From the NCBI RefSeq assembly GCF_026151205.1, contig NC_087077.1:7617983-7681982 (forward strand): 64,000 nucleotides of DNA, given 5' to 3'. Of this stretch, positions 1-64,000 are shown piece after piece. How positions within the stretch are numbered: position 1 is the stretch's first letter; every line of letters starts with the position of its first letter. The notes under the pieces are model-generated. The model saw nothing but the letters and a program-made list of their open reading frames with translations. It was not told where the DNA came from and ran no database searches. A program made the translations under genes and the position numbers. Source of the DNA: Bolinopsis microptera. Lineage: Eukaryota > Ctenophora > Tentaculata > Lobata > Bolinopsidae.

Positions 1-2659
1 TTAATTTAAAGTCTTTATCAATTTAGAAAATATTAGGAGTCAGCGTAACAAGCTGAAAGTTGTAAGGTTTGTATTTGTAGCGCGATGCACTACTGGGTCG
101 CGCGCGCATCAAATAATGCTTCTCGCAACCACAGTAGTGTGCAAACCAACATTCGAACCACCAGCAGCTGGTGGTCAATTTCCTACGAACGCGACTTAAT
201 TTTGGTTCAGACTGGAGTCGAGCGCTACGTTATAGCTGTATATATAGCTCGTTTCACGACGAAATCTTCATTTATTGAGTTTGTCTGTCGATTATGTTGG
301 AGTTTGTACTTTTAATTTTGTACTCGAATACTGTTAATTTATTTTTATTAAATAGTTGTTTTTCGTAACAGCACACTAGTACGTGATTCCTTTTGTTATT
401 CTTACATAATTAGGAAGATTTTAAACTTCAATACTATAAATAATCAAATATTTACGAACACCGATCATCGGTATGTACCCATTATGCATTATTGGTATCG
501 AAGTCTTATGTTGAGCTGGATATCGAAAAATTTCAAAATGTAAGGCTGTAATTTTGTACTTGTTTAGGTGTAGAACTAGGATTAACAACTTGATTGCTAG
601 GAGCTAGGAAGAGATTTTAGTAATGATGACCCTTTAAACTTAAACTATATCTCTAGTGCACTTCGATCGGTTTTCTTTTCAATTTTGATAAAACCTAGTC
701 GTGATCTTTGTTTCAGAACTTCACTAATTTGTTAAGTTTTGTAGTTTATATAGACGGAACATGAGCAGATACCATTTGATTAATTATAATATATCCGATT
801 TGAAATATTATTCTGTCGGAGTTTGAGTTCTACATGGACACATTTATTAACATCCCGCATGAATTTGTGTCGTCTTTACAATTTTTTGCGCTGAATTTGT
901 ATGCTTATTAATACTGCCGCATGATATCAGTAGCTGCTATAAAACTAGAGTGTATAGCATGTGTATTATACGATGTTTCCCACGTAAAAATCGCAGGTTG
1001 TTTTGGTGCGGCTGGGCACTCTACTGGTGATTGACACCAGAGACTGAGAAAAACTTTGACATAATTTTCAAGTTTGATATGACCTAATAACTACCACATT
1101 TACAGGAAGTATGGTAATACATTCTTGTCAGCTGTCTGGGCAAATCTTCTCTCGCAGAATTGGATTAAAATTTAATGTATTTTATTTCTCACTTCCAACG
1201 ATGTCGCAATTATTAGGTAAAATTTGAAGTTATTTTGAGATTCAATTAATAAATTTTAGATTGCAGCTTGATATCACTTAGTATGTACATTGTACTCGGT
1301 TGCAAGGGTAGAACTTATGAGAATACTATCATAGTATTATTGCACTATACTATTATGGGTTCATCAAAGTTCGTATCATGATTTGTCACAATTAAACCAT
1401 CGAGTCACTTGAGGAAACCCGTTAAAGCTCGCAATTGGCGACGAGATAAAGTTTGTGGTACCTCTAGATGTTAAGTTAACTCTTAGGCTCCAATCTTCCT
1501 TACTATACCTACCACTCCTTCTTCCTTGATAAGAAGTAGATCCATCTGGAACAGTGAGCTGCTTCTTCCCTTCTATCCCGTACTAGCCTACTCAGCTCTC
1601 TCCAAACCGTGAACAACTACTCCCGGTGCTAGAACTTTAACCGCATAATTATAACAGCACAATTCTTTCGCTTGAATCTCAGTCTGCTGTAAGACTGCTG
1701 TACCGGTAGAGTTTTTACTTGTATGATTCAGCAATCTGCTCTTTAGATGGTACCGTTACCTCCCGCCATAAGACTGTGCCGTCTTGGTGACCTTGAGAAT
1801 ATCATAAGGTCCGATATATAAAAGCACTATCCAATATCGAGACCCACTCAGGATCCCAAACCACGACTCCTTTCGGTCGTCTGTACTTGCTTTTTTCCTC
1901 CCAGCATGGACTAAGTCAATGATACTGTCTTACATCGCTGGCCTTGTTCTTATAAGTGTTCACTCGGCGCTCACAAGATAACATGTTCAGAGATCTGTTG
2001 CAGAACCTTGTCGTGCCGTCATTTATATACTCCTTGACTAAGAGCTACTTTACACCTACAGCAAAAATGTGCTAAATGATACCCATCATCTCCTCACATT
2101 ACTGTACTTGCACTTACCATCCTCATCTTCGCCATAGAGGTGGTTAAGAGGGTGACGTACACAGCATCTAGCACGAATCCAATAAGTGAGTCTACAGTGC
2201 GTGTCGAAATACATTGCATGTACCCTTATATATTAATTGAGACAGAATTTTAATAGATCAACAAATTCTTAAAATTTAAAAAGGTAGAATTTAATTCTAT
2301 GGCATTTATTGAAACCTGCTTTTTTAAAGTTGAGAATTGGTTTCAATTTCTAGAATATCACGATAATGTTGACTCAAAACTGTTTCAGGCAGCTATCAAG
2401 TCTCAAGATATGACATAATTTGATAGAATGTTAGTACCAACGCTATCAGTGCATTGAAGTCGAGTTCTCGATACAGGTATTATAATTAGGTTCTATCGAC
2501 CGTTTTTGTAGTCTTAACTCATTTTTATTTGTTATTATACGACCAATTAAAACCTAGCAAACCAGACTTCTTTATGTGCTAAATGTTACTTTAACCTTAA
2601 TAATAGCAGCATTGTGGCAGATATCCAGTTACATTTTTTCCAGCCGTATATTATAAATA
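1..2659. other. Intergenic, no gene recognised
   Basis: No convincing coding exon, RNA gene or structured repeat was found. Open frames here are short and lack domain signatures. On the minus strand about 1740-2010 there is a faintly protein-like stretch, with a GPYDILKV-type string, that could be a decayed LTR-retroelement integrase C-terminus; this is a weak impression only. Confidence 0.4.
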
Positions 2660-2661
2660 TA

Positions 2662-2875
2662 CAGGGTGGGCCAAAAGTCAGTGTGCAAACGTTGGCATTA
2701 ATAGCTCAGTCACTGAGTGCCCAATTGAAATAATTGGTTCTGGTATGACTTACTACCACCACTGGTTCGAGAAATTTGTCAAATCGAAACATATTTGTGT
2801 TCATTGTTTTCAAAAGAAGGTTCATTTTCGCATTTATTTGATAGTTTGGATAATCGGATCGAGCCAAATTTTATT
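2662..2875 (+). mobile_element. Mariner-like element end, copy 1
   Basis: The segment begins CAGGGTGGGCCAAAAGT directly after a TA dinucleotide. About 200 bp is shared, in inverted orientation, with 28937-29140, which also abuts TA. A CAGGG start, a following CCAAAAGT and a TA flank are typical of Tc1/mariner (IS630) inverted ends. No transposase is present, and the other end of this copy was not found. Confidence 0.45.
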
Positions 2876-2922
2876 GAATTGTGTTTAGCCATTTAAATTA
2901 CGTTTGCTCTAAAAAAATGAGA

Positions 2923-4167
2923 GTATATATATATTACTCATGCAACTAAGATAAATTGAGTATAAATACTCAATTTATCTTAGTTTAAGCTCCAAGTTAT
3001 ATAACTCATTTTCTAAAGGTCTCGTAAATATTAATCAATTACAGAGGGTGTGGCCTCTTTTTCACTGAAAAGACGCCATCAGATTTCATTGCATTCTGGG
3101 ACCAATTTTGGTGTGATTTAAAGTATCCTACAAATTGGTGTTTACTGTTTCGACTTTTGTAAAATCACTGTAACAATATAATCTGTATTCTTATAGTTTC
3201 AACCATAATAGTGAAATAGAGGGGCTGGCCAATAGCCACACCCTCTGTAATTGATTTAAGTCTACGAAACTTTCAGAAATTTGTGTGTAATTCGGAGATA
3301 AATTAAACAAGTTGTTATCGGCCACCATGTGTAAACGGAATGTTCTAGCAGACTGTATAATACTATAAACATACATTTTCTTACACACACATAATCTAAT
3401 CTCTGGAATGTTGCTATGATATCAATGGCAATGTTTTGATACTGTGTATTATCATGATTATGCCTTACAGGCCGATCTTCCGATGGAGTTTCGGTTGCCA
3501 TGGCAACACATCAATATGATAAAGAATTTGTAAACGCAGTCACAACTCTGTCGTGTACACTGTACGGTGCGAGCGGTTATTTTATGATAGGTAACATCTA
3601 CTTTTTCAGCATTTGCGGGATGACCAGTTCACACGTATATTTTCGCAGACACAACTTCGCATAAAATTATATCCAATTATTCTATAACCAATTATCTACA
3701 CGGACTTCTGTCTAAATATGAATGAAATCGAGAAAACCAAATATTATATGTTTCATCCTGAAGTGCTGAGTTCTCAGGCAGTATAATCATGATCCTGATA
3801 GATATCGAAGTCTCCTTAAATGATTGTCTCTGCTGCTTAATATATCTGGATTGTCGTTGGGAGGCGATGCAGATTTGTTTACTTTTAAGGGGGAGGTTCT
3901 GCTCAGCAGGAGAAAGAGGTGATGCACATTTTGTATTTGTCTGACATGTAGGACTTGAGCCACGTTTCCGTAAGTGCAATAAACGGTAACGAGTGGTTTT
4001 TGGATTTCTCCTGAATAAGAGCTGAGATTTTTGGCACTTCCCATATACTCGCACTTGATGCACTAGGATTCATGGACTGGACATTTAAGACGAGGCATGA
4101 GGAATAACGGGCACGTGCAGTGTATCCTCTGAGGCGGTAGGAACTGCTGGTAGTGGTATAGTGGGTA
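2923..4167. repeat. 1,245-bp tandem duplication, unit 1
   Basis: This unit and the next one (4168-5410) are nearly identical at a fixed offset of 1,245 bp. Each opens with a TA run, then a palindrome whose arms read AACTAAGATAAATTGAG and its complement. Only scattered single-base differences are visible (for example TATAATCATG against TAAAATCATG near the 3' part), so the duplication is recent. The unit contains part of a decayed LINE on the minus strand. Confidence 0.9.
3920..4167 (-). pseudogene. LINE endonuclease fragment (in unit 1)
   Basis: This is the duplicated, truncated copy of the LINE remnant at 5165-5560. The minus strand reads the start of an APE-type endonuclease, including an ALTETWLKSY string, and then hits stops. 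The ORF1 end that precedes it in the other copy is cut off here at the duplication junction. Confidence 0.6.
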
Positions 4168-5410
4168 GTATATATATATTACTCATGCAACTAAGATAAA
4201 TTGAGTATAAATACTCAATTTATCTTAGTTTAAGTTGCAAGTTATATAACTCATTTTCTAAAGGTCTCGTAAACTTTAATCAATTACAGAGAGTGTGGCC
4301 TCTTTTTCACTGAAAAGACGCCATCAGATTTCATTGCATTCTGGGACCAATTTTGGTGTGATTTAAAGTATCCTACAAATTGGTGTTTACTGTTTCGACT
4401 TTTGTAAAATCACTGTAACAATATAATCTGTATTCTTATAGTTTCAACCATAATAGTGAAATAGAGGGGCTGGCCAATAGCCACACCCTCTGTAATTGAT
4501 TTAAGTCTACGAAACTTTCAGAAATTTGTGTGTAATTCGGAGATAAATTAAACAAGTTGTTATCGGCCACCATGTGTAAACGGAATGTTCTAGCAGACTG
4601 TATAATACTATAAACATACATTTTCTTACACACACATAATCTAATCTCTGGAATGTTGCTATGATATCAATGGCAATGTTTTGATACTGTGTATTATCAT
4701 GATTATGCCTTACAGGCCGATCTTCCGATGGAGTTTCGGTTGCCATGGCAACACATCAATATGATAAAGAATTTGTAAACGCAGTCACAACTCTGTCGTG
4801 TACACTGTACGGTGCGAGCGGTTATTTTATGATAGGTAACATCTACTTTTTCAGCATTTGCGGGATGACCAGTTCACACGTATATTTTCGCAGACACAAC
4901 TTCGCATAAAATTATATCCAATTATTCTATAACCAATTATCTACACGGACTTCTGTCTAAATATGAATGAAATCGAGAAAACCAAATATTATATGTTTCA
5001 TCCTGAAGTGCTGAGTTCTCAGGCAGTAAAATCATGATCCTGATAGATATCGAAGTCTCCTTAAATGATTGTCTCTGCTGCTTAATATATCTGGATTGTC
5101 GTTGGGAGGCGATGCAGATTTGTTTACTTTTAAGGGGGAGGTTCTGCTCAGCAGGAGAAAGAGGTGATGCACATTTTGTATTTGTCTGACATGTAGGACT
5201 TGAGCCACGTTTCCGTAAGTGCAATAAACGGTAACGAGTGGTTTTTGGATTTCTCCTGAATAAGAGCTGAGATTTTTGGCACTTCCCATATACTCGCACT
5301 TGATGCACTAGGATTCATGGACTGGACATTTAAGACGAGGCATGAGGAATAACGGGCACGTGCAGTGTATCCTCTGAGGCGGTAGGAACTGCTGGTAGTG
5401 GTATAGTGGG
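4168..5410. repeat. 1,245-bp tandem duplication, unit 2
   Basis: Second unit of the tandem duplication. Identity with unit 1 ends at about 5410, where this copy runs on into the rest of the LINE remnant. Unit 2 and its flank therefore look like the source, and unit 1 like the added copy. Confidence 0.9.
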
Positions 5411-5560
5411 AGCGCTGTTCCTGGCTGAAGAGGTGGATGTGGTCTGGGGTAGTGGTAGGGCATTTGAGTTTGAGGGAGGCTGGACCGGTGGTCGACTATT
5501 TCTGATAGGAGTCCGATCCTGGTTTGCATCGTTTCCAACAGTCTCCGTAACTATAACAAT
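5165..5560 (-). pseudogene. LINE ORF1 end / ORF2 endonuclease start, decayed
   Basis: Read on the minus strand, a Pro/Ser/Thr-rich ORF1 tail ends in TAA near 5332. A second frame starts at once with an APE-endonuclease N-terminus: an LNVQSMNPS string, then ALTETWLKSY, where the TETW glutamate is the usual metal-binding residue. A stop follows within about 55 codons, so the copy is dead. Overlapping or abutting ORF1 and ORF2 and an APE endonuclease are general for jockey/CR1/RTE-group LINEs; the clade cannot be fixed from this piece. Confidence 0.6.
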
Positions 5561-8200
5561 CCTGTGATCTGGTATTGGTTACTTAAACTTATTTAATTGA
5601 ACATGGTGTTTGACGTTGGAGCTTATCACTTTACAGTTTACATCACCTTACCTGAATAATTGAATAGGATGAATACTGAATAGCATTTATTAATGCTTTC
5701 TTTACCCGGAGAACTCTGTTTTACTTGTCCCTCGGTAACACAAGACCGTGAGCCGTGACACTTAGTCACAATAATTAAGTCATAAGTCAGAAAGAAGTCC
5801 ATAATTCGTACACCCATGATTATGTTAAATATAGATTGACTCCAGTCTCCATTGTTCAATGACTTCGTCAAAATGTTTTAGGAAAATGTTCACAGATTTG
5901 TTAATTTTGGACTCAAATTAACGTTGAGAAAAACTGAATTTATTTTGGAAAAATCCCGGCTAAAACCAAAATCCCGGCCGGTACCGGTACAAAATCGCCA
6001 AATACCAGCCGGTATTCCGGCTGCGCCGGTTATATCCCGGTCGAGTTCTGTCTGAGACCTAATTTTATCTATTTCTCGTGCAATTTTAGATCAGACACAG
6101 TCATCTAAATTATTTAATAAGAAGGTTTAAATTATAAGCAATTAAAAACAGTTGGGACTATCATTGTTTGTGAGTACATATTATACGAATATAAGGTGGT
6201 TAATATAATTATAACACATTTAATATAAAACATTTAAGACACATTTTTTTATTCCTGCATTGTACTCATTAATTTAACTAGTAATATTATATAAAAACCA
6301 CATTTCTATTTGTACAGGGAGCTGCTGGTAAACTACCGTCGCTATACATCGACTATGACTACAATCCTACTTTTAAAAACAAACTACATACATATCTCAC
6401 ATTTGCGAGGACTACTTCATCACAAGCAAAAAATCGACATTGGTAAATAAAGGTAGGTTCTTTTCACTGACTTCGTTAAATGAGTTACATATTTTCACAC
6501 AAATTACGTGCGTGATCATTAAAGGGTTGCTTGTGTGCAGTTACTTCTGGGCCAGCGCCACCCTGTTGGGAGTTTTCACATAAGTAAATTTGCCGATAAT
6601 ACAATTTTACTCATTCTGGACATGTTACCTATATTATCATTATACTAGTATTTCTTCAGGTCTGTCTTCTATAACCACGATGAAAAGAAAAGCTGGGCGA
6701 AAACATTTGAGACTGCAGATTGCAGAACTGGAACACTCTATTTGAAGACAGTGGCTGCTGAGTGCTGAGCTGCATCAAATCTATCAGCATCATGTAACTT
6801 CGATCAGGAACAGACTCCATTTCATTTCCGATAACTAGCACCTGTTTTCCCTAGACTTACCAAGTATTAAGTAACTGCATTAGTATTAGGTTAAATTAAA
6901 GGCCCTACATCGAACAAGTCTAACAATTAAAACTTAAATGCAAGAGTGCACAATTTATCACTAAATATCTTCCTCTTTTAATTCTAATCAACACACGGTT
7001 TCGTCTTTGTTTCACCCAATCGTGCTGATAATCAGTAATCATGCACTCTGCACTCTAACTTCGAGATGTTTCAAAAGGGCTCCCGACGAGTTGAATTAGA
7101 TCAATATTTTCTTTTGATACATAGATACTGATTGGGAGGTTCATCATACTATTCTTGTCACATGGTAACGATTAACGATTAGCTGATCAGCTTCCAGCAT
7201 CGACAGGCCGAAATCCATAAATATAATCAGTTGTAATTTAATATTTATCATCGTCCGGATCATCATAATATTTTAATTTAAAGTTACAATTGAACGGTGT
7301 TAAGAAAGATAATTTAAGAGAAATGTTTTGAAAGTGCCTGATTTCGAGTATAAGATCTGTACTGATACATTAATTTTCAGATTGTTATTATAGTTTATTT
7401 GTATTTTTTATATTATCTTATCCGCACAAGTTCGGAAGCCATCTGAACGCTATTGCCAGACACAGGCATATATTTATTTTGGGGTATCATGCTCTCAGAA
7501 ATTTCAACTCAGTCCGATATTATAGTTATACTAACCTGCATTGCATAAGGTTAATTGTCTCACAGTCTAGTGCATAAACCTTTTATTTTGTATAAACCCT
7601 TTATTTTGATTGGGAAAACTTTAGTTTAATGTGGTTACCGTCTCTAAAGTTGGCATGATAGTTAATAAACTCTTATCTATTATGTCACTGAAGATGACGA
7701 TAGCCTGTAGATTGATAGTTTGATCTAAGTATTTACAACAATTCATCTAGTTTGATTGATTCAAAGGGAAACAAATTCCTCTCTTATCTATTATGACTAT
7801 ATTTAAATTCAATCCTGTAAAGTGATACTCCTTTTTTAGTAATTTAAACATGTGTTTTCTCCTTCTGATTTTTAAACTATTACCGGTCACGCTGAATAAT
7901 AATGACATCAGTGAATTTAAAGCTATCGTTAACATCACTCAGAAAATGCGCGTCTTTAGCGCGTGTCTTGTTGTTATGCATCAATCCTTCGGTAGATCGG
8001 CGAGATGCACCACTGTGCCTCACCGAGCTGCGAAGGATTGACATCGTGAATCAAGGTTTGTATGATTGAAATGTCTCACGGCGTGAAGTTGTAGTTAGTA
8101 TTTTAAGCCGTTGTAAATTAGTAGTTATTTGGAATTGTGACGTTCCCGGTGCGAAAAGTAGTGGCTTGAAGATTGTTAAAGTTTCAAATTTATTAGAACT
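5561..8200. other. Intergenic, no gene recognised
   Basis: No coding exon could be supported. About 5955-6050 is rich in CCGG, CCGGTACCGG and ATCCCGG words that can pair with each other, unlike the AT-rich surroundings; it may be the end of a DNA transposon. The remainder is AT-rich sequence without visible structure. Confidence 0.4.
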
Positions 8201-8531
8201 TATTTGACCAAAACCCATAATCATGGGTAGAGTGAACCGCTGCCAGTGTCTCTCTTTTCCAAACAAAAGAAAATGATATTAATTTGAGGAACCGTCCGCA
8301 AATGCAAATTGATACCGAGAATGAAATCGGTCGCTCGCTTTTCCCATTCAATAAACTTTATTACAATACGTAAGCCGTGAATGAATGGGAAAAGCGAGCG
8401 ACCGATTTCATTCTCGGTATCAATTTGCATTTGCGGACGGTTCCTCAAATTAATATCATTTTCTTTTGTTTGGAAAAGAGAGACACTGGCAGCGGTTCAC
8501 TCTACCCATGATTATGGGTTTTGGTCAAATA
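8201..8531. repeat. Near-perfect 150-bp foldback (inverted repeat)
   Basis: Arms 8201-8350 and 8382-8531 are reverse complements over about 150 bp with no mismatch that I could find, around a 31-bp loop (8351-8381) that contains AATAAACTTTATTA. Outer arm sequence reads TATTTGACCAAAACCCATAA. No obvious target-site duplication flanks the arms. It may be a foldback MITE or a recent inverted duplication; a transcript would form a long dsRNA hairpin. Confidence 0.9.
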
Positions 8532-9545
8532 TCATCTCTTTTTGATTATAATGTCAGGATAATTTACACAGTCGAAACTTCATAAGGAGGTAATTTCAAC
8601 GATTTCGAAATTTTACCTTTGAAAACGTTTCCTTGTGTTTAGGTAGGCATATCTGTCAATAACAGACTGAATATAGCACTTTTTACTCATTCAAGTTGGC
8701 ATTAAATTCATATATAATGCCATTTTAATATCGTGGGAAAGCAGAATATATTCGAAATCACGAATGAGCAAAATTCTCACCTTTCGCACGTGCAAACTTT
8801 GAGCGGACGTTGCGTGCGCATAAAATATTGAATCACCATAAATTTTTGCATAGTGTTATTTAATATATAGTTTGATAAGCATGAAAAGTTTCAGAAGATT
8901 TCAAAAAGAACTTGGATCACAACGGGACTCCAAAGTTGGTAAAAATCGTGAAAATAACAATTTTTAGTGATTTTAGCTATTTTAAATGAATTTGGACGTG
9001 TCCCCACGTGTGCAACTTTTCGATTTTCAACTTTAAAACTAGCCTATAACACAATTTATACCTTTAGGAAGCACAATCGAGCTCCACAACCCAAGGGATG
9101 GCCCAACACCAGAGAATACTAATTCACAACTTTTGTGTTTTTATAAAATTATTCTTCAAAAAAGCACAAACTTCAATAGCGAATATCTTTATGAAGGAGC
9201 AAGGTAGGAAAACTTTCCGGTAGATTTTCAGAATGCTTGAACAATTATCTAAGACAAAAATGTCCTCAGATTTTGAATAAAATTACTCCTTAATGCTTTA
9301 AAATCGATTTGAAAAGTTGTTATTTTGTCAAAAATCAAGTTTTAAAAACACTTAAATTGATGACGTCATCAAGTGATGATGATGACGATAAATTATTTTT
9401 CGATGTAATGTAAACTAAAGTATAAACAATTATCTTTAAAACCTGTGGTTCGAAATGACTGTATCTTTTATACTTTTGAATCTACGGACACTTAAATGTA
9501 GGCTACAATTTACTGCAAAAGCGTCTATACATATATATATATATA
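8532..9545. other. Intergenic, no gene recognised
   Basis: No coding exon was found. A TGATGACGTCATCA palindrome (CRE-like core TGACGTCA) lies near 9359-9372. The stretch about 8880-9350 is rich in A/T runs and resembles old repeat sequence, but no second copy was located in the window. Confidence 0.35.
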
Positions 9546-9877
9546 CTAGTGTAACCCGGCCTACGGCCGGGATTTCACTGCCGCAGTTAAAAAGGGTAGG
9601 AGTAATTACCCGCAGAGTCAAAACCCGCATTAGGTGACCCAATAGTTTCTTAAACAATAATCTCATAATCAGTTATTTCTTGTGGATAATTAAGTCATTA
9701 TTAGCCATGAGGCACCACACTCCATGATCATAAGGTCTGAACACCGATTATTACACCTCATCACTCCCGTCTTGAACCGCTTTCTATTTTTATTTAAATC
9801 GTTATAGAAATTAACCCTTGTTAACTCCGCACCACACCCGCATATTATATTTGAAAACACGCATACCATTGTCGTAT

Positions 9878-9935
<58 letters not shown>

Positions 9936-10339
9936 GTCCAAACAGACCCCAAACACTAACAGTCCCCCCTCCCCTAATAAGCTTAAGGTATAACATTACA
10001 GCGTATCTTCCGGGCTAATCCAATTATGACGCTACTTAAATGCAGCTATAACATATTACACAGTAATGAGAGAGAGAGCAAGCCCCGTTACTCTTGCCGT
10101 TCTGCTCAAGCAATTTTATGTAACATTTGTGGTACAAAACCATCAATTAAACCACTTACCATCGGCCGATTTAAAAAAAAATTTCCTATGGGCTTCATCA
10201 GAGTTTTGTCGACACTATACCGAAAAAATCAGTCCCGTAACTCTTACCGTTTTTTTTGTATAACCGACCGGAAATTACACACGGACAGACAGACAGACAG
10301 ACACACACACACACACACATTCTGGTGTTATTAAGGTGA
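9546..10339 (-). mobile_element. Non-autonomous Helitron, copy 1
   Basis: On the minus strand the element starts TCACCTTAATAACACC after an A and ends with a GC hairpin (CCCGGCC, loop GTA, GGCCGGG), a short spacer TTACA and then CTAG followed by host T. TC start, 3' hairpin, CTRR end and A/T insertion are the defining Helitron ends. It carries internal (CT)n and (AC)n tracts and no Rep/helicase, so it depends on another element. A second copy lies at 50573-51207. Confidence 0.8.
9881..9932. repeat. (CT)n microsatellite inside Helitron
   Basis: An uninterrupted run of 26 CT units. The second Helitron copy has only a short CTCTCTC at the matching place, so the tract expanded in this copy. Confidence 0.95.
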
Positions 10340-12462
10340 TATATATATAGCTTCACGACAATCTGTTGTAAAACAGGGGTTCCAGAAAACCCACTTCCCG
10401 ATACTCCTGCAACATGAAATTTTTTTTACAGTCGATTTGGACAAGGTCTAGACGCTCTGCAAAGTTTCAGATCTCTAACTCAATTTTAACATGGTTTTTA
10501 AGGCACCTGAATATGGCGATTTTGGGTTTTTTACCTAATTTCGTATAACATGCTGGCGCGTATTTTGCGCAAATTTCTTAAAAACCTCCACATAACTATT
10601 TCTTATTCCTGTCATCTTTAACATTGAATTAGAATGTTTTGAACTTAAATATACCTGCTGAACTACTTTCGATGAGTCTTAATGCCTGGAAAACAATAAA
10701 GGGGATATAATAGTATAGGGGGTACATAGTGTTGTGAATATAAGGGCAACGGTTATGCTTGCCAGCATTGTGATAGTTAAAAGAATACTTACAATTATTT
10801 TAACAGCATTGATTTTTGATTATTGTGTTGACGAGCTAGCCGAGGTGTTACAAAAGTGCCATGAGAATCAACTCCCCCTTCAACTCCCCAAAGACCTGTC
10901 AACCAGCAGTCTACAAAAAGGGGAGCTCGCCTGCTGCTCGCCGCCTTCCGCCTTTCGCCTTCTGCATTCACCTGTTCCTATCATGGCCCGGGGTCTTGCT
11001 CTGCTGTATCCGTTCTCTCTCCACATGTTACTCATTTCTATTATAGGTTCGTAATTTAGATTAAGTTCTTGATCATGTTATTGTCATTGATTGCATTCGT
11101 ATCAAAAGGTTGACGTTAAAGATTAGTTCGTACTTAGGTCAATTTCCGTCGTATAATGCTTAATATGCTGTTAATATACATAATATCTCATCAGATTCCT
11201 CGCACTACTAGTACTACCTGTTCCCGATAGATCCTTCCAGAATTAGGCTATGGAGTTCCTTTCCTGAGGTAAAAATGTTACGTAAACCTTAATCCATCGT
11301 TCATAATCATAGCACTTTTCCCCTTGGTAACGTTGACGATTGTAGTATTATATTTATTTCCTGTGTACTAATTATTAGTTCTAATAGTTATTAATTTCCA
11401 GGCAATATGACGGTGATACCCACCCCACTTGCTCTGCATGTCCTCACCTAAGCTCCACCAGTCGTATTGCTTCGTAAGTTTATTACGTCTTCATTAAGAG
11501 GTTCCTACGATAGATTTTCCCTTAATTTAACTTAATCAATCTGATTATTGTCACGACTTAAACGCTCCGTACTTATAATTATCTTACTTCAGATTGATTC
11601 CCCCCTCCTTCCTCGATCGAGAACCGTTCGTCACTATGTTAGATCCTCGAGATGACCATGCAAGATGGTTCAGTTTTAGTTGACATTCCACTATATGAAA
11701 AGACCAGATCGCCACTTTATATTCTTATTCCTTGGTTAGTAAATTATACTTATAGTGATTCTAGTTCGTAAGTTATCTAGAAGTAGGAAATTAATACCTA
11801 TACTCCGTATAATTAGTGTGGTCTATTAAATTTGTATTGATATATGATCTCTTCAGAGAGAGAGAGAGAGAGAGAGAACCGGAACAGCGACCTCGTGAAT
11901 CATCCTATTTAATCGCTTCACCCTCACCACATTCGCTACCACATCAATTATTGGGGTAAATGGACATTAAGACTAAGTTATGAGATATGAGAGTTAAATT
12001 AATATTGTAGTCCAATTTAACCCAATTATATTTATTTTACAACCCTTTATTAACTTGTTTTAATTGGTTATCTTCCAGATATAAATTCACATTAAATTCT
12101 GAAGTCCATAATTACAATAGAAATTACTGTCCTAAAATTGTATCTGTACAAAGAGAGTTTGGGTTTGAACTGTGCCCCGAGTAAGTCTCAAACCGGGAGG
12201 TATTCCATAATATCGGAACCTGAATTTCCATACTCTAGTTAAAAGGAGCCCATTATACGTAGTTAAATTAATACCATCACAATTTAATGAAATATAATAA
12301 ATAAATAATCTCTAGAAGTCATGGAAAATTGGAGCATTAAATAGGCCGTTAAGTAAGTTGTCGTGCTGAAACCCGAGTACGCCACTTAACACTCCCCCTG
12401 TATCGTAGAAACTCTACCACTACAGTGAAACGACGATGGGGGTCACGACGTGATACAGTTAA
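10340..12462. other. Intergenic, no gene recognised
   Basis: No coding exon or RNA gene was found. An (AG)12 tract occupies 11855-11878. The open frame around 10734-11054 has no recognisable domain and ordinary intergenic composition. Confidence 0.4.
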
Positions 12463-12770
12463 TCACCCCACATGACGTAGGGTAAAAATGTTTCCCTGGA
12501 GAAATATGGGCAAAAAAGCGTTTTGGTCACGTGACAGGCTAGTATTATATTTATATTACTATTAGTGAAACACGAATTCGATTGTTTAGGGCTTGGGTTA
12601 CTGTTCGGGTGCGGTTAAGGTTGTGGTTAGGGTTATGGAAAGCTTCAGAGTTATCAGTTATGGTTAGGGTTGGGATTAGGGTTTATCTAAAACCATTTTG
12701 TTCGTCTGCAAAACCATAAAAACCAAAGTCACGTGATAACTTTTGGGCGAGCGAATTGGTAAGAGCCGTC
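12463..12770 (+). repeat. Dispersed repeat with TTAGGG-like core, copy 1
   Basis: About 300 bp match 55935-56215 in reverse orientation. Shared landmarks are a CATGACGTAGGGT edge, GGTCACGTGACAGGCTAGT, a core of degenerate GGTTAGGGTT/GGGATTAGGGTT words, GTCACGTGA, and a TTGGGCGAGCGA edge. The TTAGGG-like core is internal to an interspersed repeat and is not a chromosome end. No coding capacity. Confidence 0.7.
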
Positions 12771-12819
12771 ATGAAGATGTATAGTAAGGGACCATCTATG
12801 AGTATGATCTACTTGTCAT

Positions 12820-12902
12820 ACGTTGTATGACCCGCCGCGCACGAAGTGCGCGGCTCCCCCTGTATCGTCGAAGCGACCGTGGGGGTCACCACGTGATACA
12901 AT
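12820..12902 (+). repeat. Short GC-hairpin repeat, copy 1
   Basis: An 80-bp unit with hairpin CCGCGCAC-GAA-GTGCGCGG followed by a GTGGGGGTCA...CACGTGATACA segment. A close copy lies at 51958-52038, and a variant lacking the first hairpin at about 12390-12456. CCCCCTGTATC and GTGATACA form a second possible stem. Function unknown; it behaves as a small interspersed element. Confidence 0.6.
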
Positions 12903-13414
12903 GATCTACTTAGGACGTCCTGCAAATTACCTGAGGACCCCAGGCTATTATGTTCATTAACATAAATAAATAAAGATTTGGCGGAATGACAGGCTGAGCG
13001 CGGCCCAGTAACCTGCAAATTGAAATTGAAATGGGGAGGGGGTTGTCTTGGAATTTCGGACAAATTCGGACAAGGGGAGGGGATTTCTGAAACTCCAGAC
13101 GTCCGGAAATTTTGGCAGAATTAAAGAAAAAAGTCCCATAATTGATAATTTATTTCAACTCTTTGACACTAATTATGAATTACTCTGTAAGTTTAGATTC
13201 CTATATTTTGAACGAGAAGTAGGTTCTCAGAGCAGCTCATGAGAGCAGAGACACAACTCCAAACTCCTATATTCTCCTACTGCCTTAAAAGTAAGACTTA
13301 TTCGATTGGATTTGGCTACTTAACTTGAAGTTTGTAGGTTTACAACCTACCGGGATGTGCTAAATTTGTTCGACACAAAATGTATTATTCATTATTGTCT
13401 ATTCTAAGTAACTA

Positions 13415-13630
13415 GGGGTCGTTCACATATTACGTAATCAATATTTTGGCAATTTTTACCCCCCCCCCCCCCCCCCCCCCCCATGAATTTGAGTTGGTTT
13501 TATTTGTACTCTTAAAAGTAGCTGAAATCCGGGGGTGGGGGTGGTTTTTGAAAATTCGGACACACCCGGGCAGGGGGAGGGGTGGTCTGAAAATCTGCGA
13601 TTTTGGCGGACGTCCTAAGTGGATGGCCCC
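13415..13630. mobile_element. MITE-like element with C24 tract
   Basis: The piece is flanked by TA on both sides and has GC-rich imperfect inverted ends, GGGGTCGTTCAC at the left and, on the opposite strand, GGGGCCATCCAC at the right. A run of 24 C lies at 13459-13482. No coding capacity; a TA duplication is the best reading of the flanks. Confidence 0.5.
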
Positions 13631-13852
13631 TAATATAATTAGGTCGGTCCGAGCTATACCGAGTAATAGTCCTTACCAGTGCGCGGGGGTCTACACTCTA
13701 CTTACCTGTAGTCTCCAGAGAGAACACCTAGAGAACGGGGTAAAAAAGTCACGTGACAGTAGAGTGGAGTGATTCATCATCCGGCAAACACGCATGAATA
13801 GGAAATATAATGTGTATCAAAATACACTGTCACCTATTCATGGTTAAAGTTA

Positions 13853-13871
13853 GGCTCATGGTAGTCGGGTG
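13853..13871 (+). repeat. Left terminal inverted repeat (19 bp)
   Basis: Reads GGCTCATGGTAGTCGGGTG after host TTA, and matches 23941-23959 in reverse. Just inside, about 13872-13946, lies a hairpin-rich subterminal block built from GAGCGATAAG and CTTATCGCTC. Confidence 0.8.
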
Positions 13872-14091
13872 GCGCGCACGAGCGATAAGACTTATGGCTC
13901 GGTCGACCGAGCGATAAGTAGCTCCTAGCTTATCGCTCGTGCGCGTCGTCACTTCAAGCACAATTGCGCGTCGTATCGTACTCGATGCTTGCCAAAGAGC
14001 TTTAATACTTTGGTTTTGGCGTGTTACATCTGAAGTCCAGAAGATGAATCCGAGATTGTGGAACCAGATGATACGGTTTTTGAGGCATTTT

Positions 14092-15290
14092 GATACGGTC
14101 ATTTCAGTCTTTTAAAGTAGTTTCAGAGTGCTGGAAATGGTTGTACGGTGTAGGGGGATGTGTTTACTAACTATTTTGACGTCAAAATAGTCGCCCAAGA
14201 CTCCCTGAGTCATGGAATGAACGGAATGAACAAAAATGAAATTTTTTCTAAAACTCGTCGGATTGCCCCAAAACAGGTCGGAATCGTTTGGTATTGACCC
14301 TTATAGTGTTCCTACAAAGTTTGGTGGCCCTAGCACTCCCAGAACGCCCACTAGAGACTTAATTCCATTTCCGTATCAAAAAGCTGGTTTCTGAGTATCC
14401 GATATTGATACGGTCATTTCAGTCTGTTAAAGGGGCTGCAGAGTGCTGGAGATGATTGTACGGTGTAGGGGGATGTGTTTACTAACTATTTTGACGTCAA
14501 AATAGTCGCCCAAGACTCCCTGAGTCATGGAATGAACGGAATGAACAAAAATGAAATTTTTTCTAAAACTCGTCGGATTGCCCCAAAACAGGTCGGAATC
14601 GTTTGGTATTGACCCTTATAGTGTTCCTACAAAGTTTGGTGGCCCTAGCACTCCCAGAACGCCCACTAGAGACTTAATTCCATTTCCGTATCAAAAAGCT
14701 GGTTTCTGAGTATCCGATATTGATACGGTCATTTCAGTCTGTTAAAGGGGCTGCAGAGTGCTGGAGATGATTGTACGGTGTAGGGGGATGTGTTTACTAA
14801 CTATTTTGACGTCAAAATAGTCGCCCAAGACTCCCTGAGTCATGGAATGAACGGAATGAACAAAAATGAAATTTTTTCTAAAACTCGTCGGATTGCCCCA
14901 AAACAGGTCGGAATCGTTTGGTATTGACCCTTAGTGTTCCTACAAAGTTTGGTGGCCCTAGCACTCCCAGAACGCCCACTAGAGACTTAATTCCATTTCC
15001 GTATCAAAAAGCTGGTTTCTGAGTATCCGATATTGATACGGTCATTTCAGTCTGTTAAAGGGGCTGCAGAGTGCTGGAGATGATTGTACGGTGTAGGGGA
15101 TGTGTTTACTAACTATTTTGACGTCAAAATAGTCGCCCAAGACTCCCTGAGTCATGGAATGAACGAAATGAACAAATATGAACATTTTTCTAAAACTCGT
15201 CGGATGGCCCCAAAACAGGTAGGAATCGTTTGGTATTGACCCTAATAGTGTTCCCACAAAGTTTGGTGGCCCTAGCACTCCCAGAACACC
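14092..15290. repeat. 315-bp tandem array, left arm (4 units)
   Basis: Units start at 14092, 14407, 14722 and 15035 with GATACGGTCATTTCAGTC. Every unit contains the palindrome TTTTGACGTCAAAA, whose core is a consensus CRE, and a TGAGTCA AP-1-type word about 30 bp further on. The first and last units are the most diverged, as expected for array edges. Confidence 0.9.
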
Positions 15291-15739
15291 CATTATACCC
15301 TTGGCTGGATTCAAGAATTTAGAACCAGTTGAGCAGATAAAACGGATTTTGAGAAATTTTGTCTGCTTGTGTTGTTGCAGAGAGTTGAATTTGGTTCAAC
15401 AGTATTCAAACAAGATGTGTTCCAACTTAGTTTTGTAGCCCTACCAGTTTCAGAACGTCCACTAGAATCCGGTTCCATTTTCTTCCAAGAAGCTGTAGAC
15501 AAGGTTGTTTGAAATTTAAATTTAACCTCTCTGGTAATACAACTTTTTACTTGGATGGATTTCAATAATTAAAGAGAGCAGATTGTTACTTTGTTATTTT
15601 TGAGATTTGATTTTTTGATATCATATGTATAAATGTATAAATCAGTTTCTACAAATTGTAACAGCAATTGGCAGTAATAAAGCGGTAGTAATAGTTTTGC
15701 ACAACATCAATCATAATATCATTCAATACTTCAATACCT

Positions 15740-17344
15740 TCAAAATAATTTAACTCGGTTATAATAATTTAAACGCAGATCTAAAAGAACTAAGCACAGT
15801 AGTAGGATGAACTTCCAGGCAAGGTTGGAGGAAGGTAGAGGTGAAGCTGTGGGTAAGGATAGTAGGCTGGGAAGGATCCATTTCTGATCCAGAGCTGATG
15901 ATTTGGGTTGAACTGATGATTTAGGTGGTACAGATGATTTGGGTTGAGCTGATGATTTGGGTTGAGTTGATGATTTGGGTTGAACTGATGATTTGGGTTG
16001 AGCTGATGATTTTGGTTGAGCTGAAGATTTGGGTTGAGCTGATGATTTGGGTTGAACTGATGATTTGGGTTGAGCTGATGATTTGGGTTGAACTGATGAT
16101 TTGGGTTGAGCTGATGATTTGGGTTGAACTGATGATTTGGGTTGAGCTGATGATTTGGGTAGAACTGATGACTTGGGTTGGGCTGATGATTTGGGTTGAA
16201 CTGATGATTTAGGTGGTACAGATGATTTGGGTTGAGCTGATGATTTGGGTTGAGTTGATGATTTGGGTTGAACTGATGATTTGGGTTGAGCTGATGATTT
16301 TGGTTGAGCTGAAGATTTGGGTTGAGCTGATGATTTGGGTTGAGCTGATGATTTGGGTTGAGCTGATGATTTGGGTTGAGCTGATGATTTGGGTGGTACA
16401 GATGAGTTGGGTGGTACAGATGAGTTGGGTGGTACAGATGAGTTGGGTGGTACAGATGAGTTGGGTGGTACAGATGAGTTGGGTGGTACAGATGAGTTGG
16501 GTGGTACAGATGATTTGGATGAGGGACGAGAGGAAGACAGTTCCTTAATACAATCTAGACTATGTTTGGAAATAGATGGATCAATCTTTACATAATCAGA
16601 AAACTTAGGCAAATCTATATCTGAACGTTTCAACTTCTTACTCTTAAACTTAGGTGCTTGCTCGAAATCCTCGTCTGAGTCGACAGAGGGTTTGACTGAA
16701 TGTTTACGTGACTGGTTATCTAACTTGGCACCTAGTTCCTTCCTATTCTGGAGTACCTGTTCGGCAGAACAAATCATAACAGAGTACGACTTGTCTGCCC
16801 GAACTTCCTCAACAGAATGAAACAACTGGTCAGAGTATCTAACTAAAATCTTAGAACTTATGGAGGTGTGGAAACTTGCAACTATTCCATCTAATACTTT
16901 CTGGCTCTCCAAGAGATTAAACTTAAGAGACCTATCAGTTATTATGCAGCTATATAAATTTAAGAGAGCCTCTACAGAGCCATCCTTATCTAGTGAGCAG
17001 TGGTCAGAACATTAATATACATCTAAAGTGTGCTTACAGGGGAAAAAGTGCTTAAAGAACTGTTGCAACTTATCAGATAAAGGAAACATGAGCTCAACTA
17101 AGGAACTACAAAACAATCTAACGTGGGGTATCTTAGGACCTGACTTAAGATCAGAAATGAACACATAAGAACCACACTCTAACCGCAGTACTACAGAGGA
17201 GCACACGGTCAGGGGGTCAGAATAAGCATGTGATAAAGGAGGCAAAGCATCCTGCATATTATGATAATATACACCTAAAGATGAATCGAACTTGTGGGAG
17301 TCACGAATGAGCTCAACCACGGCATTTACCTGAGATGTATCCAT
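15740..17344 (-). pseudogene. Unrecognised element gene, left copy, one in-frame stop
   Basis: A single reading frame of 535 codons on the minus strand is interrupted once, by TAA at 17012-17014, after 110 residues; the frame then stays open to 15740. The N-terminal part is an ordinary mixed sequence starting MDTSQVNAVVELIRD. The middle has an acidic and then basic patch (SDEDFEQAPKFKSKKLKR). From about residue 285 a low-complexity domain of more than 30 six-residue repeats (PNSSVP, PKSSAQ, PKSSVQ) follows, and the end is hydrophobic. I recognise no domain. A TATA box and leader lie upstream toward the centre of the element. The same stop is in the right copy, so it predates arm divergence or is tolerated. 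Confidence 0.6.
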
Positions 17345-17658
17345 AAGGAGTAGTCGTGTTGACTGAGTTAGCTGTAAAAAACAGCCAATAAGTAAAACTC
17401 AGATAGGGAGAAGTGTAGTCAAAGAACTGGTTGTAGGAAACAACACAGTCCAGATAGGAGTTGGAAGGGAGGACTCAGAACTAGTTGTAGAAAACAACGT
17501 AGTTTAGAGTAAAGTAGGCAAAGAAGACAGGCACGTAGCGTAAACTACAAAATAAAAATGTGTATTTGAAAGATAGAGCTTAAAGTTGAAATGTCAAAAG
17601 ATTGTACTCAGTGTGTGAAATAGTAAACTGAAACCGGGTGAGCTATATTTCACGAGGG

Positions 17659-17666
17659 TATTTATA
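17659..17666 (-). promoter_or_regulatory. TATA box, left arm gene
   Basis: TATAAATA on the minus strand, about 315 bp upstream of the start codon, identical in context to 19487-19494 in the right arm. A pyrimidine-rich TCAGTTT initiator-like word lies roughly 30 bp downstream. Confidence 0.55.
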
Positions 17667-18023
17667 CCCGCTTCATCGTGACAGGGATAACGAGCCAATT
17701 GTTTACAAACAAGCAGCAAGCATGTGAATCCTTCTTGATAAGGTTCAGATCACGTTTGATCGCATGCAGGGTTCTTGTCTCCGATAGATCAGATCATTGT
17801 CTTCTAAGAAGATCATATCCTCGTTCTTGCCCCCTCTGGCTCCAGTGGATCTCATCATTACTCGATAAGCATCGGATCAAATGATTGCCTCAAAAACCGT
17901 ATCATCTGGTTCCACAATCTCGGATACTCAGGAACCAGCTTTTTGATACGGAAATGGAACCAAGTCTCTAGTGGGCGTTCTGGGAGTGCTAGGGCCACCA
18001 AACTTAGGCATCCAATCTTTGCA

Positions 18024-18412
18024 ATTAAAAACGTTCTGATCGAGCTGCACTTGCACTGATGAGCTGAACGTTTGCGGAGTTACAATCGCGAGCTACAAAC
18101 GCGAAACTTTCAAAAGGCAATTGCGCGGCTTATAGGTAAAATTAAAAATTAGCTTCAGACTATAATTAGATTTTTAAAAAATTGTTGTATTCAGTATACA
18201 TTTTATTTATAAATTGTAAATTAGATATAATTTAATTGAAAACAATATGCAACAAAATCAAAATAAACAATAAACATTCGAAAGCTAATTTTTAATTTTA
18301 CTAATAAGCCGCGCAACTATATTCGGAAGTATCGCGTTGGTAGCTTGCGATTTTAACTCCGCAAACGTTCAGCTCATCAGTGCAAGTGCAGCTCGATCAG
18401 AACGTTTTTAAT
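18024..18412. repeat. Foldback element at the centre of the palindrome
   Basis: Imperfect inverted arms of about 130 bp (about 18028-18160 and 18277-18408) share AAAAACGTTCTGATCGAGCT at their outer ends and are flanked by AATT on both sides, a possible 4-bp target duplication. It sits at the inner edge of the left arm, so it probably inserted into the spacer of the large element. Confidence 0.65.
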
Positions 18413-19129
18413 TCTGTGGCGTGTAGTGTGTACGTACAACCTGTATAATTCATTGGTTATTATAATTAATTCGTTATTATATTAAACTTAACTTGAAACT
18501 GCTAATTCGTTAGCCTCAATTGTCCCTTGCAGTTCAATCACTCCTACTGAGTCTCGTGATTGAGCTAAAAGGTCGCCGAACATATCATTTTAAAGCCTTA
18601 TCGATTTCCTATACGCATACTAGAAATGAAATTACAGAAGTTTTAAATTGTTTGACCAGGGTCATCGTTAAGATATCAAGATTGATGAAGCTGATAATAT
18701 TTGTGCTGGGATGTATTCGAAATAACACTGTCTATCATTTACTTTAATAAAGTTGTGTATGCACAATCTTCAATGATGATACTAATGATACTGAGCAACA
18801 AAAGTATAGTGACAGAGATCTTTGCTAGATAACCGGCCTAATCCTTCACCGTGCTGGGTTCCTGACCTTGCTTCATCTACATACACAAATGGTCAGAACA
18901 CTGAACCCTATTTTAAATTATTTATGATCAGCTGAGAAGCAGTGGCAAACATATACAATGGCTTTCAGGTTTAAACTGAGACCAACATAATAAATAACAT
19001 GCACACTAAAGTTAGGTTTAGGACACAGAACATGGCTACCATCTAGTCTTGTACAAATGATGTAAATACAAAATGAGCAAGCTAAAGACTGAAAGTATAG
19101 ACGCTCGCAACTACCATGAAAGAAACAAC
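18413..19129. other. Spacer between the two long arms
   Basis: Single-copy within this window, AT-rich, with no supportable gene. It keeps the two arms apart and would form the loop of any cruciform or RNA hairpin. Confidence 0.5.
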
Positions 19130-19486
19130 TGCAAAGATTGGATGCCTAAGTTTGGTGGCCCTAGCACTCCCAGAACGCCCACTAGAGACTTGGTTCCATT
19201 TCCGTATCAAAAAGCTGGTTCCTGAGTATCCGAGATTGTGGAACCAGATGATACGGTTTTTGAGGCAATCATTTGATCCGATGCTTATCGAGTAATGATG
19301 AGATCCACTGGAGCCAGAGGGGGCAAGAACGAGGATATGATCTTCTTAGAAGACAATGATCTGATCTATCGGAGACAAGAACCCTGCATGCGATCAAACG
19401 TGATCTGAACCTTATCAAGAAGGATTCACATGCTTGCTGCTTGTTTGTAAACAATTGGCTCGTTATCCCTGTCACGATGAAGCAGG

Positions 19487-19494
19487 TATAAATA
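19487..19494 (+). promoter_or_regulatory. TATA box, right arm gene
   Basis: TATAAATA followed about 30 bp later by a TCAGTTT initiator-like word. The leader to the ATG at 19871 is longer than in the left arm because of the 62-bp duplication. A pyrimidine run ending TTTTTTACAG near 19843 could be a splice acceptor in the leader. Confidence 0.55.
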
Positions 19495-19578
19495 CCCTCG
19501 TGAAATATAGCTCACCCGGTTTCAGTTTACTATTTCACACACTGAGTACAATCTTTTGACATTTCAACTTTAAGCTCT

Positions 19579-19702
19579 ATCTTTCAAATACACATTTTTA
19601 TTTTGTAGTTTACGCTATGTGCCTGTCTTCTTTGCCTACTATCTTTCAAATACACATTTTTATTTTGTAGTTTACGCTACGTGCCTGTCTTCTTTGCCTA
19701 CT
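19579..19702. repeat. 62-bp tandem duplication in leader (right arm only)
   Basis: Two units, 19579-19640 and 19641-19702, differ by one base (CTATGTGCC against CTACGTGCC). The left arm has one unit, with the CTACGTGCC form. Confidence 0.9.
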
Positions 19703-19870
19703 TTACTCTAAACTACGTTGTTTTCTACAACTAGTTCTGAGTCCTCCCTTCCTACTCCTATCTGGACTGTGTTGTTTCCTACAACCAGTTCTTTGACTAC
19801 ACTTCTCCCTATCTGAGTTTTACTTATTGGCTGTTTTTTACAGCTAACTCAGTCAACACGACTACTCCTT

Positions 19871-21475
19871 ATGGATACATCTCAGGTAAATGCCGTGGTT
19901 GAGCTCATTCGTGACTCCCACAAGTTCGATTCATCTTTAGGTGTATATTATCATAATATGCAGGATGCTTTGCCTCCTTTATCACATGCTTATTCTGACC
20001 CCCTGACCGTGTGCTCCTCTGTAGTACTGCGGTTAGAGTGTGGTTCTTATGTGTTCATTTCTGATCTTAAGTCAGGTCCTAAGATACCCCACGTTAGATG
20101 GTTTTGTAGTTCCTTAGTTGAGCTCATGTTTCCTTTATCTGATAAGTTGCAACAGTTCTTTAAGCACTTTTTCCCCTGTAAGCACACTTTAGATGTATAT
20201 TAATGTTCTGACCACTGCTCACTAGATAAGGATGGCTCTGTAGAGGCTCTCTTAAATTTATATAGCTGCATAATAACTGATAGGTCTCTTAAGTTTAATC
20301 TCTTGGAGAGCCAGAAAGTATTAGATGGAATAGTTGCAAGTTTCCACACCTCCATAAGTTCTAAGATTTTAGTTAGATACTCTGACCAGTTGTTTCATTC
20401 TGTTGAGGAAGTTCGGGCAGACAAGTCGTGCTCTGTTATGATTTGTTCTGCCGAACAGGTACTCCAGAATAGGAAGGAACTAGGTGCCAAGTTAGATAAC
20501 CAGTCACGTAAACATTCAGTCAAACCCTCTGTCGACTCAGACGAGGATTTCGAGCAAGCACCTAAGTTTAAGAGTAAGAAGTTGAAACGTTCAGATATAG
20601 ATTTGCCTAAGTTTTCTGATTATGTAAAGATTGATCCATCTATTTCCAAACATAGTCTAGATTGTATTAAGGAACTGTCTTCCTCTCGTCCCTCATCCAA
20701 ATCATCTGTACCACCCAACTCATCTGTACCACCCAACTCATCTGTACCACCCAACTCATCTGTACCACCCAACTCATCTGTACCACCCAACTCATCTGTA
20801 CCACCCAACTCATCTGTACCACCCAAATCATCAGCTCAACCCAAATCATCAGCTCAACCCAAATCATCAGCTCAACCCAAATCATCAGCTCAACCCAAAT
20901 CTTCAGCTCAACCAAAATCATCAGCTCAACCCAAATCATCAGTTCAACCCAAATCATCAACTCAACCCAAATCATCAGCTCAACCCAAATCATCTGTACC
21001 ACCTAAATCATCAGTTCAACCCAAATCATCAGCCCAACCCAAGTCATCAGTTCTACCCAAATCATCAGCTCAACCCAAATCATCAGTTCAACCCAAATCA
21101 TCAGCTCAACCCAAATCATCAGTTCAACCCAAATCATCAGCTCAACCCAAATCATCAGTTCAACCCAAATCATCAGCTCAACCCAAATCTTCAGCTCAAC
21201 CAAAATCATCAGCTCAACCCAAATCATCAGTTCAACCCAAATCATCAACTCAACCCAAATCATCAGCTCAACCCAAATCATCTGTACCACCTAAATCATC
21301 AGTTCAACCCAAATCATCAGCTCTGGATCAGAAATGGATCCTTCCCAGCCTACTATCCTTACCCACAGCTTCACCTCTACCTTCCTCCAACCTTGCCTGG
21401 AAGTTCATCCTACTACTGTGCTTAGTTCTTTTAGATCTGCGTTTAAATTATTATAACCGAGTTAAATTATTTTGA
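19871..21475 (+). pseudogene. Unrecognised element gene, right copy, one in-frame stop
   Basis: Same 535-codon frame as the left copy. TAA at 20201-20203 follows residue 110; 33 codons later the longest open part resumes with an internal Met, in the same frame. The six-residue Ser/Pro/Gln repeat domain covers about 20698-21320. Two amino-acid differences from the left copy are visible (Trp for Leu before FCSS, Cys for Tyr in DKSxSV). Alternatives are a dead gene copied by the palindrome, stop readthrough, or two real proteins of 110 and about 390 residues. Confidence 0.6.
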
Positions 21476-21924
21476 AGGTATTGAAGTATTGAATGATATT
21501 ATGATTGATGTTGTGCAAAACTATTACTACCGCTTTATTACTGCCAATTGCTGTTACAATTTGTAGAAACTGATTTATACATTTATACATATGATATCAA
21601 AAAATCAAATCTCAAAAATAACAAAGTAACAATCTGCTCTCTTTAATTATTGAAATCCATCCAAGTAAAAAGTTGTATTACCAGAGAGGTTAAATTTAAA
21701 TTTCAAACAACCTTGTCTACAGCTTCTTGGAAGAAAATGGAACCGGATTCTAGTGGACGTTCTGAAACTGGTAGGGCTACAAAACTAAGTTGGAACACAT
21801 CTTGTTTGAATACTGTTGAACCAAATTCAACTCTCTGCAACAACACAAGCAGACAAAATTTCTCAAAATCCGTTTTATCTGCTCAACTGGTTCTAAATTC
21901 TTGAATCCAGCCAAGGGTATAATG

Positions 21925-23727
21925 GGTGTTCTGGGAGTGCTAGGGCCACCAAACTTTGTGGGAACACTATTAGGGTCAATACCAAACGATTCCTACCTGT
22001 TTTGGGGCCATCCGACGAGTTTTAGAAAAATGTTCATATTTGTTCATTTCGTTCATTCCATGACTCAGGGAGTCTTGGGCGACTATTTTGACGTCAAAAT
22101 AGTTAGTAAACACATCCCCTACACCGTACAATCATCTCCAGCACTCTGCAGCCCCTTTAACAGACTGAAATGACCGTATCAATACAGTGGCGTAACGTTG
22201 CCTGTTGGCGCCCCCTGCCGAAAAAAGCGCCCCCCTGTTGGCGCCCCCTCCCCTTTTGGTGCCCCTCCCTAAAATTGAACAAATTAGGTGATTTTAAAGA
22301 ATATGCCGGTAAAATCTCTAAAAAAGTGTGTATCTAGAGCAAAACGCGCAGTTTTGCTAGTACTTTAGTTAAGTTTTCGAAATTGTCCCACATTCAAACG
22401 ACGATTTGGCGCCCCCCTAAGACGGCGCCCCCCTGCACAGCGGGGTCAGCAGGGCCTTTCGTTACGCCACTGTATCAATATCGGATACTCAGGAACCAGC
22501 TTTTTGATACGGAAATGGAATTAAGTCTCTAGTGGGCGTTCTGGGAGTGCTAGGGCCACCAAACTTTGTAGGAACACTATAAGGGTCAATACCAAACGAT
22601 TCCGACCTGTTTTGGGGCAATCCGACGAGTTTTAGAAAAAATTTCATTTTTGTTCATTCCGTTCATTCCATGACTCAGGGAGTCTTGGGCGACTATTTTG
22701 ACGTCAAAATAGTTAGTAAACACATCCCCCTACACCGTACAATCATCTCCAGCACTCTGCAGCCCCTTTAACAGACTGAAATGACCGTATCAATATCGGA
22801 TACTCAGAAACCAGCTTTTTGATACGGAAATGGAATTAAGTCTCTAGTGGGCGTTCTGGGAGTGCTAGGGCCACCAAACTTTGTAGGAACACTATAAGGG
22901 TCAATACCAAACGATTCCGACCTGTTTTGGGGCAATCCGACGAGTTTTAGAAAAAATTTCATTTTTGTTCATTCCGTTCATTCCATGACTCAGGGAGTCT
23001 TGGGCGACTATTTTGACGTCAAAATAGTTAGTAAACACATCCCCCTACACCGTACAATCATCTCCAGCACTCTGCAGCCCCTTTAACAGACTGAAATGAC
23101 CGTATCAATATCGGATACTCAGAAACCAGCTTTTTGATACGGAAATGGAATTAAGTCTCTAGTGGGCGTTCTGGGAGTGCTAGGGCCACCAAACTTTGTA
23201 GGAACACTATAAGGGTCAATACCAAACGATTCCGACCTGTTTTGGGGCAATCCGACGAGTTTTAGAAAAAATTTCATTTTTGTTCATTCCGTTCATTCCA
23301 TGACTCAGGGAGTCTTGGGCGACTATTTTGACGTCAAAATAGTTAGTAAACACATCCCCCTACACCGTACAATCATCTCCAGCACTCTGCAGCCCCTTTA
23401 ACAGACTGAAATGACCGTATCAATATCGGATACTCAGAAACCAGCTTTTTGATACGGAAATGGAATTAAGTCTTTAGTGGGCGTTCTGGGAGTGCTAGGG
23501 CCACCAAACTTTGTAGGAACACTATAAGGGTCAATACCAAACGATTCCGACCTGTTTTGGGGCAATCCGACGAGTTTTAGAAAAAATTTCATTTTTGTTC
23601 ATTCCGTTCATTCCATGACTCAGGGAGTCTTGGGCGACTATTTTGACGTCAAATAGTTAGTAAACACATCCCCCTACAGCGTACAATCATTTCCAGCGCT
23701 CTGAAACTACTTTAAAGACTGAAATGA
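21925..23727. repeat. 315-bp tandem array, right arm (5 units)
   Basis: Reverse-orientation units end with CTGAAATGACCGTATC at about 22165, 22776, 23091, 23406 and 23719. The 611-bp second interval is 315 plus the hAT insertion and its duplication. The CRE-like palindrome is intact in four units and has lost one A in the outermost (GACGTCAAATAG). Confidence 0.9.
22185..22472. mobile_element. hAT-type MITE, 288 bp
   Basis: Inverted termini CAGTGGCGTAACG and CGTTACGCCACTG are flanked by an exact 8-bp duplication TATCAATA (22177-22184 and 22473-22480). Both the CAGTGGCGTA terminus and the 8-bp duplication are diagnostic of hAT elements. The body is rich in GGCGCCCCC words and has no coding capacity. 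The matching site in the left arm and in other 315-bp units holds a single TATCAATA. Confidence 0.9.
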
Positions 23728-23940
23728 CCGTATCAAAATGCCTCAAAAACCGTATCATCTGGTTCCACAATCTCGGATTCATCTTCTGGACTTCAGATGT
23801 AACACGCCAAAACCAAAGTATTAAAGCTCTTTGGCAAGCATCGAGTACGATACGACGCGCAATTGTGCTTGAAGTGACGACGCGCACGAGCGATAAGGAG
23901 CTACTTATCGCTCGATCGACCGAGCGATAAGTCCGCGCGG

Positions 23941-23959
23941 CACCCGACTACCATGAGCC
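23941..23959 (-). repeat. Right terminal inverted repeat (19 bp)
   Basis: Complement of the left terminus, followed by host TTA. The adjacent subterminal block (about 23880-23935) repeats GAGCGATAAG and its complement. Confidence 0.8.
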
Positions 23960-24030
23960 TTATAGTTTCTCTGCCGGAACTATTGAGGGTTTACAGAGTT
24001 TCATAGTGTGAAAATGTTAACTACAGCTTA

Positions 24031-24122
24031 ACGGGTGATACTCGTAAAATATCTGTACCATATATTGGTACCGTCGACGAGTCCAACAAGGCGCGCGTCC
24101 TGGTAGGTTATAAACCTACAAA
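24031..24122 (+). repeat. Dispersed repeat, GGGTGATACTCG family, copy 1
   Basis: Shares GGGTGATACTCGTAAAATAT, GACGAGTCCAAC, GGCGCGCGTCCTGGTAGG and the palindrome TAGGTTATAAACCTA with 53769-53856. Partial relatives lie near 34456-34525 and 13330-13360. Likely one end of an unidentified transposon. Confidence 0.6.
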
Positions 24123-24408
24123 CTACAGCGTGCCTTTTAGTTTTTGTGAGTTACTAATATTTGAAGTTGTACCGATAACCTCAACTTCAAATGTACATGC
24201 CTGTATAAACTGCATAGTTCAAGATTTGGAAAAATAAAGAATCTTGAATTCGGATTAAAATCATTTTAAAAGAATCTTAAATTATACAGGTTCAAAAAAA
24301 TGTGAAAATTTAGTTCTTTTCTCAATAAATTACAGATCTTTCGATTTGGTCAGATACAAGTTCCACTGAAATCCATAGACACACGACGTGTTTTCAACTC
24401 TCAAATTC

Positions 24409-27400
24409 TCAAACAGATATGGTCTTGAAAATGTTAAAATTGTCAAGAGATGTCGTGATTAGTACTCCTTCGATGTGCGGATGCCAGTGCAATTCTTTGA
24501 TCTCCTCTTGTCCTTGGTGAATGAAAAGGAGCTGGGGTGGAACCTGAAATAGAACGGTATTAATATTTTTCAATCAAAACAAATTATGTCGTATTATGCT
24601 TAATCGAAATTCAACCAGAAAAGGGGACCTTTTATTCAGCGGTTTTTTATACAGCTTCGCCAGTCGCCTGCACCCCCTCCACCGGCCCGGCTACGACGAG
24701 ATGACAGGCCAGGCAGCGTCTGGCAAGCGTTTTCATTCACTATTTTTTAATGGTTTTTAATATATCTAACGACCCCTTTACATTGATCAGTTACTAAATT
24801 GAACTTAAAAAGGGAGCTCGATAATCATAAAAGTGGGGAGAGTACTCCCCTATTTTTATGAACTTGTATTACTAACTTATCTGTAATTCGATCTGACCTC
24901 AAGGGTCCTTGTTATCATGACCAGCCGTTATTATAATCAGTGCCCAAGCCTGGCTCAATGGCCATGTGTTTGATAATGCTCAGCCTTGCCCCGAAGGGCA
25001 CTTACAAGTGGTAAAAGTAAACTATATAGTGAAATAAGTAAGAAATAATTTTCTTGTGTTTGAATTCTGATACAAAGAGTTTATTAAAAATTGGGGAGAA
25101 TATGCAGTGTCCAGAGCTGTGTTGGTCTTGTATAAGCCACTGAATGTCATATTGCAATGTGATAAAAAGGTTTTGAATAATGTAATTGTAAACACGCGTG
25201 CCAAACCAGTTTCTTAAGGCCTCTCTTGATATCTGTGGCTTTCAGCGACTGCATACCAATTTCAAACATCAACAGAAAGCAAATCAAAGTGAAAGAGAAA
25301 GTACCTCGGTATCGTTGATAACAAGGGCTTCAGAACTCTCAACTCCGAGATCCCAGAGGGAGACCTGGTTGTCTTCACCACTAGCTCCGAATACTGAACT
25401 GTCACTCGGGTGCCACTCCACGCTCGTTATTGGGCCTGTGTGATGTTTGAAAAGTGCGGCGTGAGAGTCGAGTTTTCTGAGGTCCCATATCTTAATAACA
25501 CCATCATCTCCCCCAGACACAAGGAAGGGCTCCGATTTGTTCCAGTTGATAACGTTAACATCACTCTCGTGAGCATTGGGAACTGTGATCATACAAGCTT
25601 TGTGAGCGGCGGCTCTGTCGTCCCACACTCGGATAGACTTGTCTGTGGAGCAGGAGGAGAACACGTGCTCTTCGTTAGGACTCCACTGTATGTCCTCAAC
25701 ACTACTGCCGTGAGCACTGTAAGTCTGCTGACTGACTATCCAGTCAGACTCCCGAGGCGTCCACATGTGGATGTGTCTGGTGCAGTCTCCAGTTAGGAGG
25801 TAGCCTTGTCTAGTAGGGGACCAGTCCATCGCGTAACCTTCTTCAACGTGGCCCCCGAAAGTATAAAGAGGTTTGATCTTCTGCACGTCCTTGGAGTCCA
25901 CCTCGGTCTCTAAAGCAGACAGTTGAGGAGCTATGTCCCAGATGTGAACCTTCCCTTTCTCTGACCAGGACGCAACAAACGTCCGCGTGTCTGTCACGTG
26001 GGGGCAGATCTGTAAAATGGGGGATTATAAGAGGACAATACAGAAGAATATAGAAGAGTCCTTTTGAAATTCAGTACGCAGTTTTATTTCAGTTTTACTT
26101 CAGTACTTAAGTTGTAGTTGTGACAGAGGAATTAAGCACTTCCACGTTATTGCTTGTAAGTTTGGTCATAACAAGAGATTATAACCTACCCTGACTCGGT
26201 TCACAGCACCAGCGTGGTATATTTCAGCAGTTTTCAATATCTCCTTATCTAATGGTTCGTCTTCATCTTCATCTTCGTCTTCTGATTTCTCTTCTTCTGC
26301 TTTGGAGAATCCGTTAAATGCTATAATAATTACAATATGCCGAGAGTAAAATTTAACCGATATGATCGAACAGCATTACAACCATAACATGAAGAAGAAT
26401 CGTGTTATTTAGTCCCATAATTGAACCGTGTTACTTTTGGAATTACAGTTGAAACTATAACAAAATCTCACCATCTTCAGCTTTTGGCGGGTTTAAGTTA
26501 GATGCCTTCATGACGATAATAGAGTTCTTATTTCCCTGTTGAGCCTGAGTGCCGGCCACCATATACGCGGTGACAGGGTAGCCAGTGCGGGTACCCAGTC
26601 TGTCACGTAACACGTCAAATGAGAGGCAAGAGGCTCTGGTACGAAACTGAGGAAGGTAAGGGATTAGCTACAAACAAGAGACTGAAGACTGTTCGTCAAA
26701 CATATATGGAATAGCTGCGATCATTCTCAGACAATCAGTAGATTTTCATGCTTGAAGGAGACAAGAACCAGCTTTGAGCGATATATTTCGAAATATTTAC
26801 CCGACAACAGAAGTCCAACTGGACAAGAGCTGACTAAAAACTTAGACATTTGATGTGTACTATCAGCACAATCACGTGACATGAAAATAAACTTCAGACT
26901 CACCGTGTGCAGCATCTCATATGCGCTCATATCCGGTGTGAGCTGTTCTCCTGGCTGAATATCTTTCGGGAGGAACGTCTGAAATAAAGTTATGAGTTAG
27001 TTGGAGCAGATAATCGGATTCAGAGAATATCAAGAGTTGAGTTGAATTGAATTTAGAAGGAAAGCCAAATGTTAACAATAATCACCTTTCACCTTCTGTG
27101 CCTCATTGTCATCTTTAGTGTCTTCTGTATCTTCTGAAAACATTGCCATAATTAGCTGTATTTAATAAGTATTCTAGACAAAAATTGTTTGTATCAAAAA
27201 TATATGGGTTGGGGCAAACTGATCTTGGAGGATACCCTCTAGCTTGAATAATTATGACTATGAATAAACGTACGATTTACAGAAATTCCAGCTAAGCTAG
27301 GCCAGCTAGGTGCATGAATCGTGCGCGGCGCGGCAAAATGTTAATGAAATTGTTGATTATTCGGGCGCTTTCTGAGCGAACAGCGTCTCGCGTCTGACGC

Positions 27401-30400
27401 TAACACAATTATTCGCGTGTTCCAAAGATTTGCCACCACACATGTTCGTAAGGAAGAAATGATCGCTGGAGAAAATGCTATAATTTGACAATTTCAACGA
27501 TGTCTCCAATTTCACATTTGAAACTCTACAGAAATTTTACCGAAGCAGAAAATCAAATACCCTTCATTCTCATGATGCGTTGAAGTTCCCAGTACATTTC
27601 ACATTTTGTTCCAAAAAAACACCGAGAGGACATATTATATATGCATATATAATATATATATAAATATAATATGTATATATTGTGTGCACCATTTGGCAGT
27701 CGAGAAATCACTCTGCAAGTGATATATAGAGTGAGCAATATCATAGGTGAGAGATGAGGCATACAGACAGGTAAGGACGCCTGAATGAAAAGGCAGGAAG
27801 AATGTAGCCCGGTGACTGGTGAAGCTGAAAGACTGTTCTGAAGTAAGGGTCAGGGTAGCGGAAGATATCTATCTGGGGCGTGATATTAGTGAAAGTGACA
27901 AGCACACATGACCTCTGATGAAGGTTTGAGGTGATCCAAAGTTTAGAATTTTTATTCCTCCAAACTTGAGCTGCTTCTCTTGAAGAGGTTTTCACAATTC
28001 CGTATAACTGTGATCATTGAAATTGTTCCAATTTTGTAAATTTTTGAGTCAAAACTAAAACTGAGTAAAAATTGCGTCAGCAATCCCCTAGCCTTCATGT
28101 CTCGTTTTGTATCCGGCTAAAGTGACCATTTAATAGCGTGATTTCATTTTTACTTCGCAAGGAAGATCGTTCTAATAACAGTTTAACTAGAGTAACCAAT
28201 GCAACTTAGGCTATTTTATTATCTGTCTCTCATTTGTGGCAGACAACTTCCTCTACTACTACTAAATCAGATTTCAGAACTAAGTCCGATCTACAGGGGT
28301 ACACCACATACCCATCTACATGTAGAGGTGTATGTGGTGTAGATCGGACTTATTTCTGACTGTATGTAGTTTCTCACTAGACTTTATCCTAAATTGGTTC
28401 AGTAATATTAACAACTTTGTCTCACTAAACTTATCCCAAATTGGTTCAGTAATATTAACAACTTTGTCTCACTAGACGAGACTTTGTCCCAAATTGGTTC
28501 AGTAACATTAACAACTTTGTCTCTTCGGCCTCGTTTCCCCGAGACTCTTAGTGGGAGATTCTAGATTGAATGTTACGCTGTAATCCTTCAGAGGCACAAT
28601 GTACAAAGGTAGGAATTTGACGCGGTGAGTGACGTTTTCAGCGGCCAATCATACAGACCTGATCCATACATATTATATTTAGACTTGTTAGGTTGTAAGG
28701 ACTTAGCGAGTCTTCGTGTGTTTAGAAGTTTGATGACGATTTTGTTTATTTGCAGCTTTTTGTTACTGGCACTTTGTTCAGATATCCCAGTGATACTAGC
28801 GCTCATAATTTAATTCACATGAGGTTCAGAATACATGAACTATTAAATTGCAGTAAGCTTCTTATCTTCATTACAGTACAGCTGAAAGTGTCTACTACTC
28901 TACTAATCACTATATATACACAATTCAATAACATTTAGCTTGATCCGACTATCCAAACTATCAAATAAATGTGAAAATGAACCTCCATTTGAAAAAAATG
29001 AACGCGAATATTTTTCGAGTTGACAAATTCCTCGAACCAGTGGTGGTACTAAGTCATACCAGAAGGAAGTATTTCAATTAGGCACTCAGTGACTGAGCTA
29101 TTAAGGCCAACGTTTGCACACTGACTTTTGGCCCACCCTGTACATATTTAATCTCTGTATCTACCCTATTCAGTGTTCGAATAATCTTGTATGGTTGGGC
29201 TTTGAATTTTACTGCTAGTACGTTTACTGCGAATTGTGAGTCACCATTTTACTCTTACATGGGTTAAATTCATGTGCAGTTTCAATTTAAAATCTAACAA
29301 TCGAATTCGTGACGTCACTTTAGCTCTATAAATGTCCTTAGGGTTTGGTATTAAAATGGTTTCTGTAAACCACGTTTCACGGTAGTTTCACGTACAAATA
29401 AGACAGAACATTCGATTGAATTGCTGCACAAGGCTTCTTTATACTTAACAAGGGGTTGTGCTTTAGCCGTGTTTTTGATGCCTATTATATCTTAGTTCAT
29501 GGAAACCAAATGTTCTCAGTTCATGTCTTCATCATGATCTAATATGTACATATTATTATTATATAAAATATAGTAGATATAACTATATATTAGATTAATG
29601 ATAGATTATTATTAACATATTGTATTCTGGACCCTCTAACCGGAGAATTGTGACAACAACTGATTCGGTGGCTGAGCAGGAGCAGTAGTTATAGTCCCTG
29701 GGCCATTGTCATTATAATCTCCCACAATTTGGTAATAATAAAGGTCGTGTGCCGGTCGGACCATCGCTACCTTAAAATCATTGTAGTAAATTGTACCGCT
29801 ATATTCTGCAACATATTGAGCCAAGCTAACTACTGCGTATAGTGTGGCTAAAGCTTTGCTCCTTTTACGAGATCTACATTTGCTGTTATTTTCTGACATA
29901 ACCGAAAAGTGCCAAATATTTTTGTGATTTTTGCCACAATAACCTGCCTTTAATTGTAAACATTTATATTAAATTACTACCCAATCACAACTTCTCGAGC
30001 TAACCAGCACACTCAGCTCTGGTGGTAAAAGTTTGTAAAATCTAAACCCAACCTAGCTTAGAAATCATGAACATGACAGAGGCCCATGGAGGAGCAGTCT
30101 ACATGACGGATATTTATGACTCACATGTCAAGTCCTACCCAAACTACACTGGTATAACTACTCCCTACCCTGCCCTTGACTACTCATTCGGCTGCCTCCT
30201 ACTCCTCAGTGCTCTGGTCGGTATCTCCGGCAACATCTTGGGAGCCATCTTCTTCTCCTCAGTCTCCTACACTACTCAGAAGGATTGGGTAGCCTTACTC
30301 TATACCATCATCTGTATTATAGACAGCATCACCTCCATCGCACACCTACCAGTAGCTATAGCCCTGTTCAGAGGAAGGAGACCGGGGGTGTTCAGCGAAC

Positions 30401-31651
30401 ACTGGTTCTGTGCTCTCTGGGGAACTCTCTACACTGTCCTCCAGAAACTGTCCATATTCCTGGTTCTGCTTCTCAGCACATTCCGGACTGTCATAATAGT
30501 GAACCCTCTCAATAAAATCCGGATAAAAACAGTGAGGAACAGTGTGGTGTGGTACGTGATAATCCTGGTCCTGATCCCGGTAGTTCAGTACGTGATAACA
30601 CCTCTCCGGGGAGAGTTCAAGTACTCCTGGGACGGTGCTTACTGTTTCTACAACTTTAGGATGAAGTTCGAGCACGCTGTGAACCTAGTCCTAGTTGGAC
30701 TGCCACCCATCCTAACCTTCATAACTCTGCTAGTAACCATCCTTAAACTGAACACTGAACGACTCGCGTGTGTTGGTGAACCTAGAACTACTATCCAGGA
30801 GTGGAAGCATCGAGCCAGTATAACGATAGCAATGTTCACAACCCTCTTCCTGGTGTGTAACATCCCCCTCTTTATCAACCTAATGCACAACATGACTACA
30901 AGGTTCTTTGGGGTGAAGTACCCCGGGGTTTACTTCAGTACTCGATTCATGTTCTGGTATTCCTGGCATATAGCCAAGATGGAGAGTGTTGTGGTGAATG
31001 CGGCTCTTAATCCGGTGCTGTATTATTATAGAATGAGAAAGTTTAGGGTGTGGTTTAACCAGGTTGTAACCACAATACCTGCTAGGATCATTAACCTGAG
31101 GTTACCCCGGTACACACCGTCAGATAGGTCTAATGTCAGGTGGTTTGCGGTACCTTGAAGTGGTGAGATTTGAAGACTCATGGAAAAGGGGAAACAGATC
31201 AACGTGTTTTGGACTCCATGACGAGAAAAAACTGGATCATGTATCCCTCTAAATTGTTAATTGACCTTATTAGGAATCGCATTATCAATGTTACCCATGA
31301 ATTTAATAATTTATGTGCGAAATACCTCACTCATTGATTCAGAGGAAATTGTATTTGTGAATTGTTTAAGTTTGAAACTTTGTAAAAACAGACTGCTTTA
31401 CGTGATAAGTACATTTTTCTTTATTTGTATACATTCGTGCCCTTATGCTGGCCCCAAGTTGACCTTTTAGAGGCAATTGTAAGTGAATTTCAGAAACTCT
31501 ATAGAACTCTATTATAAATATTCCATTAAAATGGACAGTTATTAAATTGTTCTGAATGAAGTTACGGTAAAAATCAATAATAATTAAACCAACCTGTTTC
31601 CTCTATTTGCTTTTTCCCTTCCTCCATTTCTTCACCGGGTTCTCCCATCAT
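24409..31651 (-). CDS. GRWD1: GRWD1, glutamate-rich WD40 protein
   Basis: Seven exons on the minus strand, all with GT-AG junctions and consistent phase: 31594-31651, 27093-27133, 26904-26978, 26472-26646, 26190-26320, 25305-26009, 24409-24543. They encode 439 residues (human about 446). Exon 5 holds the acidic run DEDEDEDE after the PPKAED linker; exon 6 holds most of the WD40 propeller, with [25 protein letters not shown] and [13 protein letters not shown]; the last exon ends FNIFKTISV, as in other GRWD1 proteins. The family is a histone-binding, ribosome-biogenesis and DNA-replication-licensing factor in the nucleus and nucleolus. The first exon is not certain: an in-frame ATG at 27147-27149, just upstream of exon 2, would give a 425-residue protein and no long intron. 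The distal exon is favoured because it is in phase, Glu-rich and GEP-containing like vertebrate N-termini. Confidence 0.85.
28372..28523. repeat. Three tandem repeats of about 50-60 bp
   Basis: Each unit carries CAAATTGGTTCAGTAA(T/C)ATTAACAACTTTGTCTC with small indels between units. Just before it (about 28272-28360) is an imperfect inverted repeat built on AAGTCCGATCTACA. Both lie in the putative GRWD1 intron 1. Confidence 0.7.
28937..29140 (-). mobile_element. Mariner-like element end, copy 2
   Basis: Inverted copy of 2662-2875, ending CCACCCTG before TA. Similarity is high over about 200 bp with small indels. It lies in the putative GRWD1 intron 1, upstream of the GPCR. Confidence 0.45.
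29636..29899 (-). CDS. Hypothetical 87-residue protein
   Basis: An open frame starting [15 protein letters not shown], with a basic N-terminus, one moderately hydrophobic stretch ([18 protein letters not shown]) and a polar Pro/Gln-rich tail. It faces away from the GPCR, with 167 bp between the two start codons. I recognise no family, and a chance frame is possible. Confidence 0.2.
   Translation of the reverse strand: MSENNSKCRSRKRSKALATLYAVVSLAQYVAEYSGTIYYNDFKVAMVRPAHDLYYYQIVGDYNDNGPGTITTAPAQPPNQLLSQFSG
30067..31158 (+). CDS. Class A-like G protein-coupled receptor (orphan)
   Basis: Intronless, 363 residues, seven hydrophobic segments: about 41-63, 74-99, 112-146, 158-180, 202-227, 249-272 and 296-322. 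Rhodopsin-family marks: GN in TM1 (55-56), Asp86 in TM2, the Cys115/Cys193 pair for the TM3-ECL2 disulfide, and NPVLY at 315-319 for NPxxY. The DRY motif is replaced by TFR (138-140), keeping only the Arg. N-glycosylation sequons occur at NMT (2-4) and NYT (26-28). The C-tail is short and basic. Ligand unknown; the TFR form suggests a lineage-specific receptor. The start is set by the first Met; AG is 5 bp upstream of the ATG, which could be a splice or trans-splice acceptor. It lies inside GRWD1 intron 1 on the opposite strand under the favoured GRWD1 model. Confidence 0.85.
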   Translation: MNMTEAHGGAVYMTDIYDSHVKSYPNYTGITTPYPALDYSFGCLLLLSALVGISGNILGAIFFSSVSYTTQKDWVALLYTIICIIDSITSIAHLPVAIALFRGRRPGVFSEHWFCALWGTLYTVLQKLSIFLVLLLSTFRTVIIVNPLNKIRIKTVRNSVVWYVIILVLIPVVQYVITPLRGEFKYSWDGAYCFYNFRMKFEHAVNLVLVGLPPILTFITLLVTILKLNTERLACVGEPRTTIQEWKHRASITIAMFTTLFLVCNIPLFINLMHNMTTRFFGVKYPGVYFSTRFMFWYSWHIAKMESVVVNAALNPVLYYYRMRKFRVWFNQVVTTIPARIINLRLPRYTPSDRSNVRWFAVP

Positions 31652-31715
31652 CTTGAGTCAGGTACTAAGTACTTGCTATAATAAATCAATAATTAGTCAT
31701 AGCTTATTGAAAATA

Positions 31716-31721
31716 TTTATT
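31716..31721 (-). terminator. Poly(A) signal AATAAA, RPLP2 copy A
   Basis: AATAAA on the minus strand about 170 bp after the RPLP2 stop, 50 bp before an AG acceptor-like site (31665-31666) and 65 bp before the GRWD1 start. This spacing is like the intercistronic gaps of trans-spliced operons. Confidence 0.5.
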
Positions 31722-31891
31722 CATTTATCATGCTTGGGTACATTGAAAACGGTAAACTTTAAGAAAATAATATAAACAGTTAACAAGACCCAAAAAGATA
31801 AATTTTGAGGCAAGGTGGACAGCATATTCGAAGTAACTACACAATTGTTAAATAAGGGTAAAAATTAACTTAAAATTGGGGTAAATCTGAT

Positions 31892-32230
31892 TTAGTCAAA
31901 GAGAGAGAATCCCATGTCATCATCAGATTCCTCATCAGAGTCTGGTTCTGGCTCCTTCTCCTCCTCAACCTCTGCAGGGGCATCACCAGCAGCAGCGCCA
32001 CCAGATTTGGCAGCAGCACCACCACCACCACTTGGTACAGAGGCCAACTTGCCGAGTCCACTGGCTACGACCTCATCGATGCTCTTGCCGGCGAGTTGTG
32101 CCATGACAAAGGCGAGTTTTTCATCATCAACACCGACTCCAACACTGGATAGGATGGTCTTGATTTCATCAGCTGATGGACTGGCATTTCCTCCCAAGGC
32201 GGCGAGCAGGTAAGCAGCGACGTAACGCAT
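31892..32230 (-). CDS. RPLP2: 60S acidic ribosomal protein P2, copy A
   Basis: A 112-residue protein (human 115) from MRYVAAYLLAALGGN to the conserved acidic tail SDDDMGFSLFD. P2 pairs with P1 on P0 to form the lateral stalk of the large subunit, which recruits translational GTPases; the C-terminal tail does the binding. The tail has Ser where most animals have Gly (MGFGLFD). An Ala/Gly-rich hinge separates the helical N-domain from the tail. The Met at 32230 is chosen because it aligns with all P2 starts; the longer frame has six non-homologous residues. An AG lies about 45 bp upstream. GRWD1 follows 240 bp downstream on the same strand. Confidence 0.95.
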   Translation of the reverse strand: MRYVAAYLLAALGGNASPSADEIKTILSSVGVGVDDEKLAFVMAQLAGKSIDEVVASGLGKLASVPSGGGGAAAKSGGAAAGDAPAEVEEEKEPEPDSDEESDDDMGFSLFD

Positions 32231-32589
32231 GTTTAAGTCTTTGGACACGAAACGAGGACTTACCTAACAAATAGTTTTAGTTAGGGTGACTGGCTGTGGG
32301 TGACATTAAATTTCAAAATATTACAGAGGTATCATACAGAGACTGAATTACGAACACCTTCACTGCCCATTGAGGACTGATTTCCAATAGGAATATAAGA
32401 CAATCTACCATTTAGATTTAAGAAATTTATCGTTCATTTGGTGCTTCGGAGTTATTATTGGACCAGGACTTGAATTTCGCACAGTATATTTTGGACACAT
32501 TTTGAATCAACTTGTAATAAAACTGCTCCTTCAGTGAATTAAAATAAATATAAAACAGAACCGATCAAAACAAATATATTCTGAAATTT

Positions 32590-32928
32590 CTAATCAAAGA
32601 GAGAGAATCCCATGTCATCATCAGATTCCTCATCAGAGTCTGGTTCTGGCTCCTTCTCCTCCTCAACCTCTGCAGGGGCATCACCAGCAGCAGCGCCACC
32701 AGATTTGGCAGCAGCACCACCACCACCACTTGGTACAGAGGCCAACTTGCCGAGTCCACTGGCTACGACCTCATCGATGCTCTTGCCGGCGAGTTGTGCC
32801 ATGACAAAGGCGAGTTTTTCATCATCAACACCGACTCCAACACTGGATAGGATGGTCTTGATTTCATCAGCTGATGGACTGGCATTTCCTCCCAAGGCGG
32901 CGAGCAGGTAAGCAGCTACGTAACGCAT
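32590..32928 (-). CDS. RPLP2: 60S acidic ribosomal protein P2, copy B
   Basis: The predicted 112-residue protein is identical to copy A and the DNA nearly so: one silent difference in the first codons (GCTACG against GCGACG) is the only one seen. The leader is also shared (AGTCCTCGTTTCGTGTC), but the 3' flanks differ, so duplication or gene conversion covered the leader and coding part. An acceptor-like CTTTAG precedes the leader. Both copies look functional. The copies are head to tail, 359 bp apart. Confidence 0.95.
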   Translation of the reverse strand: MRYVAAYLLAALGGNASPSADEIKTILSSVGVGVDDEKLAFVMAQLAGKSIDEVVASGLGKLASVPSGGGGAAAKSGGAAAGDAPAEVEEEKEPEPDSDEESDDDMGFSLFD

Positions 32929-33299
32929 GTTTAAGTCTTCAGACACGAAACGAGGACTTGACCTAAAGTGATTCACTTGGTTAAAACGGAATTTTGACAA
33001 TTCATAAAAACCTCATACGAAAAATCAAACAATTTGAATAATATGGAACTTAATTAACACAAATGAAATGTGCAGTTTAAAAGATAATACAAGTAGAAAC
33101 CTGAGAAAGAATGTCTGTAAACACAGAACAGATACAAGGAAGAAATCAACTAATCAAGTAGTTTCGTACGAAATCAATCAAACCACATCAAATCTACAGC
33201 GGTAGATAAATAATGTTAATTAATGACAATGTGTCAGTTATAACCAAGGAGGGTTCAATGGTATGCGGTATTTTTAATAGGTTAAGTTCGAGGTCGGTC

Positions 33300-33590
33300 G
33301 GTGCCGTTTTAAAGGGGGCCGGAGGGGTCTTCATCAACATTCTCTCGAAATTGATTTTACAGTTGTTTCTGATAGAGGGGAGTGAAAATCGCTTGCGCAA
33401 TACAATGACACATTTAAGCGCTCACCTTTGACTACTGGCGATAATTTCGACTAGGAACAATATTTTTCCATGGGACCAAAAGCAGCTGATATATGTCACT
33501 CCCTTCTATCAGAAACAACTATAAAATCAATTTCGAGAGAATTTTGCCGGCCCCCTTAATCTCCAACTGGACCGTACCATACCATACCGT
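33300..33590. repeat. Imperfect foldback repeat
   Basis: Left part (about 33300-33400) and right part (about 33490-33590) are reverse complements around shared words CTCTCGAAATTGATTTTA and GTTGTTTCTGATAGA. Divergence and indels show it is older than the foldback at 8201. Confidence 0.7.
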
Positions 33591-35171
33591 ATGTGAATTA
33601 TTAAGTTTAAATGTAACGTCCACGACAGCGTTACACTACACAACTCTATTACACATTGCGGAAAGGATAATAAGAAAATGTACCAAATAGTTTACTGAGG
33701 TCACAAACAGACGCTTTCCAGTTCAATGAACAACTGGTAGCAATAAATGAGTTAAGTATCCAGAATCTCGTTTAGAAATGGAGACTAAAAACGATTTCAC
33801 ATCTGAATCCGAGCTCAACGAAAGCAAAACAAGTGTAGGAATTTAATTCAATCAGAAAATAATGTTAAGATTGAAGGTTTAATTTAAAATATTTAACCTT
33901 TTGGTGCTGTATAAAAATAACATTAATTAATTATTTGTATTATCAATTATGGTAATTGTGTACACGTGGAACGACATATCTCGAGACGATCCGCTTTTGA
34001 ACAGTCATCCACTTAACATAATTACAAATATCACAAGGGAGTATCACCTCAATAAATGAAATACAGTTTGAGAGGATAGCCGTAGAAGGCCGAAACTAGC
34101 AGAGATAAGTCAATTTCATGTGAACATGTCTACCATCGATCTTAAGATTATGCAATTGTTTATCTTGGGCCACTGTGGCTCCTTAACATCACCACCGACT
34201 TGTGTACGCAAACTCAAACTTTAATCGATTTACACTAAAACAAATTTTTTATCAACAAGGGTGGATTTAAAAAGCATAGCTACGAACTGAAAGAATCGAG
34301 CAACTAGCGCTCGATTCTAAGACTCAGCATTATCAATTATTTTGTAATGCAAACGAATATTTCAAATGCGCGCCGCGGATTAAGCAACCACAAAGATCTT
34401 AAATCAGTTTTTATTATTAATAACCTATTATATTATATATTATATATTATATGTAAGTTTATAATCTACCAAGACGCGCACAGAGTTGGACTCGCCGACG
34501 GCCGAGTTGGACTCGTCAACAATTAATATTTGAGAGTTTTAATACTTTCAACACTACTATATAACAAACAATTTGAGGATGTCCAATATAAATATGTCCA
34601 TGGCTTGCTAAAGTCAACTGCATCGGGGGTACTATGATGGTCCAGGGGGTGCTGACACAGAAGACTGGCACTCTTAACCTGTTAAGAAGTTAAGTAGTTG
34701 TAGTGGATAATGTTTCTGTTTGGCAATGTATAACTCCATTCACACCACAATCCACAATTGGACAATTGGACAACCCTGATTAATGTGTAGATAGTGTTGA
34801 AAGAATTTTAAACTTAAAACTTGAACTTCACTTCTGATAACTTTTGGGGCTGTGCTCCAAGAACAGGCTGACATATATATATGGCTTATGGATTATATGT
34901 AATGTATTCTGATTAAATGATAGGGCTTGCCAGTCCAACCACCTCATATTTTTCATACTCACTCACTCTCTTGTCCCATGTGTCGTAGTCCGTCAGTCTG
35001 TTCAATTTTTCAATCTTTTGAATCATTTTGACTAATCCAGTTAACACTTTCATTGTTTTCCACAACAGAACATTTCAAACTGCTTTCTGCTCTTCCTTCT
35101 TTTCAGTGAGTGTGCTAGTTGGACGTGAAGGTGCCCCCTGGTCTGCCTGGTACCCCCATTGCCTCTTCACC
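33591..35171. other. Intergenic and possible LINE 5' UTR
   Basis: No gene seen. It holds an AT microsatellite near 34428-34452 and a partial copy of the GGGTGATACTCG-family repeat near 34456-34525. The pyrimidine-rich part from about 34940 is likely the LINE 5' untranslated region; its start was not located. Confidence 0.4.
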
Positions 35172-37157
35172 ATGATGGAAACCCCCACTGACACTCAAGA
35201 AAAGTGTGAGAAACCTCAACCTGTTGCAGACCAGACTTCATCCACTACGGTTCCCGATCAGGATACACCCACCACTTCCTCAGCTTCAGTCATTGACAAT
35301 ATTGACGAAATGCTTAGAGATGTCGATAAACTAATTCATTCAGAAAATCAGGACTCAGAAGAAGACAAAAATGTCAGCAGTCTCCTTAGTTTCTTCTCAA
35401 ATAGATCTGCTCCCCTCGACACCTATCTGTTAACCCACGCACAGAACCTACGCTCAGAGGTAGACTTAATCAAGATTAACATTTGCAGTATCCTGAAACT
35501 TGAAGTAAACAAGTTTGCGATCATTACACCAGCCATGATCAAGAGTTGTTCATCCCTGAACAAACTAACTTTAGCAGAAGGTCTCCTATCCCTGCTAGGT
35601 CTTGCTGAAAGTGTTTGTGCTGTAGTAAGTGGACAGAGATGTGAAAACGAAGTCAAGTCCTCTTCCTACTTGTCAGCTCCCTGCAGCTTGAGCATGCCAA
35701 TGGGTCACACTACCTCGGATGGTAGATCTCTACAAGATTCTCTAGAAGCCATTCAGAAGTCCATCAAGAACCTTAAAGACAACGATAGCCATCTCAGAAC
35801 TCTCGACTCCATCAACAGCAAGCTTGCTGAGCTCAAACTTGACATAAACTGTTTTAAAAACAGTAGGTCATCAAATGTTTCTACCCCTGATCTGCCCATG
35901 CCTCCTTTTAATATAGGGTCACCTGCACCATGTGAAATGGACCAAGAACAGCTTCTCCTAGATGCACAGAAGCATGCAAGTGTAGACGACCCTAAGTCCA
36001 AGCATATTCTGTCGTATGTCCCAGAATTTGTAGATGAAAAATTGAACTCTGAGCTTTTAGTTTTCTTAGACCAACATAAGGAAGCCTTTAATAGTAACTC
36101 CGAAAATGGGCATGGGGTTCTGAGCTTTGGCGAACCTTATCAATACCCCGGGGCTAAAGCTGAAAAACCAAAATCGACAGACTTCCCTGATGTTCTGAAT
36201 GAGCTTGTCTCCAAGATAAAGGAAGAATGTCCTAGTTCAACAATCAATCAGTGCTTGATAAATCGGTACACTGATGGGAACAGTTTTCTTCCTAAGCACT
36301 CTGATAACGAGCAATCACTGGTCCATGATAGTTCCATATTTACAGTATCCTTAGGTGGTGATTGCTCAGTAAAATTCACAAAAAAGGATCAGCTTGAAGG
36401 AGAGGTCGTAGAGACAATAGAGGGACGTAGTCTCTATGTCATGAGCAAACAGTCCCAGTTTCTTTGGGACCACCGAATTGATAAAAGCACAGAAAAGAGG
36501 GACTTAAGATACAGTATTACCTTCCGCTACGTAAGCAGGAGCATCAATGCGACCTTGATTGTCGGTGATTCAAACACCCGGTTCCTCAAATTTGGGGCTG
36601 GAAAAGGAACATTTGGACACAAGCTGCCTGGGAAAAGAATCGAATGTTTCACAATAGATCAGTTAGACCCTGTTCTTTGTGTTGGATACAAGAACGTTGT
36701 AGTACACTGTGGTATAAATAATATCAAGAGGGGAGGGGGTGATGTTAAACATTGGGCTAATGAGCTGACGAAGAAGCTCAAGAATATTTGTGATATGTGT
36801 CCATATTCTAAAGTTATTGTCTCACCCATCCTTCCAACTAGGTCCTCCTGGCTGAATGACAGAGCCATGGAGTTTAATAGTTTATTATTTGGGTACTGTA
36901 ATACTAATACTAGAATAGGCACTTTAGATTTTGACAGTTTTGTTGATGAGGAGGGTCTACTGGACAAGCAGTTTTGTAGATACAAGAAGCCGGATGACCC
37001 AATCCACCTGGGGTCAAGCGGTATCTTTAAACTCTCCCGGGCAATTGCACATAAGATCCTAGGTAACCCCGTTGATGGGAGGTTGTTCAGTGATGTTACC
37101 AAGGCCCAAAAAAGATTTTCCCCACGTTCTCGTAGATCCGTAGTTATAAATAAATAA
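35172..37157 (+). CDS. LINE ORF1: AlkB-like dioxygenase + SGNH hydrolase
   Basis: Open for 661 residues from the Met at 35172, followed by another Met; the frame extends upstream without an ATG. Residues 1-300 are Ser/Thr- and acid-rich with helical stretches and may serve multimerisation and RNA binding. About 315-455 is AlkB-like: NRYTDGNSFLPKHSDNE gives the iron-binding HxD (His376, Asp378), WDHRID gives the distal His434, and RYSITFR (446-452) is the RxNLTFR-type 2-oxoglutarate motif. About 460-640 is SGNH hydrolase: GDSNTR nucleophile Ser467, HCGINN block III and DPIHL block V. AlkB enzymes remove alkyl groups from nucleic acids; SGNH esterases occur in ORF1 of CR1-type LINEs. Both catalytic sets look complete. 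The combination in one ORF1 is the unusual point. Confidence 0.85.
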   Translation: MMETPTDTQEKCEKPQPVADQTSSTTVPDQDTPTTSSASVIDNIDEMLRDVDKLIHSENQDSEEDKNVSSLLSFFSNRSAPLDTYLLTHAQNLRSEVDLIKINICSILKLEVNKFAIITPAMIKSCSSLNKLTLAEGLLSLLGLAESVCAVVSGQRCENEVKSSSYLSAPCSLSMPMGHTTSDGRSLQDSLEAIQKSIKNLKDNDSHLRTLDSINSKLAELKLDINCFKNSRSSNVSTPDLPMPPFNIGSPAPCEMDQEQLLLDAQKHASVDDPKSKHILSYVPEFVDEKLNSELLVFLDQHKEAFNSNSENGHGVLSFGEPYQYPGAKAEKPKSTDFPDVLNELVSKIKEECPSSTINQCLINRYTDGNSFLPKHSDNEQSLVHDSSIFTVSLGGDCSVKFTKKDQLEGEVVETIEGRSLYVMSKQSQFLWDHRIDKSTEKRDLRYSITFRYVSRSINATLIVGDSNTRFLKFGAGKGTFGHKLPGKRIECFTIDQLDPVLCVGYKNVVVHCGINNIKRGGGDVKHWANELTKKLKNICDMCPYSKVIVSPILPTRSSWLNDRAMEFNSLLFGYCNTNTRIGTLDFDSFVDEEGLLDKQFCRYKKPDDPIHLGSSGIFKLSRAIAHKILGNPVDGRLFSDVTKAQKRFSPRSRRSVVINK

Positions 37158-37765
37158 AATAAATAAATAAAGTCAATTTTTACAGCACAGCAATATATAT
37201 CTAAATATCAGATCCTCTGTAATCATAATGTATAAAAAAAGGAGCTTTTCTCTGTGCTGAAGGATGAATCAAGGCAGATCATGGTTCTGTTAGCAGGCCA
37301 CCCTAGTTATGGACAATACATATATATAAAATAATTAAATTATAATTTTAAAATTGTGTCAAAAGTTATGTCATGATAGCCAAACTAATATGCGAAATTT
37401 GCTGCTGCTGCAATAGGACCTGTGCATGGTGGACATCCATTCATAACTTGTCAGATGTGTGACAAAATAATGCACAAAAAATGCAAAACTGATGAGAACA
37501 TAGTCAAATTTCGAGATGCAACATACTGCAAAATATGCACTGATGCCAATGATATCGTTCGGTATAACCCTTTCTACCAAGCTCCCCACTTTGCAAACAA
37601 TGGCCTCATTGATGATGAGCCAGTTAATTATATTGAATCTATCTACAATAGCTCAAAGATTCTTGAAAATTGCAAAACATTCTCAATAACAGAGTTGAAT
37701 GCCACCATCCTACCTAAAAATTCAGCTAAATATTTGTCAAAATTATTTCTAAATATTGATGGAAA

Positions 37766-38599
37766 TGTTGGAACCCTGTTCTTGGGTTAATTAAATAACA
37801 AATAATACTCAATTATTATAAATACAAATTAGATGAATAAAGAGGTTATACAAATCTTGTGTCAAAAGTAACCTTGTTACTCTACAAAGTACTCTCTTAA
37901 ATAGTGAATGATTGATATGGTGTGACTCAGTAACTCACAATACTCTGCTCTGACTAATAGTTAAAACACATTTCAATACTAAACTAAACAATGTCTTTTT
38001 TACTATTAGATTAAACTACTATTAAATTAAAACTACTACTCCTGATGATGATGTTCTTCTTACTATATGAGGGACTTCTGAATGATGAGGACTTCAAGTA
38101 AAACTGGAACTGATAACTATAAAACAAAAACCCTGGGGGAAAACTACCGTGAGTAAAGTGAAAGGTAATCCACGTGAAACTATAAATGAAAGTGAAAGAG
38201 GAAGCGGGAACTCCTAGACTAAACTACTAAACTATAACTATAAACTACTTACCACTCTTTCCACGTCACAGAACACAGATAGTATCTGTCGACTGGAATC
38301 TATGGGATCACTAAAACAACGTCACTCCTCTCCCTTCTGCTACGCTAGAGTCTGGAGTCGACAACGTCACTCCTCTCCCTTCTGCTACGCTAGAGTCTGG
38401 AGTCAACTAAACACTGGACACTCCTCTCTCTTCTGTTACTTCAACTAGAGTCTGGAGTCGAGCCTTGTCTGCCTTCTGGAGTCCCTTTACCCCAACACTG
38501 TATATACAATCACTGGAACTAAACCTTTGCTAAAGTGAGATACAGGGTTAGTAATATGAAGTACAAAAACAAGCTACAAATAGAATTAAGTTTCTAACA
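37766..38599 (-). repeat. 3' LTR
   Basis: In element orientation this is the downstream LTR. It contains short internal duplications of a CTCTCCCTTCTGCTACGC-type unit. Its copy is at 42625-43458. Confidence 0.9.
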
Positions 38600-38612
38600 T
38601 TCCCCCTACTTT
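38600..38612 (-). promoter_or_regulatory. Polypurine tract
   Basis: On the minus strand AAAGTAGGGGGAA directly precedes the 3' LTR start TGTTAGAAAC, as needed for plus-strand priming. Confidence 0.7.
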
Positions 38613-40458
38613 AAAAAAGAAAAAGTACTTACTAATAATTTAACTCATGACTTTTACAATCTTAAAGTCATAACTCCCTATACTTTCTTTGTTAAAAAAT
38701 ACTATCCGACTATCCGAGTTAAAATTAGGAAATAAACTCTAGCAAAAACCGTAGAGTTAAGAATATTCTAATCCCCACACGCAACACAAAAACGTGTCGT
38801 GCGCGCTAAACGAAAAAGATACTTTCTATGAGTTTGAGCTACAAATGCGCGGCTCAAACAAAGGCAAATCTAATACGTGTCATGTCCACTGTCATAAAAG
38901 CAGATAACTAAAAAAGCAGTTAACGATTATTCCATATTCGGCGAGTCACGTGGTACAAGTGGATTAAATCTCTGTTAACGCGGGAAAAACATCCGCCGTA
39001 AAACAGGCTAGTGGCTAAAATGACTGCCTTCCACGCTGAGCGTGAGATCTGAGAGATATAATACTTGTACAAAACGTCCGATAGAATTAATACAGTCTAA
39101 CTATTAGCTAATTAACTATCAAAGTTCTTAATACGAAAATCTCTTTTCTATGAACGGAATTGAAGCATCGTTCTAGGACTGACAGGTGCACAAAAAATAC
39201 CCGTCCAACACTGTAATCAAGTGTGATCTTTAGAGATTTCTGTATCGAGTTATCTTAATGACAGAAAAACTGCGTACTAAAACTAAATATTAGGAGCTAT
39301 TCAAGCTTTAAACACAACCTCTAGAGAGTCAATAATGAGTCACTAACAAATCATTGACACACACCACTGTACTAAACAGTTCTAAAACGTAAAATACATG
39401 AATTCTGTCGTTTAAAAACAGGTTCAAACTGAGTCCCTAAAGGCTCGGGATCAGTGAAGAACATGTAATAGCATGTTGATCGAAACGACAGCATTCTTAT
39501 AAAACCAAAAAACTCACGCTGAGCAAGCTGCTCCTAGCTCATCCCAACAGAAAATACCAAACATCCCCTGTTAACACTTCCTACAGAAGATGCAAGTTAA
39601 TAAAGTAATATCAGGTAAACACTTTCATTTCTTTTAGAAGAAAGGATCGTCTTTCTGAAAAGTAAGTTTGAAACTGAAATGTTAGACTTTTAGAAGTAGG
39701 AACCTGAAATATTCTGTTAGCGTTAATTTTATTACACATGTCACGTACAAAATGTACTTTAAATTGTATCTATTAATCCTTATTATCTCTACACCATGTA
39801 ATAGAAAATTTAGCAAATCAACTGACAAATGTGACCGTGCGCTACAACACAAAGAAAAGGAGCGCTAAAGCTGGTACACACGTCTAAATTCGCTAACTAA
39901 TCTATCTTTCTCCCAAAATTGTTGAAAATTTAGCAAATACAACCAAAGTTCAGTTACCAGTAAGAGAAAAGAAAAGAAAGGATAGACTGGTTCCTAAAAA
40001 TGGGATTCACTAACTTTTCATCAAACATTCCCAACTTACTACATTCTCAGTAAAAAATATGAACTAACGACAAAAAATTGTCAAAATATCCTTCCCAAAA
40101 CTTCTGTTCGAGAAACTTCTCTAGAACATAAAAACACAAAATTAATATACGTGTAAAGAGTTACAAATGTTTAAAAAATTAAAATCTGTTAAATACAAAC
40201 ACCTCGTGCATGTTAAAAGTCTCTGAAAGGTTAAAAATGTAAAAATGACTCGTTACAAAGTTGGTAATTCTAACAATACTAATATATACACACACCTTTA
40301 AAGTTAAAAGTTTATTACAAATGACGTTAAAAAGTTATTGTTTAACCAAATTGACATTTCAAACAACAAATAATTTGAGCAAAAATATTCAATCTCTTTC
40401 TACAACATAAAGTCCAAAACAGTTATACTCTCTCTGACATATTCACAGTATCCTTGAT
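38613..40458 (-). other. Non-coding internal region of LTR element
   Basis: About 1.85 kb with no long open frame in the space where a complete element would carry integrase, reverse transcriptase and RNase H. AT-rich, with no obvious pol remnants, so pol was replaced or lost long ago in this family. Confidence 0.6.
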
Positions 40459-42513
40459 CTATGACTTAAGCGAGCTTGCTGAAAACTGCACCTCTCTTCG
40501 TGAGACATCCTGAACAATCTTTAACCTCTGCACTTGTACAGAGTTATCCAACTCAACTGATACGGGTTCACCGTTTGACTCGTCCAGTCGTACATTGTAA
40601 AGATTTTTGTTCTTCCCTGTAGGTTTCCCGGCTCTACCTATCACCAAGGCATTATTCCAATCATCACTCTCCGAGGATCTGAACCTGATAATGTCATTCT
40701 TCTTTACACCCACGCCTGTTCTGGTTTGACACACACTTTCCCAATCCGACTGATTCACTGACAGATCTGACAGATTCACACTCCCTGAAACTGAACTTAC
40801 AGTTCCATGGTCATCTGGCTCAATTTCTGTCTCAATTTCTGGCTCACTTTCTGGCTCACTGTCTTGATCCACATTACCTGAAACTGAGCTCACAACTCCA
40901 TGGTCCTCTAGCTCACTATCTGGCTCAATTTCTGGCTCATTGTCTTGCACACTCTCATTGTCAGCTCCACTGAATGTTTCTAACTCCTCCTCTTGATCAC
41001 TTTCATCGTCACTTAGTGACCATGGCGATGTAATCTTCTCCTCTAAAACAGGACGGACCTTAATTTCTGTTGCATGATTAGTTCTTCCAGAATCTGTTTG
41101 GCTGATAGAACTTTCACATCGTCCTATGGGTATCATCATGTGTCCTGACTTAGTGATCACTAGATTCTCTTCTCCTCCGAAAGCATAAACTTTGTCAGTT
41201 TCAGTATCGATCTTCATCTTCATCTTTTTCATGGACTCTCTAGACAGTAACAGAGGAATATCATTTTCCACAATAAACACGTTTAAAGTTACTTTCTGAC
41301 CACATATTGTTACTGGGAGTGCTTTTTGTATCCTGGCTGTAACTGCATCTCCATCCCCGAAACAAAAATTCTTCTCACAAGGAGTCACTTTGACCTCTTC
41401 ATGTTCAGCTGATGTGAGAGATTCCTCGAAGACTGTCAGCCATTTCTTTCCACACACTGTGGAGCTAGCACCTGTATCTAAAAGTGCTTTATTTGTCGCT
41501 TCTCCCATAAGGTACGTGATACACTTGTTTTCATCTTTTAGTTTAAAGTCAGACTCAAAGAATGTAAGCTTCTTCTCTCCAAATGTGTTGTACTTACAGT
41601 CTCTCATCATATGGTCTGTTTCCTTACAAATATGACAACGTAAGGGTCCTGATTGTTGGGCTTGTGCTCCTCGTCTGGATCTAAATGGAGCTTGTTGATA
41701 CACGTTTCCTGAACTCTGTCCTTGAAACGCAGGTCTTTGTCCGAAGGGTCTTTGTCCGAAAGGTCTCTTAGATGAATAAAAATCCCTGTGTTGGTGGTAT
41801 CTTTGTTGATAAAAAACTTTCTGAGGGTCTTCCTCCTGGTTGCTCTGGTCATCACCAAAATGTTCTGAATTGTTGATGTCGTACTGTTGAAAATAAGTAT
41901 TTACAGGCTCTTCTTTAATCTTTGGTTTTCCGATGGAATATGTTTCATCGCTTGCGCCGCTTGCGCTTGATGAAGAAGAAGATGTATTAGTATAATCTTC
42001 TCCGTATGCTCTCTTAAGCTGGGATTCCATATTCTCGTAGCTTAACTTAGAGACCGTTGCCCTGATTAACGTCTTTTGATGGTCCGAGAGATTAGCATGA
42101 TGTAATAAGAAGTACGCTAGTACCCCATCTTCAAATACCACAGTAGCACCACGCTTCTGCACAAGGCTCTTGTAACGATGGCTAAATTCTCTCACATACT
42201 CTTCCATGGGCACTTCCTTGGGTCTTCTGTAGTTCATGAAGCTGTCAATGGATGTAAAGACTGACTGTGTCTGGTCTTTTTCATATAACTTATCCAGCTC
42301 GGCAATGAGAACATCTATTCCTCCATCTATGGATAACTTTTCTACATCTAGCTGTATAGCCACAGCTTCTGGTTTTCCAGACATATTCATGATTAATGCA
42401 GCTGCTCCTGCCTCAGGCTTGACGGCAGTCACCTTCTTCCACCACTGAACTCTCCGTTTCCAATCTGTATAGTTGGACTTCTCATCAAGAACAGGTACTC
42501 TATCACCTCCCAT
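40459..42513 (-). CDS. Gag-protease polyprotein of LTR element
   Basis: An intact 684-residue frame starting MGGDRVPVLDEKSNYTDWKR. Residues 1-170 are helical and gag-like; about 240-285 is a Gln/Arg-rich linker; a CCHC zinc knuckle lies at 293-306 (C-x2-C-x4-H-x4-C); an aspartic protease active site LLDTGAS is at 344-350. An acidic repeat region (DSEPESEPEIETEIEPD) follows, then a C-terminal block with DDWNNALVIGRAGKPTGK, a string type seen in other aquatic-animal LTR polyproteins. The frame then stops with no integrase or RT. Probable role: RNA packaging and particle assembly. Superfamily (Copia or Gypsy) is left open. Confidence 0.85.
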   Translation of the reverse strand: MGGDRVPVLDEKSNYTDWKRRVQWWKKVTAVKPEAGAAALIMNMSGKPEAVAIQLDVEKLSIDGGIDVLIAELDKLYEKDQTQSVFTSIDSFMNYRRPKEVPMEEYVREFSHRYKSLVQKRGATVVFEDGVLAYFLLHHANLSDHQKTLIRATVSKLSYENMESQLKRAYGEDYTNTSSSSSSASGASDETYSIGKPKIKEEPVNTYFQQYDINNSEHFGDDQSNQEEDPQKVFYQQRYHQHRDFYSSKRPFGQRPFGQRPAFQGQSSGNVYQQAPFRSRRGAQAQQSGPLRCHICKETDHMMRDCKYNTFGEKKLTFFESDFKLKDENKCITYLMGEATNKALLDTGASSTVCGKKWLTVFEESLTSAEHEEVKVTPCEKNFCFGDGDAVTARIQKALPVTICGQKVTLNVFIVENDIPLLLSRESMKKMKMKIDTETDKVYAFGGEENLVITKSGHMMIPIGRCESSISQTDSGRTNHATEIKVRPVLEEKITSPWSLSDDESDQEEELETFSGADNESVQDNEPEIEPDSELEDHGVVSSVSGNVDQDSEPESEPEIETEIEPDDHGTVSSVSGSVNLSDLSVNQSDWESVCQTRTGVGVKKNDIIRFRSSESDDWNNALVIGRAGKPTGKNKNLYNVRLDESNGEPVSVELDNSVQVQRLKIVQDVSRREVQFSASSLKS

Positions 42514-42613
42514 GATGAAAACTGAAATCTAGTGTTAGGTGTTAAGTTGTTAGGTGTTAAGTGTTAGTTAAAATATACAAAAAATAAATACGGTCCGGTG
42601 TAACGTAGTTCTT

Positions 42614-42623
42614 CCTGCTACCA
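42614..42623 (-). promoter_or_regulatory. Primer-binding site (initiator tRNA-Met type)
   Basis: On the minus strand TGGTAGCAGG begins one base after the 5' LTR end. TGGTAGCAG complements the 3' end of many initiator Met tRNAs. Confidence 0.6.
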
Positions 42624-42624
42624 C

Positions 42625-43458
42625 TGTTGGAACCCTGTTCTTGGGTTAATTAAATAACAAATAATACTCAATTATTATAAATACAAATTAGATGAATAAA
42701 GAGGTTATACAAATCTTGTGTCAAAAGTAACCTTGTTACTCTACAAAGTACTCTCTTAAATAGTGAATGATTGATATGGTGTGACTCAGTAACTCACAAT
42801 ACTCTGCTCTGACTAATAGTTAAAACACATTTCAATACTAAACTAAACAATGTCTTTTTTACTATTAGATTAAACTACTATTAAATTAAAACTACTACTC
42901 CTGATGATGATGTTCTTCTTACTATATGAGGGACTTCTGAATGATGAGGACTTCAAGTAAAACTGGAACTGATAACTATAAAACAAAAACCCTGGGGGAA
43001 AACTACCGTGAGTAAAGTGAAAGGTAATCCACGTGAAACTATAAATGAAAGTGAAAGAGGAAGCGGGAACTCCTAGACTAAACTACTAAACTATAACTAT
43101 AAACTACTTACCACTCTTTCCACGTCACAGAACACAGATAGTATCTGTCGACTGGAATCTATGGGATCACTAAAACAACGTCACTCCTCTCCCTTCTGCT
43201 ACGCTAGAGTCTGGAGTCGACAACGTCACTCCTCTCCCTTCTGCTACGCTAGAGTCTGGAGTCAACTAAACACTGGACACTCCTCTCTCTTCTGTTACTT
43301 CAACTAGAGTCTGGAGTCGAGCCTTGTCTGCCTTCTGGAGTCCCTTTACCCCAACACTGTATATACAATCACTGGAACTAAACCTTTGCTAAAGTGAGAT
43401 ACAGGGTTAGTAATATGAAGTACAAAAACAAGCTACAAATAGAATTAAGTTTCTAACA
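42625..43458 (-). repeat. 5' LTR
   Basis: The upstream LTR in element orientation, 834 bp, same length and sequence as the 3' LTR as far as read. It should contain the promoter; no TATA box was confidently placed. Confidence 0.9.
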
Positions 43459-46400
43459 GGAAATGCATCAAACTTTGACAACTTTGCAGTTGAATTGTCT
43501 TGTATCGACCACAAATTCTCTGTTATCGGCCTTGCAGAAACAAACACTAATCCCGAAAATGGAACTCTGTATCAGCTTAACGGATACTCCTCCTGTTACC
43601 AATCACGCTACTTTTGCCAAGAGAAAAACCAGTTCAAGGGTAAAGGGTCAGGAGTGTGTCTTTATCTACACGATTCCCTTAACTTTAACAAAATCACTGA
43701 CTTATCTCTCTGTAATGAACACATAGAATCACTGTTTGTATCTATCACTAGCTTGCAAGATCCAACTGTCGTAGGGGTTATATACCGTCCCCCAAACGCA
43801 TCACTTGAGATGTTCAACAAAGCGTATGAATGTATTCTCTCAAAACTGAATGGCAAAAAAGTATATATTCTTGGTGATTTCAATGTTAACATTTTGAACG
43901 ACCCATCTCCATCAGAGGACAAATTCCAAGAAATAATATTCAACAACGGCTTCATACCAACCATATCAGTACCAACTCACCAAATGCCTGGCTGTTCCAG
44001 GACCTGTATTGACAATATCCATACCAATGTCGTAGATCAATCCCTTACTTCTGGTGTGATATCTGACAAGATCTCCCACCATCACCCTATATTCACTCTT
44101 ATTGAACTTTCCCCTGACTCTGTGCCAACACCTGATTCATCAGACAAAATTACTATACACTACGACTATAGTAATGCTAACTTAGAGAAGCTCTGTCTTG
44201 AAATAGAAAACGATATAGATAGGTTCCACCACAGCTGTAACACATTTGACTCTTTCGTGCAGTTATTTCAAGAAAAGATAGATTTGTCTTGCAAACTTCT
44301 AACTCCTAGAACCACTAAACGTAACAGCATAACCAACCCTTGGATCACCCAGGGCCTCATTAACTCCATCGACAAGAAAGCTAGGTTGTATTTCGAATGG
44401 AAGAAGACTTGTACATTAAAACTACCTGATGGGGATCCAAACAAGCACATCTACTACAAGGAATTCGACAAGGTTATCAAGAGCTTAATAAAGATGGCAA
44501 AGGCTATGTGCTATACTCAAAAATTCGAAAAGTACAGCATGAACTCAAAAAAAACTTGGGAAATTATAAATGAACTCCGTGGCAAAAATTTGTCTAGATG
44601 TAAGGACGATTTTGTTATAGATGGCCAGAGAGTTACTTGCAGACGAATAATTGCTAACAAATTCTGTGAATATTTTACATCTCTTCAGAATAAAACAAAT
44701 ATTCAGAATAAAACAAATATTATATTCAAATATCTTTATTCAACAATATTAAATCATTATAGAACCTAATTTGTGGCTTGATCGTGGCTTTATCTCAATA
44801 AAAATGTACTGTCAAACAATAGTATTTCTCTGGAACCAGTAGAATCATTTGCTCAGTTTATGTCTAATTCGGTATCTGACTCCATATACCTGGAAGAAAC
44901 TAATGAAGAAGAAATTATAGAGGTGATCAGAGATTTTCAAAATGGTAAGGCGAGTGACATACCTATAGTTGTTGTAAAAAAACCGGCCAAGCTCATTGCT
45001 GGTACCTTGGCTAGGCTTTACAACACATGTATACAAAGTGGTACATTCCCAAGTATTTTTAAAACTGGTAAAGTTATTCCTATTTACAAGAAAGACAATA
45101 AGGAATGCATTGAAAATTATCGGCCTGTATCAATATTACCTTTATTTGGAAAGATCTTCGAGAAGGTCATTTATAAACGCCTCTATAATTTCTTCACATC
45201 TAAAGGTGTACTAACAGACTCACAGTTTGGATTTAGAAAAGGCCATTCTACCACCCATGCTTTACACAAATCCATAGACTCCGTTACTAAGTCTCTAGCA
45301 AGCAATAAACATGTCGTAGGGATATTCATTGACTTGAGCAAAGCCTTCGACACCCTTGATCACGATATTCTTTTATGCAAATTAAATTCCTACGGTATTA
45401 GGGGCACAGCACTTACCTTACTAAAAAGCTATTTGACTAACAGAAAGCAGTATGTTATGTATAACGATGTACCATCAGAAACAATGAGAAAAGACAATTT
45501 TTTTTTGAGAAAAGACAATTTTATTATTTATCACCAATTCAATACATAATCAATAAATATATATCCGAATAAATTTGATTTAAAATTAAATGAAACAAGT
45601 ATGCTAGCAGCTAGCGCGCTTGTATTTAATAAATATTCACGCTGTTAAAAAATGGGTCTTACCACACGTGAAATTTGGAGTACCACAAGGGTCAATTCTA
45701 GGGCCGTTACTCTTCCTATTGTATATGAACGATATAGTAAACTGCTTTTCAGACAGTGAGGTGAAATTTGTACTTTATGCTGATGACACTAATATCTTCA
45801 TATCAGGACCATCTAGAGAAGCAACATACAAAAAAGCCAACTTAGTACTTAAACATGTCTCGATTTACATGAAATGTAATCTACTTCATATCAACATGTC
45901 CAAATGCTGCTACATACATTTTAAACCTGCCTCTGAATATGATGACACCTGTGCACGGACCAGACCATTTGCTATCCTGCTAGATGAATCTAGATCAATA
46001 TTCATCAATGGTAAGGTTATTACTAAAGTCAAGGATACCAAATTCTTAGGTGTTGTTATAGATAGTAAGCTAAACTGGATTGCCCACATGCACTACATCC
46101 GTAAAAAACTGCGATCTATGACTGGTGCAATCTGCAGAATTCGGCACTCGATACCTTCTGAACTATATTTGAAAATATATAATGCTCTTTTTGAATCACA
46201 TCTCAGTTATGGTATAAGTGTTTGGGGTGTTGTCCTCAAAGAACGGTCCAATGATAGTCTTTTCATCACACAGAAGCACTGTATAAGGATCCTTTTTGGC
46301 GACCTTGACTCATATTTAGATAAACAATCAACATGTGCACGTACTAGACCATACGGTATGCAAAAACTAGACCATAAACACTTTGAAAAGGAGCATACAA

Positions 46401-47058
46401 AACCCATTTTTAATAGATTAAAAATTCTTAAAGCTCAAAACTTGTACAAATATCACTGTATTTTAGAATTCTCTAAGATTATCAAGTACCACTGCCCATA
46501 CTCCCTTTATAGGCTATCAACATTTCAAACCGTGCAACGAGTCTAATGGTTATTCTCCTAAATAAATCAAATACCTTTTTGTTTAATGCAGCCAAGCTTT
46601 GGAACGCTGTTCATAAACAAATTTTAACTTCAAGCAATTGCTTAGAAACGTCCATTAGCTTGATAAAACTGAGAACCAAAGCACTATTAATACAAGCACA
46701 GGCAGCTGACTTGAAAGATACTTGGACTCCAAACAATTTTAAATTGCAGTAATCAAATCTAATTGCAGCGGCACACACTTACTATTACTATCATGATTGT
46801 ACTATAGACAGAAAATCTTTCAAATCGATTTTGGGGGCTTTTTAAACATTTGTTGTAATGTTTTTAGATAAGTTAAATATCTAAATTTATAAAATTTTTT
46901 ATCGGAATGAATTAATTGATATTTAATAATTTATTCGGTAGGTTTATCTGGTATTGATATTGATTATATTGATATTGTTATTATTGAACGAAGCTAACTC
47001 TAGACATAGTTAATACTACTTCTTTTAAGAAAGGGACTTGGAGTATAAACGACCAAGT

Positions 47059-47060
<2 letters not shown>

Positions 47061-47098
<38 letters not shown>

Positions 47099-47190
47099 GT
47101 GTAACCCAAAAAAACCCAAAAAAACCCAATCCCAGTATTACCTTTTTCAGGGTAGGAGTTGGGTTTTTTTGGGTTTTTTACAAATTTTTC
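47061..47190. mobile_element. Stem-loop MITE with G37 tract, copy 1
   Basis: A run of 37 G (47061-47097) is followed by TGTGTAACCCAAAAAAACCC and, after about 35 bp, its complement GGGTTTTTTTGGG. A second copy lies at 49275-49365 with a 19-base C run. Both have CAAGTTT/CAAACTT just outside the homopolymer. Confidence 0.7.
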
Positions 47191-47289
47191 ATTTGAAGGA
47201 AATAAAATCATGTAGGCACCTAGCAAAACAATTATCAGTACAACATCACTGTTGTGGTTCATCACTACAACATCACAATAGATATAATC

Positions 47290-48150
47290 GCTTAAATATC
47301 ACCCAAAAGCAGTATTTTATTCACTGATGTGCTCAGAAGAAGTTGGCCATCCAGATATGATATCAGCCATATGTAATGCTCACTTCGATGGCCATGGCAA
47401 ATTGAGTTAGTAGGGACGCAACTCACTGATGACCCCAACCCTGACTGCAACCGGTACGAGAGGAATAAAGCCTTTCTTCTCACCTTCACGATCTCTGTTT
47501 CCGTTTTCCTGATCATCCGCTTAACGAGAAACCATGCTCTATCTCCAACTGAAAGAATCTTGCAGTTACCATCAGCTGCATGATCACATGTGATATTAAG
47601 TGATATCTTCGCTTGTTTATGGCCCTGGAGTCGCTAAAATCTTGACTGGGATGGCATTCGATCTCGCCCTCCATTGAGGCAAACCTCAACAGCCGTATCA
47701 TGATGCAGAGCATCACAATACACAGTTACTATTTTCGCCCATTCCTCTGATGAGTCAATATCCTCCACTTCCTCTTCTTCATCATCTGTTTCCGCTTCGT
47801 CACTCTCTGCTCCGTCAGAAGATGGTTGGAAAGCCTCTCCTTCAAAGCTATAGTGTTCTTGAAGGAGTTCTCTACCCTTGAGACTCCCTTCTTCATAGCT
47901 TGTAACAATCTTGGGATTGAAGTATCTTTACCTCTAAATGGTTTCTGCTTTCGGATGCGGTATAACAAGCTTGTTTCGAGGGTGGGCAACTGTTACAGGG
48001 ATCAAACTTTTGCCGAGTGCATCAAGCTCGAGGGAACGCGAACGGTTTGATTTGCCCATGCCAACCAACATATCCTTAGAACACAGATTAGTTCTAATGC
48101 CTGCATGGAGGCCTATGCGCAGGAGAGCATAAAGTCTGCTCGCAGGCATC
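47290..48150 (-). pseudogene. Possible decayed protein-coding remnant
   Basis: The minus strand shows protein-like strings in shifting frames: an acidic run (ETDDEEEEVEDIDSSEEW), then DHAADGNCKIL and MIRKTETEIVKVRRKAF. The DGNC string recalls OTU proteases carried by some transposons, but no second catalytic motif was found. The family is not identified. Confidence 0.25.
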
Positions 48151-48519
48151 GGATGTTAACAGCCAGGGCATAAAGTGTTGATAACTGTTGTCAGCTGTTA
48201 TGAATGTACAGCATCAGACCCTCGCCTGTAATAATCGCATCGTCAAAATTCTCAACATGTCTCTTAATGGAAAGCCCAGGCTCACTGTCATCACATGCTA
48301 CAGTCCTACAGAAGCCTCATCTGATGAAGAGGCATGAAATCTTTTTTGTCTAAAACCAAGCATCTTACAGTTAATTTAGTAGGAGAGGAGCCACACACAA
48401 TAATTTTTAAGGACGGACATGCCTTAGAAGAAGTTTAGGATTTTAGTACAACGGAGCACGACTTTAGGTTACGCAAGGCCAAGGCATGGGCTGCCTACCA
48501 CAAAATTTAGGCTATATGG

Positions 48520-48966
48520 AGGTCCAATTTGCGCCGAGATTTTAAGATCCGTCTGTTCAAGCTACGGTTGAATCAATCTTCCTGTATGGAACGAAAACGT
48601 GGACAATAACAGAATCTTTAAAGAAAAGAATAGACGGATGTTACAGTAGAATGCTTCGGATGGCCCTAAACGTTGACTGGAGAGGACATCGCACCAACAA
48701 GGAGGTCTTTGGATCACTCCCAAGAGTTATTTCGAAGATACAGGCCAGAAGAATGAGGTTGGCTGGGCACATCCAGCGACATGATGACCTGGCAGCACAC
48801 CAACTTCTCCTTTGGGAACCTAGGGAGGGGTAGACCACCGCTCACCTTCGTCGATAACCTAATAAGTGACACTGGACTCAAGAACACTGGGGAGATTAAG
48901 GAGCTTATGGCGGACAGAAAGCTTTGGAGACACATCATCGAGACTCGGACTCTGAAGCCGCCTTAA
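48520..48966 (+). pseudogene. LINE RT C-terminal fragment
   Basis: Translation gives LYGTKTWTITESLKKR-like strings, then GCYSRMLRMALNVDWRGH, GSLPRVISKIQARRMRLAGH, HQLLLWEPREG and a C-terminus like LWRHIIETRTLKPP. This is the conserved tail downstream of the RT domain in a widespread invertebrate LINE group. One frameshift near 48830 splits it; everything upstream is missing (5' truncation). Confidence 0.7.
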
Positions 48967-49274
48967 GTAAAGTAATTTAAGTCATGTGCTTTGACTTGCC
49001 CTTGACCTTCGTCATAGCCTCCTTTCATGACAGGAGAACATATTTGCCACGTTTGGCAGATTTCCACTTTGTGCATTCATATGGATTATATCTCGATGAA
49101 CGAGACATCCTGTTTGCTATCGTGATAACATACTATCAATATAAACACACTTATATACTATGTAAACTATCTATTAAGTTAAGACATGGGAACAACACGT
49201 AGGTAAGACTCAGTGGGAAATAATTCACATTCAATACAATTAATGAAATGGCTAGAATTTTGTTTAAATGTTGT

Positions 49275-49365
49275 TTAAAAAACCCAAAAAAACCCAATCC
49301 CAGTATTACCTTTTCTTGGGTAGGAGTTGGGTTTTTTTGGGTTACACCCCCCCCCCCCCCCCCCC
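49275..49365. mobile_element. Stem-loop MITE with C19 tract, copy 2
   Basis: Same stem (AACCCAAAAAAACCCAA and its complement) as 47098-47190, inverted so that the homopolymer reads C19 at 49347-49365. The loop matches copy 1 (TCCCAGTATTACCTTTT). Confidence 0.7.
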
Positions 49366-50572
49366 AAGTTTGCATAAATTTCTACCCAACCAAGAACTCA
49401 GGAGGCAAAGGTGGGTGCTTAAACTTTTGGTCTGCACTCTCCGATCCTGCATCACCCTGGATTCTTCTCGACGTATCTTTGTAAAAGTTATATATCTTTT
49501 AGTCAATCTCTTGCTACTCCAAGTCCCCTAAGATATCTGATCTAAAGTTCGTGCTAGTTATATATATGAAATATATTTTTGTCTGCTTTAATTGATACTA
49601 AATAAAATTGTTGTTTTCTTGAAATTGTTGTTTTCTTGAGACAACTATTTTACGAGTAGACAGTTTTTGGGAGTTCCAAATAGTTTCTGATTATTCTGAT
49701 TTGCGACAAATGATACTGCACTGTTAGGATAAACGACGTTTCAAAGTAACAACTTCTTATTCATGCTCAAATTATTTGTTATATAGTAGTGTTGAAAGTA
49801 TTAAAAATTTTACGAGTATCACCCATTAAATTATTTTTTAAATCTGGATGAATGTTAAATATTGACCTTTGAGATGTTTTTCTAACAACAATGTAGAAAC
49901 AAAGTTTAAATTTGTTAACAATCGGGTATTAATTGTTTCCGATAAATTACCGTTCTTTAATCATTTTATTTGCTTCTAGGGAGACCAAGCTTTAGTAAAA
50001 TGTTCATAAACATTACACTACACACCATTTTTTAAATATCATAAATTATAAAATATGGCACAGTACAGCCTGGCAAAATAACAAATGGCAGATTGAGCGG
50101 CACCCAGTAATCATTTTATCGGTTTAATGTTTTCATTTTTGTAATTTATTTATTGGGCGACGCGCGCTCAGCCTATTATTTCACCATATTTTTTACAAAC
50201 ACAAATGTCTGAGGACCCCGGGTAATATAATATATATAATATAAGTATATATATATATATTATAAGTAATTTATTAAAATTTTATATCACTTGGATGTTG
50301 GATTAGCAGTGTCAATCCTTTCGATCTTTCCAGCTCATATATTTACATTAATTGTAGCTTTGCATTGTTCGTCATATATGAGTTAAGATGGTTAAGATCC
50401 CCGATGCTCGGAAAAGCTTAACAAGGTTTCGTATTAGTTGCCACAATCTTTTACATTCTACCAAACGTTCTCGATCGGGAATCGTCTTTAACTTATTTTG
50501 GGGAATATTTTGACTTTATATAACGACGTCGTCGTAATGACACAAGTGACTGATCAACCACCTTATTTGATA
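49366..50572. other. Intergenic, no gene recognised
   Basis: AT-rich, with TA microsatellites near 50229-50265. The phrase CTGAGGACCCC with a GGCTGAGCGCG-like partner occurs here (about 50165-50220) and at 12930-13005, hinting at another short repeat family. No coding exon found. Confidence 0.35.
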
Positions 50573-51207
50573 CTAGTGTAACCCGGCCTACGGCCGGGAT
50601 TTCACTGCCGCAGTTAAAAAGGGTAGGAGTAATTACCCGCTGAGTCAAAACCCGGATTAGGCGAGCAATTCTATTCGGAGTGCCCTCACGTATCCAATAG
50701 TATGCTTAAAAGATAGTAATTCTTAATCAATAATCAATAGAAATTAACCCTTAACACCATGCACCACACCAGCCTATCATATTTGTGAACATGCATTACA
50801 TTGTCGTATGAAAGTATGAACTCTCTCTACAGTCCAAACAGACCGTTTGAGCACTCCCTCCCCTAATAAGTTTATAGTATTATATGACCATGTAATATAT
50901 ACGCCATGTAATATATACGCTACATATGCAGAGAGAGAGAGAGCTAGCCCCGTAACTCTTGCCGTTCTTCTCAAGCCATTTTATGTAACATATTTTGTGG
51001 TACAAAACCATCAATTAAACCACTTACCACCGGCCGATTTTTATAAAATTTGCTTATTGGCTTCGTCAGAGTTTTGTCGGCACTATACCGAAAAAACCAG
51101 TCCCGTAACTATTACCGTTTTTTTTGTATAACCGTTCGGAAATTACACACAGACACACACACAGACACACACACAGACACACACACATTCTGGTGTTATT
51201 AAGTTGA
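50573..51207 (-). mobile_element. Non-autonomous Helitron, copy 2
   Basis: Same ends as 9546-10339: on the minus strand A|TCAACTTAATAACACC at the start; at the end the CCCGGCC/GGCCGGG hairpin, TTACA and CTAG|T. It is shorter mainly because the CT tract is contracted. The two insertions share no flanking sequence, which confirms the boundaries. Confidence 0.8.
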
Positions 51208-51439
51208 TAGTGTTTTTAAAATAAAGTATTTAAATTTTTAACTTGGGGTGCAAATATTTTTAGGGATTTTATTTTTTTAAATTTTCAGATCTTTCATACT
51301 ATTTGTTACTAAAATGCTCATTGTAGCCTATAATATTTAGATTTTCATCATCATCAATACATTGAGAGGGGCCGTTACGAAACCCCCTGGTACCAAGAGA
51401 ACATCGATGGTGCACTTTTTGCTTTCCCAGCAAGGGGCT

Positions 51440-51855
51440 TAAGCCTATTGAGGACGAAATTCATGTTCTAACTGACTGTTTACTCTACTCCTCAGTTAGA
51501 GAAAAATTTAACTTCCATCCCAAAAATATTACTGACCTAGCCGGTTTGCTATCCGATAAAACACTAGACCCTACAAAATTTACTGCCACAGCAAGAGCAA
51601 TCCATTCGATTCTCTCTGTGAACGAAAATTTTACAGCCTACTATAAGAGCCCAGATTTCCACTCAAATACTGGCCAATGCATAATGCCCTAGGACCTCAA
51701 AAATAGTATTATATTAAACATTTCTATTTTATCCCTACACATCTGTAAATAACTAGAATTGTGTAACCTTAAATTATTTCAGAATTATAACTATTGTGAG
51801 TTCAATAAAATAATTATCACTTTTGTATCCTTGTATCCTTGTATCCTTGTATCCT
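51440..51855 (+). pseudogene. 5'-truncated LINE 3' end with TTGTATCC tail
   Basis: Reads KPIEDEIHVLTDCLLYSSVR, a C-terminal box found after the RT in several LINE groups, and ends about 85 codons later. The 3' flank has an AATAAA-like signal and then four TTGTATCC units (51823-51854), a short tandem tail like those used by CR1/L2-like elements for target priming. Confidence 0.65.
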
Positions 51856-51957
51856 ATATGATCTCTTCGAATTGAAGCAAGCATAGCATGATAATTCAAT
51901 GCGAGTAACGCATTAATGTGGCAACGTCCAATTTGCGATTACAAATTACTTTGTCTT

Positions 51958-52038
51958 ACGTTGTATGACCCGCCGCGCACGAAGTGCGCGGCTCCCGGCT
52001 AAAGTGAAGCGACAGTGGGGGTCATCACGTGATACAAA
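51958..52038 (+). repeat. Short GC-hairpin repeat, copy 2
   Basis: Copy of 12820-12902: CCGCGCAC-GAA-GTGCGCGG hairpin and a GTGGGGGTCATCACGTGATACA end. Host sequence on either side differs from copy 1. Confidence 0.6.
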
Positions 52039-52086
52039 AATTATTCATGTCATCATAATGTACAAAACGCATTAATACATAATATA

Positions 52087-53627
52087 GGGGGGGGGGGGGT
52101 GTCACGTCCGTCTATGTCCGCTTGTCTCATAGAATCCAAAAAGGACAGGACATAGGCGGACATAGGCGGACATAGGCGGACATAGACGGACATAGGCGGA
52201 CATAGACGGACATAGACGGACATAGGCGGACATAGGCGGACATTAATGGACACCTAAATTGCTAAATAAAATGTTCAATTTTTGCTGTTATAGGGGGATC
52301 ATGTTTTTTGTCCGTTCGGTACCCTATATTTTCAAAACGGACAAAAAATAGAGCGGACAAAAATGGACAAAAACGGACAAAAATGGAAATAACATTTAGA
52401 TGCTTCCTCCTCCTACTCTTCCTCCTCCTCCCCCTGGATCTTCCTCCCTGATCTTCCTCAGTCCTCTTCCTCCTCCCCTCCTCAGTCCTCCTCCTACTCC
52501 TCCTCCTCGTCCTCAGTCCTCCTCATCAGTCCTCAACAGTCCTCCTCCTCCCCAGTCCTCCTCCTCCTCCTGAGTCCTCCTCCTGGGTCCTCCTCCTGGG
52601 TCCTTCTCCTCCTCTTTATCCTCCTCCTCTTCCTCCTCAGTACTCAGTCCTCCTCAGTCCTCCTCCTCATCCTTCTCCTCAGTCCTCCATCCTTCTCCTC
52701 AGTCCTCCATCCTCCTCCTCAGTCCTCCCCCAGTCCCCCTCCTCCTCCTCCTATTCAGTCCTCCTCCTCCTCCTTCTCAGTCCTCCTCAGTCCTCCTCCT
52801 CCTCCTCCTCCTCTTCCCTCTCAGTCATCCTCCTCAGCCATCCTCCTCAGTCCTCCTCAGTCCTCCTCAGTCCTCCTCCTCAGCCCTCCTCCTCCTGGGT
52901 CCTCCTCCTCCTCTTCCTCCTCGGTCCTCAGTCCTCCTCCTGGGTCCTCCTCCTCATCCTTCTCATCAGTCCTCCTCCTCCCCAGTCCTCTCCCAGTCCC
53001 CCTCCTTCTCCTCCTCCTATTCAGTCCTCCTCCTCTTCCTCCTCCTCTGTTCTCCTCAGTCCTCCTTCTCATTTCTCTTAAGTCCTCCTCCTGAGTCTTC
53101 ATCCTCTTCCTTCTGAGTCCTCCTCCTTCTCAGTCCTCCTCAGTCCTCCTCCTGAGTCCTCCTCCTCCTGAGTCATCCTCCTCAGTTCTCCTCCTCCTCC
53201 TCCTAGGTCCTCCTTCTGGGTCCTCCTCCTCCTCCTCCTCCTGGGTCTTCCTGATCCTTCTCCTCCCTCTCAGTCATCCTCCTCAGTCATCCTCCTCAGT
53301 CATCCTCCTCAGCCATCCTCCTCAGCCATCCTCCTCAGCCATCCTCCTCAGTACTCTTCAGTACTCTTCAGTACTCTTCAGTCCTCAAAATGTTTGTCCG
53401 CTAATGTCCACCAATGTCCGCTAATGTCCACCAATGTCCATCCAAGTCCGCCAATGTCCGTCCGGGTCCGCCAATGTCCGTCCAAGTCCGCCAATGTCCG
53501 TCCGAGTCCGCCAATGTCCGTCCGTGTCCGCCAATGTCCCAAAAAACACGTCCGTTGTCTCATAGAATCCAAAAAGGACAGGACATAGGCGGACATAGAC
53601 GGACATGACACCCCCCCCCCCCCCCCC
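52087..53627. mobile_element. Element with homopolymer-capped inverted ends
   Basis: The left end is G13 followed by TGTCACGTCCGTCTATGTCC; the right end is the complement, GGACATAGACGGACATGACA followed by C17. AATATA flanks both sides, a possible 6-bp duplication. Inside each end is TCTCATAGAATCCAAAAAGG and arrays of a GGACATAGGC-type 10-mer (left) or TCCGCCAATG-type 10-mer (right). The middle is about 1 kb of polypyrimidine. No coding capacity; open frames here are low-complexity. Confidence 0.6.
52395..53385. repeat. 1-kb polypyrimidine minisatellite
   Basis: Irregular TCC/CTCCTCAGT-type units with very few purines on the + strand apart from the AG of CAGT. Such a tract can form triplex (H-DNA) and is prone to length change. 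Confidence 0.9.
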
Positions 53628-53768
53628 AATATAACTTTATTTCCACCAAATATTTTATAATTAACAAACTCACACATCATAGTCTTTGTACAATATTTCA
53701 ATTTTACTTTATATATATTAGATGATTGAATCCGTTATTGCTGTAATATAATTTTTATAAATATGTTA

Positions 53769-53856
53769 ACGGGTGATACTCGTAAAATATTTGTTCCAAA
53801 TATTACCGTCAACGAGTCCAACTCGGCGCGCGTCCTGGTAGGTTATAAACCTACAA
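53769..53856 (+). repeat. Dispersed repeat, GGGTGATACTCG family, copy 2
   Basis: Matches 24031-24122 through GGGTGATACTCGTAAAATAT, ACGAGTCCAAC, GGCGCGCGTCCTGGTAGG and TAGGTTATAAACCTA. It abuts the truncated LINE at 53875. Confidence 0.65.
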
Positions 53857-53874
53857 TAAATATGTAGTATTACC

Positions 53875-55306
53875 CAAAACCCAGCAAGACATGGTTGATA
53901 GTGAAACCAGAGCATGCAACCAAAGCTAAGGAACTCTTTCCAGATGTTCAGATCACTACCAAAGGCCACCGTTATCTTGGGTCATATATTGGATCAGAAG
54001 AAGGGGTAAAAGAGTTCATACTAAAGGAGACCGAAAGTTGGAAAGCAGACATTCTCGGACTCGTCGAAATAGCTGCAAACGAACCCCAGCTAGCCTACTC
54101 CGCTTTCATCTACGGAACCTCCAAAAGATGGAATTTTGTTTGCCGTGCAACCCCAGGGATTTCCGACCATCTGAAACTCTTGGAATATTGTGTCAAGGAA
54201 GACTTTATACCACCCATTATGGGCAAAAGTTTTGTGCCTGATCAAATCAGAAAAATAGCTTCACTTCCTGCAAGAATGGGCGGGCTGAGCATTCCAGACT
54301 GCACATCAACAGCAGAGATGGAGTACACTAACTCAGTAAATGCTACAAAACAGCTCACAGAAGCAGTTTTTCAACAGCTTACTACTTTCCAACTAAACGG
54401 AGAAGCAGCATGACATTCTAAGTGAAGTAAAGAAGCGCAAGGAAGAGCTTTACAAACACCAACGTGAAACTATTATGAATGAGGTATCCCCATCAACACA
54501 AAGGCAATTAGAACTCCTTAGTGAAAAAGGAGCATCCATTTGGTTATCCACACTCCCTCTAAAAGCATGTGGGTACGTCCTTAACAAACAAGAATTTTTT
54601 GATGCCCTCTCACTCAGGTATAATCTTACACTGTCTACAGCTAACAGAAGTCCCCTATGTGTATGTGGAAATCAAAATCATATCAACCATTGCATACTCT
54701 AACCTGCAAAATCGGAGGCTACGTTTCACTTAGACACAATTCACTAAGAGATACAATAGCTGAACTCCTAACCACTGTTTGCAAAGACGTTGAAACAGAA
54801 CCCCAGCTTCTCTCCGTTCCTCACACACTTGAACTATCTAATGGAACAAATAGACAGGATGGTGCAAGACTGGACATCAGTGCGAGATCGTTTTGGTCGC
54901 CGCTGGACAGGGCATTCACAGATGTAAGGGTACTTCACCCTCAAGCCCAGTCCAACAGTGACAAGAGCATCTCACAGATGTACCAATCTCACGAGAAAAG
55001 CAAGAAACGTGAGTACAATGACAGAGTCCTCAATGTTGAAAAGGCTACCTTCACGCCACTGGTGTTCAGTACTACAGGAGGAATGGCAACTGAGGCTTCA
55101 CAGTTCCTAAAACATCTCGCTGAAAAGATCAGCCTAAAGAAAGGCCAACGGTATTGTGATGTGATGTCATTTGTCAGACGCAGACTGCGTTTTGATCTAC
55201 TCAGAACCTGTATAATATCTATCAGGGGGTACAGAGGTACCAGAACCCTTCCACCCACAGCAATAAGTGATTTGGACCTTAACCTGATCAACACTCTTAA
55301 ACCCTA
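53875..55306 (+). pseudogene. RLE-type LINE, C-terminal half
   Basis: Begins after the RT catalytic part with a WLIVKPEHATKAKELF string, HRYLGSYIGSEEG and an RT thumb-like region to about 54410. A frameshift there and another near 54700 are followed by a C-terminal finger (CVCGNQNHINH, TCKIGG, then RHNSLRD) and a PD-(D/E)xK-like part (DGARLDISARSFW, FTDVRV). The finger followed by RHN and a restriction-like nuclease is the layout of R2/NeSL/Utopia-type LINEs, which use this nuclease instead of APE. Truncated at its 5' end; final frame ends at 55304-55306. Confidence 0.65.
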
Positions 55307-55934
55307 AAAGGTCATGGAGTGCTTTTTGGATGGGGGTCTTAACTGCTTTTTGTTGTGATGTGATTTAGTGGATTTTATATATATTATCATTTATCACAAA
55401 GGGTTTTATTTTTACCTCAGTTTTTAAATTTGTACCATTTTTACAGAATTTTTATATAGGGTCATTGCTATATTATGTGTATATTGTTTGAATATTTCTT
55501 TTTTATAAATATGTAGCGTATACCTTCAACTTTGTATTTTTCCACAATGATTATATAGCACGACGCGCGCCCAAATTACTATCAATACTTGAGGGTGCTA
55601 AAATCGAGCGTCGACTGATATTACGAATAAAATCAAATATGAATTGGTTCAGGGAGTGTTTGTTGGGTGATGGCTTGAACCGCTTGTTGTTGTGATGTGA
55701 GCATGTAAATTATATAGCTACATGATACAGAAAATGTACTTTTATTTATAGTTAACCACTTTATATTCTAAAAACTGGATCATGATGCACTCCGTTTGAG
55801 CCAAGAGGCTTGAAAAAATGAAACTACACTTACACAATTTATTGTCAACTCGCGGTCACAAGTTTTCGACGATTCTATTAAACGATTTACCTTGAACCTC
55901 TCTAGCTTATAAAATCTTTTTCTCCCCTTTTTGC
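55307..55934. other. Probable 3' UTR of RLE LINE, then intergenic
   Basis: About 55307-55560 is AT-rich trailing sequence after the LINE stop. The rest has no recognisable gene. Confidence 0.35.
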
Positions 55935-56215
55935 GGTTCTTACTAAATCGCTCGCCCAAAAATTTCACGTGACTTAATTGGTTTTTTTTGGTTTTGCAGC
56001 CGTACAAAACGGTTTTACATAAACCCTAATCCCAACCCTAACCCTAACTATAACCCCGAAGCTATCCATAATCTTAACCACAACCCCAACCCTAACCCGA
56101 GCCCTAAACAATCGAATTCACGTTTAACTAGCCTGTCACGTGACCAAAACGGTTTTTTGCCCATAACTCTCCAGGGAAGCATTTTAACCCTACGTCATGG
56201 GGGGTGATTCGGAAT
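55935..56215 (-). repeat. Dispersed repeat with TTAGGG-like core, copy 2
   Basis: Reverse-orientation copy of 12463-12770. The core reads AACCCTAATCCCAACCCTAA with further degenerate units. CACGTGAC words lie on both sides of the core in both copies. Confidence 0.7.
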
Positions 56216-56465
56216 CAGCGTCCAAAAATACACCTATTTAGATCACTTTCATGCCTAAAGGGCCTTTTCACAAGAATTTTCTTAAAATTTGGGCGAGTGA
56301 TTTAGTAGGAGCGCCTTTTTGCACTTAGCCAGTAGTGACAATGAGCTTGTGATTTCATACTGTTATTATTATCAAACATGTCAATCTTACAAATGTCAAC
56401 AATTTTAAAATAATTTAGAACCTAAACGTGATCCTTTGTAAGATTATATGTCCCAAAAGTCAAAT

Positions 56466-56843
56466 TCACTTGTACTCAAGTATAAAGTCGAACAATTTAC
56501 TCCAATAGCCACGGTTACTAGCAAGTTCTCTCAAATGAAGAATATCATCATACGACTCCAGCAAGATGAAACGCTTCCAGAGGTCAACCTTCAGGTGGTG
56601 TAGGAGGTTACGTCTGTGAGCCCCGAGTCTACCAACTTCACTACACATCTCGACAGCAAAGCACAGCGCAGCTTGAGCTGGTGACCTTTCTTTGCTCCTC
56701 AATATGTGTCCTAGCATCTTCCACCTAGATAACTCAGCACGCTCAGACATAGGGGTAGAGTTACTCTGTTTGTATAGGGTATCTTTGTATAGGGTATCTT
56801 TGGACATCATACTGTTGAAGAATAAATTTCTAGTACCATCCAA
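56466..56843 (-). pseudogene. LINE RT C-terminal fragment
   Basis: 125 residues including STPMSERAELSRWKMLGH, ILRSKERSPAQAALCFAVE and GRLGAHRRNLLHHLKVDL. This is the post-RT tail of a jockey/RTE-like LINE, of a different family from 48520-48966. The upstream part is replaced by a short duplicated GTATAGGGTATCTTT. 5' truncated. Confidence 0.65.
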
Positions 56844-58616
56844 TCCTTGAAGGAATTACAAGTTTAAGTTCCTTCATATTATATTTGACTAACAAATGAC
56901 AGTTGTTTTGCATACTTCTTTATTTAAATTTACGATCACTGCAGCTTCGGTGTGTAAATCAAAACCATCTTTACCTGCAGCAATGTTTTGTAGGTCATCT
57001 AATCGACCTCTCAGTAACTACTCAGCTGTCTGTGCTGTGCATCTATCACCCACATTTAAGAATTTGTTTGTCTAACCTCACCCATGGATGCATCAGTAAC
57101 GGGTTTCACACTACCCATGCTTTTTGCCAGGTCCCCATTTGTATTATATTCCTATTCTCGCTACTTTCTCCAGACAAAAGTTTTTTGTAATTTTCAAAAT
57201 CTAGTTTAATGTTCAGTACTTTGTTAATCAAATTTAATTCACCTACCCATGAGCTTACAAGTACTACAACCAGTATCCCGATAGTATGGGATGAAATCGG
57301 GCATCTACTTTGACATTATTCAGTGAATAAATTGCTGATTCAAAGAAATAGTACAGATTGGTTAATCTTAATGAAATAATTAAAACTTTGTCCCCTAATT
57401 AATTTTATATGATTTCATTAGTTAAAAGCATGATTCTAAATGGTCAGAATTTTACTAGCATCAGTAACTGGGTCTCAGAGATTGTGCAGTGCATTAATCA
57501 GGATGGCTTCCGATTGGCTAGAATGTGATGTACATCATTATCTTGATTGGATGTCAGTTTCATTAAATCAACTCATATCTTTTATACCATGTTAATCTTC
57601 TCGTCGAGTATTGCATCACTTCGCCCACCACGTCCTCTGTGATGTTTTGTTTTTGCTGAGCTTGTCAAATTTGAAATCCTATCACTTGCACTTTTTTTGA
57701 TGATAATACCTCCGAATGATGAGGTTAAAAAACATGTAAATGCCAATTGTACCCAGTAGTACTACTTACAAGGCTGATATTAGTCTGACATAAACATGAG
57801 AGTAATGTAATAATCCCTTTTAATTTTAGAAGTTATTTAGTTAAGGGTTGAAGTTGTGTTATCCGGCCTCAAGCCATTTCACTTACAGTTCTTTTTCTGT
57901 ATCACCCATCTAACTCGTACTCCACCTCTCTATTTTATGACAGGAGCTGTTAATCCTGGTTGTGCTGGAATTACCTCTCAATCTTACATCTACTTGGATG
58001 AGATCATGCAATATGTGGCAACGTGAACTCCATTTGCAGTCTAATATATGATCTAACATTCTCTGGTTGCTCCAATGTCTAGTTCATCCTGTTTTTTATG
58101 GTGATCGTTAGCTTTGTGTCGTTTGTGTCATATTGAAATGCTGAGATTAAAATGCTGTCTTGTAGTTTAACGATACAAATTAGCCAATTTTATAACTTTT
58201 GTATCAAATTATATTATCGATGGATTCACCTAAAATCTATTGAGTGCACAATGGAAAATTTATTCGAAGTAATCATAAAATTACCCTATCTTAATGAAAT
58301 AATTAAAACTTGGTCTCCTAATTAATTATTATTAACGCTATTTCATCCCATTAGCTTAGAGCTTTAAAGCAAGCTCCTTATCGGTCAGAATTTTACTAGT
58401 GTCATGATAACTGATGACGTCATTATCTTGATAGTATCATTTATTTTAATGTAATCATATCATGTTTATTTATTTGCAGATTAGTTAATTAGTTTGTTCA
58501 TCACTTTCTCTACTACATTATGTTTGTACTAACCTAAGTTACTTGTCAAGTTTAATATTTTTTGTTGTTGTTGATAATAATTCTAACCTCAATAATTTTC
58601 TAGCAAGTCAATCAAC
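56844..58616. other. 5' flank of VCP
   Basis: No other gene found. Two blocks repeat each other loosely (about 57360-57470 and 58280-58400, sharing AATGAAATAATTAAAACTT and GGTCAGAATTTTACTAG). The VCP promoter should lie here; no TATA box or core element could be assigned. TTTTCTAG at 58595-58602, 14 bp before the ATG, is acceptor-like. Confidence 0.4.

Positions 58617-64000
<5,384 letters not shown>

Follow-up and report, generated by a model that had tools for sequence, protein, structure and literature searches.

Introduction

Of all parts of LINEs, the commonest animal retrotransposons, the ORF1 protein is the least understood. Kapitonov and Jurka reportedly described, in 2003, CR1-like LINEs whose ORF1 combines a PHD finger with an esterase. 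A published classification divides LINE ORF1s into types I-V on the basis of RRM/CCHC, Tnp22, PHD and esterase domains, with type V unclassified; across 448 elements of the Jockey superfamily, the accessible part of this survey names only RRM, CCHC, Tnp22, PHD, coiled-coil, zf/lz and esterase, and one subgroup gave no hit (PMC4120745). RNA packaging is the presumed task of ORF1 proteins. According to the accessible text, the ORF1 esterase of zebrafish bound lipids but did not bind oligo(A) (PMC3905857), so that an ORF1 protein with this domain need not contact RNA through it. The nearest precedent for a transposon AlkB is an ALKBH5-like ORF in orchid Ty3/Gypsy LTR retrotransposons, which, in the portion of the report available, demethylates m6A RNA in vitro; the same source lists AlkB domains in plant RNA viruses of the Alphaflexiviridae, Betaflexiviridae and Closteroviridae (PMC9289625).

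Here we analysed a 64,000-nucleotide stretch of the Bolinopsis microptera genome (hereafter the window), in which ORF1 of a LINE joins an AlkB-type dioxygenase to an SGNH esterase. This ORF1 fits none of types I-V as the accessible text defines them, AlkB being an extra domain. The sequence-only reading of the window had called AlkB foreign to standard LINE architecture, and its absence from the published ORF1 domain types agrees with that view (PMC4120745). The literature searched, which took in few subscription papers, yielded no description of a LINE or Helitron with AlkB. The best explanation, to which we give a probability of roughly 55%, is an ORF1 protein whose AlkB domain would demethylate the single-stranded intermediates of the element and which also carries an SGNH esterase.

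Results

ORF1 joins an AlkB domain to an SGNH domain

The ORF1 frame runs from ATG to stop without interruption, as the sequence-only reading had claimed, and has the following parts.

35172..37157, plus strand: ORF1, 661 aa (N-terminal region, AlkB domain, SGNH domain)
35172..35996, plus strand: N-terminal region, residues 1-275; without Pfam match; dN/dS 0.16-0.20 between subfamilies
36009..36539, plus strand: AlkB-type 2OG-Fe(II) dioxygenase domain, residues 280-456; PF13532 match, PDB matches, invariant residues
36552..37091, plus strand: SGNH esterase domain, residues 461-640; nine-sequence profile, catalytic-block residues

Residues 320-452 matched PF13532 (AlkB) with an E-value of 9e-18 (65.6 bits against a cut-off of 31.2), and ALKBH8, ALKBH3 and ALKBH2 were the solved structures matched. 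The HSD motif (residues 376-378), the distal histidine in WDHRID and RYSITFR (446-452) supply the HxD...H iron triad and the R-x(5)-R of 2OG binding, namely H376, D378, H434, R446 and R452. The full AlkB signature claimed earlier was thereby located and passed the profile check. None of the five residues varied among 12 element AlkB sequences, a Helitron's included; the Fe and 2OG ligands were intact in 64 of 72 loci, which had been chosen by that motif, the other eight being one broken copy, three cellular genes and four downstream pieces. AlkB might instead be catalytically dead and retained as a nucleic-acid-binding fold; the accessible survey text describes several LINE ORF1 types that use other folds to bind nucleic acid (PMC4120745). 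The ligands would drift under binding alone, however, and we consider this reading very improbable.

The SGNH domain of the window, searched alone, remained below the Pfam threshold (E 0.0025, 18.8 bits against a cut-off of 32.9). A profile of nine SGNH sequences, the window's included, gave as best solved-structure match 4c1b_A, 'ORF1-encoded protein', the zebrafish LINE esterase, at 2.3e-16; S467, G487, G514, N516, D609 and H612, in the Ser, Gly, Asn and Asp-His blocks, were invariant across the nine. The earlier claim of a full SGNH signature thus stands for the catalytic residues and by profile, but not for the single sequence against the Pfam cut-off. Fold prediction of ORF1 from its single sequence gave a mean pLDDT of 35.9, too low to inform on the double-stranded beta-helix.

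ORF2 of the window copy is broken by inserts

The extent of the LINE copy and its inserts were obtained by blastn of two adjacent pieces of a sister copy (L007 and L061, on C1) against the window, at 97-99% identity.

34536..49622, plus strand: LINE copy, approximate extent, nested inserts included
37148..37363, no strand: short insert at the ORF1/ORF2 junction, missing in the sister copy
37364..37767, plus strand: ORF2 5' end, Cys/His-rich PHD-like stretch, without Pfam match
37766..43458, minus strand: complete LTR retrotransposon nested in ORF2; its 834-bp LTRs (37766-38599 and 42625-43458) are identical
40459-42513, minus strand: gag-like ORF of the nested LTR element; zinc knuckle, below cut-off
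43459..44685, plus strand: ORF2 continued, endonuclease; Exo_endo_phos, below cut-off
44686..44791, no strand: short insert in ORF2 (sister-copy comparison)
44792..45486, plus strand: ORF2 continued, first part of the reverse transcriptase; RVT_1 1.1e-18
45487..45665, no strand: short insert in ORF2 (sister-copy comparison)
45666..47061, plus strand: remaining reverse transcriptase, C-terminal part and start of the 3' UTR; RVT_1 6.6e-15
47062..49363, no strand: 2.3-kb insert in the 3' region (sister-copy comparison)
49364..49622, plus strand: LINE copy 3' end (sister-copy comparison)

With ORF2 of the window copy broken, activity would have to be supplied by sister copies or in trans; AlkB-SGNH LINE copies whose ORF2 is uninterrupted do occur in this genome. 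ORF2 of the sister copy matched Exo_endo_phos at 0.002, below the cut-off, and RVT_1 at 5e-37; in ORF2 of the L037 family the values were 6e-6 and 3e-39. The element has the AP endonuclease and reverse transcriptase in ORF2 that characterize CR1-type LINEs, an assignment made by domains. ORF2 opens with a putative PHD finger (37422-37790), which had no Pfam match at 0.01 and is read from Cys/His spacing only. The sequence-only reading had taken a PHD-endonuclease-reverse transcriptase ORF2 as proof that the pair is element-encoded; the pair is element-encoded and the reverse transcriptase is present, but this ORF2 is cut by inserts and its PHD finger lacks the Pfam match.

Both domains are under purifying selection

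The AlkB dN/dS was 0.075-0.127 in six between-subfamily comparisons, with bootstrap upper bounds of 0.126-0.260 in five pairs. Upstream of the ORF1 ATG, the dN/dS of the frame was about 1 where the sequences compared were most diverged; downstream of it, the value was below 0.21 between subfamilies. In the Helitron, AlkB had 0.19 versus 0.65 and 0.62 in the flanking segments. AlkB and SGNH, both encoded by the element and with their catalytic residues kept, are under strong purifying selection, the outcome of a test proposed with the sequence-only reading. Together with the E-value of 9e-18, this selection rules out a chance or degenerate AlkB match.

The pair recurs across the genome

We scored 67 copies or relatives in the same genome, the window copy among them; 25 were uninterrupted and nearly full length, and a reverse transcriptase followed the ORF1 copies at a typical, recurrent distance. 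The AlkB segment, which other copies might have lacked, was kept across the 67 scored matches. These matches and the separate, divergent cellular AlkB genes of the host (L031-L033) rule out a host exon captured in one copy, in line with what had been read from the sequence. AlkB-like matches occurred at at least 384 places.

Every intact full-length element ORF that was read contained both domains, whichever came first and whether the element was a LINE or a Helitron. When 150 of 424 candidate SGNH places were scored, 85 had an AlkB match within 1.5 kb on the same strand. Two of the other 65 have another listed AlkB match within 5 kb; judged from match listings, 28 appear to belong to a single family (some 521-526 aa), and the 65 also include a 426-aa family, truncated copies, ten matches that miss the Pfam cut-off and a probable cellular gene. 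That AlkB and SGNH are never apart is thus more than these counts allow, although the two travel together in every full-length unbroken ORF read. A 478-aa family (L079) that appeared AlkB-free by PF13532 proved to have a divergent AlkB. L078, which lies upstream of a 58% reverse-transcriptase relative, is 5'-truncated and uninformative on AlkB. A single-sequence search of viral contigs found no relative.

Five families (L044/L077, L068, L069, L071 and L072) have the order PHD-like finger, AlkB, SGNH, the PHD match being below Pfam cut-offs in four and absent in L071. One further element (L052/L062) carries the pair in reverse order, SGNH-AlkB, at the opening of a 3388-aa frame that also encodes Rep (Helitron_like_N, PF14214, 3.3e-22) and a PIF1-type helicase (PF05970, 6.8e-22); Rep and helicase in one protein make it a Helitron, as classed by domains. 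The AlkB-SGNH pair is carried, apparently in working order, by many transposon families of this genome, one of them a Helitron.

By profile, the element AlkB resembles ALKBH3 and ALKBH2

Against PDB, the element AlkB profile matched ALKBH3 (9.8e-31), ALKBH2 (8e-27), ALKBH8 (1e-17) and E. coli AlkB (5e-10), and more weakly ALKBH1 (2e-4), ALKBH6 (1e-3) and ALKBH5 (8e-3), the last accounting for the final three of 47 matches. By profile, the element AlkB points to ALKBH3/ALKBH2 and not to ALKBH5. This bears on a reading in which AlkB would erase regulatory marks (m6A or m1A) on element mRNA to escape host surveillance, and would not act in repair of replication intermediates. LINEs and Helitrons both produce mRNA, so that one role would serve both classes, and the orchid Gypsy AlkB, in the available part of that report, does demethylate m6A RNA in vitro (PMC9289625), but the profile lies far nearer ALKBH3/ALKBH2 (1e-30, 8e-27) than the m6A eraser ALKBH5; we hold this role possible but doubtful.

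ALKBH2-type relatives repair DNA, and the ALKBH2-type match would also suit an AlkB that acts on element DNA, on insertion or later, by stripping it of N6-methyladenine or alkyl marks; DNA as substrate would serve the Helitron too. Action on DNA is unlikely, however, given that 6mA-demethylase and ALKBH1 structures match only weakly (2.6e-5 to 8e-4) and that ORF1 proteins are, in the text available, presumed RNA packagers (PMC3905857).

The R-x-N of ALKBH2/3 (RxNLTFR) is replaced by R-x-S in the element AlkB, as in ALKBH8, and another substrate may therefore be possible. ALKBH8 is an mcm5U hydroxylase. Its presence among the matches, the shared R-x-S and the pairing, in both orders and both classes, in each full-length unbroken ORF read would accord with a single pathway on a modified nucleoside, in which, for example, AlkB hydroxylates and the esterase hydrolyses an mcm5U-type ester. 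Common descent of one cassette could account for the pairing, the varying order and linkers imply no channelling, and the known ORF1 esterase, from the accessible account, binds lipids (PMC3905857), which makes one pathway improbable. A protein or lipid substrate for AlkB is also conceivable.

In a tree without ALKBH8 and with few cellular references, a branch supported at 98/97 split 14 LINE rows and the Helitron from ALKBH2/3 and the AlkB-first LINE (L047, L057); with ALKBH8 and L079 included, the same branch had 45/74. Without ALKBH8, 19 element rows and five cellular rows fell on opposite sides of a branch (88/84), the host ALKBH2/3-like genes L031-L033 grouping with human ALKBH2/3, apart from the elements. 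Adding the long ALKBH8 row and L079 cost the deep forks their support, and ALKBH8 landed among the elements. LINEs minus the Helitron as one clade were disfavoured (AU p 0.028, for a group named after the first tree was seen). The AlkB-first LINE siding with ALKBH2/3 might hint at a second capture; the 19 element rows on one side of the 88/84 branch make one capture equally compatible.

Discussion

In the preferred reading, demethylation of single-stranded intermediates, ORF1 protein would coat the element's nucleic acid, and AlkB would remove methyl groups from the single-stranded RNA template and the first cDNA strand. The groups removed would most likely be lesions or marks of m1A/m3C type, at which reverse transcription halts, with m6A as the alternative; their removal would allow complete copying and undo host marking, and the esterase may tether or mature the particle at membranes or lipids. 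That AlkB would protect element RNA is plausible. ALKBH3 works on single strands, and rolling-circle transposition has a single-stranded DNA stage; the Helitron would for this reason fit a single-stranded-DNA version of the same job.

The selection on an AlkB domain in ORF1, and its hundreds of copies, suggest that chemical modification of element nucleic acid matters for spread. The domain offers a way into the question of whether, in an early-branching animal lineage, RNA or DNA methylation serves hosts as a defence against transposons. With the pair also in a Helitron, two classes are connected whose mechanisms have little in common beyond single-stranded intermediates and mRNA. We tentatively propose, at somewhat less than even odds, that AlkB and SGNH form a portable two-enzyme cassette moving between transposon classes. 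In this reading, many LINE families and the Helitron would share AlkB domains apart from cellular ALKBH2/3, LINEs would swap whole AlkB-SGNH ORF1s behind nearly identical ORF2s, and the enzyme order would be free. If so, base methylation or alkylation of single-stranded intermediates would be among the chief obstacles that transposition meets in this host, and the elements would carry their own eraser.

Comparison with known systems

LINE ORF1 type IV of CR1/L2 elements (zebrafish ZfL2-1 ORF1p, PDB 4c1b; PMC3905857, PMC4120745) shares the SGNH domain in ORF1 and an ORF2 with AP-type endonuclease and reverse transcriptase, but, in the accessible description, is without AlkB (PMC4120745). The PHD-plus-esterase ORF1 of CR1-like elements resembles the five finger-bearing families, in which, however, AlkB stands between finger and esterase. 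A platyfish Helitron likewise mobilised an SGNH hydrolase; there it was, by the portion available, a captured multicopy gene, whereas here SGNH, AlkB, Rep and helicase lie in one frame (PMC4021074). Human and host ALKBH2/ALKBH3 are the closest AlkB subfamily by profile, but are cellular and without SGNH. Plant viruses also place AlkB in a parasitic genome, though as RNA viruses. We know of no SGNH domain in the AlkB-bearing ones. The orchid Gypsy elements share a retrotransposon-borne AlkB with a conserved active site; theirs is a separate ORF of ALKBH5/plant ALKBH9B type in plant LTR elements, with no SGNH partner mentioned in the accessible text (PMC9289625), whereas in the elements described here AlkB is ALKBH3/2-like, fused to SGNH, and found in LINEs and a Helitron.

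Structure and integrity of the window ORF1

The sequence-only reading had proposed an intact frame joining an AlkB-type dioxygenase to an SGNH hydrolase, and the ORF indeed runs uninterrupted from ATG to stop for 661 codons (window 35172-37157, + strand). The AlkB assignment was borne out by a Pfam match to 2OG-FeII_Oxy_2 (AlkB) at residues 320-452 (E 9e-18), which scores, in bits, twice the curated cut-off. H376, D378, H434, R446 and R452 are the iron and 2-oxoglutarate ligands, and the single sequence matches ALKBH8 (8.9e-8) as well as ALKBH3 and ALKBH2 in the Protein Data Bank. The Pfam match to Lipase_GDSL_2 at residues 491-616 (E 0.0025) lies below the cut-off. Fold prediction of residues 277-661 from the single sequence was uninformative (mean pLDDT 35.9).

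This ORF1 belongs to a LINE. In a sister copy (adjacent loci L007 and L061), ORF1 is followed directly by an ORF2 with endonuclease and reverse transcriptase (RT). The proposed order of ORF1 and ORF2 stands in the sister copy; the window ORF2 is broken by inserts.

Inserts in the window LINE copy, defined against the sister copy (97-99% identical)
37148-37363, insert
about 37768-43458, insert, an LTR retrotransposon (element bounds 37766-43458)
44686-44791, insert
45487-45665, insert
47062-49363, insert

The LTR retrotransposon, nested in ORF2, carries a gag-like ORF on the minus strand and two 834-bp LTRs, whose identity indicates a very recent insertion. With ORF1 intact and other parts interrupted by inserts, the window copy is hardly capable of autonomous transposition.

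Elsewhere, the window contains a large inverted repeat (13852-18026 and 19127-23960, arms 97.6-99.9% identical) whose arms hold a 390-aa Pro/Ser-repeat ORF in mirror-image copies; a direct tandem duplication of 1244 bp (2922-4165 and 4167-5410, 99.5% identical); and a 98.7% identical partial duplicate of a 60S acidic ribosomal protein gene region (31893-32267 and 32591-32966).

Copies and distribution in the genome

In the genome that holds the window (264.65 Mb in 232 contigs), the window ORF1 has at least 67 matches, the window copy counted (best 67 of 961 first-look candidates). They fall into identity classes of 93-100%, 72-91% and 49-58%, and 25 are uninterrupted and span nearly the whole protein. 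The window RT piece had at least 150 matches (best 150 of 5337 candidates scored). For linkage, 109 of these 150 places were used, the 41 left out being mostly truncated, interrupted or repetitive, and were compared with nearly all scored window-ORF1 matches and eight PF13532 AlkB places. For sixty of the 109, an ORF1/AlkB match lies on the same strand no more than 8 kb upstream, in 38 of these cases at a distance of 1685-1725 bases.

A PF13532 search gave at least 151 matches (best 150 of 587 candidates scored), and AlkB queries from two other families found further places (best 150 scored each). After removal of places already listed and most interrupted ones, the number of distinct places with an AlkB-like match, some partial, is at least 384. 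Three, loci L031-L033, look cellular: one ALKBH2-like (3.9e-60) and two ALKBH3-like (2.5e-39 and 1.6e-27).

Arrangements of AlkB and SGNH in element families (L numbers are loci of this genome)
N-terminal region, AlkB, SGNH: window family, L065
N-terminal region, AlkB, SGNH, other families: L037, L053, L066, L067
PHD-like finger, AlkB, SGNH: L044 and L077, L068, L069, L071, L072
AlkB first, long linker, SGNH last: L047, L050, L057
Short ORF, divergent AlkB and strong SGNH: L079
SGNH, Pro/Ala-rich linker, AlkB, repeats, Helitron Rep, helicase: L052 with L062

Both AlkB and SGNH are present in each element ORF read full-length without a break. Of the families scanned, L079 alone had no AlkB score above the Pfam cut-off; it showed a match below cut-off to a different 2OG family (0.0022). 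H, D, H and both R are among the invariant residues of 12 AlkB sequences. SGNH scored above the cut-off only in L079 and below it in the window, L037, L053, L044, L052, L066, L067, L068 and L077; at the thresholds used it had no Pfam match in L047, L065, L069, L071, L072 and L045 (the L045 ORF is truncated by the start of the locus). Where Pfam is silent, the call is based on motifs and a nine-sequence alignment (without L071 and L044) in which S, G, G, N, D and H are invariant. The best solved relative of that alignment's profile is the zebrafish LINE ORF1 esterase 4c1b (2.3e-16); the Helitron SGNH alone gave no significant PDB match (best 0.011). Profile comparison supports SGNH in L047/L057 (92%, 6e-7). 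PHD matches are all below cut-off, with none in L071.

The AlkB of L079 and its relatives (ORFs of 478, 485, 502, 470, 455 and 513 aa) is divergent, missed by PF13532, and lies directly before SGNH.

Selection and exchange of ORF1

We aligned 24 stop-free ORF1s from four subfamilies plus L065, excluding copies with stops (L012, L013, L023), a different start (L020) or partial sequence (L029, L030). Between subfamilies, dN/dS was 0.089, 0.106, 0.126, 0.127, 0.124 and 0.075 for AlkB (saturation left 25 of 40 pairs for the last value), 0.071-0.115 for SGNH and 0.160-0.201 for residues 1-275; dS exceeds 1 in some pairs, making these ratios rough, and L065 comparisons gave no usable ratio. In five chosen pairs AlkB dN/dS was 0.050-0.146, and the bootstrap upper bounds were 0.126-0.260. 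Over the ~50 in-frame codons upstream of the ATG, dN/dS was 1.02-1.11 in the four comparisons most diverged there and 0.22-0.92 in six with few changes.

Within one pair dS is uneven across segments (A1-B1, SGNH 0.35 vs AlkB 1.6), suggesting that subfamilies have recombined. Among loci L001-L028, synonymous divergence varies about fivefold or more among segments of one ORF1 pair.

For the L037-family ORF2, 38 close copies were taken from 47 matches, the other nine being eight more distant copies and one second half. An AlkB ORF1 match lies within 6 kb upstream in 25 of the 38: L053-type at 921-927 bases in 11, L037-type at 1123-1129 bases in five, and at other distances in nine. The other 13 have no such match within 6 kb upstream among the matches listed. 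Identity is 55% between the two ORF1 types but 94-100% between their ORF2s and the query (contigs C5, C13 and others). The ORF2 has therefore stayed nearly constant while the AlkB-SGNH ORF1 in front of it was exchanged, a pattern that agrees with PMC4120745, where ORF1 evolution in CR1 and L2 is described as reticulate.

The Helitron and the origin of AlkB

An AlkB match at C10:16875843 lies inside a 3388-aa open frame, and other Helitron-type AlkB copies have open frames of 3366, 3321, 3226, 2459 and 2225 aa. The 5' part, L052, matches Lipase_GDSL_2 (3.4e-6, below cut-off) and AlkB (1.9e-21); L062, its continuation, in-frame by coordinates, matches Helitron_like_N (3.3e-22) and PIF1 (6.8e-22). 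Rep and helicase were read in this one copy. Across seven loci (21 pairs), Helitron AlkB dN/dS is 0.19, compared with 0.65 and 0.62 for the two flanking segments.

Compared with solved structures, a 12-sequence AlkB profile ranks ALKBH3 first (9.8e-31), followed by ALKBH2 (7.8e-27), ALKBH8 (9.6e-18) and E. coli AlkB (4.9e-10), with ALKBH1, ALKBH6 and ALKBH5 far lower. Among elements, the AlkB nearest to cellular ALKBH2/3 is that of L047, L050 and L057, LINE ORF1s with AlkB N-terminal and SGNH C-terminal.

When the very long ALKBH8 row is omitted from the tree, a branch (98/97) sets the Helitron and 14 LINE rows apart from the AlkB-first LINE and cellular ALKBH2/3, and another (88/84) divides all 19 element rows from five cellular rows. 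With ALKBH8 the former split was not recovered, the 14 LINE rows standing alone with weak support (33/69); with ALKBH8 and L079 it returned at 45/74. The simplest reading of these sequences is that LINEs and a Helitron would share one old transposon AlkB lineage; the AlkB-first LINE may have acquired its AlkB in a second capture.

Proposed function and known systems

To the observed architecture, linkage, conservation and selection of the AlkB-SGNH ORF1 we add a proposed function: the AlkB domain would run Fe(II)/2OG chemistry on a nucleic acid substrate, and this activity would benefit transposition. The main rival has AlkB erasing marks on mRNA; the ALKBH3/2-like profile, together with the single-stranded intermediates common to LINEs and Helitrons, favours repair or demethylation of single strands.

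According to PMC3905857, many animal phyla have CR1, RTE, RTEX and Penelope-like elements with the ORF1-type esterase. The published ORF1 types of 448 Jockey-superfamily elements include no AlkB in the available text of PMC4120745, where the words dioxygenase, demethylase and alkb have zero occurrences. AlkB-SGNH, seen here in one genome, may extend beyond ctenophores or stand uncommented in Repbase. An orchid retrotransposon carries an AlkB ORF that is active in vitro, as described in the available part of PMC9289625. Here AlkB is fused to SGNH; what is unusual is this fusion, how widely it occurs within one genome, and that two classes of transposon carry it.
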